53,995 nucleotides of DNA from Pseudomonadota bacterium (GTDB lineage: Bacteria > Pseudomonadota > Gammaproteobacteria > Burkholderiales > Rhodocyclaceae): positions 1 through 53,995 of the forward strand of contig CAUJIV010000045.1 in the NCBI GenBank assembly GCA_963205435.1, given 5' to 3'. The translations under genes were made by a program, and so were the position numbers. The notes beneath the pieces were generated by a model, which was not told the DNA's origin, searched no databases, and saw only the letters and a program-made list of their open reading frames with translations. Shown here in pieces: positions 1 to 53,995 of this stretch (its first letter is position 1; every line of letters begins with the position of its first letter).

Positions 1-45
1 ACTCCGCGGGCAACCGAATCGCAGGTCCATCCACCGCCGAGCGTC

Positions 46-1716
46 ATGTCGAAGCTGCGTCAACTGTTCGTCGCCTTGCTGCTGAGCCTGGCCGGCTGGG
101 CCGGGGCGGCGGATCTGCCCACCCTGTACCCGCAAGCGCGCGACATTTTCCCCGGCGCCGAGAGCTTCGGCAGCTTCGAAGGCGCGCCGCCGTCGGCCGC
201 CGTCCACAAGGCCGGCAAGGTCATCGGCTACCTGTTCCTGACCGACGACGTGCTGCGCATCCCGGCCTATTCGGGCAAGCCGATCAATACCCTGGTCGGC
301 ATTGACCTCGAGGGCCGCATCGTCGGCCTGGCCATCGTCAGCCATGACGAGCCGATCCTAGCCGTCGGCATCACGCAGGAGCGGCTCGACCGCTATGTCG
401 CCCAGTACGCCGGCAAGTCGGCGTTCGACAAGGTCATCATCGGCGCCCCGCGCCCCGGGCATGTCAATATCGACGGCATCAGCGGCGCCACCATCACGGT
501 CATGGTGGAAAATGCCAGCGTGATGCGCTCGGCCCGGCGGGTGGCCGAAGCGCGCGGCATTTCGGGACTGCCCTCGAGCGGGCGCGATGGCCCGCTGGAA
601 GCCGCGGCGCCTGCGACGAACGCGGCGGCGGAGAGCAGCAGAAGAAACGAGCCCCCACCACCGGTTGTCGCGCAGCCGGAAAAGCCGGCGACGACAGCCC
701 ACGTCGCGCCGACGCCACGGGCGCGCCAGACCCCCGCGGCCGCTTCTCCGTCACGGCTGCGACAGCTCGTCCCGCCGCAGCCGGTCATTCCCCCTGTCAC
801 CACGCAGCCGGAAGAGCCGCTGTGGATCGGCATCTGGCGCAACCGCGCTTTCGAGATCGCCGTCCTCTGCATCGGTCTGGCGCTGTTGCTGACCGTCCTC
901 GTCTTCCAGGACTGGCTGGCGCGGCATCCGCGGGTGCTGACCCGCATCCGCTTCGGCTTCCACCTGTACACGCTCTTCTTCATCGGCTGGTACGGCCTCG
1001 CCCAGCTGTCGGTGATCAACGTCCTCACCTTCACCCACGCCGTCACCGGCGGCTTCCGCTGGGAGAATTTCCTCATCGATCCGATGCTGTTCATCCTCTG
1101 GTCCTTCGTCGCCGTGACCTTGCTGCTGTGGGGGCGTGGCGTCTATTGCGGCTGGCTGTGCCCGTTCGGCGCGCTGCAGGAACTGATCCTGGTCGTGGCG
1201 CGCAAGCTCAAATTGCCGGAATTCGAATTCAGCGAGGCCGTGCACGAGCGCCTGGCGGCGCTGAAGTACATCATCCTGATCGTGCTGTTCGGCATCTCGC
1301 TGCAATCCATTGCCGAGGCCGCCTGGTTCGGCGAGGTCGAGCCGTTCAAGACGGTGTTCGCCCTGCGCTTCCAGCGTGACTGGCCCTATGTGCTGTATGC
1401 CCTGCTGCTGATCGGGCTTGCCTTCTTCAACCGCAAGTTCTATTGCAAATACCTCTGCCCGCTCGGCGCTGCGCTGGCTATTCCCGGCCGCTTCCGCCTG
1501 TTCGAATGGTGGCTCAGGCGGCGCAAGGAGTGCGGCGCCCCGTGCCAGGTCTGCGCGCACCGCTGCTCGGTGCGCGCCATCCGCCCGACCGGCGAGATCA
1601 ATGCCAACGAATGCCACTACTGCCTCGACTGCCAGGTCGTCTATTACAACGACCGGATGTGCGTGCCGCTGGTCGATCTGCGCAAGCGCCGCGAGCAGCG
1701 CGGCGGCAGGGCCTGA
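46..1716 (+). CDS. NosR/NirI-family membrane flavo-iron-sulfur protein
   Basis: Predicted integral membrane electron-transfer protein of the NosR/NirI family, which supports denitrification reductases, probably by passing quinol-derived electrons. A signal peptide (residues 1-21) is followed by a periplasmic FMN-binding domain with the flavinylation-type motif GISGATIT near residue 145. A Pro/Ala-rich linker (about 180-265) leads to several membrane segments carrying two CxxxCP motifs (CGWLCP, CKYLCP) and a C-terminal ferredoxin-like stretch with two Cys groups (CGAPCQVCAHRC and CHYCLDC). At 556 aa it is shorter than typical NosR (about 700 aa), the loss being in the periplasmic part. It lies directly upstream of nirS and no nosZ is seen, so a NirI-like role is favoured, although nosZ could lie before the window. 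Confidence 0.85.
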   Translation: MSKLRQLFVALLLSLAGWAGAADLPTLYPQARDIFPGAESFGSFEGAPPSAAVHKAGKVIGYLFLTDDVLRIPAYSGKPINTLVGIDLEGRIVGLAIVSHDEPILAVGITQERLDRYVAQYAGKSAFDKVIIGAPRPGHVNIDGISGATITVMVENASVMRSARRVAEARGISGLPSSGRDGPLEAAAPATNAAAESSRRNEPPPPVVAQPEKPATTAHVAPTPRARQTPAAASPSRLRQLVPPQPVIPPVTTQPEEPLWIGIWRNRAFEIAVLCIGLALLLTVLVFQDWLARHPRVLTRIRFGFHLYTLFFIGWYGLAQLSVINVLTFTHAVTGGFRWENFLIDPMLFILWSFVAVTLLLWGRGVYCGWLCPFGALQELILVVARKLKLPEFEFSEAVHERLAALKYIILIVLFGISLQSIAEAAWFGEVEPFKTVFALRFQRDWPYVLYALLLIGLAFFNRKFYCKYLCPLGAALAIPGRFRLFEWWLRRRKECGAPCQVCAHRCSVRAIRPTGEINANECHYCLDCQVVYYNDRMCVPLVDLRKRREQRGGRA

Positions 1717-1779
1717 GGCGGCTGAGGCCGGGCCTGTTTTCCTCGCAGCGGACGCTCGCCAGGCGGCACCGGCCTATAA

Positions 1780-3639
<1,860 letters not shown>

Positions 3640-3664
3640 TTCCTTCCGGCTCGCGCCGGCACGA

Positions 3665-3693
3665 ACGGGGGCCCCATCGGCTCCCGTTTTTTT
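3665..3693 (+). terminator. Intrinsic terminator after nirS
   Basis: A 9-bp stem (3665-3673 with 3679-3687, one G-T pair), loop CCATC, and a run of seven T ending at 3693. It would end most nirS transcripts before nirC. Confidence 0.85.
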
Positions 3694-3698
3694 GTCAT

Positions 3699-3712
3699 TT
3701 GAGAAATGTCAA
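3699..3712 (+). promoter_or_regulatory. FNR/Dnr-like box upstream of nirC
   Basis: TTGAGAAATGTCAA keeps the TTGA-N6-TCAA core. It overlaps the first possible nirC ATG (3706), which favours the later ATG at 3751. The -10 at the expected offset (3735-3740, CATCCT) is weak, so function is less certain than for the nirS boxes. Confidence 0.55.
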
Positions 3713-3750
3713 GGCATCTCGCGCCGGCAACGGGCATCCTGCCTCTGACG

Positions 3751-4104
3751 ATGGGTTCCGGAAAGCCAGTCCGATGGGTGGTGGCCTGCTTCTTCGCCGG
3801 CGCGATGGTCGCACACGATGACGCGGGTGCCGCCGATCCGGCGCCGGAGCGGGCCGCCGAGCTGGTGCGCATGGTGCGGCAGGATTGCGGCTCCTGCCAC
3901 GGCCTGACGCTGAAGGGCGGCCTCGGCCCGCCCCTGTTGCCGGAAACGCTGAGTGAAAAGCCTGACGAATCGCTGCGCCAGACCATCCTCCACGGCCGGC
4001 CGGGCACGCCGATGCCGCCGTGGAACGCATTCATGAACGAGGCCGAAGCCGGCTGGATCGTGCGCCAGCTGAAACAGGGCTTCCCGGAAGAGACCCGCCG
4101 ATGA
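3751..4104 (+). CDS. nirC: Small c-type cytochrome NirC (cytochrome c55X)
   Basis: Periplasmic monoheme cytochrome c. NirC proteins are electron donors to cd1 nitrite reductase or act in heme d1 maturation. From the ATG at 3751 the product is 117 aa with a signal peptide (to about DDAGA), heme motif CGSCH at residues 46-50, GLGPPLLPE and a Met-containing MPPWNAF segment that fits an axial ligand. The ATG at 3706 is possible but overlaps an FNR-like box. The stop overlaps the nirF start (ATGA). Confidence 0.85.
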   Translation: MGSGKPVRWVVACFFAGAMVAHDDAGAADPAPERAAELVRMVRQDCGSCHGLTLKGGLGPPLLPETLSEKPDESLRQTILHGRPGTPMPPWNAFMNEAEAGWIVRQLKQGFPEETRR

Positions 4105-5270
4105 AACGTCTGCTTGCCCTTCTTGCCGCGCTGCTGCTGGCCGCCTGCGCCTCTCCCGGCTTGCGCGGCACGGGCGACCTCGGCCTCGTCATCGAGCGGG
4201 CCAGCGGCAGCGTGCTGGTGGTCGACACCACGGCGCGCGCCATCCTCGGCCGAGTCGAGGGGCTCGGCGACCTCTCCCATGCCTCGGCCGTGTTCTCGCG
4301 CGACGGCCGCTTCGCCTACGTCTTCGGCCGCGACGGCGGCCTGACCCAGGTCGACCTGCTCGAGCGGAAGATCGCCGGCCGCATCATCCAGGCCGGCAAT
4401 TCGATCGGCGGCGCCATCTCGCAGGACGGCCGCCTCGTCGCGGCGCAGAACTACCAGCCGGGCGGCGTCAAGGTCTTCGATGCCGGCACGCTGGAGCTGC
4501 TCGCCGACATCCCGGCGGCCTGGGACGACGGCAAGAAGCTCTCCAAGGTGGTGGGGCTGGCCGACGTGCCCGGCAACAAATTCGCCTTCGCCCTGTTCGA
4601 CGCCGGCGAGATCTGGGTCGCCGACCTGGCCGAGCCGCGCCAGCCGAAGCTCGCCAAGTTCCGCGGCGCCGGCAGCCAGCCCTATGACGGCATGGTGACG
4701 CCGGACGGACGCTATTTCATCGCCGGCCTGTTCGGCGAGGACGGCCTCGCCCTGCTCGACCTGTGGCGGCCGGAGCAGGGCGCGCGCAAGATCCTCGCCA
4801 ACTACGGCAAGGGCCAGGAAAAGCTGCCGGTGTTCAAGATGCCGCACCTGCGCGGCTGGACGGTGGCCGGCGGGCGCGCCTACCTGCCGGCGATCGGCAA
4901 GCACGAGGTCCTGGTGGTCGACACGGCGACCTGGCAGGAAGTCGGCCGCATCCCGGTCAAGGGCCAGCCGGTCTTCATCATGGCGCGCCCGGACGGGCGG
5001 CAGATCTGGGTGAACTTCGCCTTCCCCGACTACGGCCAGGTGCAGGTCATCGACACGCTCGAGCAGAAGGTGGTGCAGACGCTGGCGCCCGGCAAGGCGG
5101 TGCTGCACATGGAATTCACGCCGCGCGGCGAGGCCGTCTGGATCTCGGCGCGCGACGACAACCGCGTCGTGGTGTACGATACGGCCAGCTTCGCCCGGCT
5201 GGCCGAGCTGCCGGCGCAAAGCCCCTCGGGCATATTTTTCACCAGCCGCGCGGCGCGCATCGGCTTCTGA
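4101..5270 (+). CDS. nirF: Heme d1 biosynthesis protein NirF (lipoprotein)
   Basis: NirF is a d1-propeller-like protein required for a late step of heme d1 synthesis in the periplasm. The 389-aa product has a lipoprotein signal peptide with lipobox LLAAC near residues 13-17, then a beta-propeller related to the NirS d1 domain (repeated segments such as SRDGRFAYVFGRDG and SQDGRLVAAQNY). The ATG at 4101 overlaps the nirC stop, and its stop overlaps the nirDL start (TGATG), so translation is probably coupled. Confidence 0.93.
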   Translation: MKRLLALLAALLLAACASPGLRGTGDLGLVIERASGSVLVVDTTARAILGRVEGLGDLSHASAVFSRDGRFAYVFGRDGGLTQVDLLERKIAGRIIQAGNSIGGAISQDGRLVAAQNYQPGGVKVFDAGTLELLADIPAAWDDGKKLSKVVGLADVPGNKFAFALFDAGEIWVADLAEPRQPKLAKFRGAGSQPYDGMVTPDGRYFIAGLFGEDGLALLDLWRPEQGARKILANYGKGQEKLPVFKMPHLRGWTVAGGRAYLPAIGKHEVLVVDTATWQEVGRIPVKGQPVFIMARPDGRQIWVNFAFPDYGQVQVIDTLEQKVVQTLAPGKAVLHMEFTPRGEAVWISARDDNRVVVYDTASFARLAELPAQSPSGIFFTSRAARIGF

Positions 5271-6262
5271 TGGATCCCCTCGATTTCCGCCTCGTCAACG
5301 AGTTTCAGCGCGACTTTCCGCTGCTGCCGCGGCCCTTCGCCGAACTGGCCCGGCGCACGGGCAGCACGGAGGATGCCGTCCTCGGCGCGCTGCGCCGGCT
5401 GCGGGGGGAGGGAGTGATCAGCCGCGTCGGCGCGGTCTTCTCGCCGCGGCGCATCGGCGCCAGCACGCTGGCCGCCCTGGCGGCGCCGGCGGAGCGGCTC
5501 GAGGAGATCGCCGCATGCGTCAGCGCCAGGCCCGAGGTGAACCACAACTATGAGCGCGAGCACGCCTTCAACCTGTGGTTCGTCGTCACCGCGGCCGACG
5601 AGGCCGGCCTCGCCCGCGCGCTGGCGGAAATCGAGCGCGACAGCGGCTGCAAGGTCATCTCGTTGCCGCTCGAGCACGAGTTCCACATCGACCTCGGCTT
5701 CGATCTGGCCGGTGTCTGCAAGGCCCGCTCGTCGGAGCGGCGGCTCGACGAGGACACCCCGCGCAGCCTCGAAGACGGCGAGCGGCGGCTGCTGGCGGTG
5801 CTGCAGCACGGCCTCGAACTGGTGCCGCGGCCCTTCGCCCGCCTCGGCGAGGAGGCCGGCCTCGACGAGCGGCAGGTCATCGCCCTGCTCGAGCGCTGGC
5901 ACGAGGAGGGACTGATCAAGCGCTTCGGCGTCGTCGTGCGCCATCATGAACTGGGCTATACCGCCAACGCCATGGTCGTCTGGAATCTGCCCGACGACGC
6001 TGTCGAGCGCGCCGGCAAGCTGCTGGCGGCGCAGAGCGAGGTGACGCTCTGCTACCGGCGCCGGCGCCACTTGCCGGAATGGCCCTACAACCTGTTCTGC
6101 ATGATCCACGGCCGCGCCCGCGGTGAAGTCGAGGCTGCCGTCGCCGGCCTGCGCCAGCGCCTCGGCCTGCAGCAGGCGCCGCATGCCGTGCTGTTTTCGC
6201 GCCGCCGCTTCAAGCAGCGCGGCGCGCATTACCTGCCGCGGACCGAAGCCCTCCATGGATGA
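5270..6262 (+). CDS. nirDL: Siroheme decarboxylase NirDL (fused NirD-NirL)
   Basis: Two Lrp/AsnC-like halves in one 330-aa chain. In the d1 pathway NirD and NirL, with NirG and NirH, decarboxylate siroheme to 12,18-didecarboxysiroheme. The first half (about 1-160) carries NHNYEREHAFNLWFV and the second (about 165-330) has CYRRRRHLPEWPYNLFCMIHG. Each begins with a winged-helix-like region (LLPRPFAELARRTG and LVPRPFARLGEEAG). The start overlaps the nirF stop and the stop overlaps the nirG start. Confidence 0.93.
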   Translation: MDPLDFRLVNEFQRDFPLLPRPFAELARRTGSTEDAVLGALRRLRGEGVISRVGAVFSPRRIGASTLAALAAPAERLEEIAACVSARPEVNHNYEREHAFNLWFVVTAADEAGLARALAEIERDSGCKVISLPLEHEFHIDLGFDLAGVCKARSSERRLDEDTPRSLEDGERRLLAVLQHGLELVPRPFARLGEEAGLDERQVIALLERWHEEGLIKRFGVVVRHHELGYTANAMVVWNLPDDAVERAGKLLAAQSEVTLCYRRRRHLPEWPYNLFCMIHGRARGEVEAAVAGLRQRLGLQQAPHAVLFSRRRFKQRGAHYLPRTEALHG

Positions 6263-6698
6263 GGCGGACCGCGCCATCCTCAACGGCCTGCAGGGCGGCT
6301 TCCCGCTTTGCGACGAGCCGTACCGCGAGGCGGCGGCGCGCATCGGGCTGACGGAGGCCGAGTTGCTCGAGCGCCTGCGGCGCCTGCTGGAAGCCGGGGT
6401 GCTGACGCGCTTCGGCCCGATGTACCAGGTCGAGCGCATGGGCGGCGCCTTCGTGCTGGCCGCGCTGGCAGTGCCGGAAGCCGACTACGAGCGCGTCGCG
6501 GAGGCAGTGAACGCCCTGGCGGAAGTGGCGCACAACTATCGGCGCGAGCACGCCCTCAACATGTGGTTCGTGCTGGCGACGGAGACGCCGGAGGGCATCC
6601 CGGCGGCCATCGCCAGGATCGAGCGGGCGACCGGACTCGAGGTCTTCGCCTTCCCCAAGCTGAAGGAGTATTTCGTCGAAATGAAGCTGCATGCCTGA
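6255..6698 (+). CDS. nirG: Siroheme decarboxylase subunit NirG
   Basis: 147-aa Lrp/AsnC-like protein of the NirD/G family, with the helix-turn-helix-like N-terminus and the AHNYRREHALNMWFVLATE motif of NirD/G halves. It is predicted to take part in siroheme decarboxylation. The ATG at 6255 lies inside the end of nirDL. The 3' end overlaps nirH by 8 bp. Confidence 0.9.
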   Translation: MDEADRAILNGLQGGFPLCDEPYREAAARIGLTEAELLERLRRLLEAGVLTRFGPMYQVERMGGAFVLAALAVPEADYERVAEAVNALAEVAHNYRREHALNMWFVLATETPEGIPAAIARIERATGLEVFAFPKLKEYFVEMKLHA

Positions 6699-7239
6699 CG
6701 CTGCCCTCTCCCCCAGCCCCTCTCCCGCGGGCGGGAGAGGGGAGCATGGTGAGCCGCTGGCGCGGCTGGAAGGGATCGACCGCCGCCTGGTGGTGGCGAC
6801 CCAGGCCGGCCTGCCGCTGGCGCCGCGCCCCTACCATGCCCTCGCCGAGGAGCTGGGCATGGCGGCCGCCGAGGTGATGGCCCGGCTGCGGCGCATGCTG
6901 GAGTCCGGCGTCATCCGCCGCATCGGCGCCGTGCCCAACCACTATGCGCTGGGCTACCGCGCCAACGGCATGAGCGTCTGGGACGTCGCCGACGAGCGCA
7001 TCGACGCGCTGGGCGAGGCGGTCGGCCGCCTGCCCTTCGTCACCCACTGCTATCATCGCCCGCGCGCGCTGCCGCTGTGGCCCTACAATCTGTTCGCGAT
7101 GGTGCACGGGCGCGGCCGCGAAGAGGTCGAGGCCAAGGTCGCGGAAATCGCGGCGCTGCTCGGCGCCGACTGCCGCGCACACGATGTGCTCTACAGCAGC
7201 CGCATCCTGAAGAAGACCGGCCTGCGGCTGGCCGGCTGA
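6691..7239 (+). CDS. nirH: Siroheme decarboxylase subunit NirH
   Basis: 182-aa NirL/H-type Lrp-like protein with CYHRPRALPLWPYNLFAMVHG, matching the second half of NirDL. The only start codon I see before the conserved region is the ATG at 6691, so the first 20 or so residues (a Ser/Pro then Gly/Arg-rich tract) are encoded by a perfect inverted repeat at 6717-6742. This extension is unlike normal NirH and looks like a repeat element absorbed into the gene. The core from about residue 23 is intact. Confidence 0.9.
   Translation: MPDAALSPSPSPAGGRGEHGEPLARLEGIDRRLVVATQAGLPLAPRPYHALAEELGMAAAEVMARLRRMLESGVIRRIGAVPNHYALGYRANGMSVWDVADERIDALGEAVGRLPFVTHCYHRPRALPLWPYNLFAMVHGRGREEVEAKVAEIAALLGADCRAHDVLYSSRILKKTGLRLAG
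6705..6744. repeat. REP-like GC-rich palindrome inside the 5' end of nirH
   Basis: Perfect 12-bp arms, CCCCTCTCCCGC (6717-6728) and GCGGGAGAGGGG (6731-6742), separated by GG and preceded by a further CCCTCTCCC copy. This resembles dispersed intergenic palindromes common in proteobacteria, but here it is translated. Confidence 0.75.
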
Positions 7240-7247
7240 GGAAGACT

Positions 7248-8390
7248 GTGTTTCGCATCTCGCAATACATGGCGGAAATCGCCCGGCCGACGCCGCTGGG
7301 CCCGCGGCGCGACCCGCCGGCGCCGGTGGTGATCTGGAACCTGATCCGCCGCTGCAACCTCACCTGCAAGCACTGCTACTCGATTTCCGCCGACAAGGAC
7401 TTCGCCGGCGAGCTGACGCGCGACGAGGTGTTCGCCGTGATGGACGATCTGCGGCGCTTCCGCGTGCCGGTGCTGATCCTCTCCGGCGGCGAGCCGCTGC
7501 TGCGCCCCGACATCTTCGACATCGCCAACCGCGCCAAGGCGCTCGGCTTCTATGTCGGGCTGTCCTCCAACGGCACGCTGATCGACGAGGGCAACATCGA
7601 CCTCATCGCCGCCGCCGACTTCGACTATGTCGGCATCAGCCTCGACGGCCAGCGCGAGACCCACGACAAGTTCCGCCGCATGGAGGGCGCCTTCGACCGG
7701 TCGCTCGCCGGCATCCGCCTGTGCCGCGACCTCGGCGTCAAGATCGGCGTGCGCTTCACGCTGACGCAGGACAACGCCCACGACCTGCCGGCGCTGCTGC
7801 GGCTGGTCGAGGACGAGGGCATCGACCGCTTCTACTTCTCGCACCTCAACTACGCCGGGCGCGGCAACACCAACCGCCGCGACGACGCCCACCACCAGAT
7901 GACGCGCCAGGCGATGGACCTGCTGTTCGACACCTGCTGGGACTACCAGGCGCGCGGGCTGGAGAAGGAATTCACCACCGGCAACAACGACGCCGACGGC
8001 GTCTATTTCCTGCACTGGGTGGCGCGGCGCTTCCCCGAGCGGGCGGCCCACGTGCGCGCCAAGCTAGCGCAATGGGGCGGCAACTCCTCCGGCGTGAATG
8101 TCGCCAACATCGACAACCTCGGCAACGTCCATCCCGACACGATGTGGTGGCACCACACCCTGGGCAACGTGCGCCAGAGGCCGTTCTCGGAGATCTGGCT
8201 CGACACCAGCGACCCGCTGATGGCCGGGCTGAAGGCGCGGCCGCGCCGGGTCGGCGGCCGCTGCGCCACCTGCGCCCACTTCGACATCTGCGGCGGCAAC
8301 ACGCGCGTGCGCGCCCAGCAGCTGACCGGCGACCCGTGGGCGGAAGACCCCGGCTGCTATCTCAGCGACGAGGAAATCGGGCTGAAATGA
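7248..8390 (+). CDS. nirJ: Heme d1 biosynthesis radical SAM protein NirJ
   Basis: Radical SAM enzyme that replaces the two propionate side chains during heme d1 synthesis. GTG at 7248 is chosen because GAGGA (7238-7242) is 5 bp upstream and translation starts with the family-typical FRISQYM. The 380-aa product has CNLTCKHC (C36, C40, C43) for the SAM cluster and GGEPLL for SAM binding. A C-terminal Cys-rich SPASM-like region (RCATCAHFDICGGN, then GC) would bind an auxiliary cluster. The stop overlaps the nirN start (ATGA). Confidence 0.95.
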   Translation: MFRISQYMAEIARPTPLGPRRDPPAPVVIWNLIRRCNLTCKHCYSISADKDFAGELTRDEVFAVMDDLRRFRVPVLILSGGEPLLRPDIFDIANRAKALGFYVGLSSNGTLIDEGNIDLIAAADFDYVGISLDGQRETHDKFRRMEGAFDRSLAGIRLCRDLGVKIGVRFTLTQDNAHDLPALLRLVEDEGIDRFYFSHLNYAGRGNTNRRDDAHHQMTRQAMDLLFDTCWDYQARGLEKEFTTGNNDADGVYFLHWVARRFPERAAHVRAKLAQWGGNSSGVNVANIDNLGNVHPDTMWWHHTLGNVRQRPFSEIWLDTSDPLMAGLKARPRRVGGRCATCAHFDICGGNTRVRAQQLTGDPWAEDPGCYLSDEEIGLK

Positions 8391-10003
8391 AGGGGGCGGC
8401 CGTCGCTCGGCCCGCGAGGCCCGCCCTGCCATGGAAGTCCGCGCGGCTGGTCGCGGCCGGCGCGCTCGTCCTCGTCGCCCTGACCGCCCTGGGCGCGAGC
8501 CCGCCAGGCGCCGCCGCCGAGCCGGCGGCGGAACTCTACGGCCGGCACTGCGCCGAGTGCCACGGCGCCGACCGCTACGGCCTGATCGGGCCGGCGCTGC
8601 TGCCGGAGAACCTCTCGCGGCTGCGCAAGCCGGCGGCGGCGGCCATGATCCGCGACAGCCGCGCCAACGTGCAGATGCCGGCGTTCAAGAGGGTGCTGTC
8701 GCCCGAGCAGATCCAGGCGCTGGTGGACTACATCTATTCGCCGGCGCCGATGCCGCGCTGGGGCGAGGCGGAAATCCGCGCCTCGCGGGTCGAATACCAT
8801 GCCGCCGGCGCGCTGCCCGACAAGCCGCAGTACGAGGCCGACCCCCTCAACCTCTTCGTCGTCGTCGAGAGCGGCGACCACCACGTCAGCATCCTCGACG
8901 GCGACCGCCTGCAGCCGATCTTCCGTTTTCCCTCGCGCTTCGCCCTGCACGGCGGGCCGAAATTCACGCCTGACGGCCGCTACGTCTTCTTCGCCTCGCG
9001 CGACGGCTGGATCAGCAAGTTCGACCTGTGGAACCTGAAGCTGGTGGCCGAGGCGCGCGCCGGCATCAACACGCGCAACGCCGCCGTTTCCGGCGACGGC
9101 AAGTACGTGGCGGTGGCCAACTACCTGCCGCACAGCCTGGTGATCCTCGATGCCGACCTGAACGTCGTCAGGATCCACGAGGCGCGCGGCGGCGACGGCG
9201 GCCCCAGCTCGCGCGTCTCCGCCGTCTACACGGCCGAGCCGCGAAAGAGCTTCGTCGCCGCGCTGAAGGACGTCAAGGAAGCATGGGAGCTGAGCTACGA
9301 TCCACAGGCACCGGAAATCCCCTCCGGCTACATCCACGACTACAAATATCGTGAAGGCGCCTTCCTGCCGGGCTTCCTCAACCCGCGCCGCTCGGTGTTG
9401 AACGACTACCTCGACGACTTCTTCTTCACGCCCGACTACAGCGAGGTGATGGGCGCCAGCCGCGAGGCCGGCAAGGGCCAGGTGGTCAACCTCGACGTGC
9501 GCCGCGCGATCGCCACGCTCGACCTGCCCGGCATGCCGCACCTGGGCTCGGGCATCACCTGGGAGTGGCAGGGGCGCCGCGTCATGGCGACGCCGAACCT
9601 GAAGGAGGGCGTGGTCAGCGTCATCGACATGAAGACCTGGCAGACGATCCGGCAGATCCCCACGCCCGGGCCGGGCTTCTTCATGCGCAGCCACGAGAAT
9701 ACCCCCTATGCCTGGGTGGACTCCATGATGAGTCCGGGCCACAAGGACACGCTGACGGTGATCGACAAGCGAACGCTGGAGGTGGCGGCGCAGCTCAGAC
9801 CCGAGCCGGGCAAGACGCTGGCGCACATCGAATTCACGCGCGATGGCAGGTACGCCCTGGCCAGTCTGTGGGAAAACGACGGCGCCCTGATCGTCTTCGA
9901 CGCGGCGACGCTGAAGGAAGTCAAGCGCATCCCGGCGAAGAAGCCGGTCGGCAAGTACAACGTCTGGAACAAGATCACCCGCTCCGAAGGCACCAGCCAC
10001 TGA
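8387..10003 (+). CDS. nirN: NirN, cytochrome d1-type dihydro-heme d1 dehydrogenase
   Basis: Periplasmic NirS paralogue that oxidises dihydro-heme d1 to heme d1 in the final biosynthetic step. The 538-aa product has an N-terminal signal/anchor (about 20-46), a cytochrome c domain with CAECH, and a d1-type propeller (SGDHHVSILDGDR, SRDGWISKFDLWNLKLV, PGHKDTLTVIDKRTLEV). The ATG at 8387 overlaps the nirJ stop. It is the last gene of the nir cluster; I see no intrinsic terminator after it. Confidence 0.92.
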   Translation: MKGAAVARPARPALPWKSARLVAAGALVLVALTALGASPPGAAAEPAAELYGRHCAECHGADRYGLIGPALLPENLSRLRKPAAAAMIRDSRANVQMPAFKRVLSPEQIQALVDYIYSPAPMPRWGEAEIRASRVEYHAAGALPDKPQYEADPLNLFVVVESGDHHVSILDGDRLQPIFRFPSRFALHGGPKFTPDGRYVFFASRDGWISKFDLWNLKLVAEARAGINTRNAAVSGDGKYVAVANYLPHSLVILDADLNVVRIHEARGGDGGPSSRVSAVYTAEPRKSFVAALKDVKEAWELSYDPQAPEIPSGYIHDYKYREGAFLPGFLNPRRSVLNDYLDDFFFTPDYSEVMGASREAGKGQVVNLDVRRAIATLDLPGMPHLGSGITWEWQGRRVMATPNLKEGVVSVIDMKTWQTIRQIPTPGPGFFMRSHENTPYAWVDSMMSPGHKDTLTVIDKRTLEVAAQLRPEPGKTLAHIEFTRDGRYALASLWENDGALIVFDAATLKEVKRIPAKKPVGKYNVWNKITRSEGTSH

Positions 10004-10089
10004 ACCGCGGCGAATCCCATCCCGCGACAGCGGTTGTTTCTCGCGAAAGAAAATCCCGTGCCCGCCAAGGAATGCCAGCGGCCATGGCG

Positions 10090-10095
10090 TAGAAT
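10090..10095 (+). promoter_or_regulatory. Possible -10 (TAGAAT) upstream of the nitronate monooxygenase gene
   Basis: TAGAAT lies 38 bp before the ATG at 10134. No good -35 is seen at 16-18 bp spacing. Confidence 0.3.
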
Positions 10096-10133
10096 GCGGG
10101 CTGTCCGTGGCCGGCCGGGAACCGATCGAAGAC

Positions 10134-11381
10134 ATGAAATGCGTGGATGATTTCCGCCTGCGGCTCGGCCGCCGGGAGCTGGTGCCGATCATGATCGGCG
10201 GCATGGGGGTGGACATCTCCACCGCCGAGCTGGCGCTGGAGGCGGCGCGGCTGGGCGGCATCGGCCACATCTCGGACGCCATGATCAAGACGGTGTCCGA
10301 CCGCCGCTTCGACACCAAATTCGTCAGCGCCAAGCAGAAGCGCTACAAGCACAACGTCGCCAACGTCGACATGTCGGTGGTGAAGTTCGACCTCGGCGAC
10401 GCCGCCGAGGCGACCCGCCTGCATGTGCAGAGCACCATGGAAGCCAAGCGTGGCGACGGCCTGGTCTTCATCAACTGCATGGAAAAGCTGACCATGAACG
10501 CGCCGCGGGAAACCTTGCGCGTGCGCCTGGTCTCGGCCCTGGATGCCGGCATCGACGGCGTGACGCTGGCCGCCGGCCTGCACCTGGGCACCTTCGGCCT
10601 GATCGAGGACCACCCGCGCTTCCGCGACGCCAAGCTCGGTATCATCGTCTCCTCGCTGCGCGCGCTGCAGCTGTTCCTGCGCAAGAGCGCGCGCAGCCGT
10701 CGCCTGCCCGATTACGTCGTCGTCGAGGGGCCGCTGGCCGGCGGCCACCTCGGCTTCGCCCTCGACGACTGGATGAACCACGACCTGCGCGCCATCGTCG
10801 CCGAAGTCCTCGGCTGGCTAAGCCAGGAAAAGCTCGACATTCCGGTGATTCCGGCCGGCGGCATTTTCACCGGCGCGGACGCCGTCGGCTTTCTCGAGGA
10901 CGGCGCGGCGGCGGTGCAGGTGGCGACCCGCTTCACCGTGGCCAAGGAATGCGGCCTGCCGGCCAACGTGCAGCAGGAATATTTCAAGGCGGCCGAGGAC
11001 GACATCGAGGTCAACGGTATTTCGCCCACCGGCTTTCCGATGCGCATGCTGAAGGCCAGCCCGGCCATCGGCTCGGGCATCCGGCCGAACTGCGAGGCCT
11101 ACGGCTACCTGCTCGATTCGAACGGCCATTGCGCGTACATCGACGCCTACTACCGCGAGCTGGCGCGCCATCCGGGCGCCAAGAAGATCTCGGTGCGCGA
11201 CAAGACCTGCCTGTGCACCCACATGCGCAACTTCGACTGCTGGACCTGCGGCGCCACCACCTGGCGGCTGAAGGACACCACGCGCCGGCTCGAGGACGGC
11301 AGCTATCAGCTGCTCAGCGCCGAGCACGTCTTTCGCGACTACCAGTTCAGCAAGGGCGGCACGATCGCCTTGCCCGATTGA
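10134..11381 (+). CDS. Nitronate monooxygenase / 2-nitropropane dioxygenase-like flavoprotein
   Basis: FMN-dependent TIM-barrel protein of the NPD family, whose members oxidise alkyl nitronates or reduce other substrates such as enoyl-ACP. Family marks include PIMIGGMGVDISTAELA at the N-terminus, a VVVEGPLAGGHLG segment (catalytic His/phosphate region) and IPAGGIFTGADAVGFLEDGAAAVQVATRF. The 415-aa protein has a C-terminal extension with a Cys cluster (C359, C361, C369, C372), which could bind a metal or Fe-S centre. A GTG at 10107 is an alternative start. It lies downstream of nirN and upstream of a bidirectional terminator. Confidence 0.85.
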   Translation: MKCVDDFRLRLGRRELVPIMIGGMGVDISTAELALEAARLGGIGHISDAMIKTVSDRRFDTKFVSAKQKRYKHNVANVDMSVVKFDLGDAAEATRLHVQSTMEAKRGDGLVFINCMEKLTMNAPRETLRVRLVSALDAGIDGVTLAAGLHLGTFGLIEDHPRFRDAKLGIIVSSLRALQLFLRKSARSRRLPDYVVVEGPLAGGHLGFALDDWMNHDLRAIVAEVLGWLSQEKLDIPVIPAGGIFTGADAVGFLEDGAAAVQVATRFTVAKECGLPANVQQEYFKAAEDDIEVNGISPTGFPMRMLKASPAIGSGIRPNCEAYGYLLDSNGHCAYIDAYYRELARHPGAKKISVRDKTCLCTHMRNFDCWTCGATTWRLKDTTRRLEDGSYQLLSAEHVFRDYQFSKGGTIALPD

Positions 11382-11402
11382 GCTGCCCGGGCGAACGGAT
11401 GG

Positions 11403-11429
11403 AAAAACGGCCCCGCAGGGGCCGTTTTT
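11403..11429. terminator. Bidirectional intrinsic terminator
   Basis: ACGGCCCC (11407-11414) and GGGGCCGT (11418-11425) form a perfect stem flanked by A5 and T5. It lies between converging genes and can serve both strands. Confidence 0.9.
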
Positions 11430-11452
11430 GATGGGCGAGGGACGGCGCCCGT

Positions 11453-13384
11453 TCAGGCTGGCGGCGTTTCCGCGTCCACCTGCAGGGCCATGGAGCGCGC
11501 CGACAGGGTGAAGGCGTCGGAGAAGCACATGCCCTCCTCGGCGCCCTGGCCCTTCAGCTTGGGGAAGACCGCCTCGACCATGCGCACCGAGCCGCAGGCG
11601 TAGATCTCCTTGCCGGCGAGGCTGGGGAAATCCTTCAGGATGGCCTCGTGCACCAGCCCCGTGCGGCCGCTCCAGCCGTCGCCCGCCTCCGGCTCGGAGA
11701 CCACCGGGATGAACTTGAAGTTGGCGTGCTCGCGCTGCCACTGCTCGGGAAGCTGCGGCATGTAGAGGTCGCGCGCCTGGCGCACGCCCCAGTAGAGGTG
11801 GATCGGACGCTTGAGGCCGCGATGGAAGGCATCCTCGACCATGCTCTTCACCGGGGCGAAGCCGGTCGCGCCGGCGACGAAGATGATCGGCCGCTCCGAC
11901 TCGCGCAGGACGAAGTCGCCGAGCGGGCCTTCGAAGCGGATCGTGTCGCCCACCTGCATCTTCTCGAAAACATGAGTGGTGAAGCGCCCGCCCGGCACCA
12001 GGCGGATCTGCAGCTCGATGTGCTCGGCCTCGTGCGGCGCGCTGGCGAATGAGAAGGGACGCCGCTCGCCGTCCTCGAGGATGATGTTGATGTACTGGCC
12101 GGCGGCGAAGGGGATCTTTTCGTCGTGGGGCAGGCGGATCGTCACGCCCATGACGTCATGGGTGAGCTTCTCCATGCGGTCGACCGTGCCGACGTATTCC
12201 TTCGCAGGCGCGCGTGCCAGGGCGAACTCGGGTTCGTACTCGATCTCGATGTCGGTCAGCGGGGTGGCACAGCACATCAGCACCTTGCCCATGGCGCGCT
12301 CGGCATCGCTCAGCGCGCTTGGCTGGTAGATGCCGGGATCGACCTCGCCGTTGAGGACCGAGCACTTGCAGACGCCGCAACCGCCGTTGCGGCACTGGTA
12401 GGGCAGGTCGATCTCGCCGCGCAGGCCGGCGTCGAGGATGGTCTCGCCGAAGCGCGCCTTCACCGTCTTGTTGTCCGGATGCACGCTGATGGCCATCACG
12501 GCCTGGGCGCTGCCGCGCCGCTTCGGCGGCAGCCAGGGGACGAGGTAGAGCAGGACCGTGACGCCGATCAGCAGGGCCCAGACGCGGCCGAGCGGCCAGT
12601 CGTAGATGAGCGGATAGACGAAGAGATAGAACCAGTCGAAATCGAGCTCGACGATCTCCACCGAGAGGTTGGCCGGCGCCTGGCTCACCACCGGCTTGAC
12701 CAGCGACAGCACGAGGAAGGTCAGGGTGACCCAGATGGCGATGGCGCGCGGCGGATTGATGTGGGCGCGCGGTACCCGCTGCACGTGGATCCACATCACC
12801 ATCAGCACCAGCAGCGGCGCGCCGAGGTGGATGAAGGCGAGCAGGGTGAACAGGCGGTCGTTCACCTTGCCCTCGAAGATGAAGTTGCGGATGACCATGC
12901 CCTTGAAGATCGGGATCCAGTCGAACAGCTCGGCCGTCGCCACGGTGACGAACTGCGCCGTCTTGTCCCACACCAGCATGAAGCCGTTGATGCCGGAGAT
13001 GTACACCAGCCAGATGAGGATGACGCCGGTGACCCAGGAGAACCAGCGGAAGCCGCGGTACTGGTCGAAGGCGAAGTGCCGCGCCATGTGCAGCATCATG
13101 GTGATGATCATGCCGTCCGAGGCATAGCGGTGGATGCTGCGCAGGATGCCGCCGGCCCACCACTGGTCGTGGGTGAGGGCCTGGATCGAGGCGTAGGCGT
13201 CCTCGACGCCGGTGTCGGCGAAGACGAACAGATAGAGCCCGCTGAAGGCGACCAGCCAGAACTGCCAGAAGGTGATGGTGCCGAGGTGGTAGAGCGGGTT
13301 CAGCTTCTCGCCGAAGGCGATGTTGAAGACGCCGTCGACGCGCATGAAGAACCAGCGCATGGTCTTGTGCAGGAGCTTGAGCAT
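11453..13384 (-). CDS. Fusion protein: diheme cytochrome b - [2Fe-2S] ferredoxin - FAD/NAD(P) reductase
   Basis: 643-aa membrane protein. Residues 1-290 form a cytochrome b/b6-type N-terminal domain with four predicted heme ligands, H85/H99 and H186/H200, in the classical 14-residue spacing. Residues 295-385 are a plant-type [2Fe-2S] ferredoxin (C331, C336, C339 and a Cys at 371/372). Residues 395-630 are a ferredoxin-NADP reductase-like module with RPFSFAS for FAD, GATGFAP for NAD(P) and a late CGS motif. The architecture suggests electron flow between NAD(P)H and membrane b-hemes. It is a paralogue of the cytochrome b part of the gene at 17047-18618. An FNR-type box and TATATT -10 lie upstream at canonical spacing. 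The physiological partner is unknown. Confidence 0.88.
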   Translation of the reverse strand: MLKLLHKTMRWFFMRVDGVFNIAFGEKLNPLYHLGTITFWQFWLVAFSGLYLFVFADTGVEDAYASIQALTHDQWWAGGILRSIHRYASDGMIITMMLHMARHFAFDQYRGFRWFSWVTGVILIWLVYISGINGFMLVWDKTAQFVTVATAELFDWIPIFKGMVIRNFIFEGKVNDRLFTLLAFIHLGAPLLVLMVMWIHVQRVPRAHINPPRAIAIWVTLTFLVLSLVKPVVSQAPANLSVEIVELDFDWFYLFVYPLIYDWPLGRVWALLIGVTVLLYLVPWLPPKRRGSAQAVMAISVHPDNKTVKARFGETILDAGLRGEIDLPYQCRNGGCGVCKCSVLNGEVDPGIYQPSALSDAERAMGKVLMCCATPLTDIEIEYEPEFALARAPAKEYVGTVDRMEKLTHDVMGVTIRLPHDEKIPFAAGQYINIILEDGERRPFSFASAPHEAEHIELQIRLVPGGRFTTHVFEKMQVGDTIRFEGPLGDFVLRESERPIIFVAGATGFAPVKSMVEDAFHRGLKRPIHLYWGVRQARDLYMPQLPEQWQREHANFKFIPVVSEPEAGDGWSGRTGLVHEAILKDFPSLAGKEIYACGSVRMVEAVFPKLKGQGAEEGMCFSDAFTLSARSMALQVDAETPPA

Positions 13385-13454
13385 TTCGGCCTTTCAGCTT
13401 TCAGGAGAGGATAGGCGGGGAGGCGCCCGCGCATGTCCTTAAGAAACCCGCGGA

Positions 13455-13460
13455 AATATA
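13455..13460 (-). promoter_or_regulatory. -10 element for the cytochrome b-reductase fusion gene
   Basis: TATATT on the minus strand (5/6) lies 22 bp from the FNR-type box at 13483-13496, giving a predicted start near 13448 and a leader of about 63 nt. Confidence 0.65.
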
Positions 13461-13482
13461 AGGGGTTGATGATTTGTCTTCC

Positions 13483-13496
13483 ATGATTTGCATCAA
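13483..13496. promoter_or_regulatory. Shared FNR/Dnr-type box of a divergent promoter
   Basis: ATGATTTGCATCAA has one mismatch to TTGAT-N4-ATCAA. Its centre (13489.5) is 41.5 bp from predicted starts on both strands: TATATT at 13455-13460 (minus) and GACAAT at 13519-13524 (plus, 4/6). One dimer could thus drive the cytochrome b fusion leftward and the DUF2249 gene rightward. Confidence 0.7.
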
Positions 13497-13576
13497 GGCT
13501 GCAAAGAAGCATGAAAGGGACAATTTTGCTGCCACATCCCAGTCCAGAACTCGAAACCATCCTCAGGAGTACAGGC

Positions 13577-13840
13577 ATGTCCGACCCCCACCTGCATCTG
13601 CAAGCCGACAAGCTCTACCTTTTCGACGCGCGCGGCATCGCCAAGCGCTTCCGCCATGCCGCCATCTTCGGCGCCTTCGACGCGCTGTTCGCCGGTGAAA
13701 CCATGCGATTCTGCAACGACCACGATCCGCTGCCGCTGCTCGAGCAGCTGATGGCGCGCTACGGCGACCGCATCGAGATCAGCTACGTCCAGCGCGAGCG
13801 CGGCGAGGTCATCATCGATTTCCTCAAGAAGCAGGCTTGA
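13577..13840 (+). CDS. DUF2249-domain protein
   Basis: 87-aa soluble protein of the DUF2249 family (FDARGIAKRFRHAAIFGAFDALFAGETMRF and later HDPLPLLEQL). Such domains often occur with hemerythrin-like or NO/denitrification genes, but their reaction is not established. The ATG at 13577 is chosen because AGGAGT precedes it by 6 bp; an upstream ATG at 13511 would precede the predicted transcription start (13531). It probably forms an operon with the membrane protein that follows. Confidence 0.8.
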   Translation: MSDPHLHLQADKLYLFDARGIAKRFRHAAIFGAFDALFAGETMRFCNDHDPLPLLEQLMARYGDRIEISYVQRERGEVIIDFLKKQA

Positions 13841-13855
13841 GCGGCGGGGCGTCGC

Positions 13856-14986
13856 GTGCTGCCGCAAATGGTGGCCGCGGCCGTCGCCGCCTTCGCCGCG
13901 GCGCTGGCGCTGCACCTCACGGGTGGCGCCAGCCCGGCGGCAGCCGCGCACCTCGCCTTCGCCGCCGGCATCCTGCCGCTGATCGCCGCCGCCCTGCTGC
14001 ATTTCGTTCCGGTGCTGACGCGCAGCGGCCCGCCGCCCCTGGCGATTCGCTGCCTGCCGCCGGCGTTTCTCCTCGCCGGCTGGCTGGCCGCCGCGGCGTT
14101 CCTGTGGCCCGCCTGGTTCGATATCCTGTTCCCGGCCGCGGCCGGGATCGCATTCGTCGCCGCGCTGATGGTGGCCGGATGGACCGCGCGCCGCGGCCGC
14201 GCCACGCTGGGCGCGCCGCATCCGGGACTGCGCTGGTACCTGGCCGCGCTGTTCTGTCTGTCGCTGGCGCTGGCCGCGGCCCTGGCGATGCCGGTTCTGC
14301 CGGGGCAACGATCCGCCCTGCGCCTCTTTCATTTGCATCTTAACACGCTCGGTTTCGTCGGCCTGACGGCGCTGGGGACGCTCGCCGTGCTGCTTCCCAC
14401 GGCCGTCGGACAGCCCGATCCGCAGGCCGCCGGCTGGCTGGGCCGCATGCTGACGCCGGCGCTGGCCGGCGTCCTGGCGACCGCCGCCGGCGCCGCCTGG
14501 TGGCTGCCCGCCAGCTGGCTGGGCGCCGTGCTGCTCGCGCTGCCGGTCATCCGCCTCGGCAAGGCCTGGCTCGTGCGCTTTCCGCATGCGATCGTCAACA
14601 CCCATGGCCCGGCCGCATCGCTCGCCCTGGCGCTCGCCGGTCTCGCCGGGCTGCTGATCCTCGGCTTTCTGCATGGCCAGCGCCTGCTTCGTGGCGAAGC
14701 GGCCGTCACCGGCTTTCTTGCCGCCTTTCTCCTGCCGCTGGTGACCGGCGCGGCCAGCCAGTTGCTGCCGGTCTGGCTGGAGCCCGGTGTGCAGGGCGAC
14801 TGGCATCGCGCGGCGCGCGCCCGCCTCGGCCGCTACGCGGCGGCGCGGGCGGCGGCTTTCGTGCTGGCCGGCTGGCTGGCGGCGCTGGGCTGGCCAGCCG
14901 CCGCGTGGCTGGCGGCCGTCGCCCTGGCCGTGTTCATCGCGCAGGCGTTGCCGGTGGCGGCGCGCCGTCCGCTTCCGCGCTTGTGA
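13856..14986 (+). CDS. Polytopic membrane protein, possibly heme- or metal-binding (NnrS/oxidase-like)
   Basis: 376-aa protein with about ten predicted membrane helices. It starts with GTG at 13856, 15 bp after the DUF2249 stop. Conserved-looking His residues occur within helices (LLHFVPVLTR, LRLFHLHLNTLGFVG, NTHGPAA). That pattern recalls NnrS and oxidase-subunit-I-like heme proteins, but I cannot assign a family. Its position behind an FNR-controlled DUF2249 gene suggests a role in nitric oxide metabolism or resistance. Its 3' end overlaps the converging small gene at 14934-15143 by 53 bp. Confidence 0.6.
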   Translation: MLPQMVAAAVAAFAAALALHLTGGASPAAAAHLAFAAGILPLIAAALLHFVPVLTRSGPPPLAIRCLPPAFLLAGWLAAAAFLWPAWFDILFPAAAGIAFVAALMVAGWTARRGRATLGAPHPGLRWYLAALFCLSLALAAALAMPVLPGQRSALRLFHLHLNTLGFVGLTALGTLAVLLPTAVGQPDPQAAGWLGRMLTPALAGVLATAAGAAWWLPASWLGAVLLALPVIRLGKAWLVRFPHAIVNTHGPAASLALALAGLAGLLILGFLHGQRLLRGEAAVTGFLAAFLLPLVTGAASQLLPVWLEPGVQGDWHRAARARLGRYAAARAAAFVLAGWLAALGWPAAAWLAAVALAVFIAQALPVAARRPLPRL

Positions 14987-15143
14987 TCACTGCGCCGAGG
15001 TCGAGCGAGCGCATCGCTCCGACGGCGACTTCCCAGGCGCCCTCGTGGCACAGGCCGCGAATCTGCGCGTCCTCGTAGGCTTCCAGCGCCGCCTCGACGC
15101 AGGCGCGGCGCACCGCCTCGCCGATGTCACGCGGGCCGGCCAT
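14934..15143 (-). CDS. Small conserved-looking protein of unknown function
   Basis: 69-aa soluble protein with the core RRACVEAALEAYEDAQIRGLCHEGAWE at about residues 12-38; the C-terminal tail looks dispensable. It starts within the last 17 bp of the oxidase-like gene and would be the last gene of that minus-strand operon. Its end overlaps the converging membrane protein gene. Function is unknown. Confidence 0.5.
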   Translation of the reverse strand: MAGPRDIGEAVRRACVEAALEAYEDAQIRGLCHEGAWEVAVGAMRSLDLGAVITSAEADGAPPPATPAR

Positions 15144-16539
15144 CGGCTCCCGCCCGCTTGCGGCGCATCGCCAGCAGCACGACGACGACGAACACCAGCC
15201 CGCCGATGATGGCGACGAGGCCGCCCATGCCCATGATGCCCATGGCGACGATTTCGCTGCCGCTCTTCAGCGCCTGCTCGGCGCCGGCGACCTTGCGCTG
15301 CACGCCGTAGCCGCCCGACCACATCAGTCCGCCGATGTGCATGGCCTGGCCGGCGGCGTAGCAATAGGAGGAGAAGACCGCCCATTTGCGCGATGGCAGG
15401 CCATAGCCGAGGCGCGGCAGCAGGTGATAGACGAGGCCCATCAGGGCCAGCGTGACGCCGACGATGCAGCCGTGGTAGTGCGCCGGGATCTTGACGTTGC
15501 TGCCGGCGATGGTGAAGCCGATCAGGCCGCCGAAGCAGAACAGGACGACGGAGGAATGCAGCGCCGCGCGCAGCGGCCGCCCCTCGCCGGCCAGCGCCTG
15601 CCCCGGTGGCACGGCCAGCAGCACGGCCAGCGCCACCGGCAGGATCGGCAGTCCGCCGCCCAGCCCCATGGCGAAGGTGAGCAGGCTGCGATGCTCGACG
15701 GCCCAGGGCGGCCACGGCAGGTAGGCAACGGGTATGACCAGCGCGCAGGCCGTGGCCAGGACGAAGCACAGCAGGGCGATGCGCGGGCTCATCGGCACCC
15801 GCCCGCCGCAGGCGCTGGCCAGCCACAGCCAGGCGACCAGCATCAGCGTCGTCCAGATGAACTGCAGGGCATGGCCGCCATCCCAGAAGAGGATTTCGTA
15901 GTAGGCCTTGCCGTCGAGCCCGTCGGGAAGGATCAGCCAGGACCAGGCGAAGGCGAGAATGGCGATGACGGCCGGCACGAGGCCGAGGGCGAGGCCTGTC
16001 TGCAGAGCTTCGGCGCCGCTCTCGGGTCGGAAGCTGAAATGGGTAGCGATCAGGCTGCGGGCCACCAGCAGCGTCGCGCCGACGCCGAAGATCGCCAGGC
16101 CCCAGAGAAAAACCGGGCCGTCGAGCACGGGGATGTAATTCGCCATGACCGGCTCGCCGCTGCCGGCGAAAGGGGAGACGGCCATGAGCACGGTGCCGAG
16201 ACCGGCGACGGCAAGGGCGGCGCGGTTGAGCCCGAGCGCGCGCGGGCGCCCTGACAGGGTCCACAGGATGCCGCCAAGGGAGACGAACCAGACCAGCACC
16301 GACAGGTCGACATGCACGACCAGGGCGACGCGGAAAAAGTCACCCGCCGGCAACAGGCTCTGGAATTGCGGCGCGCGGGAAAGGACGAGGATGATGGAAA
16401 GAAAGCCCGAGCCGATCAGGGCGGCGAGACCGAGCCAGAGCCAGCCGCGCGCGATGGCGCCTAGCCGGGCATCCGCGCCGGGCAGACTGAAATCGCCGGC
16501 GTTCGCTGCCAAGGCAACGGGCTGCGCGACCGCGCTCAT
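15127..16539 (-). CDS. Divergent heme-copper oxidase subunit I, candidate eNOR-type nitric oxide reductase
   Basis: 470-aa polytopic protein of the heme-copper superfamily. Predicted ligands are H76 (helix II low-spin heme), H223 in WDGGHALQF (Cu/Fe site, helix VI), H283 in VEHRSLL (helix VII), and H354/H356 in PAHYHG (high- and low-spin heme, helix X). The Tyr of O2-reducing oxidases (H-x3-Y) is absent; the motif reads HALQF with Gln at H+3. Helix VII has Glu-His instead of His-His. These changes fit an NO-reductase-like branch rather than a terminal oxidase; eNOR is my best guess, not proven. The start overlaps the stop of the 172-aa gene (ATGA). Confidence 0.75.
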   Translation of the reverse strand: MSAVAQPVALAANAGDFSLPGADARLGAIARGWLWLGLAALIGSGFLSIILVLSRAPQFQSLLPAGDFFRVALVVHVDLSVLVWFVSLGGILWTLSGRPRALGLNRAALAVAGLGTVLMAVSPFAGSGEPVMANYIPVLDGPVFLWGLAIFGVGATLLVARSLIATHFSFRPESGAEALQTGLALGLVPAVIAILAFAWSWLILPDGLDGKAYYEILFWDGGHALQFIWTTLMLVAWLWLASACGGRVPMSPRIALLCFVLATACALVIPVAYLPWPPWAVEHRSLLTFAMGLGGGLPILPVALAVLLAVPPGQALAGEGRPLRAALHSSVVLFCFGGLIGFTIAGSNVKIPAHYHGCIVGVTLALMGLVYHLLPRLGYGLPSRKWAVFSSYCYAAGQAMHIGGLMWSGGYGVQRKVAGAEQALKSGSEIVAMGIMGMGGLVAIIGGLVFVVVVLLAMRRKRAGADGRPA

Positions 16540-17054
16540 TGAAAGAGGATGCCTTCGCGGTCCTTGGGCAGGTCGATGACGAGGATCTGCGCCGGCTTCA
16601 GCGTGAGGCGCTCCTCCCGCACGAGGTTGAAGCCGGGGATGCGCACGTTGTCGTTCATCTTCACCGACAGCAGGTGCTCGCCGGACGGCACTTCGAAGCG
16701 CTTGTAGAGGGTGGACGGCATGTCCTTGGACAGCCCGCCGGGCGGCGCCACGCCCTCGTAGAGAAGATTGCCGTCGAGCATGATTTCCACCCTGATCGGC
16801 GAGCGCTCGCGCGGGCAGACCTTCGTGGCGCGCATGTTCGGCGCCAGCTTGGCCAGTTCCTCGGGCGTGCGCTCGCGGCATTCGCTGATCGGCTCGGCCT
16901 GGGTGCTGAAGGAGAGCTTGATCAGCGAGACGTTTGGCTCGAGGTGGGTGTAATCCGGCGAGGTGGAGAAATAGCCGATGATGGCGGCGAACAGGCCGTA
17001 GAAAAGGATTTGCGCCAGCAGAACCAGCGGATTGGTGGGCGATTTGCTAACCAT
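16536..17054 (-). CDS. Single-span membrane protein with beta-rich periplasmic domain; candidate accessory subunit of the oxidase-like protein
   Basis: 172-aa protein with one N-terminal membrane helix (about 8-28) and a periplasmic domain containing two Cys (SECRERT and KVCPRERSP) and beta-like stretches (PIRVEIMLDG, SGEHLLSVKMND). It has no CuA ligand set. It overlaps the fusion gene upstream by 8 bp and the oxidase subunit I gene downstream by 4 bp, so the three are almost certainly co-translated. It may occupy the place of subunit II. I do not recognise a family. Confidence 0.75.
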   Translation of the reverse strand: MVSKSPTNPLVLLAQILFYGLFAAIIGYFSTSPDYTHLEPNVSLIKLSFSTQAEPISECRERTPEELAKLAPNMRATKVCPRERSPIRVEIMLDGNLLYEGVAPPGGLSKDMPSTLYKRFEVPSGEHLLSVKMNDNVRIPGFNLVREERLTLKPAQILVIDLPKDREGILFQ

Positions 17055-18618
17055 GTCGGGGCGTCCTCCGGGGATTATAAGCGCGCGGACGCCTTGCGTC
17101 CGCGTCCAGCCTCTGCAGATTTTCGCGAAAATTCTCGAGCGCTGCCTTGAGGTGGCTCATTTCATGGGCGTCGGCCCAGGCGATGCGCAGCCTTTCCGCC
17201 GGCACGCTGCGCCGCAAGTGCGGCTCGCGGCCGCCGGACAGGCGCTCTTCGGTCCAGCGCGTGCCGAGGCGGTAGGCGCAACTGCCCTCGCGGCAGCCCG
17301 TGACGAGTACGCCGTCGGCGCCGCCGCGCAGGGCGTATTCGATGAAGCTGGGCGGCAGCTGGCCGGTGCAGATCAGCCGGATGACGGCGGTGTCCGGGGC
17401 TTCCAGCGCGGCCGCGTCGGCGGCGCAACCGCAGCCGAAGACGACGACCTTGGCGGGACCGCTGAGCGCGGCGACCTTGCGCTCCAACTCCTCCCTCAGG
17501 ATGCCGACCGGCTGCTGCGGCATGTCGATGCCGGTGACCAGCTGCTCGACGCTGCGAAAAGGTGTGGCGGAAGGGCAGGAGCCGGCGCAGATGCCGCAGG
17601 AGGCGCACAGTTCCGGATGGACGAGAGCCAGCTCGTGTCCTGGCCGGTCCGGGTGTGGCAGCATGGTGATGGCGCCATAGGGGCAATCAGCGAAGCAGCG
17701 GCGGCAGCCGTTGCAGTTGGGCGGATCGACCACGGCAACAGGGCCTTGCTTGCGGTGCGGCAGCAGCGGCAGGGCGAGTAGCAGCAGGGTGAGCGCGCCG
17801 GTGATGGCCCACAGACCGGCCGGCGAGGTGGCGTACATCAGAGGATGGATGAACAGGTAGTACCAGTCGATATGGAGCACCGGCGCCAGGTTGCTCAGGT
17901 CGGCCTTGCCGTGGGAGACCGTCGGCTTCACCAGGGCCAGCGCCAGCAGCATGAGCAGGCTGCCGCCGGCCAGCGAGCGCGAGGGGAAGACGTCCGCCCG
18001 CGAGATGCGCTGGACATGCACCCACAAGGCGAGCAGCAGCAGCAGGGGGATGCCGATGTGCAGGAACACCAGCAGGGTGAAAAAGCGGTCTGTGAGCACG
18101 CCCGGCAGGAAGTTGCGCGTCGCCGGGGTGCTGAAGATCGGCAGCCAGTCGAACCATTCGGCGCTGGCGACGGCCGAGAACAGGCCGAGCTGGTCCCACA
18201 CCAGCCAGTAGCCGCCGATGCCGGAAGCATAGACCAGCCAGATCACCGGAACGCCGGTGACCCAGGAGAACCAGCGGAAGCCGTTGAAGCGCCCATACAG
18301 CAGCTCGCGCAGCAGGTGCAGCAGCATGACGATGACGAGCCCGTCCGCGGCATAGCGGTGCAGGCTGCGCATGATGCCGCCCAGCCACCACTGCTCATGG
18401 GTGTAGTACTCGATCGAGGTGTGGATTTCCTCGATGCCGGTGTCGAGGACGGCGAACAGGTAGATGCCGGTGGCGAGCGCGATCCAGAGGAAATGAAAGC
18501 CAAGCGCGCCCAGATGCCGCCAGGGATTGCTGGCGGGACCAAAAAAGGCATCGAAAAGGCTCTCGATCCGCTGCAACAGGGCAAGCCCGCCCTGACGAAT
18601 GGAGGCAAATGCAGCCAT
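17047..18618 (-). CDS. Fusion protein: diheme cytochrome b - 2x[4Fe-4S] ferredoxin - MvhD-like domain
   Basis: 523-aa protein. Residues 1-290 are a cytochrome b domain with H87/H101 and H187/H201 as probable heme ligands, paralogous to that at 11453-13384. Residues 300-350 hold two [4Fe-4S] motifs (C302/305/308/312 and C338/341/344/348). Residues 385-460 match the delta subunit of F420-non-reducing hydrogenase (MvhD), with C396, C398, C417, C442 and C447 and the segment GGADGVLVTGCREGSCAYRLG. MvhD normally passes electrons to HdrA. Here it is tied to a membrane cytochrome b and co-transcribed with an oxidase-like subunit, suggesting a dedicated electron-input module from a cytosolic donor. 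Confidence 0.88.
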   Translation of the reverse strand: MAAFASIRQGGLALLQRIESLFDAFFGPASNPWRHLGALGFHFLWIALATGIYLFAVLDTGIEEIHTSIEYYTHEQWWLGGIMRSLHRYAADGLVIVMLLHLLRELLYGRFNGFRWFSWVTGVPVIWLVYASGIGGYWLVWDQLGLFSAVASAEWFDWLPIFSTPATRNFLPGVLTDRFFTLLVFLHIGIPLLLLLALWVHVQRISRADVFPSRSLAGGSLLMLLALALVKPTVSHGKADLSNLAPVLHIDWYYLFIHPLMYATSPAGLWAITGALTLLLLALPLLPHRKQGPVAVVDPPNCNGCRRCFADCPYGAITMLPHPDRPGHELALVHPELCASCGICAGSCPSATPFRSVEQLVTGIDMPQQPVGILREELERKVAALSGPAKVVVFGCGCAADAAALEAPDTAVIRLICTGQLPPSFIEYALRGGADGVLVTGCREGSCAYRLGTRWTEERLSGGREPHLRRSVPAERLRIAWADAHEMSHLKAALENFRENLQRLDADARRPRAYNPRRTPRHG

Positions 18619-18642
18619 GTCTGAAGTCAGGACCGCGACAGC

Positions 18643-18648
18643 ATTATA
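18643..18648 (-). promoter_or_regulatory. Possible -10 (TATAAT) of the fusion/oxidase operon
   Basis: A perfect minus-strand TATAAT lies 24 bp before the ATG at 18618; a second copy is at 18657-18662. No convincing -35 or FNR box is present. Confidence 0.4.
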
Positions 18649-18718
18649 AGGCTTTAATTATATACCGTTGCCGACCTGTCTTGCAGATATTCTCCTCGAA
18701 CCTCCAGCCCGATGGGTC

Positions 18719-19555
18719 TTACTTCCGCGCGGAGTCCGCGCCAGCGACCCGCTCTCCGCGCAGATAGGCCAGCCAATACACGCCGGCGACGAGCAGCGTT
18801 CCGCCGACCAGATTGCCCAGCGTGACGGCGACAAGGTTGCGCGCGGCACCGGCGAGCAGAGACGGTCCTTGCGCGTCCATCAGCAGCCCATAGGGCAGGA
18901 AAAACCAGTTGGCGATAGAGTGCTCGAAGCCGATGGCGACGAAGGCGCTCACGGGAAATAGGACGGCCAGGATCTTGTCGGTCACGCTGCGCGCGCCGAT
19001 GGCCAGCCAGACGGCGAGGCATACCAGCGCATTGCAAAGAATTCCCCTTGCAAAGGCCTCGAGAAGGGGCAGGTCCGCCTTGGCGCGGGCGATGCCCAGG
19101 GCGGTGTCCCCGACGGCGCCGTTGCCGAGGCCGGCGATGCCGCCCCAGGCCACCAGCAGGACCGTGCCGAGGCAGCCCGCCACGTTGCCGGCATAGGCCA
19201 GCAGCCAGTTGCGTGCCACCTCGCGCAAGCCGATCAGGCGGCTCGCCCAGGCCATGGCGATCAGGTTGTTTCCGGTGAACAGCTCGGCGCCGGCGACGAC
19301 GACGAGAACCAGGCCGAGGCAGAAGCTGAGGCCGCCGAGCAGGCGGGTGGGGCCGAAGCCGAGGCTGGATCCGGTGACGACGATGGTGAAGAAGAGCGCG
19401 CCGAGCGAGATGAAGGCGCCGGCCAGCACGGCCAGCGCCAGCAGCGTCAAGGTGTCCGTGCGCGCCTTGGCGACGCCGAGGCGCTCGACCCGGCGCGCGA
19501 TTTCCTGAGGAGGGTAGGCTTCATTCATGGGGGTGTCGTCATGCATGGTCGGCAT
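18719..19555 (-). CDS. Formate/nitrite transporter (FNT/FocA-NirC) family protein
   Basis: Channel/transporter for small anions such as nitrite or formate. The product (278 aa from 19555, 269 aa from the ATG at 19528) has six predicted helices and FNT features: LAGAFISLGALFF in the first helix, AGAELFTGNN in the second, CNALVCLAVWLA, VAIGFEHSIANWFFLP and NLVAVTLGNLVGG. Neither start has a strong ribosome site. Its place beside nir and NO-reductase-like genes suggests nitrite traffic. Confidence 0.88.
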   Translation of the reverse strand: MPTMHDDTPMNEAYPPQEIARRVERLGVAKARTDTLTLLALAVLAGAFISLGALFFTIVVTGSSLGFGPTRLLGGLSFCLGLVLVVVAGAELFTGNNLIAMAWASRLIGLREVARNWLLAYAGNVAGCLGTVLLVAWGGIAGLGNGAVGDTALGIARAKADLPLLEAFARGILCNALVCLAVWLAIGARSVTDKILAVLFPVSAFVAIGFEHSIANWFFLPYGLLMDAQGPSLLAGAARNLVAVTLGNLVGGTLLVAGVYWLAYLRGERVAGADSARK

Positions 19556-19639
19556 TCCGGCCGGATCGGCGGGACGTGCCTGCCGGCGGTTGTTCGAGGC
19601 AGGGCGTCTTGCGGCGAGAGGCAGGCCGGCTCGGGCTGG

Positions 19640-20497
19640 TCAAGATGCGGCCTTGCGCCGGCGCAATTCGCGCCAGAGGAACCAGAGAATGTAGAGGGCA
19701 AAGGTGATGAAGCCGAGGATTTCGAAGACGATGCCGTAGCTGACCCGGTAGCCGCCGATCTTCGGGTCATAGACGGAGCAGAGGATGCGTACGCGGTCGA
19801 AGATGTCGGCGAGGCTGTCGGTCTGCGAGACGGGGGCGCCGGTGACGAGCTGCTTGAGCGGGCGGACGAACTGCTCCGCGCCGAGGGTCTCGCCATAGAT
19901 CTGCCGGTAGATCTTTCCTTCGGCGTCGACCAGGGTAACCTGGACGATGTGGTCGAAGCCGGCCGGCGTCGGCTTGAAGCTGAAGCCGAAGCTCTTCGTC
20001 AGTTCGTCGACGATGGCGGGCGCCGGGCTGAGGAAGTCCCAGTTCGGGAAGACGATGCCGTTTTGCCGGGCGAAGGCCTTCATGGCGGACGGCGAATCGA
20101 AGGGCTGGTTGAAGCCGATGCTGACGACGTTGAAGCGGTTGGCACCGATCACGGCGACGGTCTGGTTGAGGGCTTTTTCCAGGTTCCGCGTGGTGGTCGG
20201 GCAGACGTCGAAGCAACCGGTGTAGATGAAGCTCACCAGCAGCGGCTTGCCGCGGTAATCGGCCAGCCGCACCGGCTTTTCTTCGCGATTGAGCAGGGTG
20301 AAGTCGCCGATCGGCTGGCTCACGACAGAGCGGGAAAGCTCGAGCGCCGCCTCCGCATCGAGGACGGGCACGTTGGGCGCCGCGGCCGGATCGAGCGGGC
20401 GCGAGACGATGCGACCTTCGTCGGCGGCGGCTGCGGCGGCCAGGCCGGCACCACAGAGCAAGAATACCCCAAGGTAGAAAAAACGAATTGTTTCCAT
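19640..20497 (-). CDS. SCO1/SenC family copper chaperone
   Basis: 285-aa thioredoxin-fold protein with a signal peptide (1-25), the copper motif TGCFDVCP (C95, C99), distal copper ligand H183 in GFDHIVQV, and a C-terminal membrane helix (about 255-275). SCO proteins insert copper into CuA of oxidase subunit II. It follows the subunit I gene, as senC follows norSY in ammonia oxidisers, but an intrinsic terminator lies between them. Start is the ATG at 20497. Confidence 0.92.
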   Translation of the reverse strand: METIRFFYLGVFLLCGAGLAAAAAADEGRIVSRPLDPAAAPNVPVLDAEAALELSRSVVSQPIGDFTLLNREEKPVRLADYRGKPLLVSFIYTGCFDVCPTTTRNLEKALNQTVAVIGANRFNVVSIGFNQPFDSPSAMKAFARQNGIVFPNWDFLSPAPAIVDELTKSFGFSFKPTPAGFDHIVQVTLVDAEGKIYRQIYGETLGAEQFVRPLKQLVTGAPVSQTDSLADIFDRVRILCSVYDPKIGGYRVSYGIVFEILGFITFALYILWFLWRELRRRKAAS

Positions 20498-20543
20498 GAA
20501 GTTATGATCGCTGGCGTGAGTCTCAGCGTCAAGCGGACAGGTC

Positions 20544-20572
20544 AAAAAAAGGGCCGCTTGCGCGGCCCCTTT
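20544..20572 (-). terminator. Intrinsic terminator after the B-family oxidase subunit I gene
   Basis: On the minus strand GCGGCCC/GGGCCGC arms (20562-20568 and 20551-20557), TTGC loop on the plus strand, followed by seven T. It would separate or attenuate expression of the SCO1 gene. Confidence 0.85.
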
Positions 20573-20607
20573 TGCTGCCCTCCCGGCCAGTGACCGGGAG
20601 TTGTCGA

Positions 20608-22293
20608 TCAGGACAGCCCCCACAGGGAGGACAGGTACTTCCAGTTCACGAAGTAGTAGAGGATGAAGGCCGTGAGGAAGACCAGGGCCAGCACCAGGGT
20701 GCCCGGCGTGGCGGGCGGATGCGCCGCGCCGCCCGGGGTCGGCGGCGGCAGGGTCAGCACCTGCGGGATGCTGCGCTGCTCGCCTCCCTCCAGCTTCTTG
20801 CCGAAGAAGATGGAGAGGACGATCTGCAGGATCCAGCCCGCGCCGCCGACGATGGCGACGACGCCGAAGATGCCCGTCAGGCCCATCATCAGGTAGGCCG
20901 CGCCCGGCCACTCGTAGGCCATCGGCGCGCCGGCGAAGGCCATGTCCCAGTGGCGGCGGGAAACGCCGAGCGTGCCGGCGCCCATCATCACCAGCGAGAC
21001 GATGTACATCGCCAGGCCGTAGAGATAGGGCTGGATCTTGGCGAAGCCGGGGAACATCACCTCACGCTTGAACAGGGCCGGAACGAGGAAATAGGTCAGG
21101 CCCATGAACGCCAGCGTGGTGCCGACGACGACGGTGGCATGGAAGTGGCCCGGCACGTAGATGGTGTTGTGGATCAGCATGTTCAGCTGTTCCGCGCCCA
21201 TCATGACGCCGGTGATGCCGCCGAGGAAGCCGAAACCGACCAGCGAGAGGAACATCGCCGAGAAGGCCGGGTTGCCCCAGGGCGCCTTGCGCAGCCACTC
21301 GAAGAGGCCCTTGTTGTAGCCCTTCAGGCGCTGCGCCTGCTCGATGGCGCCCGGCACCGTCATGCCGTGGATCATCGAGGCGAACACCGCGAAGTACATG
21401 AAGTACGAGGTGTTCACGATCTTCCACTCGGAGCTCATGCCCGGGTCGGACAGGATGTGGTGGGCCGAGGCAAGCTGCAGGAACAGGATGTAGAGGAAGT
21501 AGGCCGTGCGGCTGACTTTCTCGCTCATCGGCTTGGCGCCGAAGACGATGGCGGCGATGGCGTACCAGATGGCGACGTGGGCCGAGACGTTGATCTGCTG
21601 CGAGCTGTGGCCGAGCGACCACCAGATGACACGGTACATCAGCGTGTCGATCTCGCGGATGTAGCCGATCGACCAGAAGAAGGTCGGCACCAGGATGATG
21701 GCGCCGCCGGCGATGGTGAAGATAGCGATGATGCAGGCCGTCAGGGCGCCGAAGGTGACCAGCGGGATCGAGCCCTCGTAGGTGTTCTCCGCCTTGGCCA
21801 CCACCAGCGTGCCGAGGAAGACGAAGCAGATCAGCAGTGCGCCGACGGCGAACAGGATCAGGCCGAGGTAGAAGTGCCACTTGGCCTGCATCGGCACGTA
21901 GGAGGTGAACATCACGCTCGACTCGCCCTGGAAGATGGCGATATTGGTCATGATGGCGCCGACCACCATCAGCCAGGAGCTGAACCAGGCGATTTTCGGC
22001 GTCGCGATGCGGCAGCGCAGCAGGGTCGACGAGGCGAAGATCAGCACGGCCATCTCGAAGAAGATGATCCAGAAGATCAGCATGTCGACGCCGTGGGCGG
22101 TGAGCACCAGGTAGAAGATGTCGGCCGGCAGCAGGTGCACGGCCGGCCAGCGGGTCAGGATGACCCCCAGCGCCATGATGCCGCCGACGAGCAGCGACAG
22201 CACGCCGCAGACGGCGTGGAAGCGCATCAGCTTCTCCGCCTGGTCCTCGAATTGCAGCCCGGAACGCGGGCAGATGCGGTAAGTGGTTTCCAT
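20608..22293 (-). CDS. norY: B-family heme-copper oxidase subunit I lacking the active-site Tyr, candidate sNOR (NorY)
   Basis: 561-aa polytopic protein. Predicted ligands are H67 (low-spin heme), H229 in SLGHSSQQINVSA, H278/H279 in SAHHILSDPG (B-family helix VII signature) and H383/H385 in PGHFHA. The cross-linked Tyr of O2-reducing enzymes (H-P-x-x-Y) is replaced by Gln (HSSQQ). Together with a CuA subunit II, a 48-aa helix and SCO1, this matches my recollection of the sNOR group (norSY-senC) first noted in ammonia oxidisers. NO reduction is thus inferred; a residual oxidase role cannot be excluded. Confidence 0.82.
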   Translation of the reverse strand: METTYRICPRSGLQFEDQAEKLMRFHAVCGVLSLLVGGIMALGVILTRWPAVHLLPADIFYLVLTAHGVDMLIFWIIFFEMAVLIFASSTLLRCRIATPKIAWFSSWLMVVGAIMTNIAIFQGESSVMFTSYVPMQAKWHFYLGLILFAVGALLICFVFLGTLVVAKAENTYEGSIPLVTFGALTACIIAIFTIAGGAIILVPTFFWSIGYIREIDTLMYRVIWWSLGHSSQQINVSAHVAIWYAIAAIVFGAKPMSEKVSRTAYFLYILFLQLASAHHILSDPGMSSEWKIVNTSYFMYFAVFASMIHGMTVPGAIEQAQRLKGYNKGLFEWLRKAPWGNPAFSAMFLSLVGFGFLGGITGVMMGAEQLNMLIHNTIYVPGHFHATVVVGTTLAFMGLTYFLVPALFKREVMFPGFAKIQPYLYGLAMYIVSLVMMGAGTLGVSRRHWDMAFAGAPMAYEWPGAAYLMMGLTGIFGVVAIVGGAGWILQIVLSIFFGKKLEGGEQRSIPQVLTLPPPTPGGAAHPPATPGTLVLALVFLTAFILYYFVNWKYLSSLWGLS

Positions 22294-22306
22294 TGACGTG
22301 CCCCCC

Positions 22307-22846
22307 TTATTTCACGTACAGGCGGCCAGCCATGGTGTGGTGGCCGATGCCGCAGAATTCATTGCAGACGATGGAGTAGGTGCCGCGTGCGTTCGGCGTG
22401 ATCTTGATCACGTGCTCGTAGTTCGGGTGCACCTGGATGTTGATGTTCTGCGGCTGCAGGGAGAAGCCGTGCATGTAGTCCATGGCCGAGAGATGGAGGG
22501 TGTAGGTCTTGCCGTGCTCCAGCTCGAAGATCGGCCACCAGGCCCACAGGCGGGCGATCAGGTAGATGTCGGAGCCGGGCGGGGGCGCCACCACCGGCAC
22601 CTGCAGCTCGGTTTCGGTGCGGACGGTGTATTTGTCGACCACGGCCTGCGCCTTGGCGGCGAACATTTCCTTGGTCGTGCGGTAGGTCTCGTTGGCCAGG
22701 TTCTGGTTGCCGTAGGCGTGCCACCAGATCATCATGCCGAACATGACCAGGGCCCAGACGAAGGCGATCGAGATCCAGGTCAATTCCAGCTTGTCGACTG
22801 GCTGGTTCCACCAGATTCGTTCCGAGGGCGGCAGGATTGCGCTCAT
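22307..22846 (-). CDS. norS: Heme-copper oxidase subunit II with CuA (NorS-like)
   Basis: 179-aa protein with one N-terminal membrane helix (about 22-43) and a periplasmic cupredoxin domain. All CuA ligands are present: H126 (YMHGFS) and C161, E163, C165, H169, M172 in CNEFCGIGHHTM. It therefore accepts electrons from a cytochrome c or similar donor. The single helix and short length fit B-family (ba3-like) subunit II. It lies 13 bp upstream of the subunit I gene. Confidence 0.9.
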   Translation of the reverse strand: MSAILPPSERIWWNQPVDKLELTWISIAFVWALVMFGMMIWWHAYGNQNLANETYRTTKEMFAAKAQAVVDKYTVRTETELQVPVVAPPPGSDIYLIARLWAWWPIFELEHGKTYTLHLSAMDYMHGFSLQPQNINIQVHPNYEHVIKITPNARGTYSIVCNEFCGIGHHTMAGRLYVK

Positions 22847-22883
22847 CAGTTTCTCCCTGAATGAATGATTGAAAGGCTGCCGA

Positions 22884-23030
22884 TCAGTGTGCGATCGGAA
22901 TGTTCGCGATTTCCATCACGCCCCAGACGATGTAGATCACCGTGGGGATCGTGATGCCAAGGAACACCAGCAGGTAGGGATTGTCCAGCCACTTCTGCAT
23001 GACCGGAACGTCATCCTTCTGATAAGCCAT
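22884..23030 (-). CDS. 48-aa single-helix subunit (subunit IIa-like)
   Basis: Small membrane protein with a cytosolic KDDVPVMQKWLDN start and one helix (about 18-40). The ATG at 23030 has GAGGAGG 6 bp upstream, so the longer reading from 23075 is rejected. B-family oxidases carry such a IIa polypeptide. It is the first gene of the operon. Confidence 0.8.
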   Translation of the reverse strand: MAYQKDDVPVMQKWLDNPYLLVFLGITIPTVIYIVWGVMEIANIPIAH

Positions 23031-23130
23031 GTGAACCTCCTCGTTGTGCCGCCGCCGGCGGAGTTTTTTGGACAAGACATGCTACGGATTTTACCGGGCG
23101 ATAAGCTACGCCGCAGGTAGGGTGAATAGT

Positions 23131-23144
23131 TTGATCTAGATTAA
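23131..23144 (-). promoter_or_regulatory. FNR/Dnr-type box of the norSY-like operon
   Basis: On the plus strand TTGATCTAGATTAA, one mismatch to TTGAT-N4-ATCAA. On the minus strand the -10 position at class II spacing (23103-23108) reads TAGCTT, giving a start near 23096. The plus-strand spacing toward ctaA shows no -10. Confidence 0.65.
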
Positions 23145-23248
23145 GAAACATCAAAAACGTGAACTCCGGCAAGTCACCGCCAGAGGGCATTGTCGCATAT
23201 AATTTTGCTTCCGATTTCAAGCAATTAATTCACGGTCTTCGCTAAAGA

Positions 23249-24295
23249 ATGGACGACTCTGCCCGCCGCCAGATCGCGCTCTGGCTTTTCGTCTGTGCCG
23301 CAATGGTCTTCGCCACCCTGGTCGTCGGCGGCGTCACGCGCCTGACCCGCTCCGGCCTGTCGATCGTCGAATGGCAGCCGCTGGTCGGCACCCTGCCCCC
23401 CCTGTCCCAGCAGGACTGGCTGGAGGTCTTCGGCAAATACCAGCAGACACCGGAATTCCGGCAGGTCAACCACGACATGACGCTGGACGAGTTCAAGTTC
23501 ATCTTCTGGTGGGAATACTTTCACCGCCTGCTCGGAAGGACGATCGGACTGGTGTTCCTGCTCCCTTTCCTCTACTTCCTGTTGCGGCGCAGGATCGAGG
23601 GTTCGCTGGTGCCGAAACTGATCGGCATCTTCCTCCTCGGCGGCCTGCAGGGCGCGATGGGCTGGTACATGGTGAAGAGCGGCCTGGTCGACGATCCCAG
23701 GGTCAGCCAGTACCGCCTGACGGCCCACCTCTCGCTCGCCTTTCTCATCTTCATCGCCATGATGTGGGTGGCGCTTGGCCTGATCGAGGAGCGTTCGCGC
23801 TATTTCGCCAACCAGGGCTGGCGCCGTCTGCAGCGCTTCGGCTTCTGGCTGTTCGTTCTCGCCTGCTACATGGTCGTCACCGGCGGCTTCGTCGCCGGCA
23901 TCCATGCCGGCAAGGCCTACAACACCTTCCCGCTGATGAACGGCCATGTCGTGCCGCCGGAGATCCTGATGCTCGATCCCTGGTACTTCAATTTTTTCAG
24001 CAACATGGCCACGGTGCAGTTCGATCATCGCCTCGGCGCCTGGCTGCTGGCCCTGCTCGCGCCGTGGTTCTGGTTCCGCCTGCGGCGCTTCCCCGTCCGC
24101 GGCCGCGCCCAGGCCGTGGCCGGCCTGATGCTGCTGGTGCTCGCCGGTCAGATCAGCCTGGGCATCCTGACCCTGCTCAATGCCGTGCCGGTCGCCCTCG
24201 GCGCCGCCCATCAGGGCGGCGCCATGGTGCTGATGGCGACCCTGCTCTGGCTCAACCACGAACTGCGCGTGCCGGCCCCCTTGCGGGCCGGCTGA
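23249..24295 (+). CDS. ctaA: Heme A synthase, COX15/CtaA family
   Basis: 348-aa eight-helix membrane protein that converts heme O to heme A. COX15-type marks include VVGGVTRLTRSGLSIVEWQP, FWWEYFHRLLGR, QGAMGWYMVKSGL, RLTAHLSLAF, VQFDHRLGAWLL and AAHQGGAMVL, which supply the conserved His residues. Transcription diverges from the norSY-like operon. Its presence implies heme A in some oxidase of this organism, perhaps outside the window. Confidence 0.92.
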   Translation: MDDSARRQIALWLFVCAAMVFATLVVGGVTRLTRSGLSIVEWQPLVGTLPPLSQQDWLEVFGKYQQTPEFRQVNHDMTLDEFKFIFWWEYFHRLLGRTIGLVFLLPFLYFLLRRRIEGSLVPKLIGIFLLGGLQGAMGWYMVKSGLVDDPRVSQYRLTAHLSLAFLIFIAMMWVALGLIEERSRYFANQGWRRLQRFGFWLFVLACYMVVTGGFVAGIHAGKAYNTFPLMNGHVVPPEILMLDPWYFNFFSNMATVQFDHRLGAWLLALLAPWFWFRLRRFPVRGRAQAVAGLMLLVLAGQISLGILTLLNAVPVALGAAHQGGAMVLMATLLWLNHELRVPAPLRAG

Positions 24296-24299
24296 GCCG

Positions 24300-25217
24300 A
24301 TGGCTGCCGGAATGACGGGCGCTCTCTCCGCGCGCTTCCGCCGCATCCGCGCCCTGGCGCTGCTGACCGCCGCGCTGTCCCTGCTGGTCGTCGCCGTCAG
24401 CGCCTACCTGCGCCTGGCCGGCGCCGGCCTCGGCTGCGAGGACTGGCCCGCCTGCTATGGCAGCAATCTCGCCGGCGCCCCGCATCCGGCGTGGCCGGGA
24501 GCGAGGCTCCTGCATCGCATCGCGGCGAGCGCGGCGCTGCTGGCGGCCCTGCTGCTGGCCTGGAACTGCTGGCGGCCTCGGCCCCTGCAGCCGGAGGCGC
24601 GACGCGCCATGCGGTTGCTGGCCCTGATGCTGCTGCTCGCCCTGCTCGGCGCCTGGAGCGCCGATCCGCGCCGGGTCGCCGTCAATTGGGCGAACATCGT
24701 CGGCGGACTCGCCTTGGTGGCGCTCTCGTGGCGGGTGATGGCGAGCGCCTCGTCGCTGCCGCGGGGCGAGGCCGGCCGGCAGGGCGCGGTCGCGCGGGCG
24801 GCCCTGGCGGCGCTGGCGGCGACCGTCCTCCTCGGCGGCCTGATCGGCGCGCGCTACGCCGCGCCGGCCTGCGGCACGCTGCCCTTCTGTGGCGGGGCAT
24901 GGCTGCCGGAGGGCGGATGGGCGGCGCTCAATCCCTTCGCCCTGCTGGCGGGCCCGGCCGGGCCCGGAGATGCCGGTGGCGTGCTGCTGCACCTGCTCCA
25001 CCGCCTCGGCGCCCTTGTCGCGCTGGCGCTGTTCGCCGTCCTCGCGCTGCGGCGTGGCAAGGCGGCGCGCATGCTGCTGGCGCTGCTGGTGCTGGAAATC
25101 CTGCTTGGCGCGCTGGCCGTGTCCGGCCACGCGCTGTGGCCGGCGCTGGCGCACAATGCCGTCGCCGCGCTGCTGCTGGCGGCGGCCGCCGGGCTGAAGC
25201 CGGCGGCGGCGAGGTGA
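24300..25217 (+). CDS. CtaA/COX15-family membrane protein (second copy, Cys-containing type)
   Basis: 305-aa polytopic protein 4 bp downstream of ctaA. It has family marks VVAVSAYLRLAGAGLGC, EDWPACYG, LLHRIAASAALL, ACGTLPFCGG, LHRLGALVALALF and AHNAVAALLL. The extracytoplasmic Cys pairs (GCEDWPAC; CGTLPFC) are typical of the other CtaA subtype. Either it is a heme A synthase paralogue or the pair works together; some residues of the first module look degenerate (NWANIVGG in place of a His-bearing helix). Confidence 0.75.
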   Translation: MAAGMTGALSARFRRIRALALLTAALSLLVVAVSAYLRLAGAGLGCEDWPACYGSNLAGAPHPAWPGARLLHRIAASAALLAALLLAWNCWRPRPLQPEARRAMRLLALMLLLALLGAWSADPRRVAVNWANIVGGLALVALSWRVMASASSLPRGEAGRQGAVARAALAALAATVLLGGLIGARYAAPACGTLPFCGGAWLPEGGWAALNPFALLAGPAGPGDAGGVLLHLLHRLGALVALALFAVLALRRGKAARMLLALLVLEILLGALAVSGHALWPALAHNAVAALLLAAAAGLKPAAAR

Positions 25218-25242
25218 AAAAAAGCCCGCGGCGCGCGCGGGC
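25217..25242 (-). terminator. Intrinsic terminator for the panD end
   Basis: GCCCGCG (25224-25230) pairs with CGCGGGC (25236-25242). On the minus strand the stem is followed by seven T, so it terminates the leftward pan operon. Confidence 0.85.
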
Positions 25243-25262
25243 CTTGAGGAAGGGGCTTCCGT

Positions 25263-25643
25263 TCAGGCCAGCTGGACGGGGATCTTGTGGCGCTGGTTCA
25301 TGACGCGGTTGCGCGAGTCGACATAGACCAGGTTGGGCGCGAAGCCGGCCAGTTCTGCCTCGTCGTAGGCGGCATAGGTGGCGATGATGAGCAGGTCGCC
25401 GGGAGCGGCCCGCCGCGCCGCCGCGCCGTTCACCGAGATGATGCCGCTCGCCCGCTCGGCGGCGATGGCGTAGGTGGTGAAGCGCTCGCCGTTGTTGACG
25501 TTGTAGATGTCGATCTGCTGGTATTCGCGGATGTCGGCCGCGTCGAGCAGGTTCTGGTCGATCGCGCACGAGCCCTCGTAGTTCAGCTCGGAATGCGTCA
25601 CCGTCACGCGATGCAGCTTGGCTTTCAGCATGGTCCGTTGCAT
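25263..25643 (-). CDS. panD: Aspartate 1-decarboxylase
   Basis: Pyruvoyl enzyme making beta-alanine for pantothenate. The 126-aa proenzyme has the self-cleavage site in YEGSCAID (Gly-Ser near residues 24-28), [10 protein letters not shown] and [20 protein letters not shown]. The ATG at 25643 has GGAG 7 bp upstream; a second in-frame ATG (25631) is the more usual family start. It is the last gene of panB-panC-panD. Confidence 0.95.
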
Positions 25644-25739
25644 GGAGTCGCTCCTTTCTCAGTAGCCGTCAGGTTGCGGGCTGCTGCTCCCGCAATGAGC
25701 GCTGCTGGTGCACCGACGGCCTGGGCGCATGACGGTACC

Positions 25740-26702
<963 letters not shown>

Positions 26703-27527
26703 TCAATAACAATGCTCCGGGCCGGGAAAGCTGCCGTCCTTGACGGCAGCCACATAGGCCTTGACGGCGGCGTCGATGCTGCCCGCGCCGTCCATGAAAT
26801 TTTTGACGAAGCGCGCCGCCTTTCCCGGATAGACGCCCAGCATGTCGTGCAGCACCAGCACCTGGCCGTGGCAGTCGGCGCCGGCGCCGATGCCGATGGT
26901 GGCCATCGTCGCCAGCGAGCGGGTGATCGCCGCGGCGAGCGGCGCCGGCACCATCTCCAGCACCAGCAGCGCGGCGCCGGCCTGATCGAGGGCGAGGGCG
27001 TCTTGCCGCATCGTCTCGGCGGCCTCGGCGCTGCGGCCCTGGACGCGATAGCCGCCGAGCTGGTTCACCGACTGCGGCGTCAGGCCGACGTGAGCGCATA
27101 CCGGCACGCCGCGCTCGACGAGGAAGCGCACCGTCTCGGCCATGAAGGCGCCGCCCTCGAGCTTGACCATCTGGGCGCCGGCCGCCATCAGGGCGACGGC
27201 CGAGCGCATCGCCTGCGCCGGGCCCTCCTGGAAGCTGCCGAAGGGCATGTCGGCGATGAGGAAGGGACGACCCTGGCGGCCGAGGCCGCGGGCGACGCAG
27301 CCGACGTGGTAGGTCATCTGCTCGAGCGTCACCGGCAGGGTGCTGGCATGGCCCTGCAGCACGTTGCCGAGCGAGTCGCCGACGAGGAGGATGTCGGCGC
27401 CGCAGCGGTCGAGCAGCGCGGCGAAGCTCGAGTCGTAGCAGGTCAGCACGGCGATCTTCTCGTCCGCGGCGCGCATGCGCGCCAGCTCGGCGAGCGTGAC
27501 CGGCTTCGAGTTTTCGAGATAGCTCAT
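26703..27527 (-). CDS. panB: 3-methyl-2-oxobutanoate hydroxymethyltransferase
   Basis: First committed step of pantoate synthesis. The 274-aa protein has [30 protein letters not shown] (Mg binding), [33 protein letters not shown] and [18 protein letters not shown]. The order panB-panC-panD indicates one pathway unit. Confidence 0.96.
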
Positions 27528-27575
27528 GGCGGTGACAGCGGCTGGGATCGAGGCGACATGATAAACGCTGCGCGG

Positions 27576-27929
27576 TCAGGAGCGGAAGATGAAATAGACA
27601 GCGGCGAGGATGCAGAGGGCGGCCCACAGGTAATCGAGCTTGAGCGGCTGCTCCATGTAGAAGAGCACGAAGGGCGCGAAGACGGCCAGCGCGATCGCTT
27701 CCTGCAATATCTTCAGCTGCGGCAGCGACAGCTGCGTGGCGCCGATGCGGTTGGCCGGCACCTGCAGCAGGTATTCGAAGAGGGCGATGCCCCAGGAGAA
27801 GAGCGCGGCGATCCACCACGGCCGCTCGTTCAGGTTCTTGAGATGCGCGTACCAGGCAAAAGTCATGAAGACGTTCGATGCCGCCAGCAGCAGCGCGGCC
27901 TGGAAGACGACGGGAAGCTTGGGCAGCAT
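27576..27929 (-). CDS. DUF486 / DMT-superfamily small membrane protein
   Basis: 117-aa protein with four predicted helices and DUF486 features (FAWYAHLK, WWIAALFSWGIALFEYLLQVP, QLKILQEAI). Predicted transporter-like membrane protein of unknown substrate. Its start overlaps the folK stop (TGATG on the minus strand). Confidence 0.8.
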   Translation of the reverse strand: MLPKLPVVFQAALLLAASNVFMTFAWYAHLKNLNERPWWIAALFSWGIALFEYLLQVPANRIGATQLSLPQLKILQEAIALAVFAPFVLFYMEQPLKLDYLWAALCILAAVYFIFRS

Positions 27930-28417
27930 CAGGGCGGGCCGCTCTCGAGCCGGCGGATCCTCTGCCCGCGCAGCCCGTCGAGCAGCGCCGCGACCGGGCC
28001 GTGGCCAGGGATGGCCGCCCCGGGCGCGAGCTCCAGCAGCGGCAGGAGGACGAAGGCGCGCTCGTGCATGCGCGGATGCGGCAAGTTGAGGCGCGCCGTG
28101 GCGCGCGTTTCGTCGCCGTGCAGCAGCAGGTCGAGGTCGAGCGTGCGCGGCGCGTTGGGGAAGCTACGGCGGCGGCCGAAGCGCGCCTCGACGGCGAACA
28201 GTTCGTCGAGCAGGGCCTCGGCCTCGAGCCGCGTGTCGAGGGCGGCAACGGCGTTGATGAAGTCCGGCTGGCTTTTCAGGCCGACCGGCGCGCTGCGATA
28301 GAGCGAGGAGGCGCCGGCGAGCCGCGTCCGCGGCAACTCGGCCAGCGCGGCCAGCGCCGCGCGCACCGTGGCGAGCGGATCGCCGAGGTTGCTGCCGAGG
28401 GCGACGTAGCTGCGCAT
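27929..28417 (-). CDS. folK: 2-amino-4-hydroxy-6-hydroxymethyldihydropteridine pyrophosphokinase
   Basis: Folate pathway enzyme. The ATG at 28417 gives 162 aa starting YVALGSNLGDP. Other family marks are SSLYRSAPVG, QPDFINAVAALDT, RSFPNAPRTLDLDLLL and LPHPRMHERAFVLLPL. It lies 2 bp after pcnB, a common pairing. Confidence 0.95.
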   Translation of the reverse strand: MRSYVALGSNLGDPLATVRAALAALAELPRTRLAGASSLYRSAPVGLKSQPDFINAVAALDTRLEAEALLDELFAVEARFGRRRSFPNAPRTLDLDLLLHGDETRATARLNLPHPRMHERAFVLLPLLELAPGAAIPGHGPVAALLDGLRGQRIRRLESGPP

Positions 28418-28419
28418 GC

Positions 28420-29751
28420 TCACGCCTCCCCGTCCGCGCCGTCGCCGACCGGCTTGCGCCGGCCGCGCCGGCGGCGGCCGGGCTTCTTCTCCGGCGCGAG
28501 CATCGCCAGCCGCGCTTCCGTGCCGGCGTCGATGAAGCACCGCCACCAGTCGGCCAGTTCGCCATCGACTTCGCCGCTCTCGGCGCGCAGCAGCAGGAAG
28601 TCGAAGCCGGCACGGAAGCGCGGCTGCTCGACGACGCGCAGCGGCCGGCGGCCGGCGCGGTTCTCCAGCCGCGGCTGGAGGAGCCAGATTTCCTTGATGT
28701 CGGCGGCGATGCGGCGGGTGATGGCGAGCTTGCCGCCCTGCAGGTCGAGCACCTCGTCCATGGCGGCGTGGAGGGCGGGGATGGCCGCCTCGCCGGCCTG
28801 CTTTCGTGCCGCCCAGGCAGCCAGCACCTCGTGCCAGAGCAGGGTGGCGAAGAGGAAGCCGGGCGAGGCGCGCTTGCCGGCCTTGACGCGCGCGTCGGTG
28901 CTGGCGAGCGAAAGCCAGACGAAGCGCTCGCCGAGCGGCTGCTCCATGATGACGTCGAGCAGCGGCAGCAGGCCGTGGTGAAGTCCCTCTTCGCGCAGCT
29001 GGCGCAGGCAGGCGACGGCGTGGCCGGAGAGCAGCAGCTTGAGCATCTCGTCGAGCAGGCGCGCCGCCGGCACGTTCTCGAGCAGCGTCGCCATCTCGCG
29101 GATCGGCGCCCGCGCCGCCGGGGCGATGGTGAGGCCGAGCTTGGCGGCCAGGCGCACGGCACGCAGCATGCGCACCGGGTCCTCGCGATAGCGGCTGCGC
29201 GGGTCGCCGATCATGCGCAGGGCCTTCTCCTGCAGGTCGGCGACGCCGTGGTGATAGTCGGTGATGGTCTCGTCGGCCGGGTTGTAGTACAGCGCGTTGA
29301 TGGTGAAGTCGCGCCGCGCCGCGTCCTCGGCGATGCTGCCGAAGGCGTTGTCGCGCAGCACGCGGCCGTGCGTGTCCGTCTCGGTCTCGCTGCCGTTGGC
29401 GGCGCGGAAGGTGGACACCTCGATGGTTTCGCCGCCGGACATGACATGGACGATGCGGAAGCGGCGGCCGATGATGCGCGAGCGGCGGAACAGGGCGCGC
29501 ACCTGCTCGGGCGTGGCGTCGGTGGCGACGTCGAAATCCTTCGGCGCGATGCCGGCGAGGAGGTCGCGCACGGCGCCGCCGACGACGTAGGCGGCATGGC
29601 CGTGCTCCTGCAGGCGGGCGACGGTCTGGCGCGCTCCCGGCGAGACCGCCTCGCGGCGGATGCCATGGCGCTCGAACGGGATCAGCGCCGCCTCGCCGGC
29701 GGCCGCGGCGGGGGCCTTGCTGAAGACGCGGCGCAGCAGCTTGCGGATCAT
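28420..29751 (-). CDS. pcnB: Poly(A) polymerase PcnB
   Basis: 443-aa nucleotidyltransferase that adds poly(A) tails to RNA. The head domain shows YVVGGAVRDLL, PKDFDVATDATPEQV (catalytic Asp pair) and RRDFTINALYYN; the neck has RYREDPVRMLRAVRLAAKLG. The basic C-terminal tail (PGRRRRGRRK) is typical of PcnB and argues against a CCA-adding enzyme. Confidence 0.94.
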   Translation of the reverse strand: MIRKLLRRVFSKAPAAAAGEAALIPFERHGIRREAVSPGARQTVARLQEHGHAAYVVGGAVRDLLAGIAPKDFDVATDATPEQVRALFRRSRIIGRRFRIVHVMSGGETIEVSTFRAANGSETETDTHGRVLRDNAFGSIAEDAARRDFTINALYYNPADETITDYHHGVADLQEKALRMIGDPRSRYREDPVRMLRAVRLAAKLGLTIAPAARAPIREMATLLENVPAARLLDEMLKLLLSGHAVACLRQLREEGLHHGLLPLLDVIMEQPLGERFVWLSLASTDARVKAGKRASPGFLFATLLWHEVLAAWAARKQAGEAAIPALHAAMDEVLDLQGGKLAITRRIAADIKEIWLLQPRLENRAGRRPLRVVEQPRFRAGFDFLLLRAESGEVDGELADWWRCFIDAGTEARLAMLAPEKKPGRRRRGRRKPVGDGADGEA

Positions 29752-29797
29752 CGATCTACGTTTTTCGGAGGGCGCAATGATACAGCAGGAGACCGTC

Positions 29798-30460
29798 TCA
29801 CCTCAGGCTGATCACCGGCCAGCCCGCCTCGCGGGCGTGGCGCAGCAGGGTCGGGTCCGGGTCGACCGCCACGGGATGGCTGACGCTGGCCAGCAGCGGC
29901 AGGTCGTTGAGCGAGTCGCTGTAGAACCAGCTGCGCTCGAAATCGCCCCGGCCGCGGCCGAGCCCGGCCAGCCAGGCGTCGACGCGGGCGACCTTGCCCT
30001 CGCGGAAGCTCGGCGTGCCGCTGACGCGGCCGGTGAATTCCCCGCCGGCCTGCTCCGGCTCGGTGGCGATCAGGTGCTCGATGCCGAATTCGCGGGCGAT
30101 CGGCGCGGTGACGAAGCTGTTGGTGGCGGTGACGATGGCGGCGAGGGTGCCCTCGGCCTGGTGGCGGCGCACCAGCGCGCGGCCCTTCTCGGTGACCATC
30201 GGCAGGATGCGTGTCTGCATGAAGTCGGCGTGCCAGGCGTCGAGCAGGCGGCGCGGATGGCGCGCCAGCGGCTTCAGCTGGAAATCGAGGAAGGCATGTA
30301 TATCGAGCGTGCCGGCCTTGTACTGCTCGAAGAAGTCGCGGTTGCGCGCCTCGTAGACCTCGTGGTCGAGCACGCCTTGCGAGATCAGGTACTGGGCCCA
30401 CTCGAAATCGGAGTCGCCGGCGAGCAGGGTATTGTCGAGGTCGAAGAGCGCCAGGTCCAT
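29798..30460 (-). CDS. HAD-superfamily (SerB-like, subclass IB) phosphatase
   Basis: 220-aa hydrolase with catalytic LFDLDNTLLAGDSD at the N-terminus, a Thr/Ser motif (IVTATNSFV), and the Mg motif FYSDSLNDLPLL. Close to SerB/CicA-like phosphatases; the substrate cannot be told from sequence. The start overlaps the hda stop by one base. Confidence 0.88.
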   Translation of the reverse strand: MDLALFDLDNTLLAGDSDFEWAQYLISQGVLDHEVYEARNRDFFEQYKAGTLDIHAFLDFQLKPLARHPRRLLDAWHADFMQTRILPMVTEKGRALVRRHQAEGTLAAIVTATNSFVTAPIAREFGIEHLIATEPEQAGGEFTGRVSGTPSFREGKVARVDAWLAGLGRGRGDFERSWFYSDSLNDLPLLASVSHPVAVDPDPTLLRHAREAGWPVISLR

Positions 30461-31149
30461 CAGGCTCGGAATTCACGCTTGAGGCGGTCCAGGGTGTCCC
30501 TCAACAGCGGCAGGGTCACCGGCCGCTTGCGCTCGAGCGAGGCGTCGTCGAGCGCGTCGAGCAGGGCGATCAGCGAGGGCAGGTCGCGCGCGGCATGGCG
30601 CAGCATGTAGCCGGCGACCTCGTCGTCGATGCGCAGGCCGCGCTGGCCGGCCTGCTCGATCAGGCTGGCGACCTTTTCCTCGTCGCTGGGCGGCTGGACC
30701 TGATAGACGATGGCCTGGCCGATGCGCGTGCGCAGGTCCTCGCGCAGCGCCAGTTGCAGCGGCGGCGCCGGCCCGGAAAGGAGCAGGGCCAGGCCGGCGA
30801 GGCGGGCCGTGTTGAAGGTGCGGAAGAGGGCGATCTGGGCCTCTTCGCCGAGGCGGTCGACATCGTCGACGATGAGCAGGCCGCCGGGCGGCGCCGGCAG
30901 CTCGGCGCCGGCCTCCTCGCCGGTCAGCAGGACGACGCGCCGGCCCGCTGACGCGGCGGCGGACCGTGTCGCCTGCAACAGGTGGCTGCGGCCGCAGCCC
31001 GCCGGTCCCCACAGAAAGACGGCATCGAAGGCGTGCGGCAGCGCCAGGGCGCGCAGGCGCGCCAGCAGTTCGGCGTTGGCGCCGGCGATGAAGTTCTCCA
31101 GCGTCGGTTGCGGCTCGGGCCGGATGTCGAGGGTCAGTTGTCGGGGCAT
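30460..31149 (-). CDS. hda: DnaA regulatory inactivator Hda
   Basis: 229-aa DnaA-like AAA+ protein that promotes hydrolysis of DnaA-ATP with the sliding clamp. Residues 4-9 (QLTLDI) form the clamp-binding motif. It has the Hda-type P-loop variant WGPAGCGRSHLL, IVDDVDRL (Walker B) and an arginine-finger region near LREDLRTRIG. Confidence 0.9.
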   Translation of the reverse strand: MPRQLTLDIRPEPQPTLENFIAGANAELLARLRALALPHAFDAVFLWGPAGCGRSHLLQATRSAAASAGRRVVLLTGEEAGAELPAPPGGLLIVDDVDRLGEEAQIALFRTFNTARLAGLALLLSGPAPPLQLALREDLRTRIGQAIVYQVQPPSDEEKVASLIEQAGQRGLRIDDEVAGYMLRHAARDLPSLIALLDALDDASLERKRPVTLPLLRDTLDRLKREFRA

Positions 31150-31476
31150 CGGATTGTGGCCGCCGGCAGCGCCGTGCCGGGCGCGTCAAGGGCGGAATGC
31201 GTGGCACGAGCCGTCGGCTGGCGGCTTGGCCGGCTGTCGCGCGCGATGCAGCCCCGGCGTGGCCGGGCGCCGTGCCTTGCGCCGAGTTTGCGAGTCGTCA
31301 TGATGCCTGCCTGCATGCGGCGCTCCGCGCGGCGAACCCTGCCGGTGCCCTTGCGGTCGAAAGCGCCGATCTGCCACGAAGGCGCCGCATGCGCCAGTCG
31401 GGCGCGCGTGCGGACCATGGGATAGAATTCCGGCTTTGCGCGCGCAGCGCAACTTTATCACGAAGCGGACCGACCC
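31150..31476. other. 327-bp intergenic region, no gene seen
   Basis: Between divergent hda and purM. ORFs here look like frame shadows with Arg/Ala-rich composition. A TAGAAT -10 candidate is at 31423-31428; nothing else is recognised. Confidence 0.5.
31423..31428 (+). promoter_or_regulatory. Possible -10 (TAGAAT) of purM
   Basis: TAGAAT 48 bp before the TTG start at 31477; no clear -35. Confidence 0.3.
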
Positions 31477-32505
31477 TTGACCTCCCTGACCTATCGCGAC
31501 GCCGGCGTCGACATCGATGCCGGCGAGTCCCTCGTCGAGCGCATCAAGCCTTTCGCCCGGCGGACGCTGCGGCCCGAGGTGATGGCCGGCATCGGCGGCT
31601 TCGGCGCGCTGTTCGAGCTGCCGAAGAAATACCGCGAGCCGGTCCTCGTCGCCGGCACCGACGGCGTCGGCACCAAGCTCAAGCTGGCCTTCCAGCTGAA
31701 TCGCCATGACACGGTCGGCATCGACCTGGTGGCGATGAGCGTGAACGACGTCCTGGTGCAGGGCGCCGAGCCGCTGTTCTTCCTCGACTACTTCGCCTGC
31801 GGCCGCCTCGACGTGGACACGGCGGCGAGCGTGATCCAGGGCATCGCCCGCGGCTGCGAGCTGGCCGGCTGCGCCCTCATCGGCGGCGAGACGGCGGAGA
31901 TGCCGGGCATGTATCCGGACGGCGAGTACGACCTCGCCGGCTTCGCCGTCGGCGCGGTCGAGAAGTCGCGGATCATTGACGGCCGCGCCATCGCGCCGGG
32001 CGACGCCGTCATCGGCCTCGCCTCGAGCGGCGCGCATTCCAATGGCTTTTCGCTGGTGCGCCGCATCCTCGATCGGGCGCGACCCGACCTTGCCGCCGAC
32101 TTCGACGGCCGCCCGCTCGCCGACGCGCTGATGGCGCCGACGCGCATCTACGTCAAGCCCCTGCTGGCGCTGATGGCCGCGCTGCCGGTGAAGGGCCTCG
32201 CCCACATCACCGGCGGCGGCCTGCTCGACAACGTGCCGCGCATCCTCGGCGAAGGGCTGGCGGCCCGGCTCGAGCGCGCCGCCTGGCCGCGACTGTCGCT
32301 GTTCGACTGGCTGCAGCGCGAAGGCGGGGTGGCGGACGAGGAAATGCACCGCGTCTTCAATTGCGGCATCGGCATGGTCGTCGTCGTCGACCGGGCGCAG
32401 GAGGCAGCCGCGCTGCGCTTGCTGCGCGAGGCCGGCGAGACGGCCTGGACCATCGGCGCCATCGTCCGGCGCGAGGCCGGCCAGCCGCAGACTCTCGTCG
32501 CTTGA
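31477..32505 (+). CDS. purM: Phosphoribosylformylglycinamidine cyclo-ligase
   Basis: AIR synthetase of purine synthesis, 342 aa. The TTG at 31477 gives the family start [15 protein letters not shown]. Motifs include [61 protein letters not shown] and [15 protein letters not shown]. Confidence 0.95.
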
Positions 32506-32570
32506 GCGTTGTCCGTCGGGCCGCCCCAAGGACAGCCATCGGCATGGAGCCGCACAGCGGCGAACGGGCG

Positions 32571-32597
32571 CCGCCCCCTTCCTCGGGAAGGGGGCGG
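32571..32597. repeat. Perfect GC-rich hairpin at the murI start
   Basis: Twelve-bp arms CCGCCCCCTTCC (32571-32582) and GGAAGGGGGCGG (32586-32597) with loop TCG. It ends exactly at the GTG candidate start of murI and its right arm could act as a ribosome site or, when folded, hide it. Confidence 0.7.
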
Positions 32598-33398
32598 GTG
32601 GAGGGCCCGGCGAGGCCGATCGGCGTCTTCGATTCCGGCGTCGGCGGTCTGACGGTGCTGCGCCATGTCCGCGCGGTGCTGCCGGCGGCGAACCTGCTCT
32701 ATGTCGCCGACTCGGCCCACGCGCCTTACGGCGACAAGTCCGCCGCCTTCATCGAGGCGCGCGCCCTGGCGATCGCCGAGTTCCTCGTCGAGCGCGGCGC
32801 CCGCGCCCTCGTCGTCGCCTGCAACACGGCGACGGCTGCAGCCATTACCGTCCTGCGCAGTCGCTTCGAGCTGCCCATCGTCGGCATGGAACCGGCGGTG
32901 AAGCCGGCGGCCGAGGCGACGCGCTCGGGCGTCATCGGCGTGCTGGCCACCAGCGGCACGCTGGAGAGCGGCAAGTTCGCCGAGCTGGTGCAAAGGCATG
33001 GCTCGCAGGCGCGCGTTCTCGTCCAGCCCTGCCCCGGACTGGTCGAGCGCATCGAGGCGGGCGATCTGGACGGGCCGCAGACGCGGTCGTTGCTGGCAGC
33101 CTGCGTCGAGCCGCTGCTGGCGGCCGGCGCCGACACCCTGGTGCTCGGTTGCACTCATTACCCCTTCCTCATGCCGCTCCTGCGGCAACTGGCCGGCCCG
33201 CGGGTGGCGATCATCGAGCCGGGTGCCGCCGTGGCGCGGCAACTGGCGCGGCGCCTTGCGGAAACGGGGGATGCCTTGGGAGAAGGCGAAGGGTCGGAGC
33301 GCTTCTACAGCAGCGCCGAACCGGCCCGGCTGGAAGCGCTGCTGCCTCGACTGTGGGGCCGCGCCGCGGCGGTGGCGCCGTTCGTCAGCGGCCGTTGA
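32598..33398 (+). CDS. murI: Glutamate racemase
   Basis: Makes D-glutamate for peptidoglycan. The GTG at 32598 gives 266 aa with PIGVFDSGVGGLTVLR seven residues in; the ATG at 32544 would add 18 residues read through a palindrome. Catalytic Cys residues lie in VVACNTATAAA and LGCTHYPFL; DSAHAPYGDKS is also typical. The 3' end overlaps the converging gene by 14 bp. Confidence 0.93.
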   Translation: MEGPARPIGVFDSGVGGLTVLRHVRAVLPAANLLYVADSAHAPYGDKSAAFIEARALAIAEFLVERGARALVVACNTATAAAITVLRSRFELPIVGMEPAVKPAAEATRSGVIGVLATSGTLESGKFAELVQRHGSQARVLVQPCPGLVERIEAGDLDGPQTRSLLAACVEPLLAAGADTLVLGCTHYPFLMPLLRQLAGPRVAIIEPGAAVARQLARRLAETGDALGEGEGSERFYSSAEPARLEALLPRLWGRAAAVAPFVSGR

Positions 33399-33996
33399 AG
33401 GCCTTCAGGCAGTCTTTCAGGGTGCTGCCGGCGCTGCCGGCACGCAGGGTGCAGTCGATGGAATTGGCGGTCCGGGAAGCCTGCTCGCCACTGCCGGCTG
33501 GCTTGGCAGAACCAGGATTGTCACCGGCCTGCAGGCGGGCCAGGTCCGCCTGGGCGATGGCGAGGCGGTTTTCCGCCTCCACGCGCCGGATTTGTTCCTC
33601 CTCGAGCTTTTTGCGGCCCTCCAGCATCTGCTTGTCATGACCGGACAGCTGGGTCTTAAGGCGGGCGGTTTCGCCCTGCGCCGCCTGCAGCGCCGCCGCC
33701 TGCTCGGCGAGTGCGTGCGCGGTGAGTCCGTAGGCAACGCCCGCGCCGGCGGCGATGCCGGCCAGCAGCACGATGGCGTAGGGCAGCAGGCGCAGTTCCG
33801 CTTTCGCGCCAGCGGCTGCTTCATCCGCACTGCCGGAGGCTTCCTCCTCCCCGGAAGGTTGGGCCTCGCGGCGATCCTGCCAGCGCTGCCATAACAGCAA
33901 GGGGAAGGCCAACAACCGCTTCAGGCGGATGACCGTGTTCGATCGTCGTGCGGCCGCCAGCGGAGGGGCGTCTGCAGTTTCTTCGGCCGTGCTCAA
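33385..33996 (-). CDS. Membrane-anchored coiled-coil protein of unknown function
   Basis: 203-aa protein with an N-terminal cytosolic tail, one membrane helix (about 71-92, LLPYAIVLLAGIAAGAGVAYG) and a coiled coil (about 95-155) rich in Glu/Gln/Leu. Two Cys near the C-terminus (IDCTLR, LKDCLKAF) could form a disulfide. No family recognised. Confidence 0.65.
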   Translation of the reverse strand: MSTAEETADAPPLAAARRSNTVIRLKRLLAFPLLLWQRWQDRREAQPSGEEEASGSADEAAAGAKAELRLLPYAIVLLAGIAAGAGVAYGLTAHALAEQAAALQAAQGETARLKTQLSGHDKQMLEGRKKLEEEQIRRVEAENRLAIAQADLARLQAGDNPGSAKPAGSGEQASRTANSIDCTLRAGSAGSTLKDCLKAFNGR

Positions 33997-34028
33997 TCCG
34001 TTCTCCGTCAGGATCCTCGATCAGACGA

Positions 34029-35006
34029 TTAACGGCGCTCGCCAGCGGAAACTTGAGCCAGCGCCCGCTCCACTGCCGCCGCGACCTGCCTGGCAGCGTC
34101 GGCAGCGAGGCAGTCAAAACGTTCTAGGCCGGGCCAGCCGCGCAGCCAGGTCAGCTGGCGCTTGGCCAGCTGGCGGCTGGCGGCGATGCCTTTTTCGCGC
34201 AGTTCCTGCGGGCCGATGGCGCCTTCCAGAAAGCTCCAGGCCTGGCGGTAGCCGACGCAGCGCATCGCCGGCAGGGCGGCGTGCAGCCGGTACTCGCGGC
34301 GCAGCCGCTGCAACTCCTCCATCAAGCCGGCCGCCAGCATGGCATCGAAGCGGCGGGCGATGCGCTCGTGCAGGGCGGATCGCAGCGAAGGCAGCAGGGC
34401 GAGCTGGATCGGCCGATAGGGCAGGCCGGCCGAGCTGCGGCGTGCCAGGCTGGCCGCCAGTGGCGCTCCGGTCAGGCGCACCACCTCCAGCGCGCGCTGG
34501 ATGCGCTGGGCGTCGCCGGGCTCGAGGCGCGCCGCCGCTGCCGGATCGAGCCGGGCGAGTTCGGCGTGCAGCGCTGGCCAGCCGCGCCGCGCCGCCTCGG
34601 CGTCGATCTCGCGGCGCAAGCCGGCGTCGGCCGGCGGCAGGTCGGAGAGGCCCTCAATGAGCGCCTTGAAGTAGAGCAGGGTGCCGCCGACGAGCAACGG
34701 GATCCGGCCGCGCGCCGTGATCTCGCCCATCGCGCGCAGGGCGTCATCGCGGAAGCGCGCCGCCGAATAGGCTTCTTCCGGGGTGACCAGATCGATCAGG
34801 TGGTGTGGAAATTTTTCCCGCGTGGCGCGATCCGGCTTGGCCGTGCCGATGTCCATACCGATGAAGACCTGGGCCGAATCGACGCTGACGATCTCCAGCG
34901 GGAAGCGGGTGGCTAGCGCCAGGGCCACCTCGGTCTTGCCGCTGGCGGTGGGCCCCATGAGGAACAGGGCGGGCGGCAGCGGCGGCGCGGGACGGCTAGC
35001 GGCCAC
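34029..35006 (-). CDS. miaA: tRNA dimethylallyltransferase
   Basis: Adds the isopentenyl group to A37 of tRNAs. The 325-aa protein has the P-loop [59 protein letters not shown] and [14 protein letters not shown]. It overlaps the end of mutL by 11 bp. Confidence 0.95.
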
Positions 35007-36717
35007 GCAGGAACAGCCGGTCGAGCTCGTCCATCGAAAGCTGCGCCCAGGTCGGCCGGCCGTGGTTGCACTGGCCGGCGCGCTCGGTTTCCTCCATCTG
35101 CCGCAGCAGGGCGTTCATTTCGGGCAGGCTGAGCGCGCGACGGGCGCGCACGGCGCCGTGGCAGGCCAGGGTGGCGAGCAATTCGTCGCGCCGCGCCTCG
35201 GCGGCGCGGCTGGAGCCGAGCCGGCCGAGGTCGGCGAGCAGCGAGCGCACGAGTTCCTCCAGCGGCGCGCCGGCGAGCAGGGTCGGCACGGCGCGAACGG
35301 CCAGCTCTCGCGGCCCGGCCGCGGCGATGGCGAAGCCGAGGGCGTCGAGCGCCACGGCGTGCTCCTCGACTACGGCCATTTCCTCGCCGCTGGCCGACAG
35401 CACCAGCGGCACCAGCAGCGACTGGCGTGACGGCTGTCCTTCGAGCTGCGCCTTCAGCCTTTCGTAGAGGATGCGCTCGTGGGCGGCGTGCATGTCGACG
35501 AGGACGAGGCCGGCGGCATTCTGCGCCAGGATGTAGATGCCGTGCAGCTGGGCGAGGGCGAAGCCGAGCGGCGGCGAGGCCGCCGATTCCGGCGGCAGCG
35601 GCGCCGGCGCGCCGGCGCTGACGAAGTCGAAATAGGCCGCCAGCGGCTGTTCGATGCCGAGCGGCTGCTGCGCGACCGCGCCGGTGAAAGCCGACTCTTG
35701 CGGCGACGAGACGGCAGTCGGGGTGGCCGCGGCCGTCTGCGCCAGCGGCTCAGCCAGCGCGCGCTGCAGCGCGTGGAAGACGAACTGGTGCACGGCGCGG
35801 CCGTCGCGAAAGCGCAGCTCGGTCTTGGCTGGATGCACATTGACATCGACGCCGCGCGGGTCGAGCTCGAGGAACAGCGCGTAGGCCGGCTGGCGGCCGC
35901 CGTGGAGGACGTCGGCATAGGCTTCGCGCGCGGCGTGGGCGAGCAGCCGGTCGCGCACGAAGCGCCCGTTGACATAGAAATACTGCATGTCGGCGCGGCT
36001 GCGCGAGAAGGCTGGTAGCCCGGCGAGGCCGCTCAGGCGCAGATCGCCGGCGGCGGCCTCGACGCGGCGCGAGCGGGCGGCGAATTCGGCGCCGAGGACA
36101 TCGGCTGCGCGCTGCGACGCCTCGCCCGCCGGCAGCTGCAGGGTGACGCGGCCGTTGTGCTGCAGGACGAAGGCCGTCCGCGGATGGGCCAGCGCGATGC
36201 GCCGCAGCGCCTCCTCGCAGTGGGCGTATTCGGTCTGCGCGCTCTTCAGGAACTTGCGCCGCGCCGGCGTGTTGAAGTAGAGCGCGTCGACCTCGATCAG
36301 CGTGCCCGCGGCGAGCGCCGTCGGCGCGACCTCGCCGTCCGGCCCGATGCGCCAGGCATGCGTCGCTTCGCGCGGCCGGCTGGCCAGGCTGAGCTGCGCC
36401 ACCGAGGCGATGGCGGCGAGCGCCTCGCCGCGGAAGCCGAGCGAGGCGACGCCCTCGAGATCCTCGAGCGAGGCGATCTTGCTGGTGGCGTGGCGGGCGA
36501 GCGCCAGCGGCAGTTCCTCGCGTGGAATGCCGCAGCCGTCGTCGAGGATGCGGATCTGCCGCGCGCCGCCCTCGAGCAGTTGCACGGCGATGCTGCGGGC
36601 GCCGGCGTCGAGGCTGTTCTCGAGCAGTTCCTTCACCACCGAGGCGGGGCGCTCGACCACCTCGCCGGCGGCGATCTGGCTGACGAGAAGGTCGGGCAGG
36701 GGGCGGATCGAAGGCAT
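34996..36717 (-). CDS. mutL: DNA mismatch repair protein MutL
   Basis: 573-aa GHKL ATPase with [26 protein letters not shown] and HATSKI in the N-terminal half. The C-terminal domain carries [12 protein letters not shown] and CNHGRPT, like the metal-dependent endonuclease of MutL from organisms without MutH. The ATG at 36717 is chosen because [18 protein letters not shown] is the usual start. Confidence 0.95.
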
Positions 36718-36762
36718 CTTTTGCTGGCCGGCTGCAGGGCGCAACTGTATCATGGCGCCCTC

Positions 36763-37404
36763 ATGGAGTTCCTCGCCCTCGCCTGGGACATCGCCGTCCA
36801 TCTCGACCGTCATCTCGCTGCCCTGATCGCCGAGCATGGCGGCTGGGTCTACGCCCTTCTCTTCCTCATCGTCTTCGCCGAGACGGGCTTCGTCGTCACG
36901 CCCTTCCTGCCGGGCGACTCCCTGCTCTTCGTCGCCGGCGCGCTGTGCGGGGCGGGCAGCATGGACCTGTGGCTGCTCAACGCCACGCTGATCGCCGCCG
37001 CCGTCCTCGGCAACAGCATCAATTATTCGATCGGCCGCTATCTGGGCGCGAGGGTCTTCCAGTGGCAAGGCTCGCGCTTCTTCAACAAGGACGCGCTGCT
37101 GAAGACCCACGCCTTCTACGAACGGCACGGCGGCAAGACCCTGGTCATCACCCGCTTCATCCCGATTCTGCGCACCTTCGCCCCCTTCGTCGCCGGCATC
37201 GGCGGCATGACCTATGCGCGCTTCCAGGCCTTCAACATCTCCGGTGCCGTGCTCTGGGTCGGCTCGCTTTCGGTCGCCGGCTACCTGTTCGGCAACCTGC
37301 CCGTCATCCAGAACAACCTGAGCCTCGTCATCCTCGCCATCATCGTCGTGTCGATGCTGCCAGCCCTGTTCGGCTACCTTCGCCATCGCCGCCTGTCGCA
37401 ATAG
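36763..37404 (+). CDS. DedA-family membrane protein
   Basis: 213-aa polytopic protein of the DedA/SNARE-associated family. Marks are FAETGFVVTPFLPGDSLLFVAG, GNSINYSIGRYLG, the basic ITRFIPILRTFAPFVAG motif and FNISGAVLWVGSL. Members support membrane homeostasis and lipid carrier flipping; the substrate is not visible here. It is divergent from mutL. Confidence 0.92.
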   Translation: MEFLALAWDIAVHLDRHLAALIAEHGGWVYALLFLIVFAETGFVVTPFLPGDSLLFVAGALCGAGSMDLWLLNATLIAAAVLGNSINYSIGRYLGARVFQWQGSRFFNKDALLKTHAFYERHGGKTLVITRFIPILRTFAPFVAGIGGMTYARFQAFNISGAVLWVGSLSVAGYLFGNLPVIQNNLSLVILAIIVVSMLPALFGYLRHRRLSQ

Positions 37405-37458
37405 CAGATGAAGCCGGCGCGGGTGCGCGGCCAGCCCTTCTTTGCGCTATGATGGCGC

Positions 37459-38172
37459 ATGGCGCGACGGCTTATCTTGTTGATTTCCATGGCGTTATTA
37501 ACTGCCTGCGCAAGCTGGAACAAGGGTACGGCACCGGCCCGGCCGGCCGAGGGCTTCGATCCGGGGCAGATCGCCAAGTCGGACATCGATCGCGTGGCCG
37601 AGGCGCACCAGCGCGCCGTTTTCGCCAGCCTGAGACGGCTCGCCGAGAAGCTCTACCGGCGCAATCCGCGCGAGTGGCGCAAGGCCGGCCAGCCCAGCCT
37701 CGAGACGGCGCTGGCGCGCATCTTCGACGGTCGCCACGCCTGGGCCTTCGCCGAACTCGAGGGCCGGCAGGGCAGCGAGGCGATCCACCTCGCCTTTCGC
37801 GAGGATTTCGCCGGAGACCGCGTGCTGGCCTTCATCGGCGGCCTCGGCGGCATGCTGATGAGCGCCTTCAACGACAAGAGCGAGTTCTTCATCATCGACG
37901 ACCTCGATCCGCAGGCCCTGTTCAACGCCGCGCGCAATGTCGAGATCGCTGTCTGGAAGCTGTCCAACGCCGCGGCGCCGAACGGCGAGCCCTGGCTGCT
38001 GTCGAACGAGGGTGCCGGGCCGGTGAGGAACCTGTCTTTCGAGCGCGAATTCGGCAAGATCATCGGCAGCCTCGACCTGCTATCGGTCATCGTCGCCGAC
38101 AAGACCAACCGCGTCGTCGCCAAGGTGTTCCAGAGCCTCGCCACGGCGATTTTCCTGCCGGTCAAGTTCTGA
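37459..38172 (+). CDS. Predicted lipoprotein of unknown function
   Basis: 237-aa protein with a signal peptide and lipobox LLTAC (Cys at residue 17). The mature part has segments LAFREDFAGDRVLAFIGGLGGML and FFIIDDLDPQALFNAARNVEI, which look conserved but which I cannot place in a named family. Probably envelope-attached. Confidence 0.75.
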   Translation: MARRLILLISMALLTACASWNKGTAPARPAEGFDPGQIAKSDIDRVAEAHQRAVFASLRRLAEKLYRRNPREWRKAGQPSLETALARIFDGRHAWAFAELEGRQGSEAIHLAFREDFAGDRVLAFIGGLGGMLMSAFNDKSEFFIIDDLDPQALFNAARNVEIAVWKLSNAAAPNGEPWLLSNEGAGPVRNLSFEREFGKIIGSLDLLSVIVADKTNRVVAKVFQSLATAIFLPVKF

Positions 38173-38269
38173 AGATGGCAGCTTTCCTTTCGCCTTTCAC
38201 GCCGGGCAACGAGGCGGCCGCCGCCCGGCACGGGCGGCTTCCGTTCGCCGGCGCACCGACGGGGAAGCC

Positions 38270-38911
38270 GTGAAGCGGATCGTCGTCCTCATCTCCGGCC
38301 GGGGCAGCAATCTCGAGGCGCTGCTGGCGGCGCGGCTGCCCTGCAGCATCGCCGCCGTCATCAGCAACCGCGCCGATGCCCGCGGGCTGCAGACCGCCCG
38401 CGCGCACGGCATCGCCACCGCCGTCGTCGACCACGCGGCGCAAGCATCGCGCGAGGCCTTCGATGCCGCGCTGGCCGCCGAGATCGACCGCCATGCGCCC
38501 GACCTCGTCGTGCTGGCCGGTTTCATGCGGATTCTCGGCGACGCCTTCGTGCGCCGCTACCACGGCCGCCTGCTGAACATCCACCCTTCGCTGCTGCCGT
38601 CCTTCCCCGGCCTGCACACCCACCGGCGCGCGCTCGAGGCCGGCTGCCGCCTGCATGGCTGCACCGTTCATTTCGTCACGGCGGCCCTCGACAACGGCCC
38701 GATCATCATCCAGGCCGCCGTGCCGGCCTATCCTGACGACAGCGAGTCGGCCCTCGCCGCGCGCGTGCTGGCGCAAGAGCATGTCGCCTACCCGCAGGCG
38801 GTGCGCTGGTTCCTCGACGGGCGGCTGTCGCTCGACGAGGCCGGCCGCGTGCGCCTCGACGGCGAGCAGCGTCCCGGCGGCGCGCTCCTCGTTCCCCAGC
38901 CCGATCGATGA
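38270..38911 (+). CDS. purN: Phosphoribosylglycinamide formyltransferase
   Basis: Third step of purine synthesis, 213 aa from GTG at 38270. Motifs: VLISGRGSNLEALL, VISNRADARGL, VVLAGFMRIL, LLNIHPSLLPSFPGLHTH and GCTVHFVTAALDNGPIIIQ with the catalytic Asn-His-Asp set. Confidence 0.95.
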   Translation: MKRIVVLISGRGSNLEALLAARLPCSIAAVISNRADARGLQTARAHGIATAVVDHAAQASREAFDAALAAEIDRHAPDLVVLAGFMRILGDAFVRRYHGRLLNIHPSLLPSFPGLHTHRRALEAGCRLHGCTVHFVTAALDNGPIIIQAAVPAYPDDSESALAARVLAQEHVAYPQAVRWFLDGRLSLDEAGRVRLDGEQRPGGALLVPQPDR

Positions 38912-39936
38912 GCAGACACTCCTGGCTGATTGCGCTGGGCCTGTCGCTGCTGCTCCATCTCGCGATCATCGGCGGCCCGGGCTGGCGGCTGCCTTTTTTC
39001 GACGGGCCGGCGACGACGGAGATCCTCGAGGCGCACCTCCTGCCGACCCCGCAGCCGCCGCGCCTGGCGCCGGCGCCACCGCCTGCCGCCGCCCGGCCGG
39101 GCAGGCCGCAGCCCGGCCGGCAGCCGCCGCCAGCCGGCCCGTCGCGACCACAGGCGGTGCCGCCAACGTCCGCCGGCCCGGCCGGCGCTGAGCAGGGCGC
39201 GCCGGTCGCCGCCGATCCGGCGCCCGTGGCGGCGCCCGCCGTCGTTACCGACAGCGTCGAGACGAGCTGGCCGCGCCAGGGCCGCATCCGCTTCTCTGTC
39301 AGCCGCGGCGAAGGCGAGCGGGGCATGCAGATCGGCCAGTCGTCCCACAGCTGGCAGCATGATGGCAGGCACTACCTGCTGCGAACGGTCTCGGAGACGA
39401 CCGGCCTTGTCGCCCTGTTCCGCCCGGCCACCATCGTGCAGACGAGCGAAGGCGAGCTGACGGCGGACGGCCTGGTGCCGCGCGAGTTTCGCGTCGAGCG
39501 CGACGGTCGCACGGCCGAGCGGGCGCGCTTCGACTGGGAGTCCGGCAAGGTCATGCTGGCGAGCGGCCGCGGCAAGCTGCGCGAAGCGCCCCTTGCGCCC
39601 GGCGCCCAGGACCTGCTGTCGCAGATCTACCAGATCGGCCTGGCCGGCATCGCGGCGCGCATCGAGATGATGATCGCCACCGGCAAAAACTACGGCCGCT
39701 ATGCCTACGAGGCCGTCGGCGACGAGATGCTCGCCACGCCTTTCGGCGCGCTGCGCGCCTGGCATGTGAAGACGCCGGCGCTGCCCGGCGAGCAGGCGAT
39801 GGAGCTTTGGCTCGCCTCCGATTACCGCAACCTGCCCCTGCGCATCCTCTACCATGATCGCAAGGGCGAGGTGTATGACCAGAACGTGGTCGACTTCGAA
39901 GTCGACGGAGTGCGCCTTGCCGCCGGCGAAAAGTGA
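38908..39936 (+). CDS. DUF3108 envelope protein with Pro-rich linker
   Basis: 342-aa protein with an N-terminal signal anchor (about 6-24), a Pro/Ala-rich linker (about 46-110), then a DUF3108 domain (about 125-335; LLRTVSETTGLVALFRP, LPLRILYHDRKGEVYDQ). Start overlaps the purN stop. Function is unknown; the TonB-like layout (anchor plus Pro-rich spacer) suggests it spans periplasm. Confidence 0.8.
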   Translation: MSRHSWLIALGLSLLLHLAIIGGPGWRLPFFDGPATTEILEAHLLPTPQPPRLAPAPPPAAARPGRPQPGRQPPPAGPSRPQAVPPTSAGPAGAEQGAPVAADPAPVAAPAVVTDSVETSWPRQGRIRFSVSRGEGERGMQIGQSSHSWQHDGRHYLLRTVSETTGLVALFRPATIVQTSEGELTADGLVPREFRVERDGRTAERARFDWESGKVMLASGRGKLREAPLAPGAQDLLSQIYQIGLAGIAARIEMMIATGKNYGRYAYEAVGDEMLATPFGALRAWHVKTPALPGEQAMELWLASDYRNLPLRILYHDRKGEVYDQNVVDFEVDGVRLAAGEK

Positions 39937-41209
39937 GGCGCCGCGTCTGAGCGCCGCCCTCCTCGCGGCGACGGCCGAGGCGCTTGGCCGGCTGCTGCGC
40001 TTCGAGGGGCCGGCCGATGCCGTGCTGTCGAAGTTCTTCCGCGAGCAGCCGAAGCTCGGCGGCCGCGACAGGAGCTTCGTCGCCGAGACCGCCTACACCG
40101 TCTTGCGGCGCCGCCGTCTGCTCGAGCGGCTGGCCGGCGAGGAGGCGAGTCCGCGCCGCCTGATGCTGGCGGCGCTGGCGCGGCTCTCCGGCATCAGCCA
40201 GCGCCAGCTCGAGCCGCTCATCGGCGGCAAGGAGCTCCAGTGGCTGGCGGAAGTCAGGCAGCGCCAGCCCGGCGAGATGACGCTGGCCGAGCAGGCCGAC
40301 TTCCCCGACTGGCTCGCCGAGCGGCTGCTCGCTCGGATGAGCGCGGCGCGGCTGCTCGAACTGGCCCAGGGGCTGAACCGGCCGGCGCCGCTCGATCTGC
40401 GCGTGAATTCGCTGAAGGCCGGGCGCGATTCGGTATTGGCGCGGTTCGGCGCGGAAGGCATCGCCGCCGAAGCCGGCCGGCTCTCGCCGCTGGCCATCCG
40501 CCTCAAGGCCAAGCCGGTGCTGCAGCAGCATCCGCTCTACCTCGACGGCAGCATCGAGGTGCAGGACGAGGGCAGCCAGCTGCTGGGCTTTCTCCTTGCG
40601 CCGAAGCGCGGCGAGATGGTCGCCGACTTTTGCGCCGGCGCCGGCGGCAAGACCCTGCTGCTCGGCGCGCTGATGCGCTCGACCGGACGCCTGTACGCCT
40701 TCGACGTCTCCGCCCGGCGGCTCGCGCGCCTCAGGCAGCGCATGGCGCGATCGGGACTGTCCAACGTCCATCCGCTGGCCATCGACGGCGAGAACGACTT
40801 GCGCGTCAAGCGCCTCGCCGGCAAGTTCGACCGCGTGCTGGTCGACGCGCCGTGCAGCGGGCTGGGCACCCTGCGGCGCAATCCCGACCTCAAGTGGCGG
40901 CAGACGCCGCAAGACGTCGCCGAGCTGGCGCGCAAGCAGCGCGCCATCCTCGCCGCGGCGGCGCGGCTGGTGAAGCCGGGCGGGCGGCTGGTGTATGCCA
41001 CCTGCAGCATCCTGGAGGAGGAAAACGAGGCGGTCGTCGGCGCCTTCCTCGAGGCGCATCCGTCGTTTCTGCCCGTCCCGGCCGGGAAAATCCTCGAGAA
41101 TCAGGGTATCGTCAGCGGATGCGGCGAACACCTGCACCTGGCGCCGCACAGCCACGGCACGGACGGTTTCTTCGCCGCAGCATTCGAACGACAACCAACA
41201 GAGAGGTAA
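39917..41209 (+). CDS. RsmB/NOP-family RNA cytosine-C5 methyltransferase
   Basis: 430-aa SAM-dependent methyltransferase, probably for 16S rRNA C967. The TTG at 39917 has GGAG 6 bp upstream and lies within the end of the DUF3108 gene. The C-terminal catalytic domain shows DFCAGAGGKTLLL, VDAPCSGLGTLRRNPDLKW and ATCSILEEENE (two active Cys). The N-terminal part is NusB-like as in RsmB. Confidence 0.87.
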   Translation: MPPAKSEAPRLSAALLAATAEALGRLLRFEGPADAVLSKFFREQPKLGGRDRSFVAETAYTVLRRRRLLERLAGEEASPRRLMLAALARLSGISQRQLEPLIGGKELQWLAEVRQRQPGEMTLAEQADFPDWLAERLLARMSAARLLELAQGLNRPAPLDLRVNSLKAGRDSVLARFGAEGIAAEAGRLSPLAIRLKAKPVLQQHPLYLDGSIEVQDEGSQLLGFLLAPKRGEMVADFCAGAGGKTLLLGALMRSTGRLYAFDVSARRLARLRQRMARSGLSNVHPLAIDGENDLRVKRLAGKFDRVLVDAPCSGLGTLRRNPDLKWRQTPQDVAELARKQRAILAAAARLVKPGGRLVYATCSILEEENEAVVGAFLEAHPSFLPVPAGKILENQGIVSGCGEHLHLAPHSHGTDGFFAAAFERQPTER

Positions 41210-41213
41210 GACA

Positions 41214-41828
41214 ATGAACACGCCAGAATTCTTCGAACAGGCGCCGGCCATCACCCTGTACGATCCGCTCGCCGAATTTCTCGGCGCCGCCGAGGGCGGC
41301 CAGCTGCATTACCGCTACGTCGATGCCGTCAAGACGGCGGGCCATTCCTGCCCGACGGTGGCCTCGGCCTGGCTGATGACCCTGCGCGCGCTGGAAGCGC
41401 TCTACCCGCATAGCCTGCCCGAACGCGGCGCCGTGCGCGCCGAGTTCAGCCAGGAGTGGACCAGCGGCGTGACCGGCGTCATCGCCAACATCGTCAGCCT
41501 GCTCACCGGCGCGACGCGTGACACCGGCTTCAAGGGGCTGGCGGGGCGCTTCGACCGGCGCAACCTGCTGGCCTTCAACACCGGCCGCGAGAGCGACATC
41601 CGCTTCATTCGTCAGGACACGGCGGCGGCGGTCGACGTCACTTCCTTTCTCGAATACGTGCCGGGCAACCCGCTGATGCGCGAGCTGATGCCGTTTTGCG
41701 TCGCTGGCCAGGCCGACGAGCAGATGCAGCGCGAATTCAGCCGGCTGTGGCAGGAGCGGGTGCGCAGCCTGCTGCTCGATTACGCCGACGACCCTCGCGT
41801 GATCGTCGTCACTCCGGTGGCGGCGTGA
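41214..41828 (+). CDS. FmdE-like protein of unknown function
   Basis: 204-aa soluble protein, ATG at 41214, 4 bp after the methyltransferase stop. It contains DAVKTAGHSCPTVASAWLM, which resembles the His/Cys metal motif of the FmdE family (GHxCPG). FmdE-type proteins are often metal-binding and linked to formylmethanofuran or molybdenum enzymes, but the similarity here is partial and no such genes are near. Confidence 0.5.
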   Translation: MNTPEFFEQAPAITLYDPLAEFLGAAEGGQLHYRYVDAVKTAGHSCPTVASAWLMTLRALEALYPHSLPERGAVRAEFSQEWTSGVTGVIANIVSLLTGATRDTGFKGLAGRFDRRNLLAFNTGRESDIRFIRQDTAAAVDVTSFLEYVPGNPLMRELMPFCVAGQADEQMQREFSRLWQERVRSLLLDYADDPRVIVVTPVAA

Positions 41829-41838
41829 AGGCGGCCGC

Positions 41839-42483
41839 TTGCCGCGGCACTCGCCCTTGACGCGCGCGGTGAGCGCGCCGCAGCGCCCGGCCCGGCGCCG
41901 GTTGCCGTCAATCCTGGCCGCGCTGGCGATCCTTGCCGCGCCCGGCGCCGGCGCTTTCGACGCGGCGCCGCCGCTGCTGCCGGCGCAGGGCACGGTGCAG
42001 GGCACGGTGCAGGCGCTGTTCTCGCCCTGGCAGGACGTCGAGGGAGCGCTCGTCGCGGCGATCGGCGAGGGCCGGCGCAGCATCCATGTCCAGGCCTTCG
42101 CCTTCACCAGCCGCGCGCTGGCCGCGGCGCTGATCGCCGCGCATCGGCGCGGCCTGCGCGTCGAGGTGCTGGCCGACCGCGGCCAGGCCGAGCGCCTGGT
42201 CAGCAGCCGCCTGCCGCAGCTGGCGGCGGCCGGCATACCCGTCGCCCTGGAAGTACGCTATGCCGCCGCCCACAACAAGATCCTGCTGATCGACGCCGAG
42301 GAGGACTCGCCGACCGTGATCACCGGCTCGTACAATTTCACCTGGTCGGCGCAGGCGCGCAACGCGGAGAACGTGCTGATCCTGCGCGGTCAGCGCGAGC
42401 TGGCGGGCGCCTATCTGGACAACTGGCGGCGCCATCGCGCCGACGCCGTGCCCTGGCGCGACTACCTGAGGATCGAAGACTGA
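41839..42483 (+). CDS. Secreted phospholipase D-like (HKD) nuclease
   Basis: 214-aa protein (from TTG 41839; TTG 41857 and GTG 41869 are also in frame) with a signal peptide ending near GAGAFDA. It has a single HKD motif HNKILLID and the downstream GSYNFTWSAQARNAEN of Nuc/BfiL-type PLD nucleases, which act as dimers. Predicted periplasmic phosphodiesterase or nuclease. Confidence 0.82.
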   Translation: MPRHSPLTRAVSAPQRPARRRLPSILAALAILAAPGAGAFDAAPPLLPAQGTVQGTVQALFSPWQDVEGALVAAIGEGRRSIHVQAFAFTSRALAAALIAAHRRGLRVEVLADRGQAERLVSSRLPQLAAAGIPVALEVRYAAAHNKILLIDAEEDSPTVITGSYNFTWSAQARNAENVLILRGQRELAGAYLDNWRRHRADAVPWRDYLRIED

Positions 42484-42484
42484 C

Positions 42485-43756
42485 ATGGAGAAGACCCAAT
42501 TCGGCGGCCTGATCGCCGACCTCTGGCAGGACCTGCAACGGCCCGACGTGCTCTGGCAGGCCGCGGTGCTGGCGCTGTGCCTGGGGCTGGCCTGGCTGGC
42601 GTCGTACCTGCTGCGCCGCCGCGCCGATCCGAGCCTGCCGGTCCATCCCGGCCGGCGCGGGCTGCAGCGGCTGGCCTTCCCGCTGTCCGCACTGCTGCTG
42701 GTGCTGATCGCGCGGCCGCTGCTGCAGCACTGGCAGCCGGTCAGCCTGCTGCGCCTGGCCGTGCCGCTGCTCGCCGCCTTCGCCCTCATCCGCGCCGTGC
42801 TGTTCGCCCTGCGCCAGGGCTTCCCGCGCGCCGCCTGGCTCTCCGCCTTCGAGCGCCTGCTGACCCTGCTCATCCTCGCTGGCGTCGCCATCCACATCGG
42901 CGGGCTGGCGCCGGAGATCATCGAGGCGCTCGAGGACATCCAGTTCACCATCGGCAAGCAGCGCCTCTCGCTGTGGCTGATCCTGCAGGGCGCGGCCACG
43001 GTGCTCGTCACCCTGCTGGCGGCGCTTTGGCTGGGCAGCCTGGTCGAGCAGCGGCTGATGGCGGCGAGCGGGCTCGACGGCAACCTGAAGCTGGTGTTCG
43101 CGCGCCTGGCGCGCGCCCTGCTTATCCTGCTGGCGGTGCTGATCAGCCTGCCCCTGGTCGGCATCGACCTCACCGCGCTGTCGATCTTCGGCGGCGCCCT
43201 CGGCGTCGGCATCGGTCTCGGCCTGCAGCGGATCGCGGCGAACTACGTTTCCGGCTTCATCCTGCTGCTCGACCGCTCGATCCGCCTCGGCAACGTCGTC
43301 ACGGTCGACGACTATGCCGGCGAGGTGACCCACATCACGACCCGCTACACCGTGCTGCGCTCGACCAGCGGCGCCGAGGCCATCGTGCCGAACGAGGTGC
43401 TGGTCAGCTCGGTCGTGATGAATCAGACCTACACCAACTCGCGCGTGCGCCATGCCGTCAGGGTGCAGGTGGGCTACGGCTGCGACGTCGAGCGCGCGAT
43501 GGCGCTGCTGGTCGAGGCGGCGCGCGCCCAGGCCGGCGTGCTCGCCGAGCCGGAGCCGAAGGCCTTCCTCGTCGGCTTCGCCGATTCCGGCATCGATCTC
43601 GAGCTGGGCTTCTGGATCGAGGCGCCGAAAGGCGGCGCCCTCGGCATCAAGTCCGCGATCAACCTCGCCATCTGGCGCGCCTTCGGCCGCGAGGGCATCG
43701 AGATCCCCTTCCCGCAGCGCGAGGTGCGCCTGCTCGAGCCGCGCGGCGGGCAATAA
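42485..43756 (+). CDS. MscS-family mechanosensitive channel
   Basis: 423-aa membrane protein. The pore helix and beta domain are seen in LTALSIFGGALGVGIGLGLQRIAANYVSGFILLLDRSIRLGNVV, then VPNEVLVSSVVMNQT. The extra N-terminal helices (about 23-185) and 423-aa size fit the larger MscS-like members. It is 1 bp after the PLD gene and ends at a bidirectional terminator. Confidence 0.9.
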   Translation: MEKTQFGGLIADLWQDLQRPDVLWQAAVLALCLGLAWLASYLLRRRADPSLPVHPGRRGLQRLAFPLSALLLVLIARPLLQHWQPVSLLRLAVPLLAAFALIRAVLFALRQGFPRAAWLSAFERLLTLLILAGVAIHIGGLAPEIIEALEDIQFTIGKQRLSLWLILQGAATVLVTLLAALWLGSLVEQRLMAASGLDGNLKLVFARLARALLILLAVLISLPLVGIDLTALSIFGGALGVGIGLGLQRIAANYVSGFILLLDRSIRLGNVVTVDDYAGEVTHITTRYTVLRSTSGAEAIVPNEVLVSSVVMNQTYTNSRVRHAVRVQVGYGCDVERAMALLVEAARAQAGVLAEPEPKAFLVGFADSGIDLELGFWIEAPKGGALGIKSAINLAIWRAFGREGIEIPFPQREVRLLEPRGGQ

Positions 43757-43780
43757 AAAAACCCGCCGGCGGCGGGTTTT
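43757..43780. terminator. Bidirectional intrinsic terminator
   Basis: AAAACCCGCC (43758-43767) pairs perfectly with GGCGGGTTTT (43771-43780). It lies between the converging channel gene and rpmG. Confidence 0.9.
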
Positions 43781-43799
43781 CCGGATGGGCGCGACGCCC

Positions 43800-43958
43800 C
43801 TACTTCAGCTTGGTCTCCTTGTAGAGGACGTGCTTGCGCGCCTTCGGATCGAATTTCTTGATCTCCAGCTTTTCGGGCATCGTCCGCTTGTTCTTGGTCG
43901 TCGTGTAGAAATGGCCGGTGCCGGCGCTGCTTTCCAGCTTGATCTTCTCGCGTGGCAT
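43800..43958 (-). CDS. rpmG: Ribosomal protein bL33
   Basis: 52-aa basic protein translating as [20 protein letters not shown] and on through [17 protein letters not shown] to KETKLK. This is the Cys-free L33 type. It follows rpmB by 11 bp. Confidence 0.95.
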
Positions 43959-43969
43959 GCCGTGTCTCC

Positions 43970-44203
43970 CTAGAGGGCGCCCTTGGCGCGCAGTTCGGCC
44001 AGCACGGCGTCGATGCCCTTCTTGTCGATGGTGCGCAGGCCGGCGCCGGAGACGCGCAGGCTGACCCAGCGATTTTCGGACTCGACCCAGAAGCGGCGGT
44101 TCTGCAAGTTGGGCAGGAAGCGGCGCTTGGTCTTGATGTTCGAGTGGGAGACGTGGTTCCCCACCATCGGTGCCTTGCCGGTCACCTGGCAGACGCGGGC
44201 CAT
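43970..44203 (-). CDS. rpmB: Ribosomal protein bL28
   Basis: 77-aa basic protein with [20 protein letters not shown] and [15 protein letters not shown], typical L28. rpmB-rpmG is a standard pair. Confidence 0.96.
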
Positions 44204-44261
44204 GAGTTATGCTCCAAAAATACGGATTGGCAAACCGTGCATTCTACTTTGTTTCAGGCTG

Positions 44262-44939
44262 TCAAATCAAGCCTTTTTCGGCGAAGGAGAGCGGCTCGGC
44301 GCTGCCGGCGACGATGAAGTGGTCGAGCAGGCGGATGTCCACCAGCGCCAGCGCCTGCTTCAGTGCCTGCGTGAGCGCCTCGTCGGCGCGGCTCGGCTCG
44401 GCGACGCCGGAAGGATGGTTGTGGGCGAGGATGACGGCGGCGGCATTGCGCGCCAGCGCCAGCTTGACCACTTCGCGCGGATGCACGCTGGTCTGGGTCA
44501 GCGTGCCGCGGAACAGCTCTTCCGCGGCGACGAGGCGGTTCTGCGCGTCGAGCAGCAGCACCATGAATACCTCGTGCGGCAGTGCGGCGAGCCTGAGGCG
44601 CAGCCAGTCGCGCACGGCGCGCGGCGAGGCGAGGGCGTCGCCGGCGGCGAGTTCCTCGCGCAGGGCGCGTTTCGCCATTTCCAGCACCGCCTGCAGCTGA
44701 GCGTACTTGGCGTCGCCCATGCCGGGGATGGCGGAGAACTCCGCGCGGCTGGCGGCGAACAGGCGGTTGAGGCTGCCGAAATGCGCGAGCAGGGTGCGCG
44801 CCAGGTCGACCGCCGTCGATCCGGCCACGCCGACGCGCAGGAAGATCGCCAGCAGCTCGGCGTCGGACAGTGCGGCCGCGCCCCGGCCGAGCAGCCGCTC
44901 GCGCGGCCGTTCCGCCTCCGGCCAGTGCTTGATCGCCAT
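44262..44939 (-). CDS. radC: RadC family JAMM protein
   Basis: 225-aa protein with an N-terminal helix-hairpin-helix ([19 protein letters not shown]) and a C-terminal JAMM metal site ([17 protein letters not shown]). Despite its name, a direct DNA-repair role is not established for the family. It is divergent from coaBC with 54 bp between them. Confidence 0.93.
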
Positions 44940-44956
44940 GTGCAGGTCAATCCGGG

Positions 44957-44962
44957 TAGAAT
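44957..44962 (+). promoter_or_regulatory. Possible -10 (TAGAAT) of coaBC
   Basis: TAGAAT 31 bp before the coaBC ATG; no clear -35. Confidence 0.35.
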
Positions 44963-44993
44963 CCTCGCTCCCTGGGGATTCTATCGCACCGTC

Positions 44994-46193
44994 ATGGCGG
45001 AACTGAAAGGCAGGCGGCTGGTGCTGGGCGTCACCGGCGGCATCGCCGCCTACAAGGCGGCGGAACTGGCACGCCGCCTGGTCGGCGACGGCGCCGAAGT
45101 GCATGCCGTGCTGACGTCCTCCGCGGCGCGCTTCGTCACCCCGGTCACCTTCCAGGCGCTCACCGGTCGGCTGGCCTGGTGCGACCCGTGGGACGCGCGC
45201 ATGCCGGACAACATGGCGCACATCGAGCTGTCGCGCGCCGCCGATGCCATCGTCGTCGCGCCGGCTTCGGCCGATTTTCTTGCCCGCCTGGCGCACGGCC
45301 GCGCCGATGATCTTCTTGCGGCGCTGTGTCTGGCGCGAGACTGCCCGCTGCTGGTGGCGCCGGCCATGAACCGGCAGATGTGGCAGAACCCGGCGACCCG
45401 GCGCAACGCCGAACAACTCGTCGCCGACGGCGTGACCTTGCTCGGACCGGCCGAGGGCGAGCAGGCCTGCGGCGAGACCGGCCCGGGGCGCATGCTCGAG
45501 CCACAGGACATCCACGACGCCGTCGCCGGCTTCTTCCAGCCGAAAGTGCTGGCCGGGCGCCGCGTGCTGCTCACCGCCGGCCCGACCTTCGAGGCGCTCG
45601 ATGCCGTGCGCGGCCTGACCAATCCCAGCTCGGGACGCATGGGCTTCGCCCTGGCGCGCGCCGCGCGCGACGCCGGCGCCCGGGTGACGCTGGTGAGCGG
45701 GCCGGTGGCGCTGGCGGCGCCGGCGGGCGTGGCGCGCATCGACGTCGTCAGCGCCCGCGAGATGCACGCCGCCGTCATGCAGCGGGTCGCGCAGTGCGAC
45801 ATCTTCATCGGCGTGGCGGCGGTGGCCGACTACCGCCCGGCGGCGCCGCTGGCGGACAAGCTGAAGAAGGATGGCCGCGAGCTGCAGATCGCCCTGACGC
45901 CCAATCCGGACATCCTCGCCGAGGTCGCCGCGCTCGCGCGGCCGCCGCTGTGCATCGGCTTCGCCGCGGAGAGCCGCGGCCTCGAAGCCTATGCCGAGGA
46001 GAAGCGCCGCCGCAAGAACCTGGCGCTGGTGGTCGGCAACCTGGTGCGCGACGGCCTCGGCGGCGAGAACAACACCGTGATCCTCTTCGACGAGCAGGGC
46101 CGCCATCCGCTCGGCCCGGCGCCGAAGATCGAGATCGCCCGCGCCATCGTCGCGCGCATCGGCGCCTTGCTCGCCGGCAACGGGGAAGGGTAG
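44994..46193 (+). CDS. coaBC: Bifunctional phosphopantothenoylcysteine decarboxylase/phosphopantothenate-cysteine ligase
   Basis: Coenzyme A synthesis enzyme, 399 aa. The CoaC half has [34 protein letters not shown] and APAMNRQMW; the CoaB half starts near [15 protein letters not shown] and includes [22 protein letters not shown] and NPDIL. Its product pathway joins panBCD. Confidence 0.96.
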
Positions 46194-46642
46194 TGCATCG
46201 CATCGACGTGCGCATCCTCGATGCGCGCCTGAAGGATCAGCCGCCGCGATACGCTACGCCCGGCGCCGCCGGCCTCGACCTGCGCGCCTGCATCGAGGCG
46301 CCGACCCTGTTGCGCCCTGGAGACACGCAGCTGATTCCCGCCGGCATGGCCATCCATCTGGCCGATCCGGGGCTGGCGGCGCTGATCCTGCCCCGTTCCG
46401 GCCTGGGCCACAAGCATGGCATCGTGCTCGGCAATCTCACCGGCCTGATCGACTCCGATTACCAGGGCGAGATCTTCGTCTCCGTCTGGAACCGCGGCCG
46501 CGAGACCTTCACCCTCAACCCGCTCGAGCGGCTGGCGCAGATGATCGTCGTGCCGGTGCTGCAGGTAAGTTTCAACCTGGTCGACGACTTCGAGGAAAGC
46601 GCGCGCGGCGCCGGCGGCTTCGGCAGCACCGGCAGGCGCTGA
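46193..46642 (+). CDS. dut: Deoxyuridine 5'-triphosphate nucleotidohydrolase
   Basis: dUTPase, 149 aa, GTG at 46193 overlapping the coaBC stop (TAGTG). Motifs: [48 protein letters not shown] and the C-terminal [11 protein letters not shown]. Gene order coaBC-dut is common. Confidence 0.95.
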
Positions 46643-46647
46643 GCGCG

Positions 46648-47469
46648 CTATCTGATGTCCAGCATCTTCGCCAGTTCGTCGAAATCGGCGAGCCGGGCCG
46701 GCTCGAAGCCGGGGAAGCTGGAATAGCGCAGGAACTCCCGGGCCTCCCGGTCCTGCGTCGCCTTGAGCAGGGCCTCGACGATTGCGCGCCTTTCCGCTTC
46801 CGGCAGATCGCCGCGCACGGCGAAAGTCAGGTGCGGCACGCCCCGGCCGCTGTGGATGAGGTTCATGTCCTCGCCCTTGTGGGTCCACACGTTGAACAGC
46901 CCTGAATTCGCCACGCCGACGTCGATCAGGTTCATCTGCATGGCGGCCAGCACGCCTTCTGCGTCCTTGTAGTAGGCGATGCCGGAGAAATATCTTTCCG
47001 GCTGCGTGATGCCGAGCGCCTTCAGCTCGATGAAGGCGAGCCGCGTGATCATGGCATCCCGCCCGGTGAAGCCGATGCGCTTGCCCTTCATGTCCTCGGT
47101 GAAGGCGATGCCGGTTCGCGCCGGCGCCATGAAGGCGACCGAGAGCAGGCCGGGGACCTTGGCCACCGGGACATAGCCGGAGGCGCTGCTTGCCTCGAGG
47201 ATGGCCGAGGGCGCGGCGAACAGCATCTGGTAGCGCCGGCTCCTCGTGCGCTCGGCGAAAGTGGTGAAGTCGCCCGAGCCCTCGACCCGCACCGGGCGCC
47301 TGAGCACCCTGCCGAGGTAATTGATCAGCCCTTCATACTCCGAGGCGATCATCTGCTGGCTCTCGCCAAAGCCGATGACGCCGAGCTGGTAGGCCCGTTC
47401 CGCCGCCACGGCAGGAAGGCAGAAAACGGCGGCTGCCAGGAGGGCAGCCAGCAGGGCGGGCAGTCTCAT
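46648..47469 (-). CDS. PhnD-like periplasmic substrate-binding protein (orphan)
   Basis: 273-aa secreted protein (signal peptide to about AVAAE, ATG at 47469) of the phosphate/phosphite/phosphonate-binding PhnD-like family: YEGLINYLGRVLRRPV, YQMLFAAPSAIL, MKGKRIGFTGRDAM and AAMQMNLIDVGVANSG. No permease or ATPase genes adjoin it, so it may serve a distant transporter or a sensor. The ligand is unknown. Confidence 0.8.
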   Translation of the reverse strand: MRLPALLAALLAAAVFCLPAVAAERAYQLGVIGFGESQQMIASEYEGLINYLGRVLRRPVRVEGSGDFTTFAERTRSRRYQMLFAAPSAILEASSASGYVPVAKVPGLLSVAFMAPARTGIAFTEDMKGKRIGFTGRDAMITRLAFIELKALGITQPERYFSGIAYYKDAEGVLAAMQMNLIDVGVANSGLFNVWTHKGEDMNLIHSGRGVPHLTFAVRGDLPEAERRAIVEALLKATQDREAREFLRYSSFPGFEPARLADFDELAKMLDIR

Positions 47470-47508
47470 CGCCTGTGCTCTCCATGCGCGAGCCGGCTCG
47501 CGGCCGGC

Positions 47509-47546
47509 AAAAAAACGGCGGCGCACCGGATATCGGGCGCCGCCGT
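47509..47546 (-). terminator. Intrinsic terminator after fccB
   Basis: ACGGCGGCGC (47515-47524) pairs with GCGCCGCCGT (47537-47546); on the minus strand it is followed by seven T. Confidence 0.9.
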
Positions 47547-47563
47547 GTTGCGGAAACGGTCGA

Positions 47564-48838
47564 TTACATCAAGGCGTCGGCCCAGATGTTCTTCGCCCAG
47601 CTCAGCGCGATCTTCGCTTCCAGCTCGTTCGCCGCCGGTGACAGGCCGCCCGAACCCGGCACGGCCTTGAAGGTCTTGTCCTTGGCGTCATAGCTGTGCA
47701 CCGAAGCGACGTGCACCACGCTGTTGCCGGTGACGAAGCTGTAACAGGTGTTGGCGATCACCATCGGGTCGGGCGCCGCCTCTCCCGCCATCAGGGCGAC
47801 GATGGCACCGGCGGCGATCTTGGCGTGCTGCGTCGTCATGTGGCCGGACTTCGGCATCGCCGGGGCGGACAACGTCGAGTCGCCGAGAACGTGGATGTTC
47901 TTCTGCGCCAGCGATTCCATGGTGCGCCAGTCGACGCCGCACCAGCGGTTGTTGGCGGTGATCAGCCCGGCCGCCTTGGCGATGCCGCCCGAGGTTTGCC
48001 CCGGCACGACGTTGAGGACGTCGGCCCTGACGGCGTCGGCGAACTCGAACTTCAGCGTCTTCGTGTTGGCGTCGAGCCCGCTGATGACATGGTTCGGGCG
48101 GTACTCGACGATGCCCTTGTAATGCTCGCCCCAGGCCTTCATGAAGAGGCCCTTCTTCGACTGCACGTCCTCGTTGGCGTCGAGGATCAGCACTTTCGAC
48201 TTCGGCTTCTTCGCCTTGAAATAGTGGGCGACCATGCAGGCGCGCTCGTAGGGCCCGGGCGGGCAACGATAGGGCGACTTGGGGATGGCGAGCGCATAGA
48301 CGCCGCCGTCCTTCATGTCCTCGAGCTGCTTGCGCAGGGCGACGGTCTGCGGACCGGCCTTCCAGGCGTGCAGGATCCTGGTCTCGGAGAGCTCCGGAGT
48401 GAGGCCGGGCACGCTGTCGAACATGAAGTCGATGCCGGGCGAGACGACCAGGCGGTCGTAGGAGAGCTCCTGGCCGCTGGCGAGCTTGACGGTGCGCTTG
48501 GCCGGGTCGACCGCGACGGCCTCGCCCTGGACGACGCGCACGCCATGCTTCTTCAGGCCGTCGTAGCCGGTCGTGATGTCGGCGAGCGTCTTTTCGCCAG
48601 CTAGCACCAGGTTGGAGATCGGGCAGGAGACGAAAGCCGGGTTGCGCTCGACCAGCGTCACGTCGATGCCGCCGTTCGACCACATGCGGATGTATTTGGC
48701 GGCGGTCGCGCCGCCATAGCCGCCGCCGATGACGACGACGTGGCCGGAAGCGCGCGCGCCGCCGGCGCAGCCGTAGAGCGCGCCGGCCGCGGCCGCGGCG
48801 CCCGTCATCTTGAGGAAATCGCGTCTGTTCAATTTCAT
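47564..48838 (-). CDS. fccB: Flavocytochrome c sulfide dehydrogenase, flavoprotein subunit
   Basis: 424-aa periplasmic flavoprotein oxidising sulfide. It has a Tat signal (RRDFLK) near the N-terminus, the FAD motif VVVIGGGYGGATAAKYI, a Cys-bearing SCPISNLVLAG (probable flavin attachment), and SPYRCPPGPYERACM and NTCYSF (probable redox disulfide). It lies after fccA in the same operon and before a terminator. Confidence 0.9.
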   Translation of the reverse strand: MKLNRRDFLKMTGAAAAAGALYGCAGGARASGHVVVIGGGYGGATAAKYIRMWSNGGIDVTLVERNPAFVSCPISNLVLAGEKTLADITTGYDGLKKHGVRVVQGEAVAVDPAKRTVKLASGQELSYDRLVVSPGIDFMFDSVPGLTPELSETRILHAWKAGPQTVALRKQLEDMKDGGVYALAIPKSPYRCPPGPYERACMVAHYFKAKKPKSKVLILDANEDVQSKKGLFMKAWGEHYKGIVEYRPNHVISGLDANTKTLKFEFADAVRADVLNVVPGQTSGGIAKAAGLITANNRWCGVDWRTMESLAQKNIHVLGDSTLSAPAMPKSGHMTTQHAKIAAGAIVALMAGEAAPDPMVIANTCYSFVTGNSVVHVASVHSYDAKDKTFKAVPGSGGLSPAANELEAKIALSWAKNIWADALM

Positions 48839-48848
48839 GGCCTCTCCC

Positions 48849-49148
48849 TTATTTTTGCGCGGCGAAGAAGTTGGCGATCATCTCGACCTGCTGGTCGGTG
48901 TAGCCCTTGGCCAGCTGGTGCATCACCGTCGCGGGCTTGGCGCCGGAGCGGAAATCCTTGAACTTGCGGATCATTTCCTCCTTGGGCATGCCGGCGAGGG
49001 GATCCATGCCGCCGACGCTGTTGCCGTTGGTTCCGTGGCAGCTGGCGCAGGCCGAGGCCATGTTGCGGCTTAGGGTGCTGTCGTCGGCGTACGCTGCGCT
49101 GGCCAGTCCCAGCAGCGAAACGGCGAGCACGATCTTGTGGTGCTTCAT
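48849..49148 (-). CDS. fccA: Class I cytochrome c, FccA-like monoheme subunit
   Basis: 99-aa secreted cytochrome (signal peptide to about AYADD) with CASCH near residues 34-38 and a Met ligand candidate in PATVMHQLAKGY. AAGGAGGAAG precedes the ATG at 49148. Next to fccB it is the electron-accepting subunit, here the short single-heme type. Confidence 0.87.
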   Translation of the reverse strand: MKHHKIVLAVSLLGLASAAYADDSTLSRNMASACASCHGTNGNSVGGMDPLAGMPKEEMIRKFKDFRSGAKPATVMHQLAKGYTDQQVEMIANFFAAQK

Positions 49149-49324
49149 CGGCTTCCTCCTTGATCAGGTTAGGCGTTGCTTCTGATTGATTTCACGGCCG
49201 TGATGCCTTGCGTCATGCCGTTCGTTCTTGTGCCGGCAAATCTAAAGGATAATGCCGTGGCACGCAATGCTTTTTGTCCCGCCATGAAGCAAAATTCATT
49301 TTTCCGCGCGAACTGCGGAGCGTC

Positions 49325-49340
49325 CTGAAATTTATTTCAG
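49325..49340. promoter_or_regulatory. Perfect AT-rich palindrome between fccA and ettA
   Basis: CTGAAATTTATTTCAG, 7-bp arms, in the region between divergent genes; it could be an operator. No known consensus matched. Confidence 0.3.
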
Positions 49341-49413
49341 CCGTCCGGCGAACTGGGCCGGACGCGGCGCAGTGGCAGGCAGCCTCCCGCGGCGGCCTGG
49401 CGCCGCGCTCGGC

Positions 49414-49419
49414 TAGAAT
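49414..49419 (+). promoter_or_regulatory. Possible -10 (TAGAAT) of ettA
   Basis: TAGAAT 28 bp before the ettA ATG; no clear -35. Confidence 0.35.
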
Positions 49420-49447
49420 GCCAGATTCCCCCGCAGAGGCACAACGC

Positions 49448-51115
<1,668 letters not shown>

Positions 51116-51119
51116 CCTG

Positions 51120-51899
51120 GTGGGCAAAATGCCGGCGCTGTTCATCGGACACGGCAGCCCGATGAACGCGCTGGCCGACAACCGCTTCACGGCGGCCTGG
51201 CGGCGGCTCGGCGCGGCGCTGCCGCGGCCGCGCGCCATCCTTGTCGTCTCGGCGCACTGGCATGTTCCCGGCACGGCGGTGACCGCCATGGCGCGGCCGG
51301 CGACGCTGCACGATGTGCACGGCTTTCCCGAGTCGCTGTTCGCATTTCGCTACCCGGCGCCGGGCAGCCCGGAACTGGCGGCGCGGGTGCGCCAGTGCCT
51401 GGCGCCGCTGCGGGTGGCGGCCGACCACGACTGGGGGCTCGACCACGGCGCCTGGTCGGTGCTGGCCCATCTTTTTCCGGCGGCGGACGTTCCCGTCGTG
51501 CAACTGAGCATGGACAGCCGCCAGCCGGCGCAATTCCACTACTACACCGGGCGGCGCCTGGCCGTGCTGCGCGAGGAGGGCGTGCTGATCCTCGCCAGCG
51601 GCGGCATCGTGCACAACCTCGGCCTGCTGCAGCCGGTCTTCCTCGACGAAGGCTTCGACTGGGCGCGGGCCTTCGAAGGCGCGGTGCGGCAGCGCCTGCT
51701 CGACGGCGACCACGCCGCGCTGGTGGACTGGCCGGGACTGGGCGAGGCGGCGCGGCTGGCGGTGCCCACGCCCGAGCACTACCTGCCGCTGCTCTACCTG
51801 GTCGGCGCGCAGGAGAAAGGCGAGAAGGTGAGCTTCCCCGTCGAGGGATTCGTCATGGGCTCGCTGGGCATGCTCAGCATCGCCATCGGCGACCTGTAA
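51120..51899 (+). CDS. DODA-type extradiol aromatic ring-opening dioxygenase (YgiD-like)
   Basis: 259-aa protein (GTG 51120; ATG at 51129 is possible). Metal-site motifs: PALFIGHGSPMNAL, VVSAHWHVPG, DHDWGLDHGAWSVL and GGIVHNLG. Family members cleave DOPA or related catechols; the native substrate is unknown. Confidence 0.88.
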   Translation: MGKMPALFIGHGSPMNALADNRFTAAWRRLGAALPRPRAILVVSAHWHVPGTAVTAMARPATLHDVHGFPESLFAFRYPAPGSPELAARVRQCLAPLRVAADHDWGLDHGAWSVLAHLFPAADVPVVQLSMDSRQPAQFHYYTGRRLAVLREEGVLILASGGIVHNLGLLQPVFLDEGFDWARAFEGAVRQRLLDGDHAALVDWPGLGEAARLAVPTPEHYLPLLYLVGAQEKGEKVSFPVEGFVMGSLGMLSIAIGDL

Positions 51900-51921
51900 G
51901 AGAGCTGCGCGAGGAGCGGTC

Positions 51922-53040
51922 ATGGCCGGAAAGAGACTGAGGCGCTGGCTGGCCGCCGGACTTGGCCTCGTGGCCGGCCTGGCCCTGCTGGCGGCCGCCG
52001 GCCTGCATTTTGGCGCGCGGGCGCTGAAGGGCGAAGTGGAGCGGGCGCTCGGTCTGCAGGCCGAGATCGGTGAAATTCGCCCTGGCCTGGGCGCGGTCGA
52101 AGTGCTCGGATTGCGCGTCAAGGCGCCCGCCGGCTGGCCGGCGCCCGACACCCTGCGCGCCGAGCGCATCCGCATTGCCCCCGACCTGCTTGCCCTGCTC
52201 TCGGCCAAGGTGAGCATTTCCAGCATCGTTGTCGAGGGCGGCTACGTTTCGGCCCTGCGCAGCACGGACGGCAAGCTGCGCGTGGTGCCGAGCCTGCTCG
52301 AGAAGAAGGATGACAGGAAGGAGGCCGGCAAGGGCCCGGAGGTGATCATCGGCGCCATCGAGTTGAAGGACGGCGTGCTCGAGTTCTTCGACGCCACGGT
52401 GAGGAAACCGGCGCACAGGGTGCGACTGGAACAGTTGCAGGCCAGGGTCACGGAACTCCATCTGCCGGATCTCACGGCCAGATCGAAACTGCATCTGGAC
52501 GGGGTGCTGAAGGGCGCGCGCCGCGATGGCAAGCTGCTCGTCGACGGCTGGATGACGTTCGCCAGCAAGGACTCCGAGCTGCGCAACACCCTGCGCGGCG
52601 TCGACCTGATCGCCCTGCAGCCCTATCTGATGAAGGCCGCCGAGACGGGCGCCAGGAAAGGCACGCTCGACCTCGACCTGCAGACGACCATCAAAGCCAG
52701 CCATCTCCATGCGCCGGGCACGCTGACGCTGAGCGGGCTGGAGCTCGAGCCCGGCGGCACCTTCATGGGCCTGCCGCGCGCCGCGGTGGTTGGCCTGATG
52801 AAAGACAAGAGCGACCGGATCAGCATCATGTTCACCCTGGACGGCAAGCTCGACGATCCAAACTTCAGGCTGAACGAGGGATTTTCTACTCGAGTGGCCT
52901 CCTCGCTCGGCGACGTGCTGGGCGTCAGCGTGGAAGGCCTCACCAAGGGCGCCGGCACCATCGGACAAAAGGGCATCGAGGCGGCCGGCGGCGCGGTCGG
53001 GGGCGTCGGCAAGGCCGTCAAGGGGATCTTCGGCAAATAG
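51922..53040 (+). CDS. AsmA-like / DUF748 envelope protein
   Basis: 372-aa protein with an N-terminal membrane anchor (about 9-30) and a repetitive beta-rich periplasmic region (ALGLQAEIGEIRPGLGAVEVLGLRVK, IGAIELKDGVLEFFDA, KSDRISIMFTLDGKLDDPNF) typical of AsmA/DUF748-like bridge proteins. The C-terminus is Gly/Lys-rich. Possible lipid or envelope transport role. Confidence 0.75.
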   Translation: MAGKRLRRWLAAGLGLVAGLALLAAAGLHFGARALKGEVERALGLQAEIGEIRPGLGAVEVLGLRVKAPAGWPAPDTLRAERIRIAPDLLALLSAKVSISSIVVEGGYVSALRSTDGKLRVVPSLLEKKDDRKEAGKGPEVIIGAIELKDGVLEFFDATVRKPAHRVRLEQLQARVTELHLPDLTARSKLHLDGVLKGARRDGKLLVDGWMTFASKDSELRNTLRGVDLIALQPYLMKAAETGARKGTLDLDLQTTIKASHLHAPGTLTLSGLELEPGGTFMGLPRAAVVGLMKDKSDRISIMFTLDGKLDDPNFRLNEGFSTRVASSLGDVLGVSVEGLTKGAGTIGQKGIEAAGGAVGGVGKAVKGIFGK

Positions 53041-53072
53041 AGGGGTGCACGGAAAGCGGCCGAAGGCGGTCT

Positions 53073-53995
53073 TCAGCCCGCTCCCAGCCACTGCCTGATC
53101 CGCGCATGCACCGCCCTGCTGGACAGCAGGGCCAGGTGACCCGTCTTGCGGGCAATCCACTGCCGCGATTCCGGAAACATCAGGTTGCGGTCATCCTCGG
53201 CATGACAGCCGAGCGCGCTCGCCAGCGGGACCAGCCCATCCCCGATCAGCCGGTCCTTGAGATCCCCCACCTGTTTGCCGGTGTTCGCGGCAATCGCGAA
53301 GCACCGCACCCCTTGCGGCAAGGGTAGCGCCGCCCGGGGGCCGCAAGCGCGTTCGAAGCGGTCGCGCCCTTGCCAGTCCTCGTCCAGCAGATAGGCGTGG
53401 CGCAGGTCGGTGATGCCGGCGCTGCGGATCTTGCCGAGGCGGGAAAGGGGGGCGGAATACGGGCTGGCGCCGAGGAGGAGATCGATCCAGTTGCCGCCGC
53501 GCTCCAGCGGCGCGCCGTGGTGGGGCGTGCCGAGGAAGACGAGCTTCTTCAGGCGACGCGGCCAGGCATGGCCTGCCGCCGTGCCGTAATGCCAGGCGCT
53601 GCGTGCCAGCAGGCCGCCCATGCTGTGGCCAAGGATCGACAGTTCGTGCACCGGAACCGGCCAGTTCTCGAGCAGCGCTTCGAGCAGACCGGCAAACTCG
53701 CGCCCATTGCTGGAGATGTGGCGGCCGCTGTTGTAGTGCAGATACACGGCCGAGTAGCCGAGCTCGCTTTCCAGGGCGGCGCCGTGGTCGTGGCCCTGCC
53801 GCCTCCATTGCAGGTCGTTCATGCACAGGCCGTGCGCCAGCACCAGCAGCCTGCCGCCGGCGTTCGGGAAGGCGGTGGCCAGGGCCGCCTTCTCCATCCG
53901 CAGCGCCTGCCCGGCGCGGCGCAGCCGCATGCGGATGGCGAGCGGATTCCCCTTCGCCTCGAGATGGTCTCCGAGCACGCCGTTCAACGCCGACA
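53073..53995 (-). CDS. Alpha/beta-hydrolase (lipase-like), 5' end cut by window edge
   Basis: At least 304 aa. Catalytic elephants are absent but the hydrolase marks are clear: LLVLAHGLCMNDLQW (oxyanion region), LGHSMGGLLA (nucleophile Ser), FLGTPHHGAPLE, and a late KTGHLALL His. The first start in the window is a weak TTG at 53987, with no in-frame stop before the edge, so the true start probably lies outside. Confidence 0.78.
   Translation of the reverse strand, partial: SALNGVLGDHLEAKGNPLAIRMRLRRAGQALRMEKAALATAFPNAGGRLLVLAHGLCMNDLQWRRQGHDHGAALESELGYSAVYLHYNSGRHISSNGREFAGLLEALLENWPVPVHELSILGHSMGGLLARSAWHYGTAAGHAWPRRLKKLVFLGTPHHGAPLERGGNWIDLLLGASPYSAPLSRLGKIRSAGITDLRHAYLLDEDWQGRDRFERACGPRAALPLPQGVRCFAIAANTGKQVGDLKDRLIGDGLVPLASALGCHAEDDRNLMFPESRQWIARKTGHLALLSSRAVHARIRQWLGAG

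Follow-up and report, generated by a model that had tools for sequence, protein, structure and literature searches.

Gene content of the locus

The window, that is, the whole 53,995-nucleotide stretch of DNA from a Rhodocyclaceae bacterium that was analyzed here, encodes a fusion of cytochrome b, a dicluster ferredoxin and a FlpD domain, which we term FLPD. It lies in a gene cluster with a nir operon at its other end, and the components relevant to this work are:

11453..13384, minus strand: cbFNR, a related b domain (48% identical) with a [2Fe-2S] ferredoxin and an FAD/NAD(P) reductase
15127..16539, minus strand: hco, a heme-copper-oxidase-fold protein of 470 aa with H76, H223, H354 and H356
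16536..17054, minus strand: orf172, 172 aa, one apparent TM helix and a presumably periplasmic domain
17047..18618, minus strand: FLPD, 523 aa
17749..18576, minus strand: FLPD b domain (about residues 15-290, extent approximate), six predicted TM helices, His 87/101/187/201
17563..17736, minus strand: FLPD region for two [4Fe-4S] clusters (about residues 295-352), eight invariant Cys
17101..17451, minus strand: FLPD FlpD/MvhD-like domain (about residues 390-506), four invariant Cys
18719..19555, minus strand: formate/nitrite-family transporter, inserted between senC and FLPD
19640..20497, minus strand: SCO/SenC copper chaperone
20608..22293, minus strand: C1, a B-type heme-copper subunit I with an H278/H279 pair and Gln233 at the Tyr position
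22307..22846, minus strand: C2, a cupredoxin subunit with CuA-type ligands
23249..24295, plus strand: CtaA/COX15 heme A synthase
24312..25217, plus strand: a second, more divergent CtaA/COX15-like protein

The true start of hco is most likely at 16539 and not at 16881. The overlap of FLPD with the 172-aa gene (16536-17054), noted in an earlier sequence-only reading of the window, is real.

Domain architecture of the FLPD fusion

That reading had also described a chain of cytochrome b, two [4Fe-4S] clusters and an MvhD-like domain, and this fusion is genuine: the Pfam matches to Cytochrome_B (residues 32-204), Fer4_7 (301-350) and FlpD (406-504) all exceed the curated cut-offs, and the four heme His (H87, H101, H187, H201) and eight ferredoxin Cys (C302/305/308/312 and C338/341/344/348) are invariant in all 21 aligned orthologs, the window's included. 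The MvhD-like domain had been counted as a five-Cys domain, which needs correcting: C396, C417, C442 and C447 are invariant in 21/21 orthologs, whereas the fifth, C398, is Cys in only 5/21. This domain presumably holds one predicted [2Fe-2S] center. By the positive-inside rule, the presumed cytosolic segments carry 1.04, 2.45, 2.48 and 1.87 K+R per 10 aa and the periplasmic segments 0.60, 0.34 and 0.32; the iron-sulfur domains are presumed to face the cell interior.

The canonical Qo motifs of cytochrome b/b6 are PEWY and PWG. FLPD shares with the cytochrome b of bc1/b6f complexes the b-domain fold and the four heme His, arranged as two pairs on helices B and D with 14/14 spacing, but differs in having Asp-Trp (as xDWx) in place of PEWY, WD in place of PWG, and extra cytosolic Fe-S domains. 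In these Qo-like motifs D251 and W252 are both present in 21/21 orthologs, as is D142, while W141 is found in 20/21. No Rieske protein or cytochrome c1/f was recognized among the families recurring in at least five of 120 neighborhoods (judged from sequence starts, part of them Pfam-scanned).

Residues 294-506 align in a single stretch with the C-terminal Fer4-FlpD region of HdrA2 (NF040770 positions 571-773; 96.7 bits, the full-length cut-off being 1100). FLPD has Fer4 and FlpD in the HdrA2 order, as well as the FlpD fold of HdrA2/MvhD, but carries a cytochrome b instead of the flavin/HdrA core. Among relatives of heterodisulfide reductase, QmoB is a membrane-linked case. FLPD is the sole FlpD protein in 10 of the 23 genomes searched; the other 13 have a second one. 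Four loci of this second protein were inspected, and in three of them HdrC- and HdrB-like genes come after it (recognized from sequence starts, one HdrC-like protein being Pfam-scanned). A linked hydrogenase or HdrA partner of FLPD was considered and rejected, no Hdr- or hydrogenase-like family being recognized in the 120 neighborhoods.

In the literature searched, the only trace of an FLPD-type fusion or operon was one row, RME88945.1, in the Appendix 2 table of PMC8756737, which lists domains occurring with homologs of a nitrite-reductase-associated domain. This row gives cytochrome b6 (PRK03735), DMSOR_beta-like and FlpD domains, with no function or operon; the likeness to FLPD is one of domain listing, as compared by the table row alone.

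Phyletic distribution

A survey of 300 genomes from the order yielded 20 further full-length FLPD orthologs, and we collected 80 named relatives, the best 80 of 512; the weaker among the 512 may match by the ferredoxin motif only. These orthologs and relatives exclude a chance origin of the fusion, which is widespread. The phylum survey recovered it in 34 of 398 Pseudomonadota genomes from 11 families, the genomes not being independent of each other. Three such surveys, for FLPD, hco and C1 (cut-offs of 1e-40, 1e-50 and 1e-100, respectively, with the first few candidates per genome scored), were run on the same 398 genomes, permitting co-occurrence counts. The order (20), named (80) and phylum (20) sets of loci overlap in part (G132 with L084 and G010 with L120, for instance) and are likewise not independent. 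Accumulibacter genomes, among the best 80 of 512 relatives, hold the FLPD operon. Carriage on plasmids is rare (1/72,556 plasmid records at E<=1e-30). A viral origin was also considered and rejected: 43 pattern matches in viral contigs included no relative.

Association with orf172 and an eNOR-type enzyme

The closest companion of FLPD is orf172, linked to it in 79/80 named loci (best 80 of 512; contig ends uncorrected), in keeping with the linkage proposed earlier. It has two invariant Cys, C59 and C80, which are 21 residues apart and do not form a CxxC motif. It matched no Pfam family (best E 0.005, in single members), and a PDB search gave no lead.

Three and four genes upstream of FLPD lie C1 and C2 (20608-22846). 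The C1 fold is B-type, its best solved relatives being Thermus ba3 (E 2.4e-50). Its CuB ligands H229, H278 and H279 are invariant, and Q233, which aligns to the Tyr column of ba3, is invariant in 10 and in 18 sequences; in C2, H126, C161, C165, H169 and M172 are invariant in 18 sequences. In the table of PMC8756737, Gln at the position of the cross-linked Tyr marks eNOR and Asn marks sNOR, and NO reductase activity is reported for the eNOR subtype in the parts of the literature covered. By B-type fold and Tyr-to-Gln signature, C1/C2 is classed as an eNOR-type putative NO reductase and is the likelier partner of FLPD. The name sNOR (norSY-senC) was set aside on the basis of this residue, Asn being expected from that table and Gln found, though C1/C2 may still be kin to sNOR. 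Like the known eNOR (ba3-a1) clusters, the window has a C1/C2 family pair with the Tyr-to-Gln change, a CuA-type subunit upstream and a SCO neighbor; it differs in its cytochrome b-FeS-FlpD subunit, which goes unmentioned in the passages on eNOR covered, all from papers other than the primary one.

Counting loci with enough flank, so that contig ends are corrected for, C1 lies at most 6.5 kb upstream of FLPD on the same strand in 56/61 named (from the best 80 of 512), 14/14 order and 10/16 phylum loci, and SenC at most 3.5 kb upstream in 67/78 named (from the same best 80 of 512), 16/18 order and 11/18 phylum loci. Five f87 loci have no C1 in this upstream range; their genomes encode it elsewhere. 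The most constant neighbors among the 120 loci are SenC (102), CtaB (82) and CtaA (57+41). The formate/nitrite-family transporter of the window had no match in the 80 named loci (best 80 of 512). A minimal operon on a Defluviimonas plasmid comprises COX2-like, COX1, heme O synthase, SCO, FLPD, orf172 and hemerythrin genes, with FLPD and orf172 overlapping by 4 bp.

At the genome level, 34 of the 398 Pseudomonadota have FLPD and 30 have C1: 29 have both, five FLPD only (5/34 FLPD genomes, with completeness of 69-96%, lacking a detected C1) and one C1 only. A nirS match lies at most 1.2 kb from orf172 in 9/20 phylum loci (L176, L178, L179, L182, L183, L184, L185, L191 and L193); nirN matches at E<=1e-8 may arise because the proteins have a cytochrome c or d1 domain in common. 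In the window itself, nirS is close by. The presence of FLPD in 29/30 C1 genomes and the nearby nir genes support a link to NO metabolism, at which the earlier reading had hinted. FLPD is not obligatory with C1: two genomes of the order (G022, 99% complete; G100, 87%) have C2-C1-SenC-cbFNR-orf172-hco and no FLPD, and G387 of the phylum set has C1 and no FLPD.

A proposed electron-exchange module for NO reduction

Building on the observed architecture, conserved ligands, topology signal and operon and genome co-occurrence, we tentatively propose, with somewhat less than even confidence, that FLPD and orf172 form a dedicated electron-exchange module of the eNOR-type NO reductase in nitrite-respiring Pseudomonadota. 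The FLPD b domain would cross the membrane with two bis-His hemes, and the ferredoxin/FlpD part would lie on the cytosolic side. Electrons would enter from a soluble carrier in the cytosol that docks at the [2Fe-2S] center of the FlpD domain, cross the two [4Fe-4S] clusters and reach heme b on the cytosolic side, from where they would go on to quinone or, alternatively, through the second heme b toward the periplasm. The outlets so fed would be the quinone/cytochrome c pool or, in a physical complex with the reductase, the CuA subunit of eNOR, which would reduce NO to N2O. Where present, cbFNR would act as a second input of like design, running in parallel on NAD(P)H and able to replace FLPD. 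The inputs vary, since a second, tandem FLPD stands in for cbFNR in family f79. The 120 neighborhoods of FLPD contain no broadly conserved gene for a soluble donor; aldehyde-dehydrogenase-like and GMC-oxidoreductase-like families, named from sequence starts, recur in seven loci each. Flow from a cytosolic low-potential donor to a gas reductase is plausible. eNOR is reported, in the sources covered, to draw electrons from cytochrome c, which leaves no need for a low-potential input.

The module could also run in the opposite direction, a reading we regard as rather unlikely: quinol would be oxidized at a periplasm-side Qo-like site, and its electrons would run via the b hemes into the Fe-S/FlpD part in the cytosol (in cbFNR, to NAD(P)+), making cytosolic reductant during nitrite/NO respiration. 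The invariance of D142, D251 and W252 in 21 orthologs and the related b-FNR fusion encoded nearby are consistent with this. A 2006 Accumulibacter metagenome paper reportedly described a 'novel cytochrome', in which cytochrome b/b6 is joined to NAD(P)/flavin domains and for which a quinol-to-NAD(P)H role is said to have been proposed; we take it to be of the cbFNR type, not the FlpD fusion, and to belong to the same operons, and Accumulibacter does hold the FLPD operon. Yet making NAD(P)H or reduced ferredoxin from quinol runs uphill, movement from periplasm to cytosol opposes the membrane potential, and the recurrent neighbors include no recognized Rieske protein.

The constancy of SenC, CtaB and CtaA among the neighbors, together with the two invariant Cys of orf172, would also fit a maturation reductase, with FLPD-orf172 carrying electrons from the cytosol across to the periplasm to reduce thiols, copper or heme intermediates for a CuA/heme A enzyme; relatives of hco beside ctaA elsewhere point the same way. 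We consider this improbable: in the five f87 loci the FLPD-orf172 pair adjoins nirS at a distance from C1, the spacing of the orf172 Cys is not that of CxxC, and the Qo-like site would have no purpose. An NO-powered quinone bifurcation, in which quinol at the Asp-Trp site would yield one electron to orf172/eNOR CuA and NO and the other to the b hemes and Fe-S/FlpD or [2Fe-2S]-FAD, appears very unlikely; if true, the products would be NAD(P)H or reduced carriers resembling ferredoxin, and cbFNR and FLPD would pair in a cytochrome b dimer, each half with a low-potential outlet of its own.

The overlapping heme-copper-fold protein

The sequence-only reading had joined FLPD and orf172 with the overlapping hco into a gas-reducing enzyme. 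The heme-copper oxidase fold of hco is clear (Foldseek E 3.1e-9 to ba3; hhalign probability 99.6 to C1), but a CuB His pair within the helix-VII segment is absent in 37/37 homologs, the alignment being loose there. An adjacent pair just after helix VII occurs in 7/37, the first His of it in 24/37, and the remaining 30, the window's included, have no pair nearby. At the position of the active-site Tyr (His+4), all 37 homologs have Phe (Phe227 in the window), in place of Tyr or of the Glu/Gln/Asn/Asp of NO reductases. Because there is no conserved CuB His pair and Phe takes the Tyr position throughout, hco is probably not a gas reductase.

Of the two downstream genes whose linkage that reading had suggested testing, orf172 has a conserved link to FLPD, whereas the neighborhood of hco with FLPD depends on lineage: where the locus is flanked by 8 kb or more on either side, hco occurs near FLPD in 38/48 named (from the best 80 of 512), 9/9 order and 1/8 phylum loci. 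Its relatives elsewhere often adjoin ctaA. Although the genes overlap in the window, hco is linked to FLPD in all 20 order loci with FLPD, and 32/34 FLPD genomes of the 398 Pseudomonadota hold it, 25 others have hco and no FLPD; hco is also missing from the annotation of the 25.5 kb surrounding the Defluviimonas operon, and the Sneathiellales genome L136 lacks it, the sole match there being weak. Together with the active-site residues, this makes a three-protein gas-reducing complex with hco highly improbable.

Biological implications

NO reductases determine the release of N2O from soils, sediments and treatment plants. Among these enzymes, eNOR is described in the sources covered as a recently recognized class. 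If FLPD and orf172 act as the proposed electron-exchange module, then, with FLPD in 29/30 C1 genomes of the 398 sampled and two exceptions in the order set, NO reduction would be tied to the cytosolic redox state. Genes so far named vaguely (in the Defluviimonas records, FLPD is labeled 'cytochrome b N-terminal domain-containing protein' and orf172 'hypothetical protein') thereby gain a candidate role, and the finding suggests an extra electron route, linked to NO removal and common to many nitrite-breathing bacteria.

Architecture of the cytochrome b-ferredoxin-FlpD fusion

The gene for the fusion protein, FLPD, and its companions are arranged as follows:

17047-18618, minus strand: FLPD, 523 aa, cytochrome b, two-[4Fe-4S] ferredoxin and FlpD/MvhD domains
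16536-17054, minus strand: orf172, 172-aa protein, overlapping the FLPD gene
15127-16539, minus strand: hco, protein with the heme-copper oxidase fold
11453-13384, minus strand: cbFNR, b domain fused to a [2Fe-2S] ferredoxin and an FAD/NAD(P) reductase
19640-20497, minus strand: SenC, SCO copper chaperone
20608-22293, minus strand: C1, heme-copper subunit I
22307-22846, minus strand: C2, cupredoxin subunit with CuA-type ligands

The Cytochrome_B, dicluster ferredoxin and FlpD Pfam profiles all score above their cut-offs in FLPD, bearing out the sequence-only reading of a cytochrome b, a ferredoxin and an MvhD-like FlpD domain in one chain. The closest PDB relatives are cytochrome b6 for the b domain and MvhD-type chains for the C-terminus; residues 294-506 align in a single block with the C-terminal end of HdrA2, and the AlphaFold2 model (mean pLDDT 87.0) matches bc1 cytochrome b and MvhD. 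An alignment of 21 FLPD proteins, the window's among them, shows complete conservation of the four heme His, eight ferredoxin Cys and four FlpD Cys; the fifth Cys noted earlier for the MvhD-like domain is present in 5 of 21. The canonical Qo motifs of cytochrome b are P-W-G and P-E-W-Y: at these positions FLPD displays W-D (W141 in 20/21, D142 in 21/21) and x-D-W (D251 and W252 in 21/21). Loop charges predict that the N-terminus and the Fe-S/FlpD end are both cytosolic. The source genome codes for two further relatives of the b domain, one in the adjoining cbFNR (12497-13348, 48% identity) and a second elsewhere (31%). FLPD matches occur in 24 of 300 genomes of the same order (own genome included), with full-length versions in 21.

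Conserved gene neighborhood

We compared partly overlapping sets of loci: the best 80 of 512 relatives (hereafter named loci; Rhodocyclaceae, Accumulibacter, Dechloromonas, Sulfuritalea, Gallionellaceae, Rhizobacter, Ramlibacter, Herbaspirillum, Steroidobacteraceae, Sneathiellales and others), 20 from the order and 20 from the phylum. Without correction for contig ends, the 80 named loci contain orf172 (79), SenC (72), cbFNR (71), C1 (66), C2 (60) and hco (58). Of the two genes for which constant linkage to FLPD was asked, orf172 is nearly always linked but hco is not; both accompany FLPD in all 20 order loci. Taking contig edges into consideration, C1 lies upstream of FLPD on the same strand in 56/61 named, 14/14 order and 10/16 phylum loci, and orf172 directly downstream in 66/77, 16/20 and 18/19, respectively; where it is not adjacent, cbFNR mostly precedes orf172. 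Between C1 and SenC lies a gene that looks like CtaB in all four loci inspected.

Clustering of 1850 predicted proteins from 120 loci (families in at least 5 loci, with names for unlabelled families taken from how their sequences begin) recovered, as the most widespread families, cytochrome b fusions (120), orf172 (117), SenC (102), C1 (93), C2 (86), CtaB (82), hco (81), two heme A synthase-like families (57 and 41), nirN/nirS (37), nirDL (21), nirJ (19) and a Crp/Fnr-like regulator (19). Aldehyde-dehydrogenase-like and GMC-oxidoreductase-like families, named from sequence starts, occur in 7 loci each; no hydrogenase- or Hdr-like family was recognized among these families.

In the window, a formate/nitrite-family transporter between senC and FLPD (18719-19555), scoring closer to FocA than NirC though under both cut-offs, has no match in the named loci. 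On the strand opposite to the cluster, 13511-14986 codes for a DUF2249 protein and a membrane protein of ~370 aa with no Pfam family, which recur in 8 and 9 of the 80 named loci, respectively. nirN and cbFNR are separated by a gene resembling nitronate monooxygenase (10107-11381), and 13/120 loci carry a similar one. Two tandem CtaA/COX15-type genes occupy 23249-25217; the second is divergent. Judged by resemblance, a second CtaA-like family is found in 57/120 loci.

A Defluviimonas plasmid presents a compact operon: COX2-like protein (184 aa, 54% identity to C2), subunit I (576 aa, 63% identity to C1, GHSSQQ shared), heme O synthase (the deposited name of a UbiA-family protein matching the gene between C1 and SenC), SCO, FLPD, orf172 (38% identity to the window's, 4-bp overlap with FLPD) and hemerythrin. 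The annotation of the 25.5 kb shown around it includes neither hco nor cbFNR. The hemerythrin (L229:14089-14493), directly after orf172, is a possible NO- or O2-binding protein.

C1/C2 as the candidate gas-reducing enzyme

C1 residues 21-482 align with the Thermus ba3 oxidase; H229, H278 and H279 are retained, and Gln233 occupies the column of the ba3 Tyr. One study gives Gln as the eNOR and Asn as the sNOR residue of these NO reductases (PMC8756737). Others describe the B-family subtype ba3-a1 as reducing NO with cytochrome c and renamed eNOR, citing a preprint (PMC8879329), and ba3-a1 and related sequences as lacking the catalytic tyrosine, with SCO in the cluster (PMC6431628). By its sequence, C1/C2 is likely of eNOR type and the gas enzyme of the system. 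The related sNOR has been argued to be a possible O2 reductase (PMC6967387), a doubt that extends to C1.

In one set of 398 Pseudomonadota genomes, 34 carry FLPD, 30 carry C1 and 57 carry hco. FLPD and C1 co-occur in 29, with FLPD only in 5, C1 only in 1 and neither in 363 (Fisher p 8e-38 without kinship correction); both are present in members of 11 families. For FLPD and hco, 32 genomes have the two together, 2 have FLPD only and 25 hco only.

The window's left end carries a nitrite reductase operon:

46-10003, plus strand: nir operon (Pfam), in the order FMN_bind/Fer4_5 protein, NirS (1933-3639), cytochrome c, NirF-like, NirDL-like, radical SAM NirJ-like, NirN-like; Nir names going past the Pfam matches are our presumption

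Matches of nir type occur in 23/80 named (best 80 of 512), 4/20 order and 13/20 phylum loci. Within 1.2 kb of orf172, 9/20 phylum loci carry a match to nirS (54-73% identity; Pfam-confirmed in L178). Five of these nine, all of family f87, have no C1 nearby; all five genomes have it elsewhere, in G383 ~19 kb off on the same contig. C1 is present in 13/15 genomes tested (two families).

The hco protein

The hco model (pLDDT 84.5) adopts the heme-copper fold. A profile alignment pairs the heme/CuB His of C1 with hco H76 (beside a one-column gap), H223, H354 and H356, and yields no hco counterpart of the C1 helix-VII His pair. H76, E215, H223, Q226, F227, H354 and H356 are invariant over 37 homologs, with H401 in 35. 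Since 7/37, the window's hco excluded, have an adjacent His pair just past helix VII and 24/37 its first His, a degenerate metal site is conceivable in some members. The stretch around FLPD lacks hco in 22 named loci. A genome-wide check for 15 of these located hco in 14 genomes, and the Sneathiellales genome has a weak match at best. hco is found in 19/20 phylum genomes; the sole match in G475 is weak and located at C1. ctaA adjoins hco in 7 of 14 hco loci from other genomes; these seven, from other families, have no cytochrome b-FlpD fusion in the stretch. Possibly, hco serves heme A enzymes in electron transfer or in assembly.

Functional implications

In the literature searched, the only trace of the fusion that we found is a table row (RME88945.1); the primary eNOR paper may already show these genes.

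The cytosolic heads vary. Most order loci combine FLPD and cbFNR; two genomes have only cbFNR, others only FLPD, and one family has two FLPD in tandem. This pattern would fit a cytochrome b dimer bearing interchangeable cytosolic heads. The two cbFNR-only order genomes retain C2, C1, SenC, orf172 and hco, and cbFNR alone is seemingly able to serve the cluster there; three loci of the tandem family lack cbFNR in the stretch.

In the reading that we consider most likely, FLPD would be a module exchanging electrons in the service of eNOR-type NO reduction and passing them from a cytosolic donor to the membrane. That direction is, in our judgement, an even call, and the chain as a whole is offered tentatively, at slightly under even chances; a functional link of FLPD to eNOR and nitrite respiration is quite probable.
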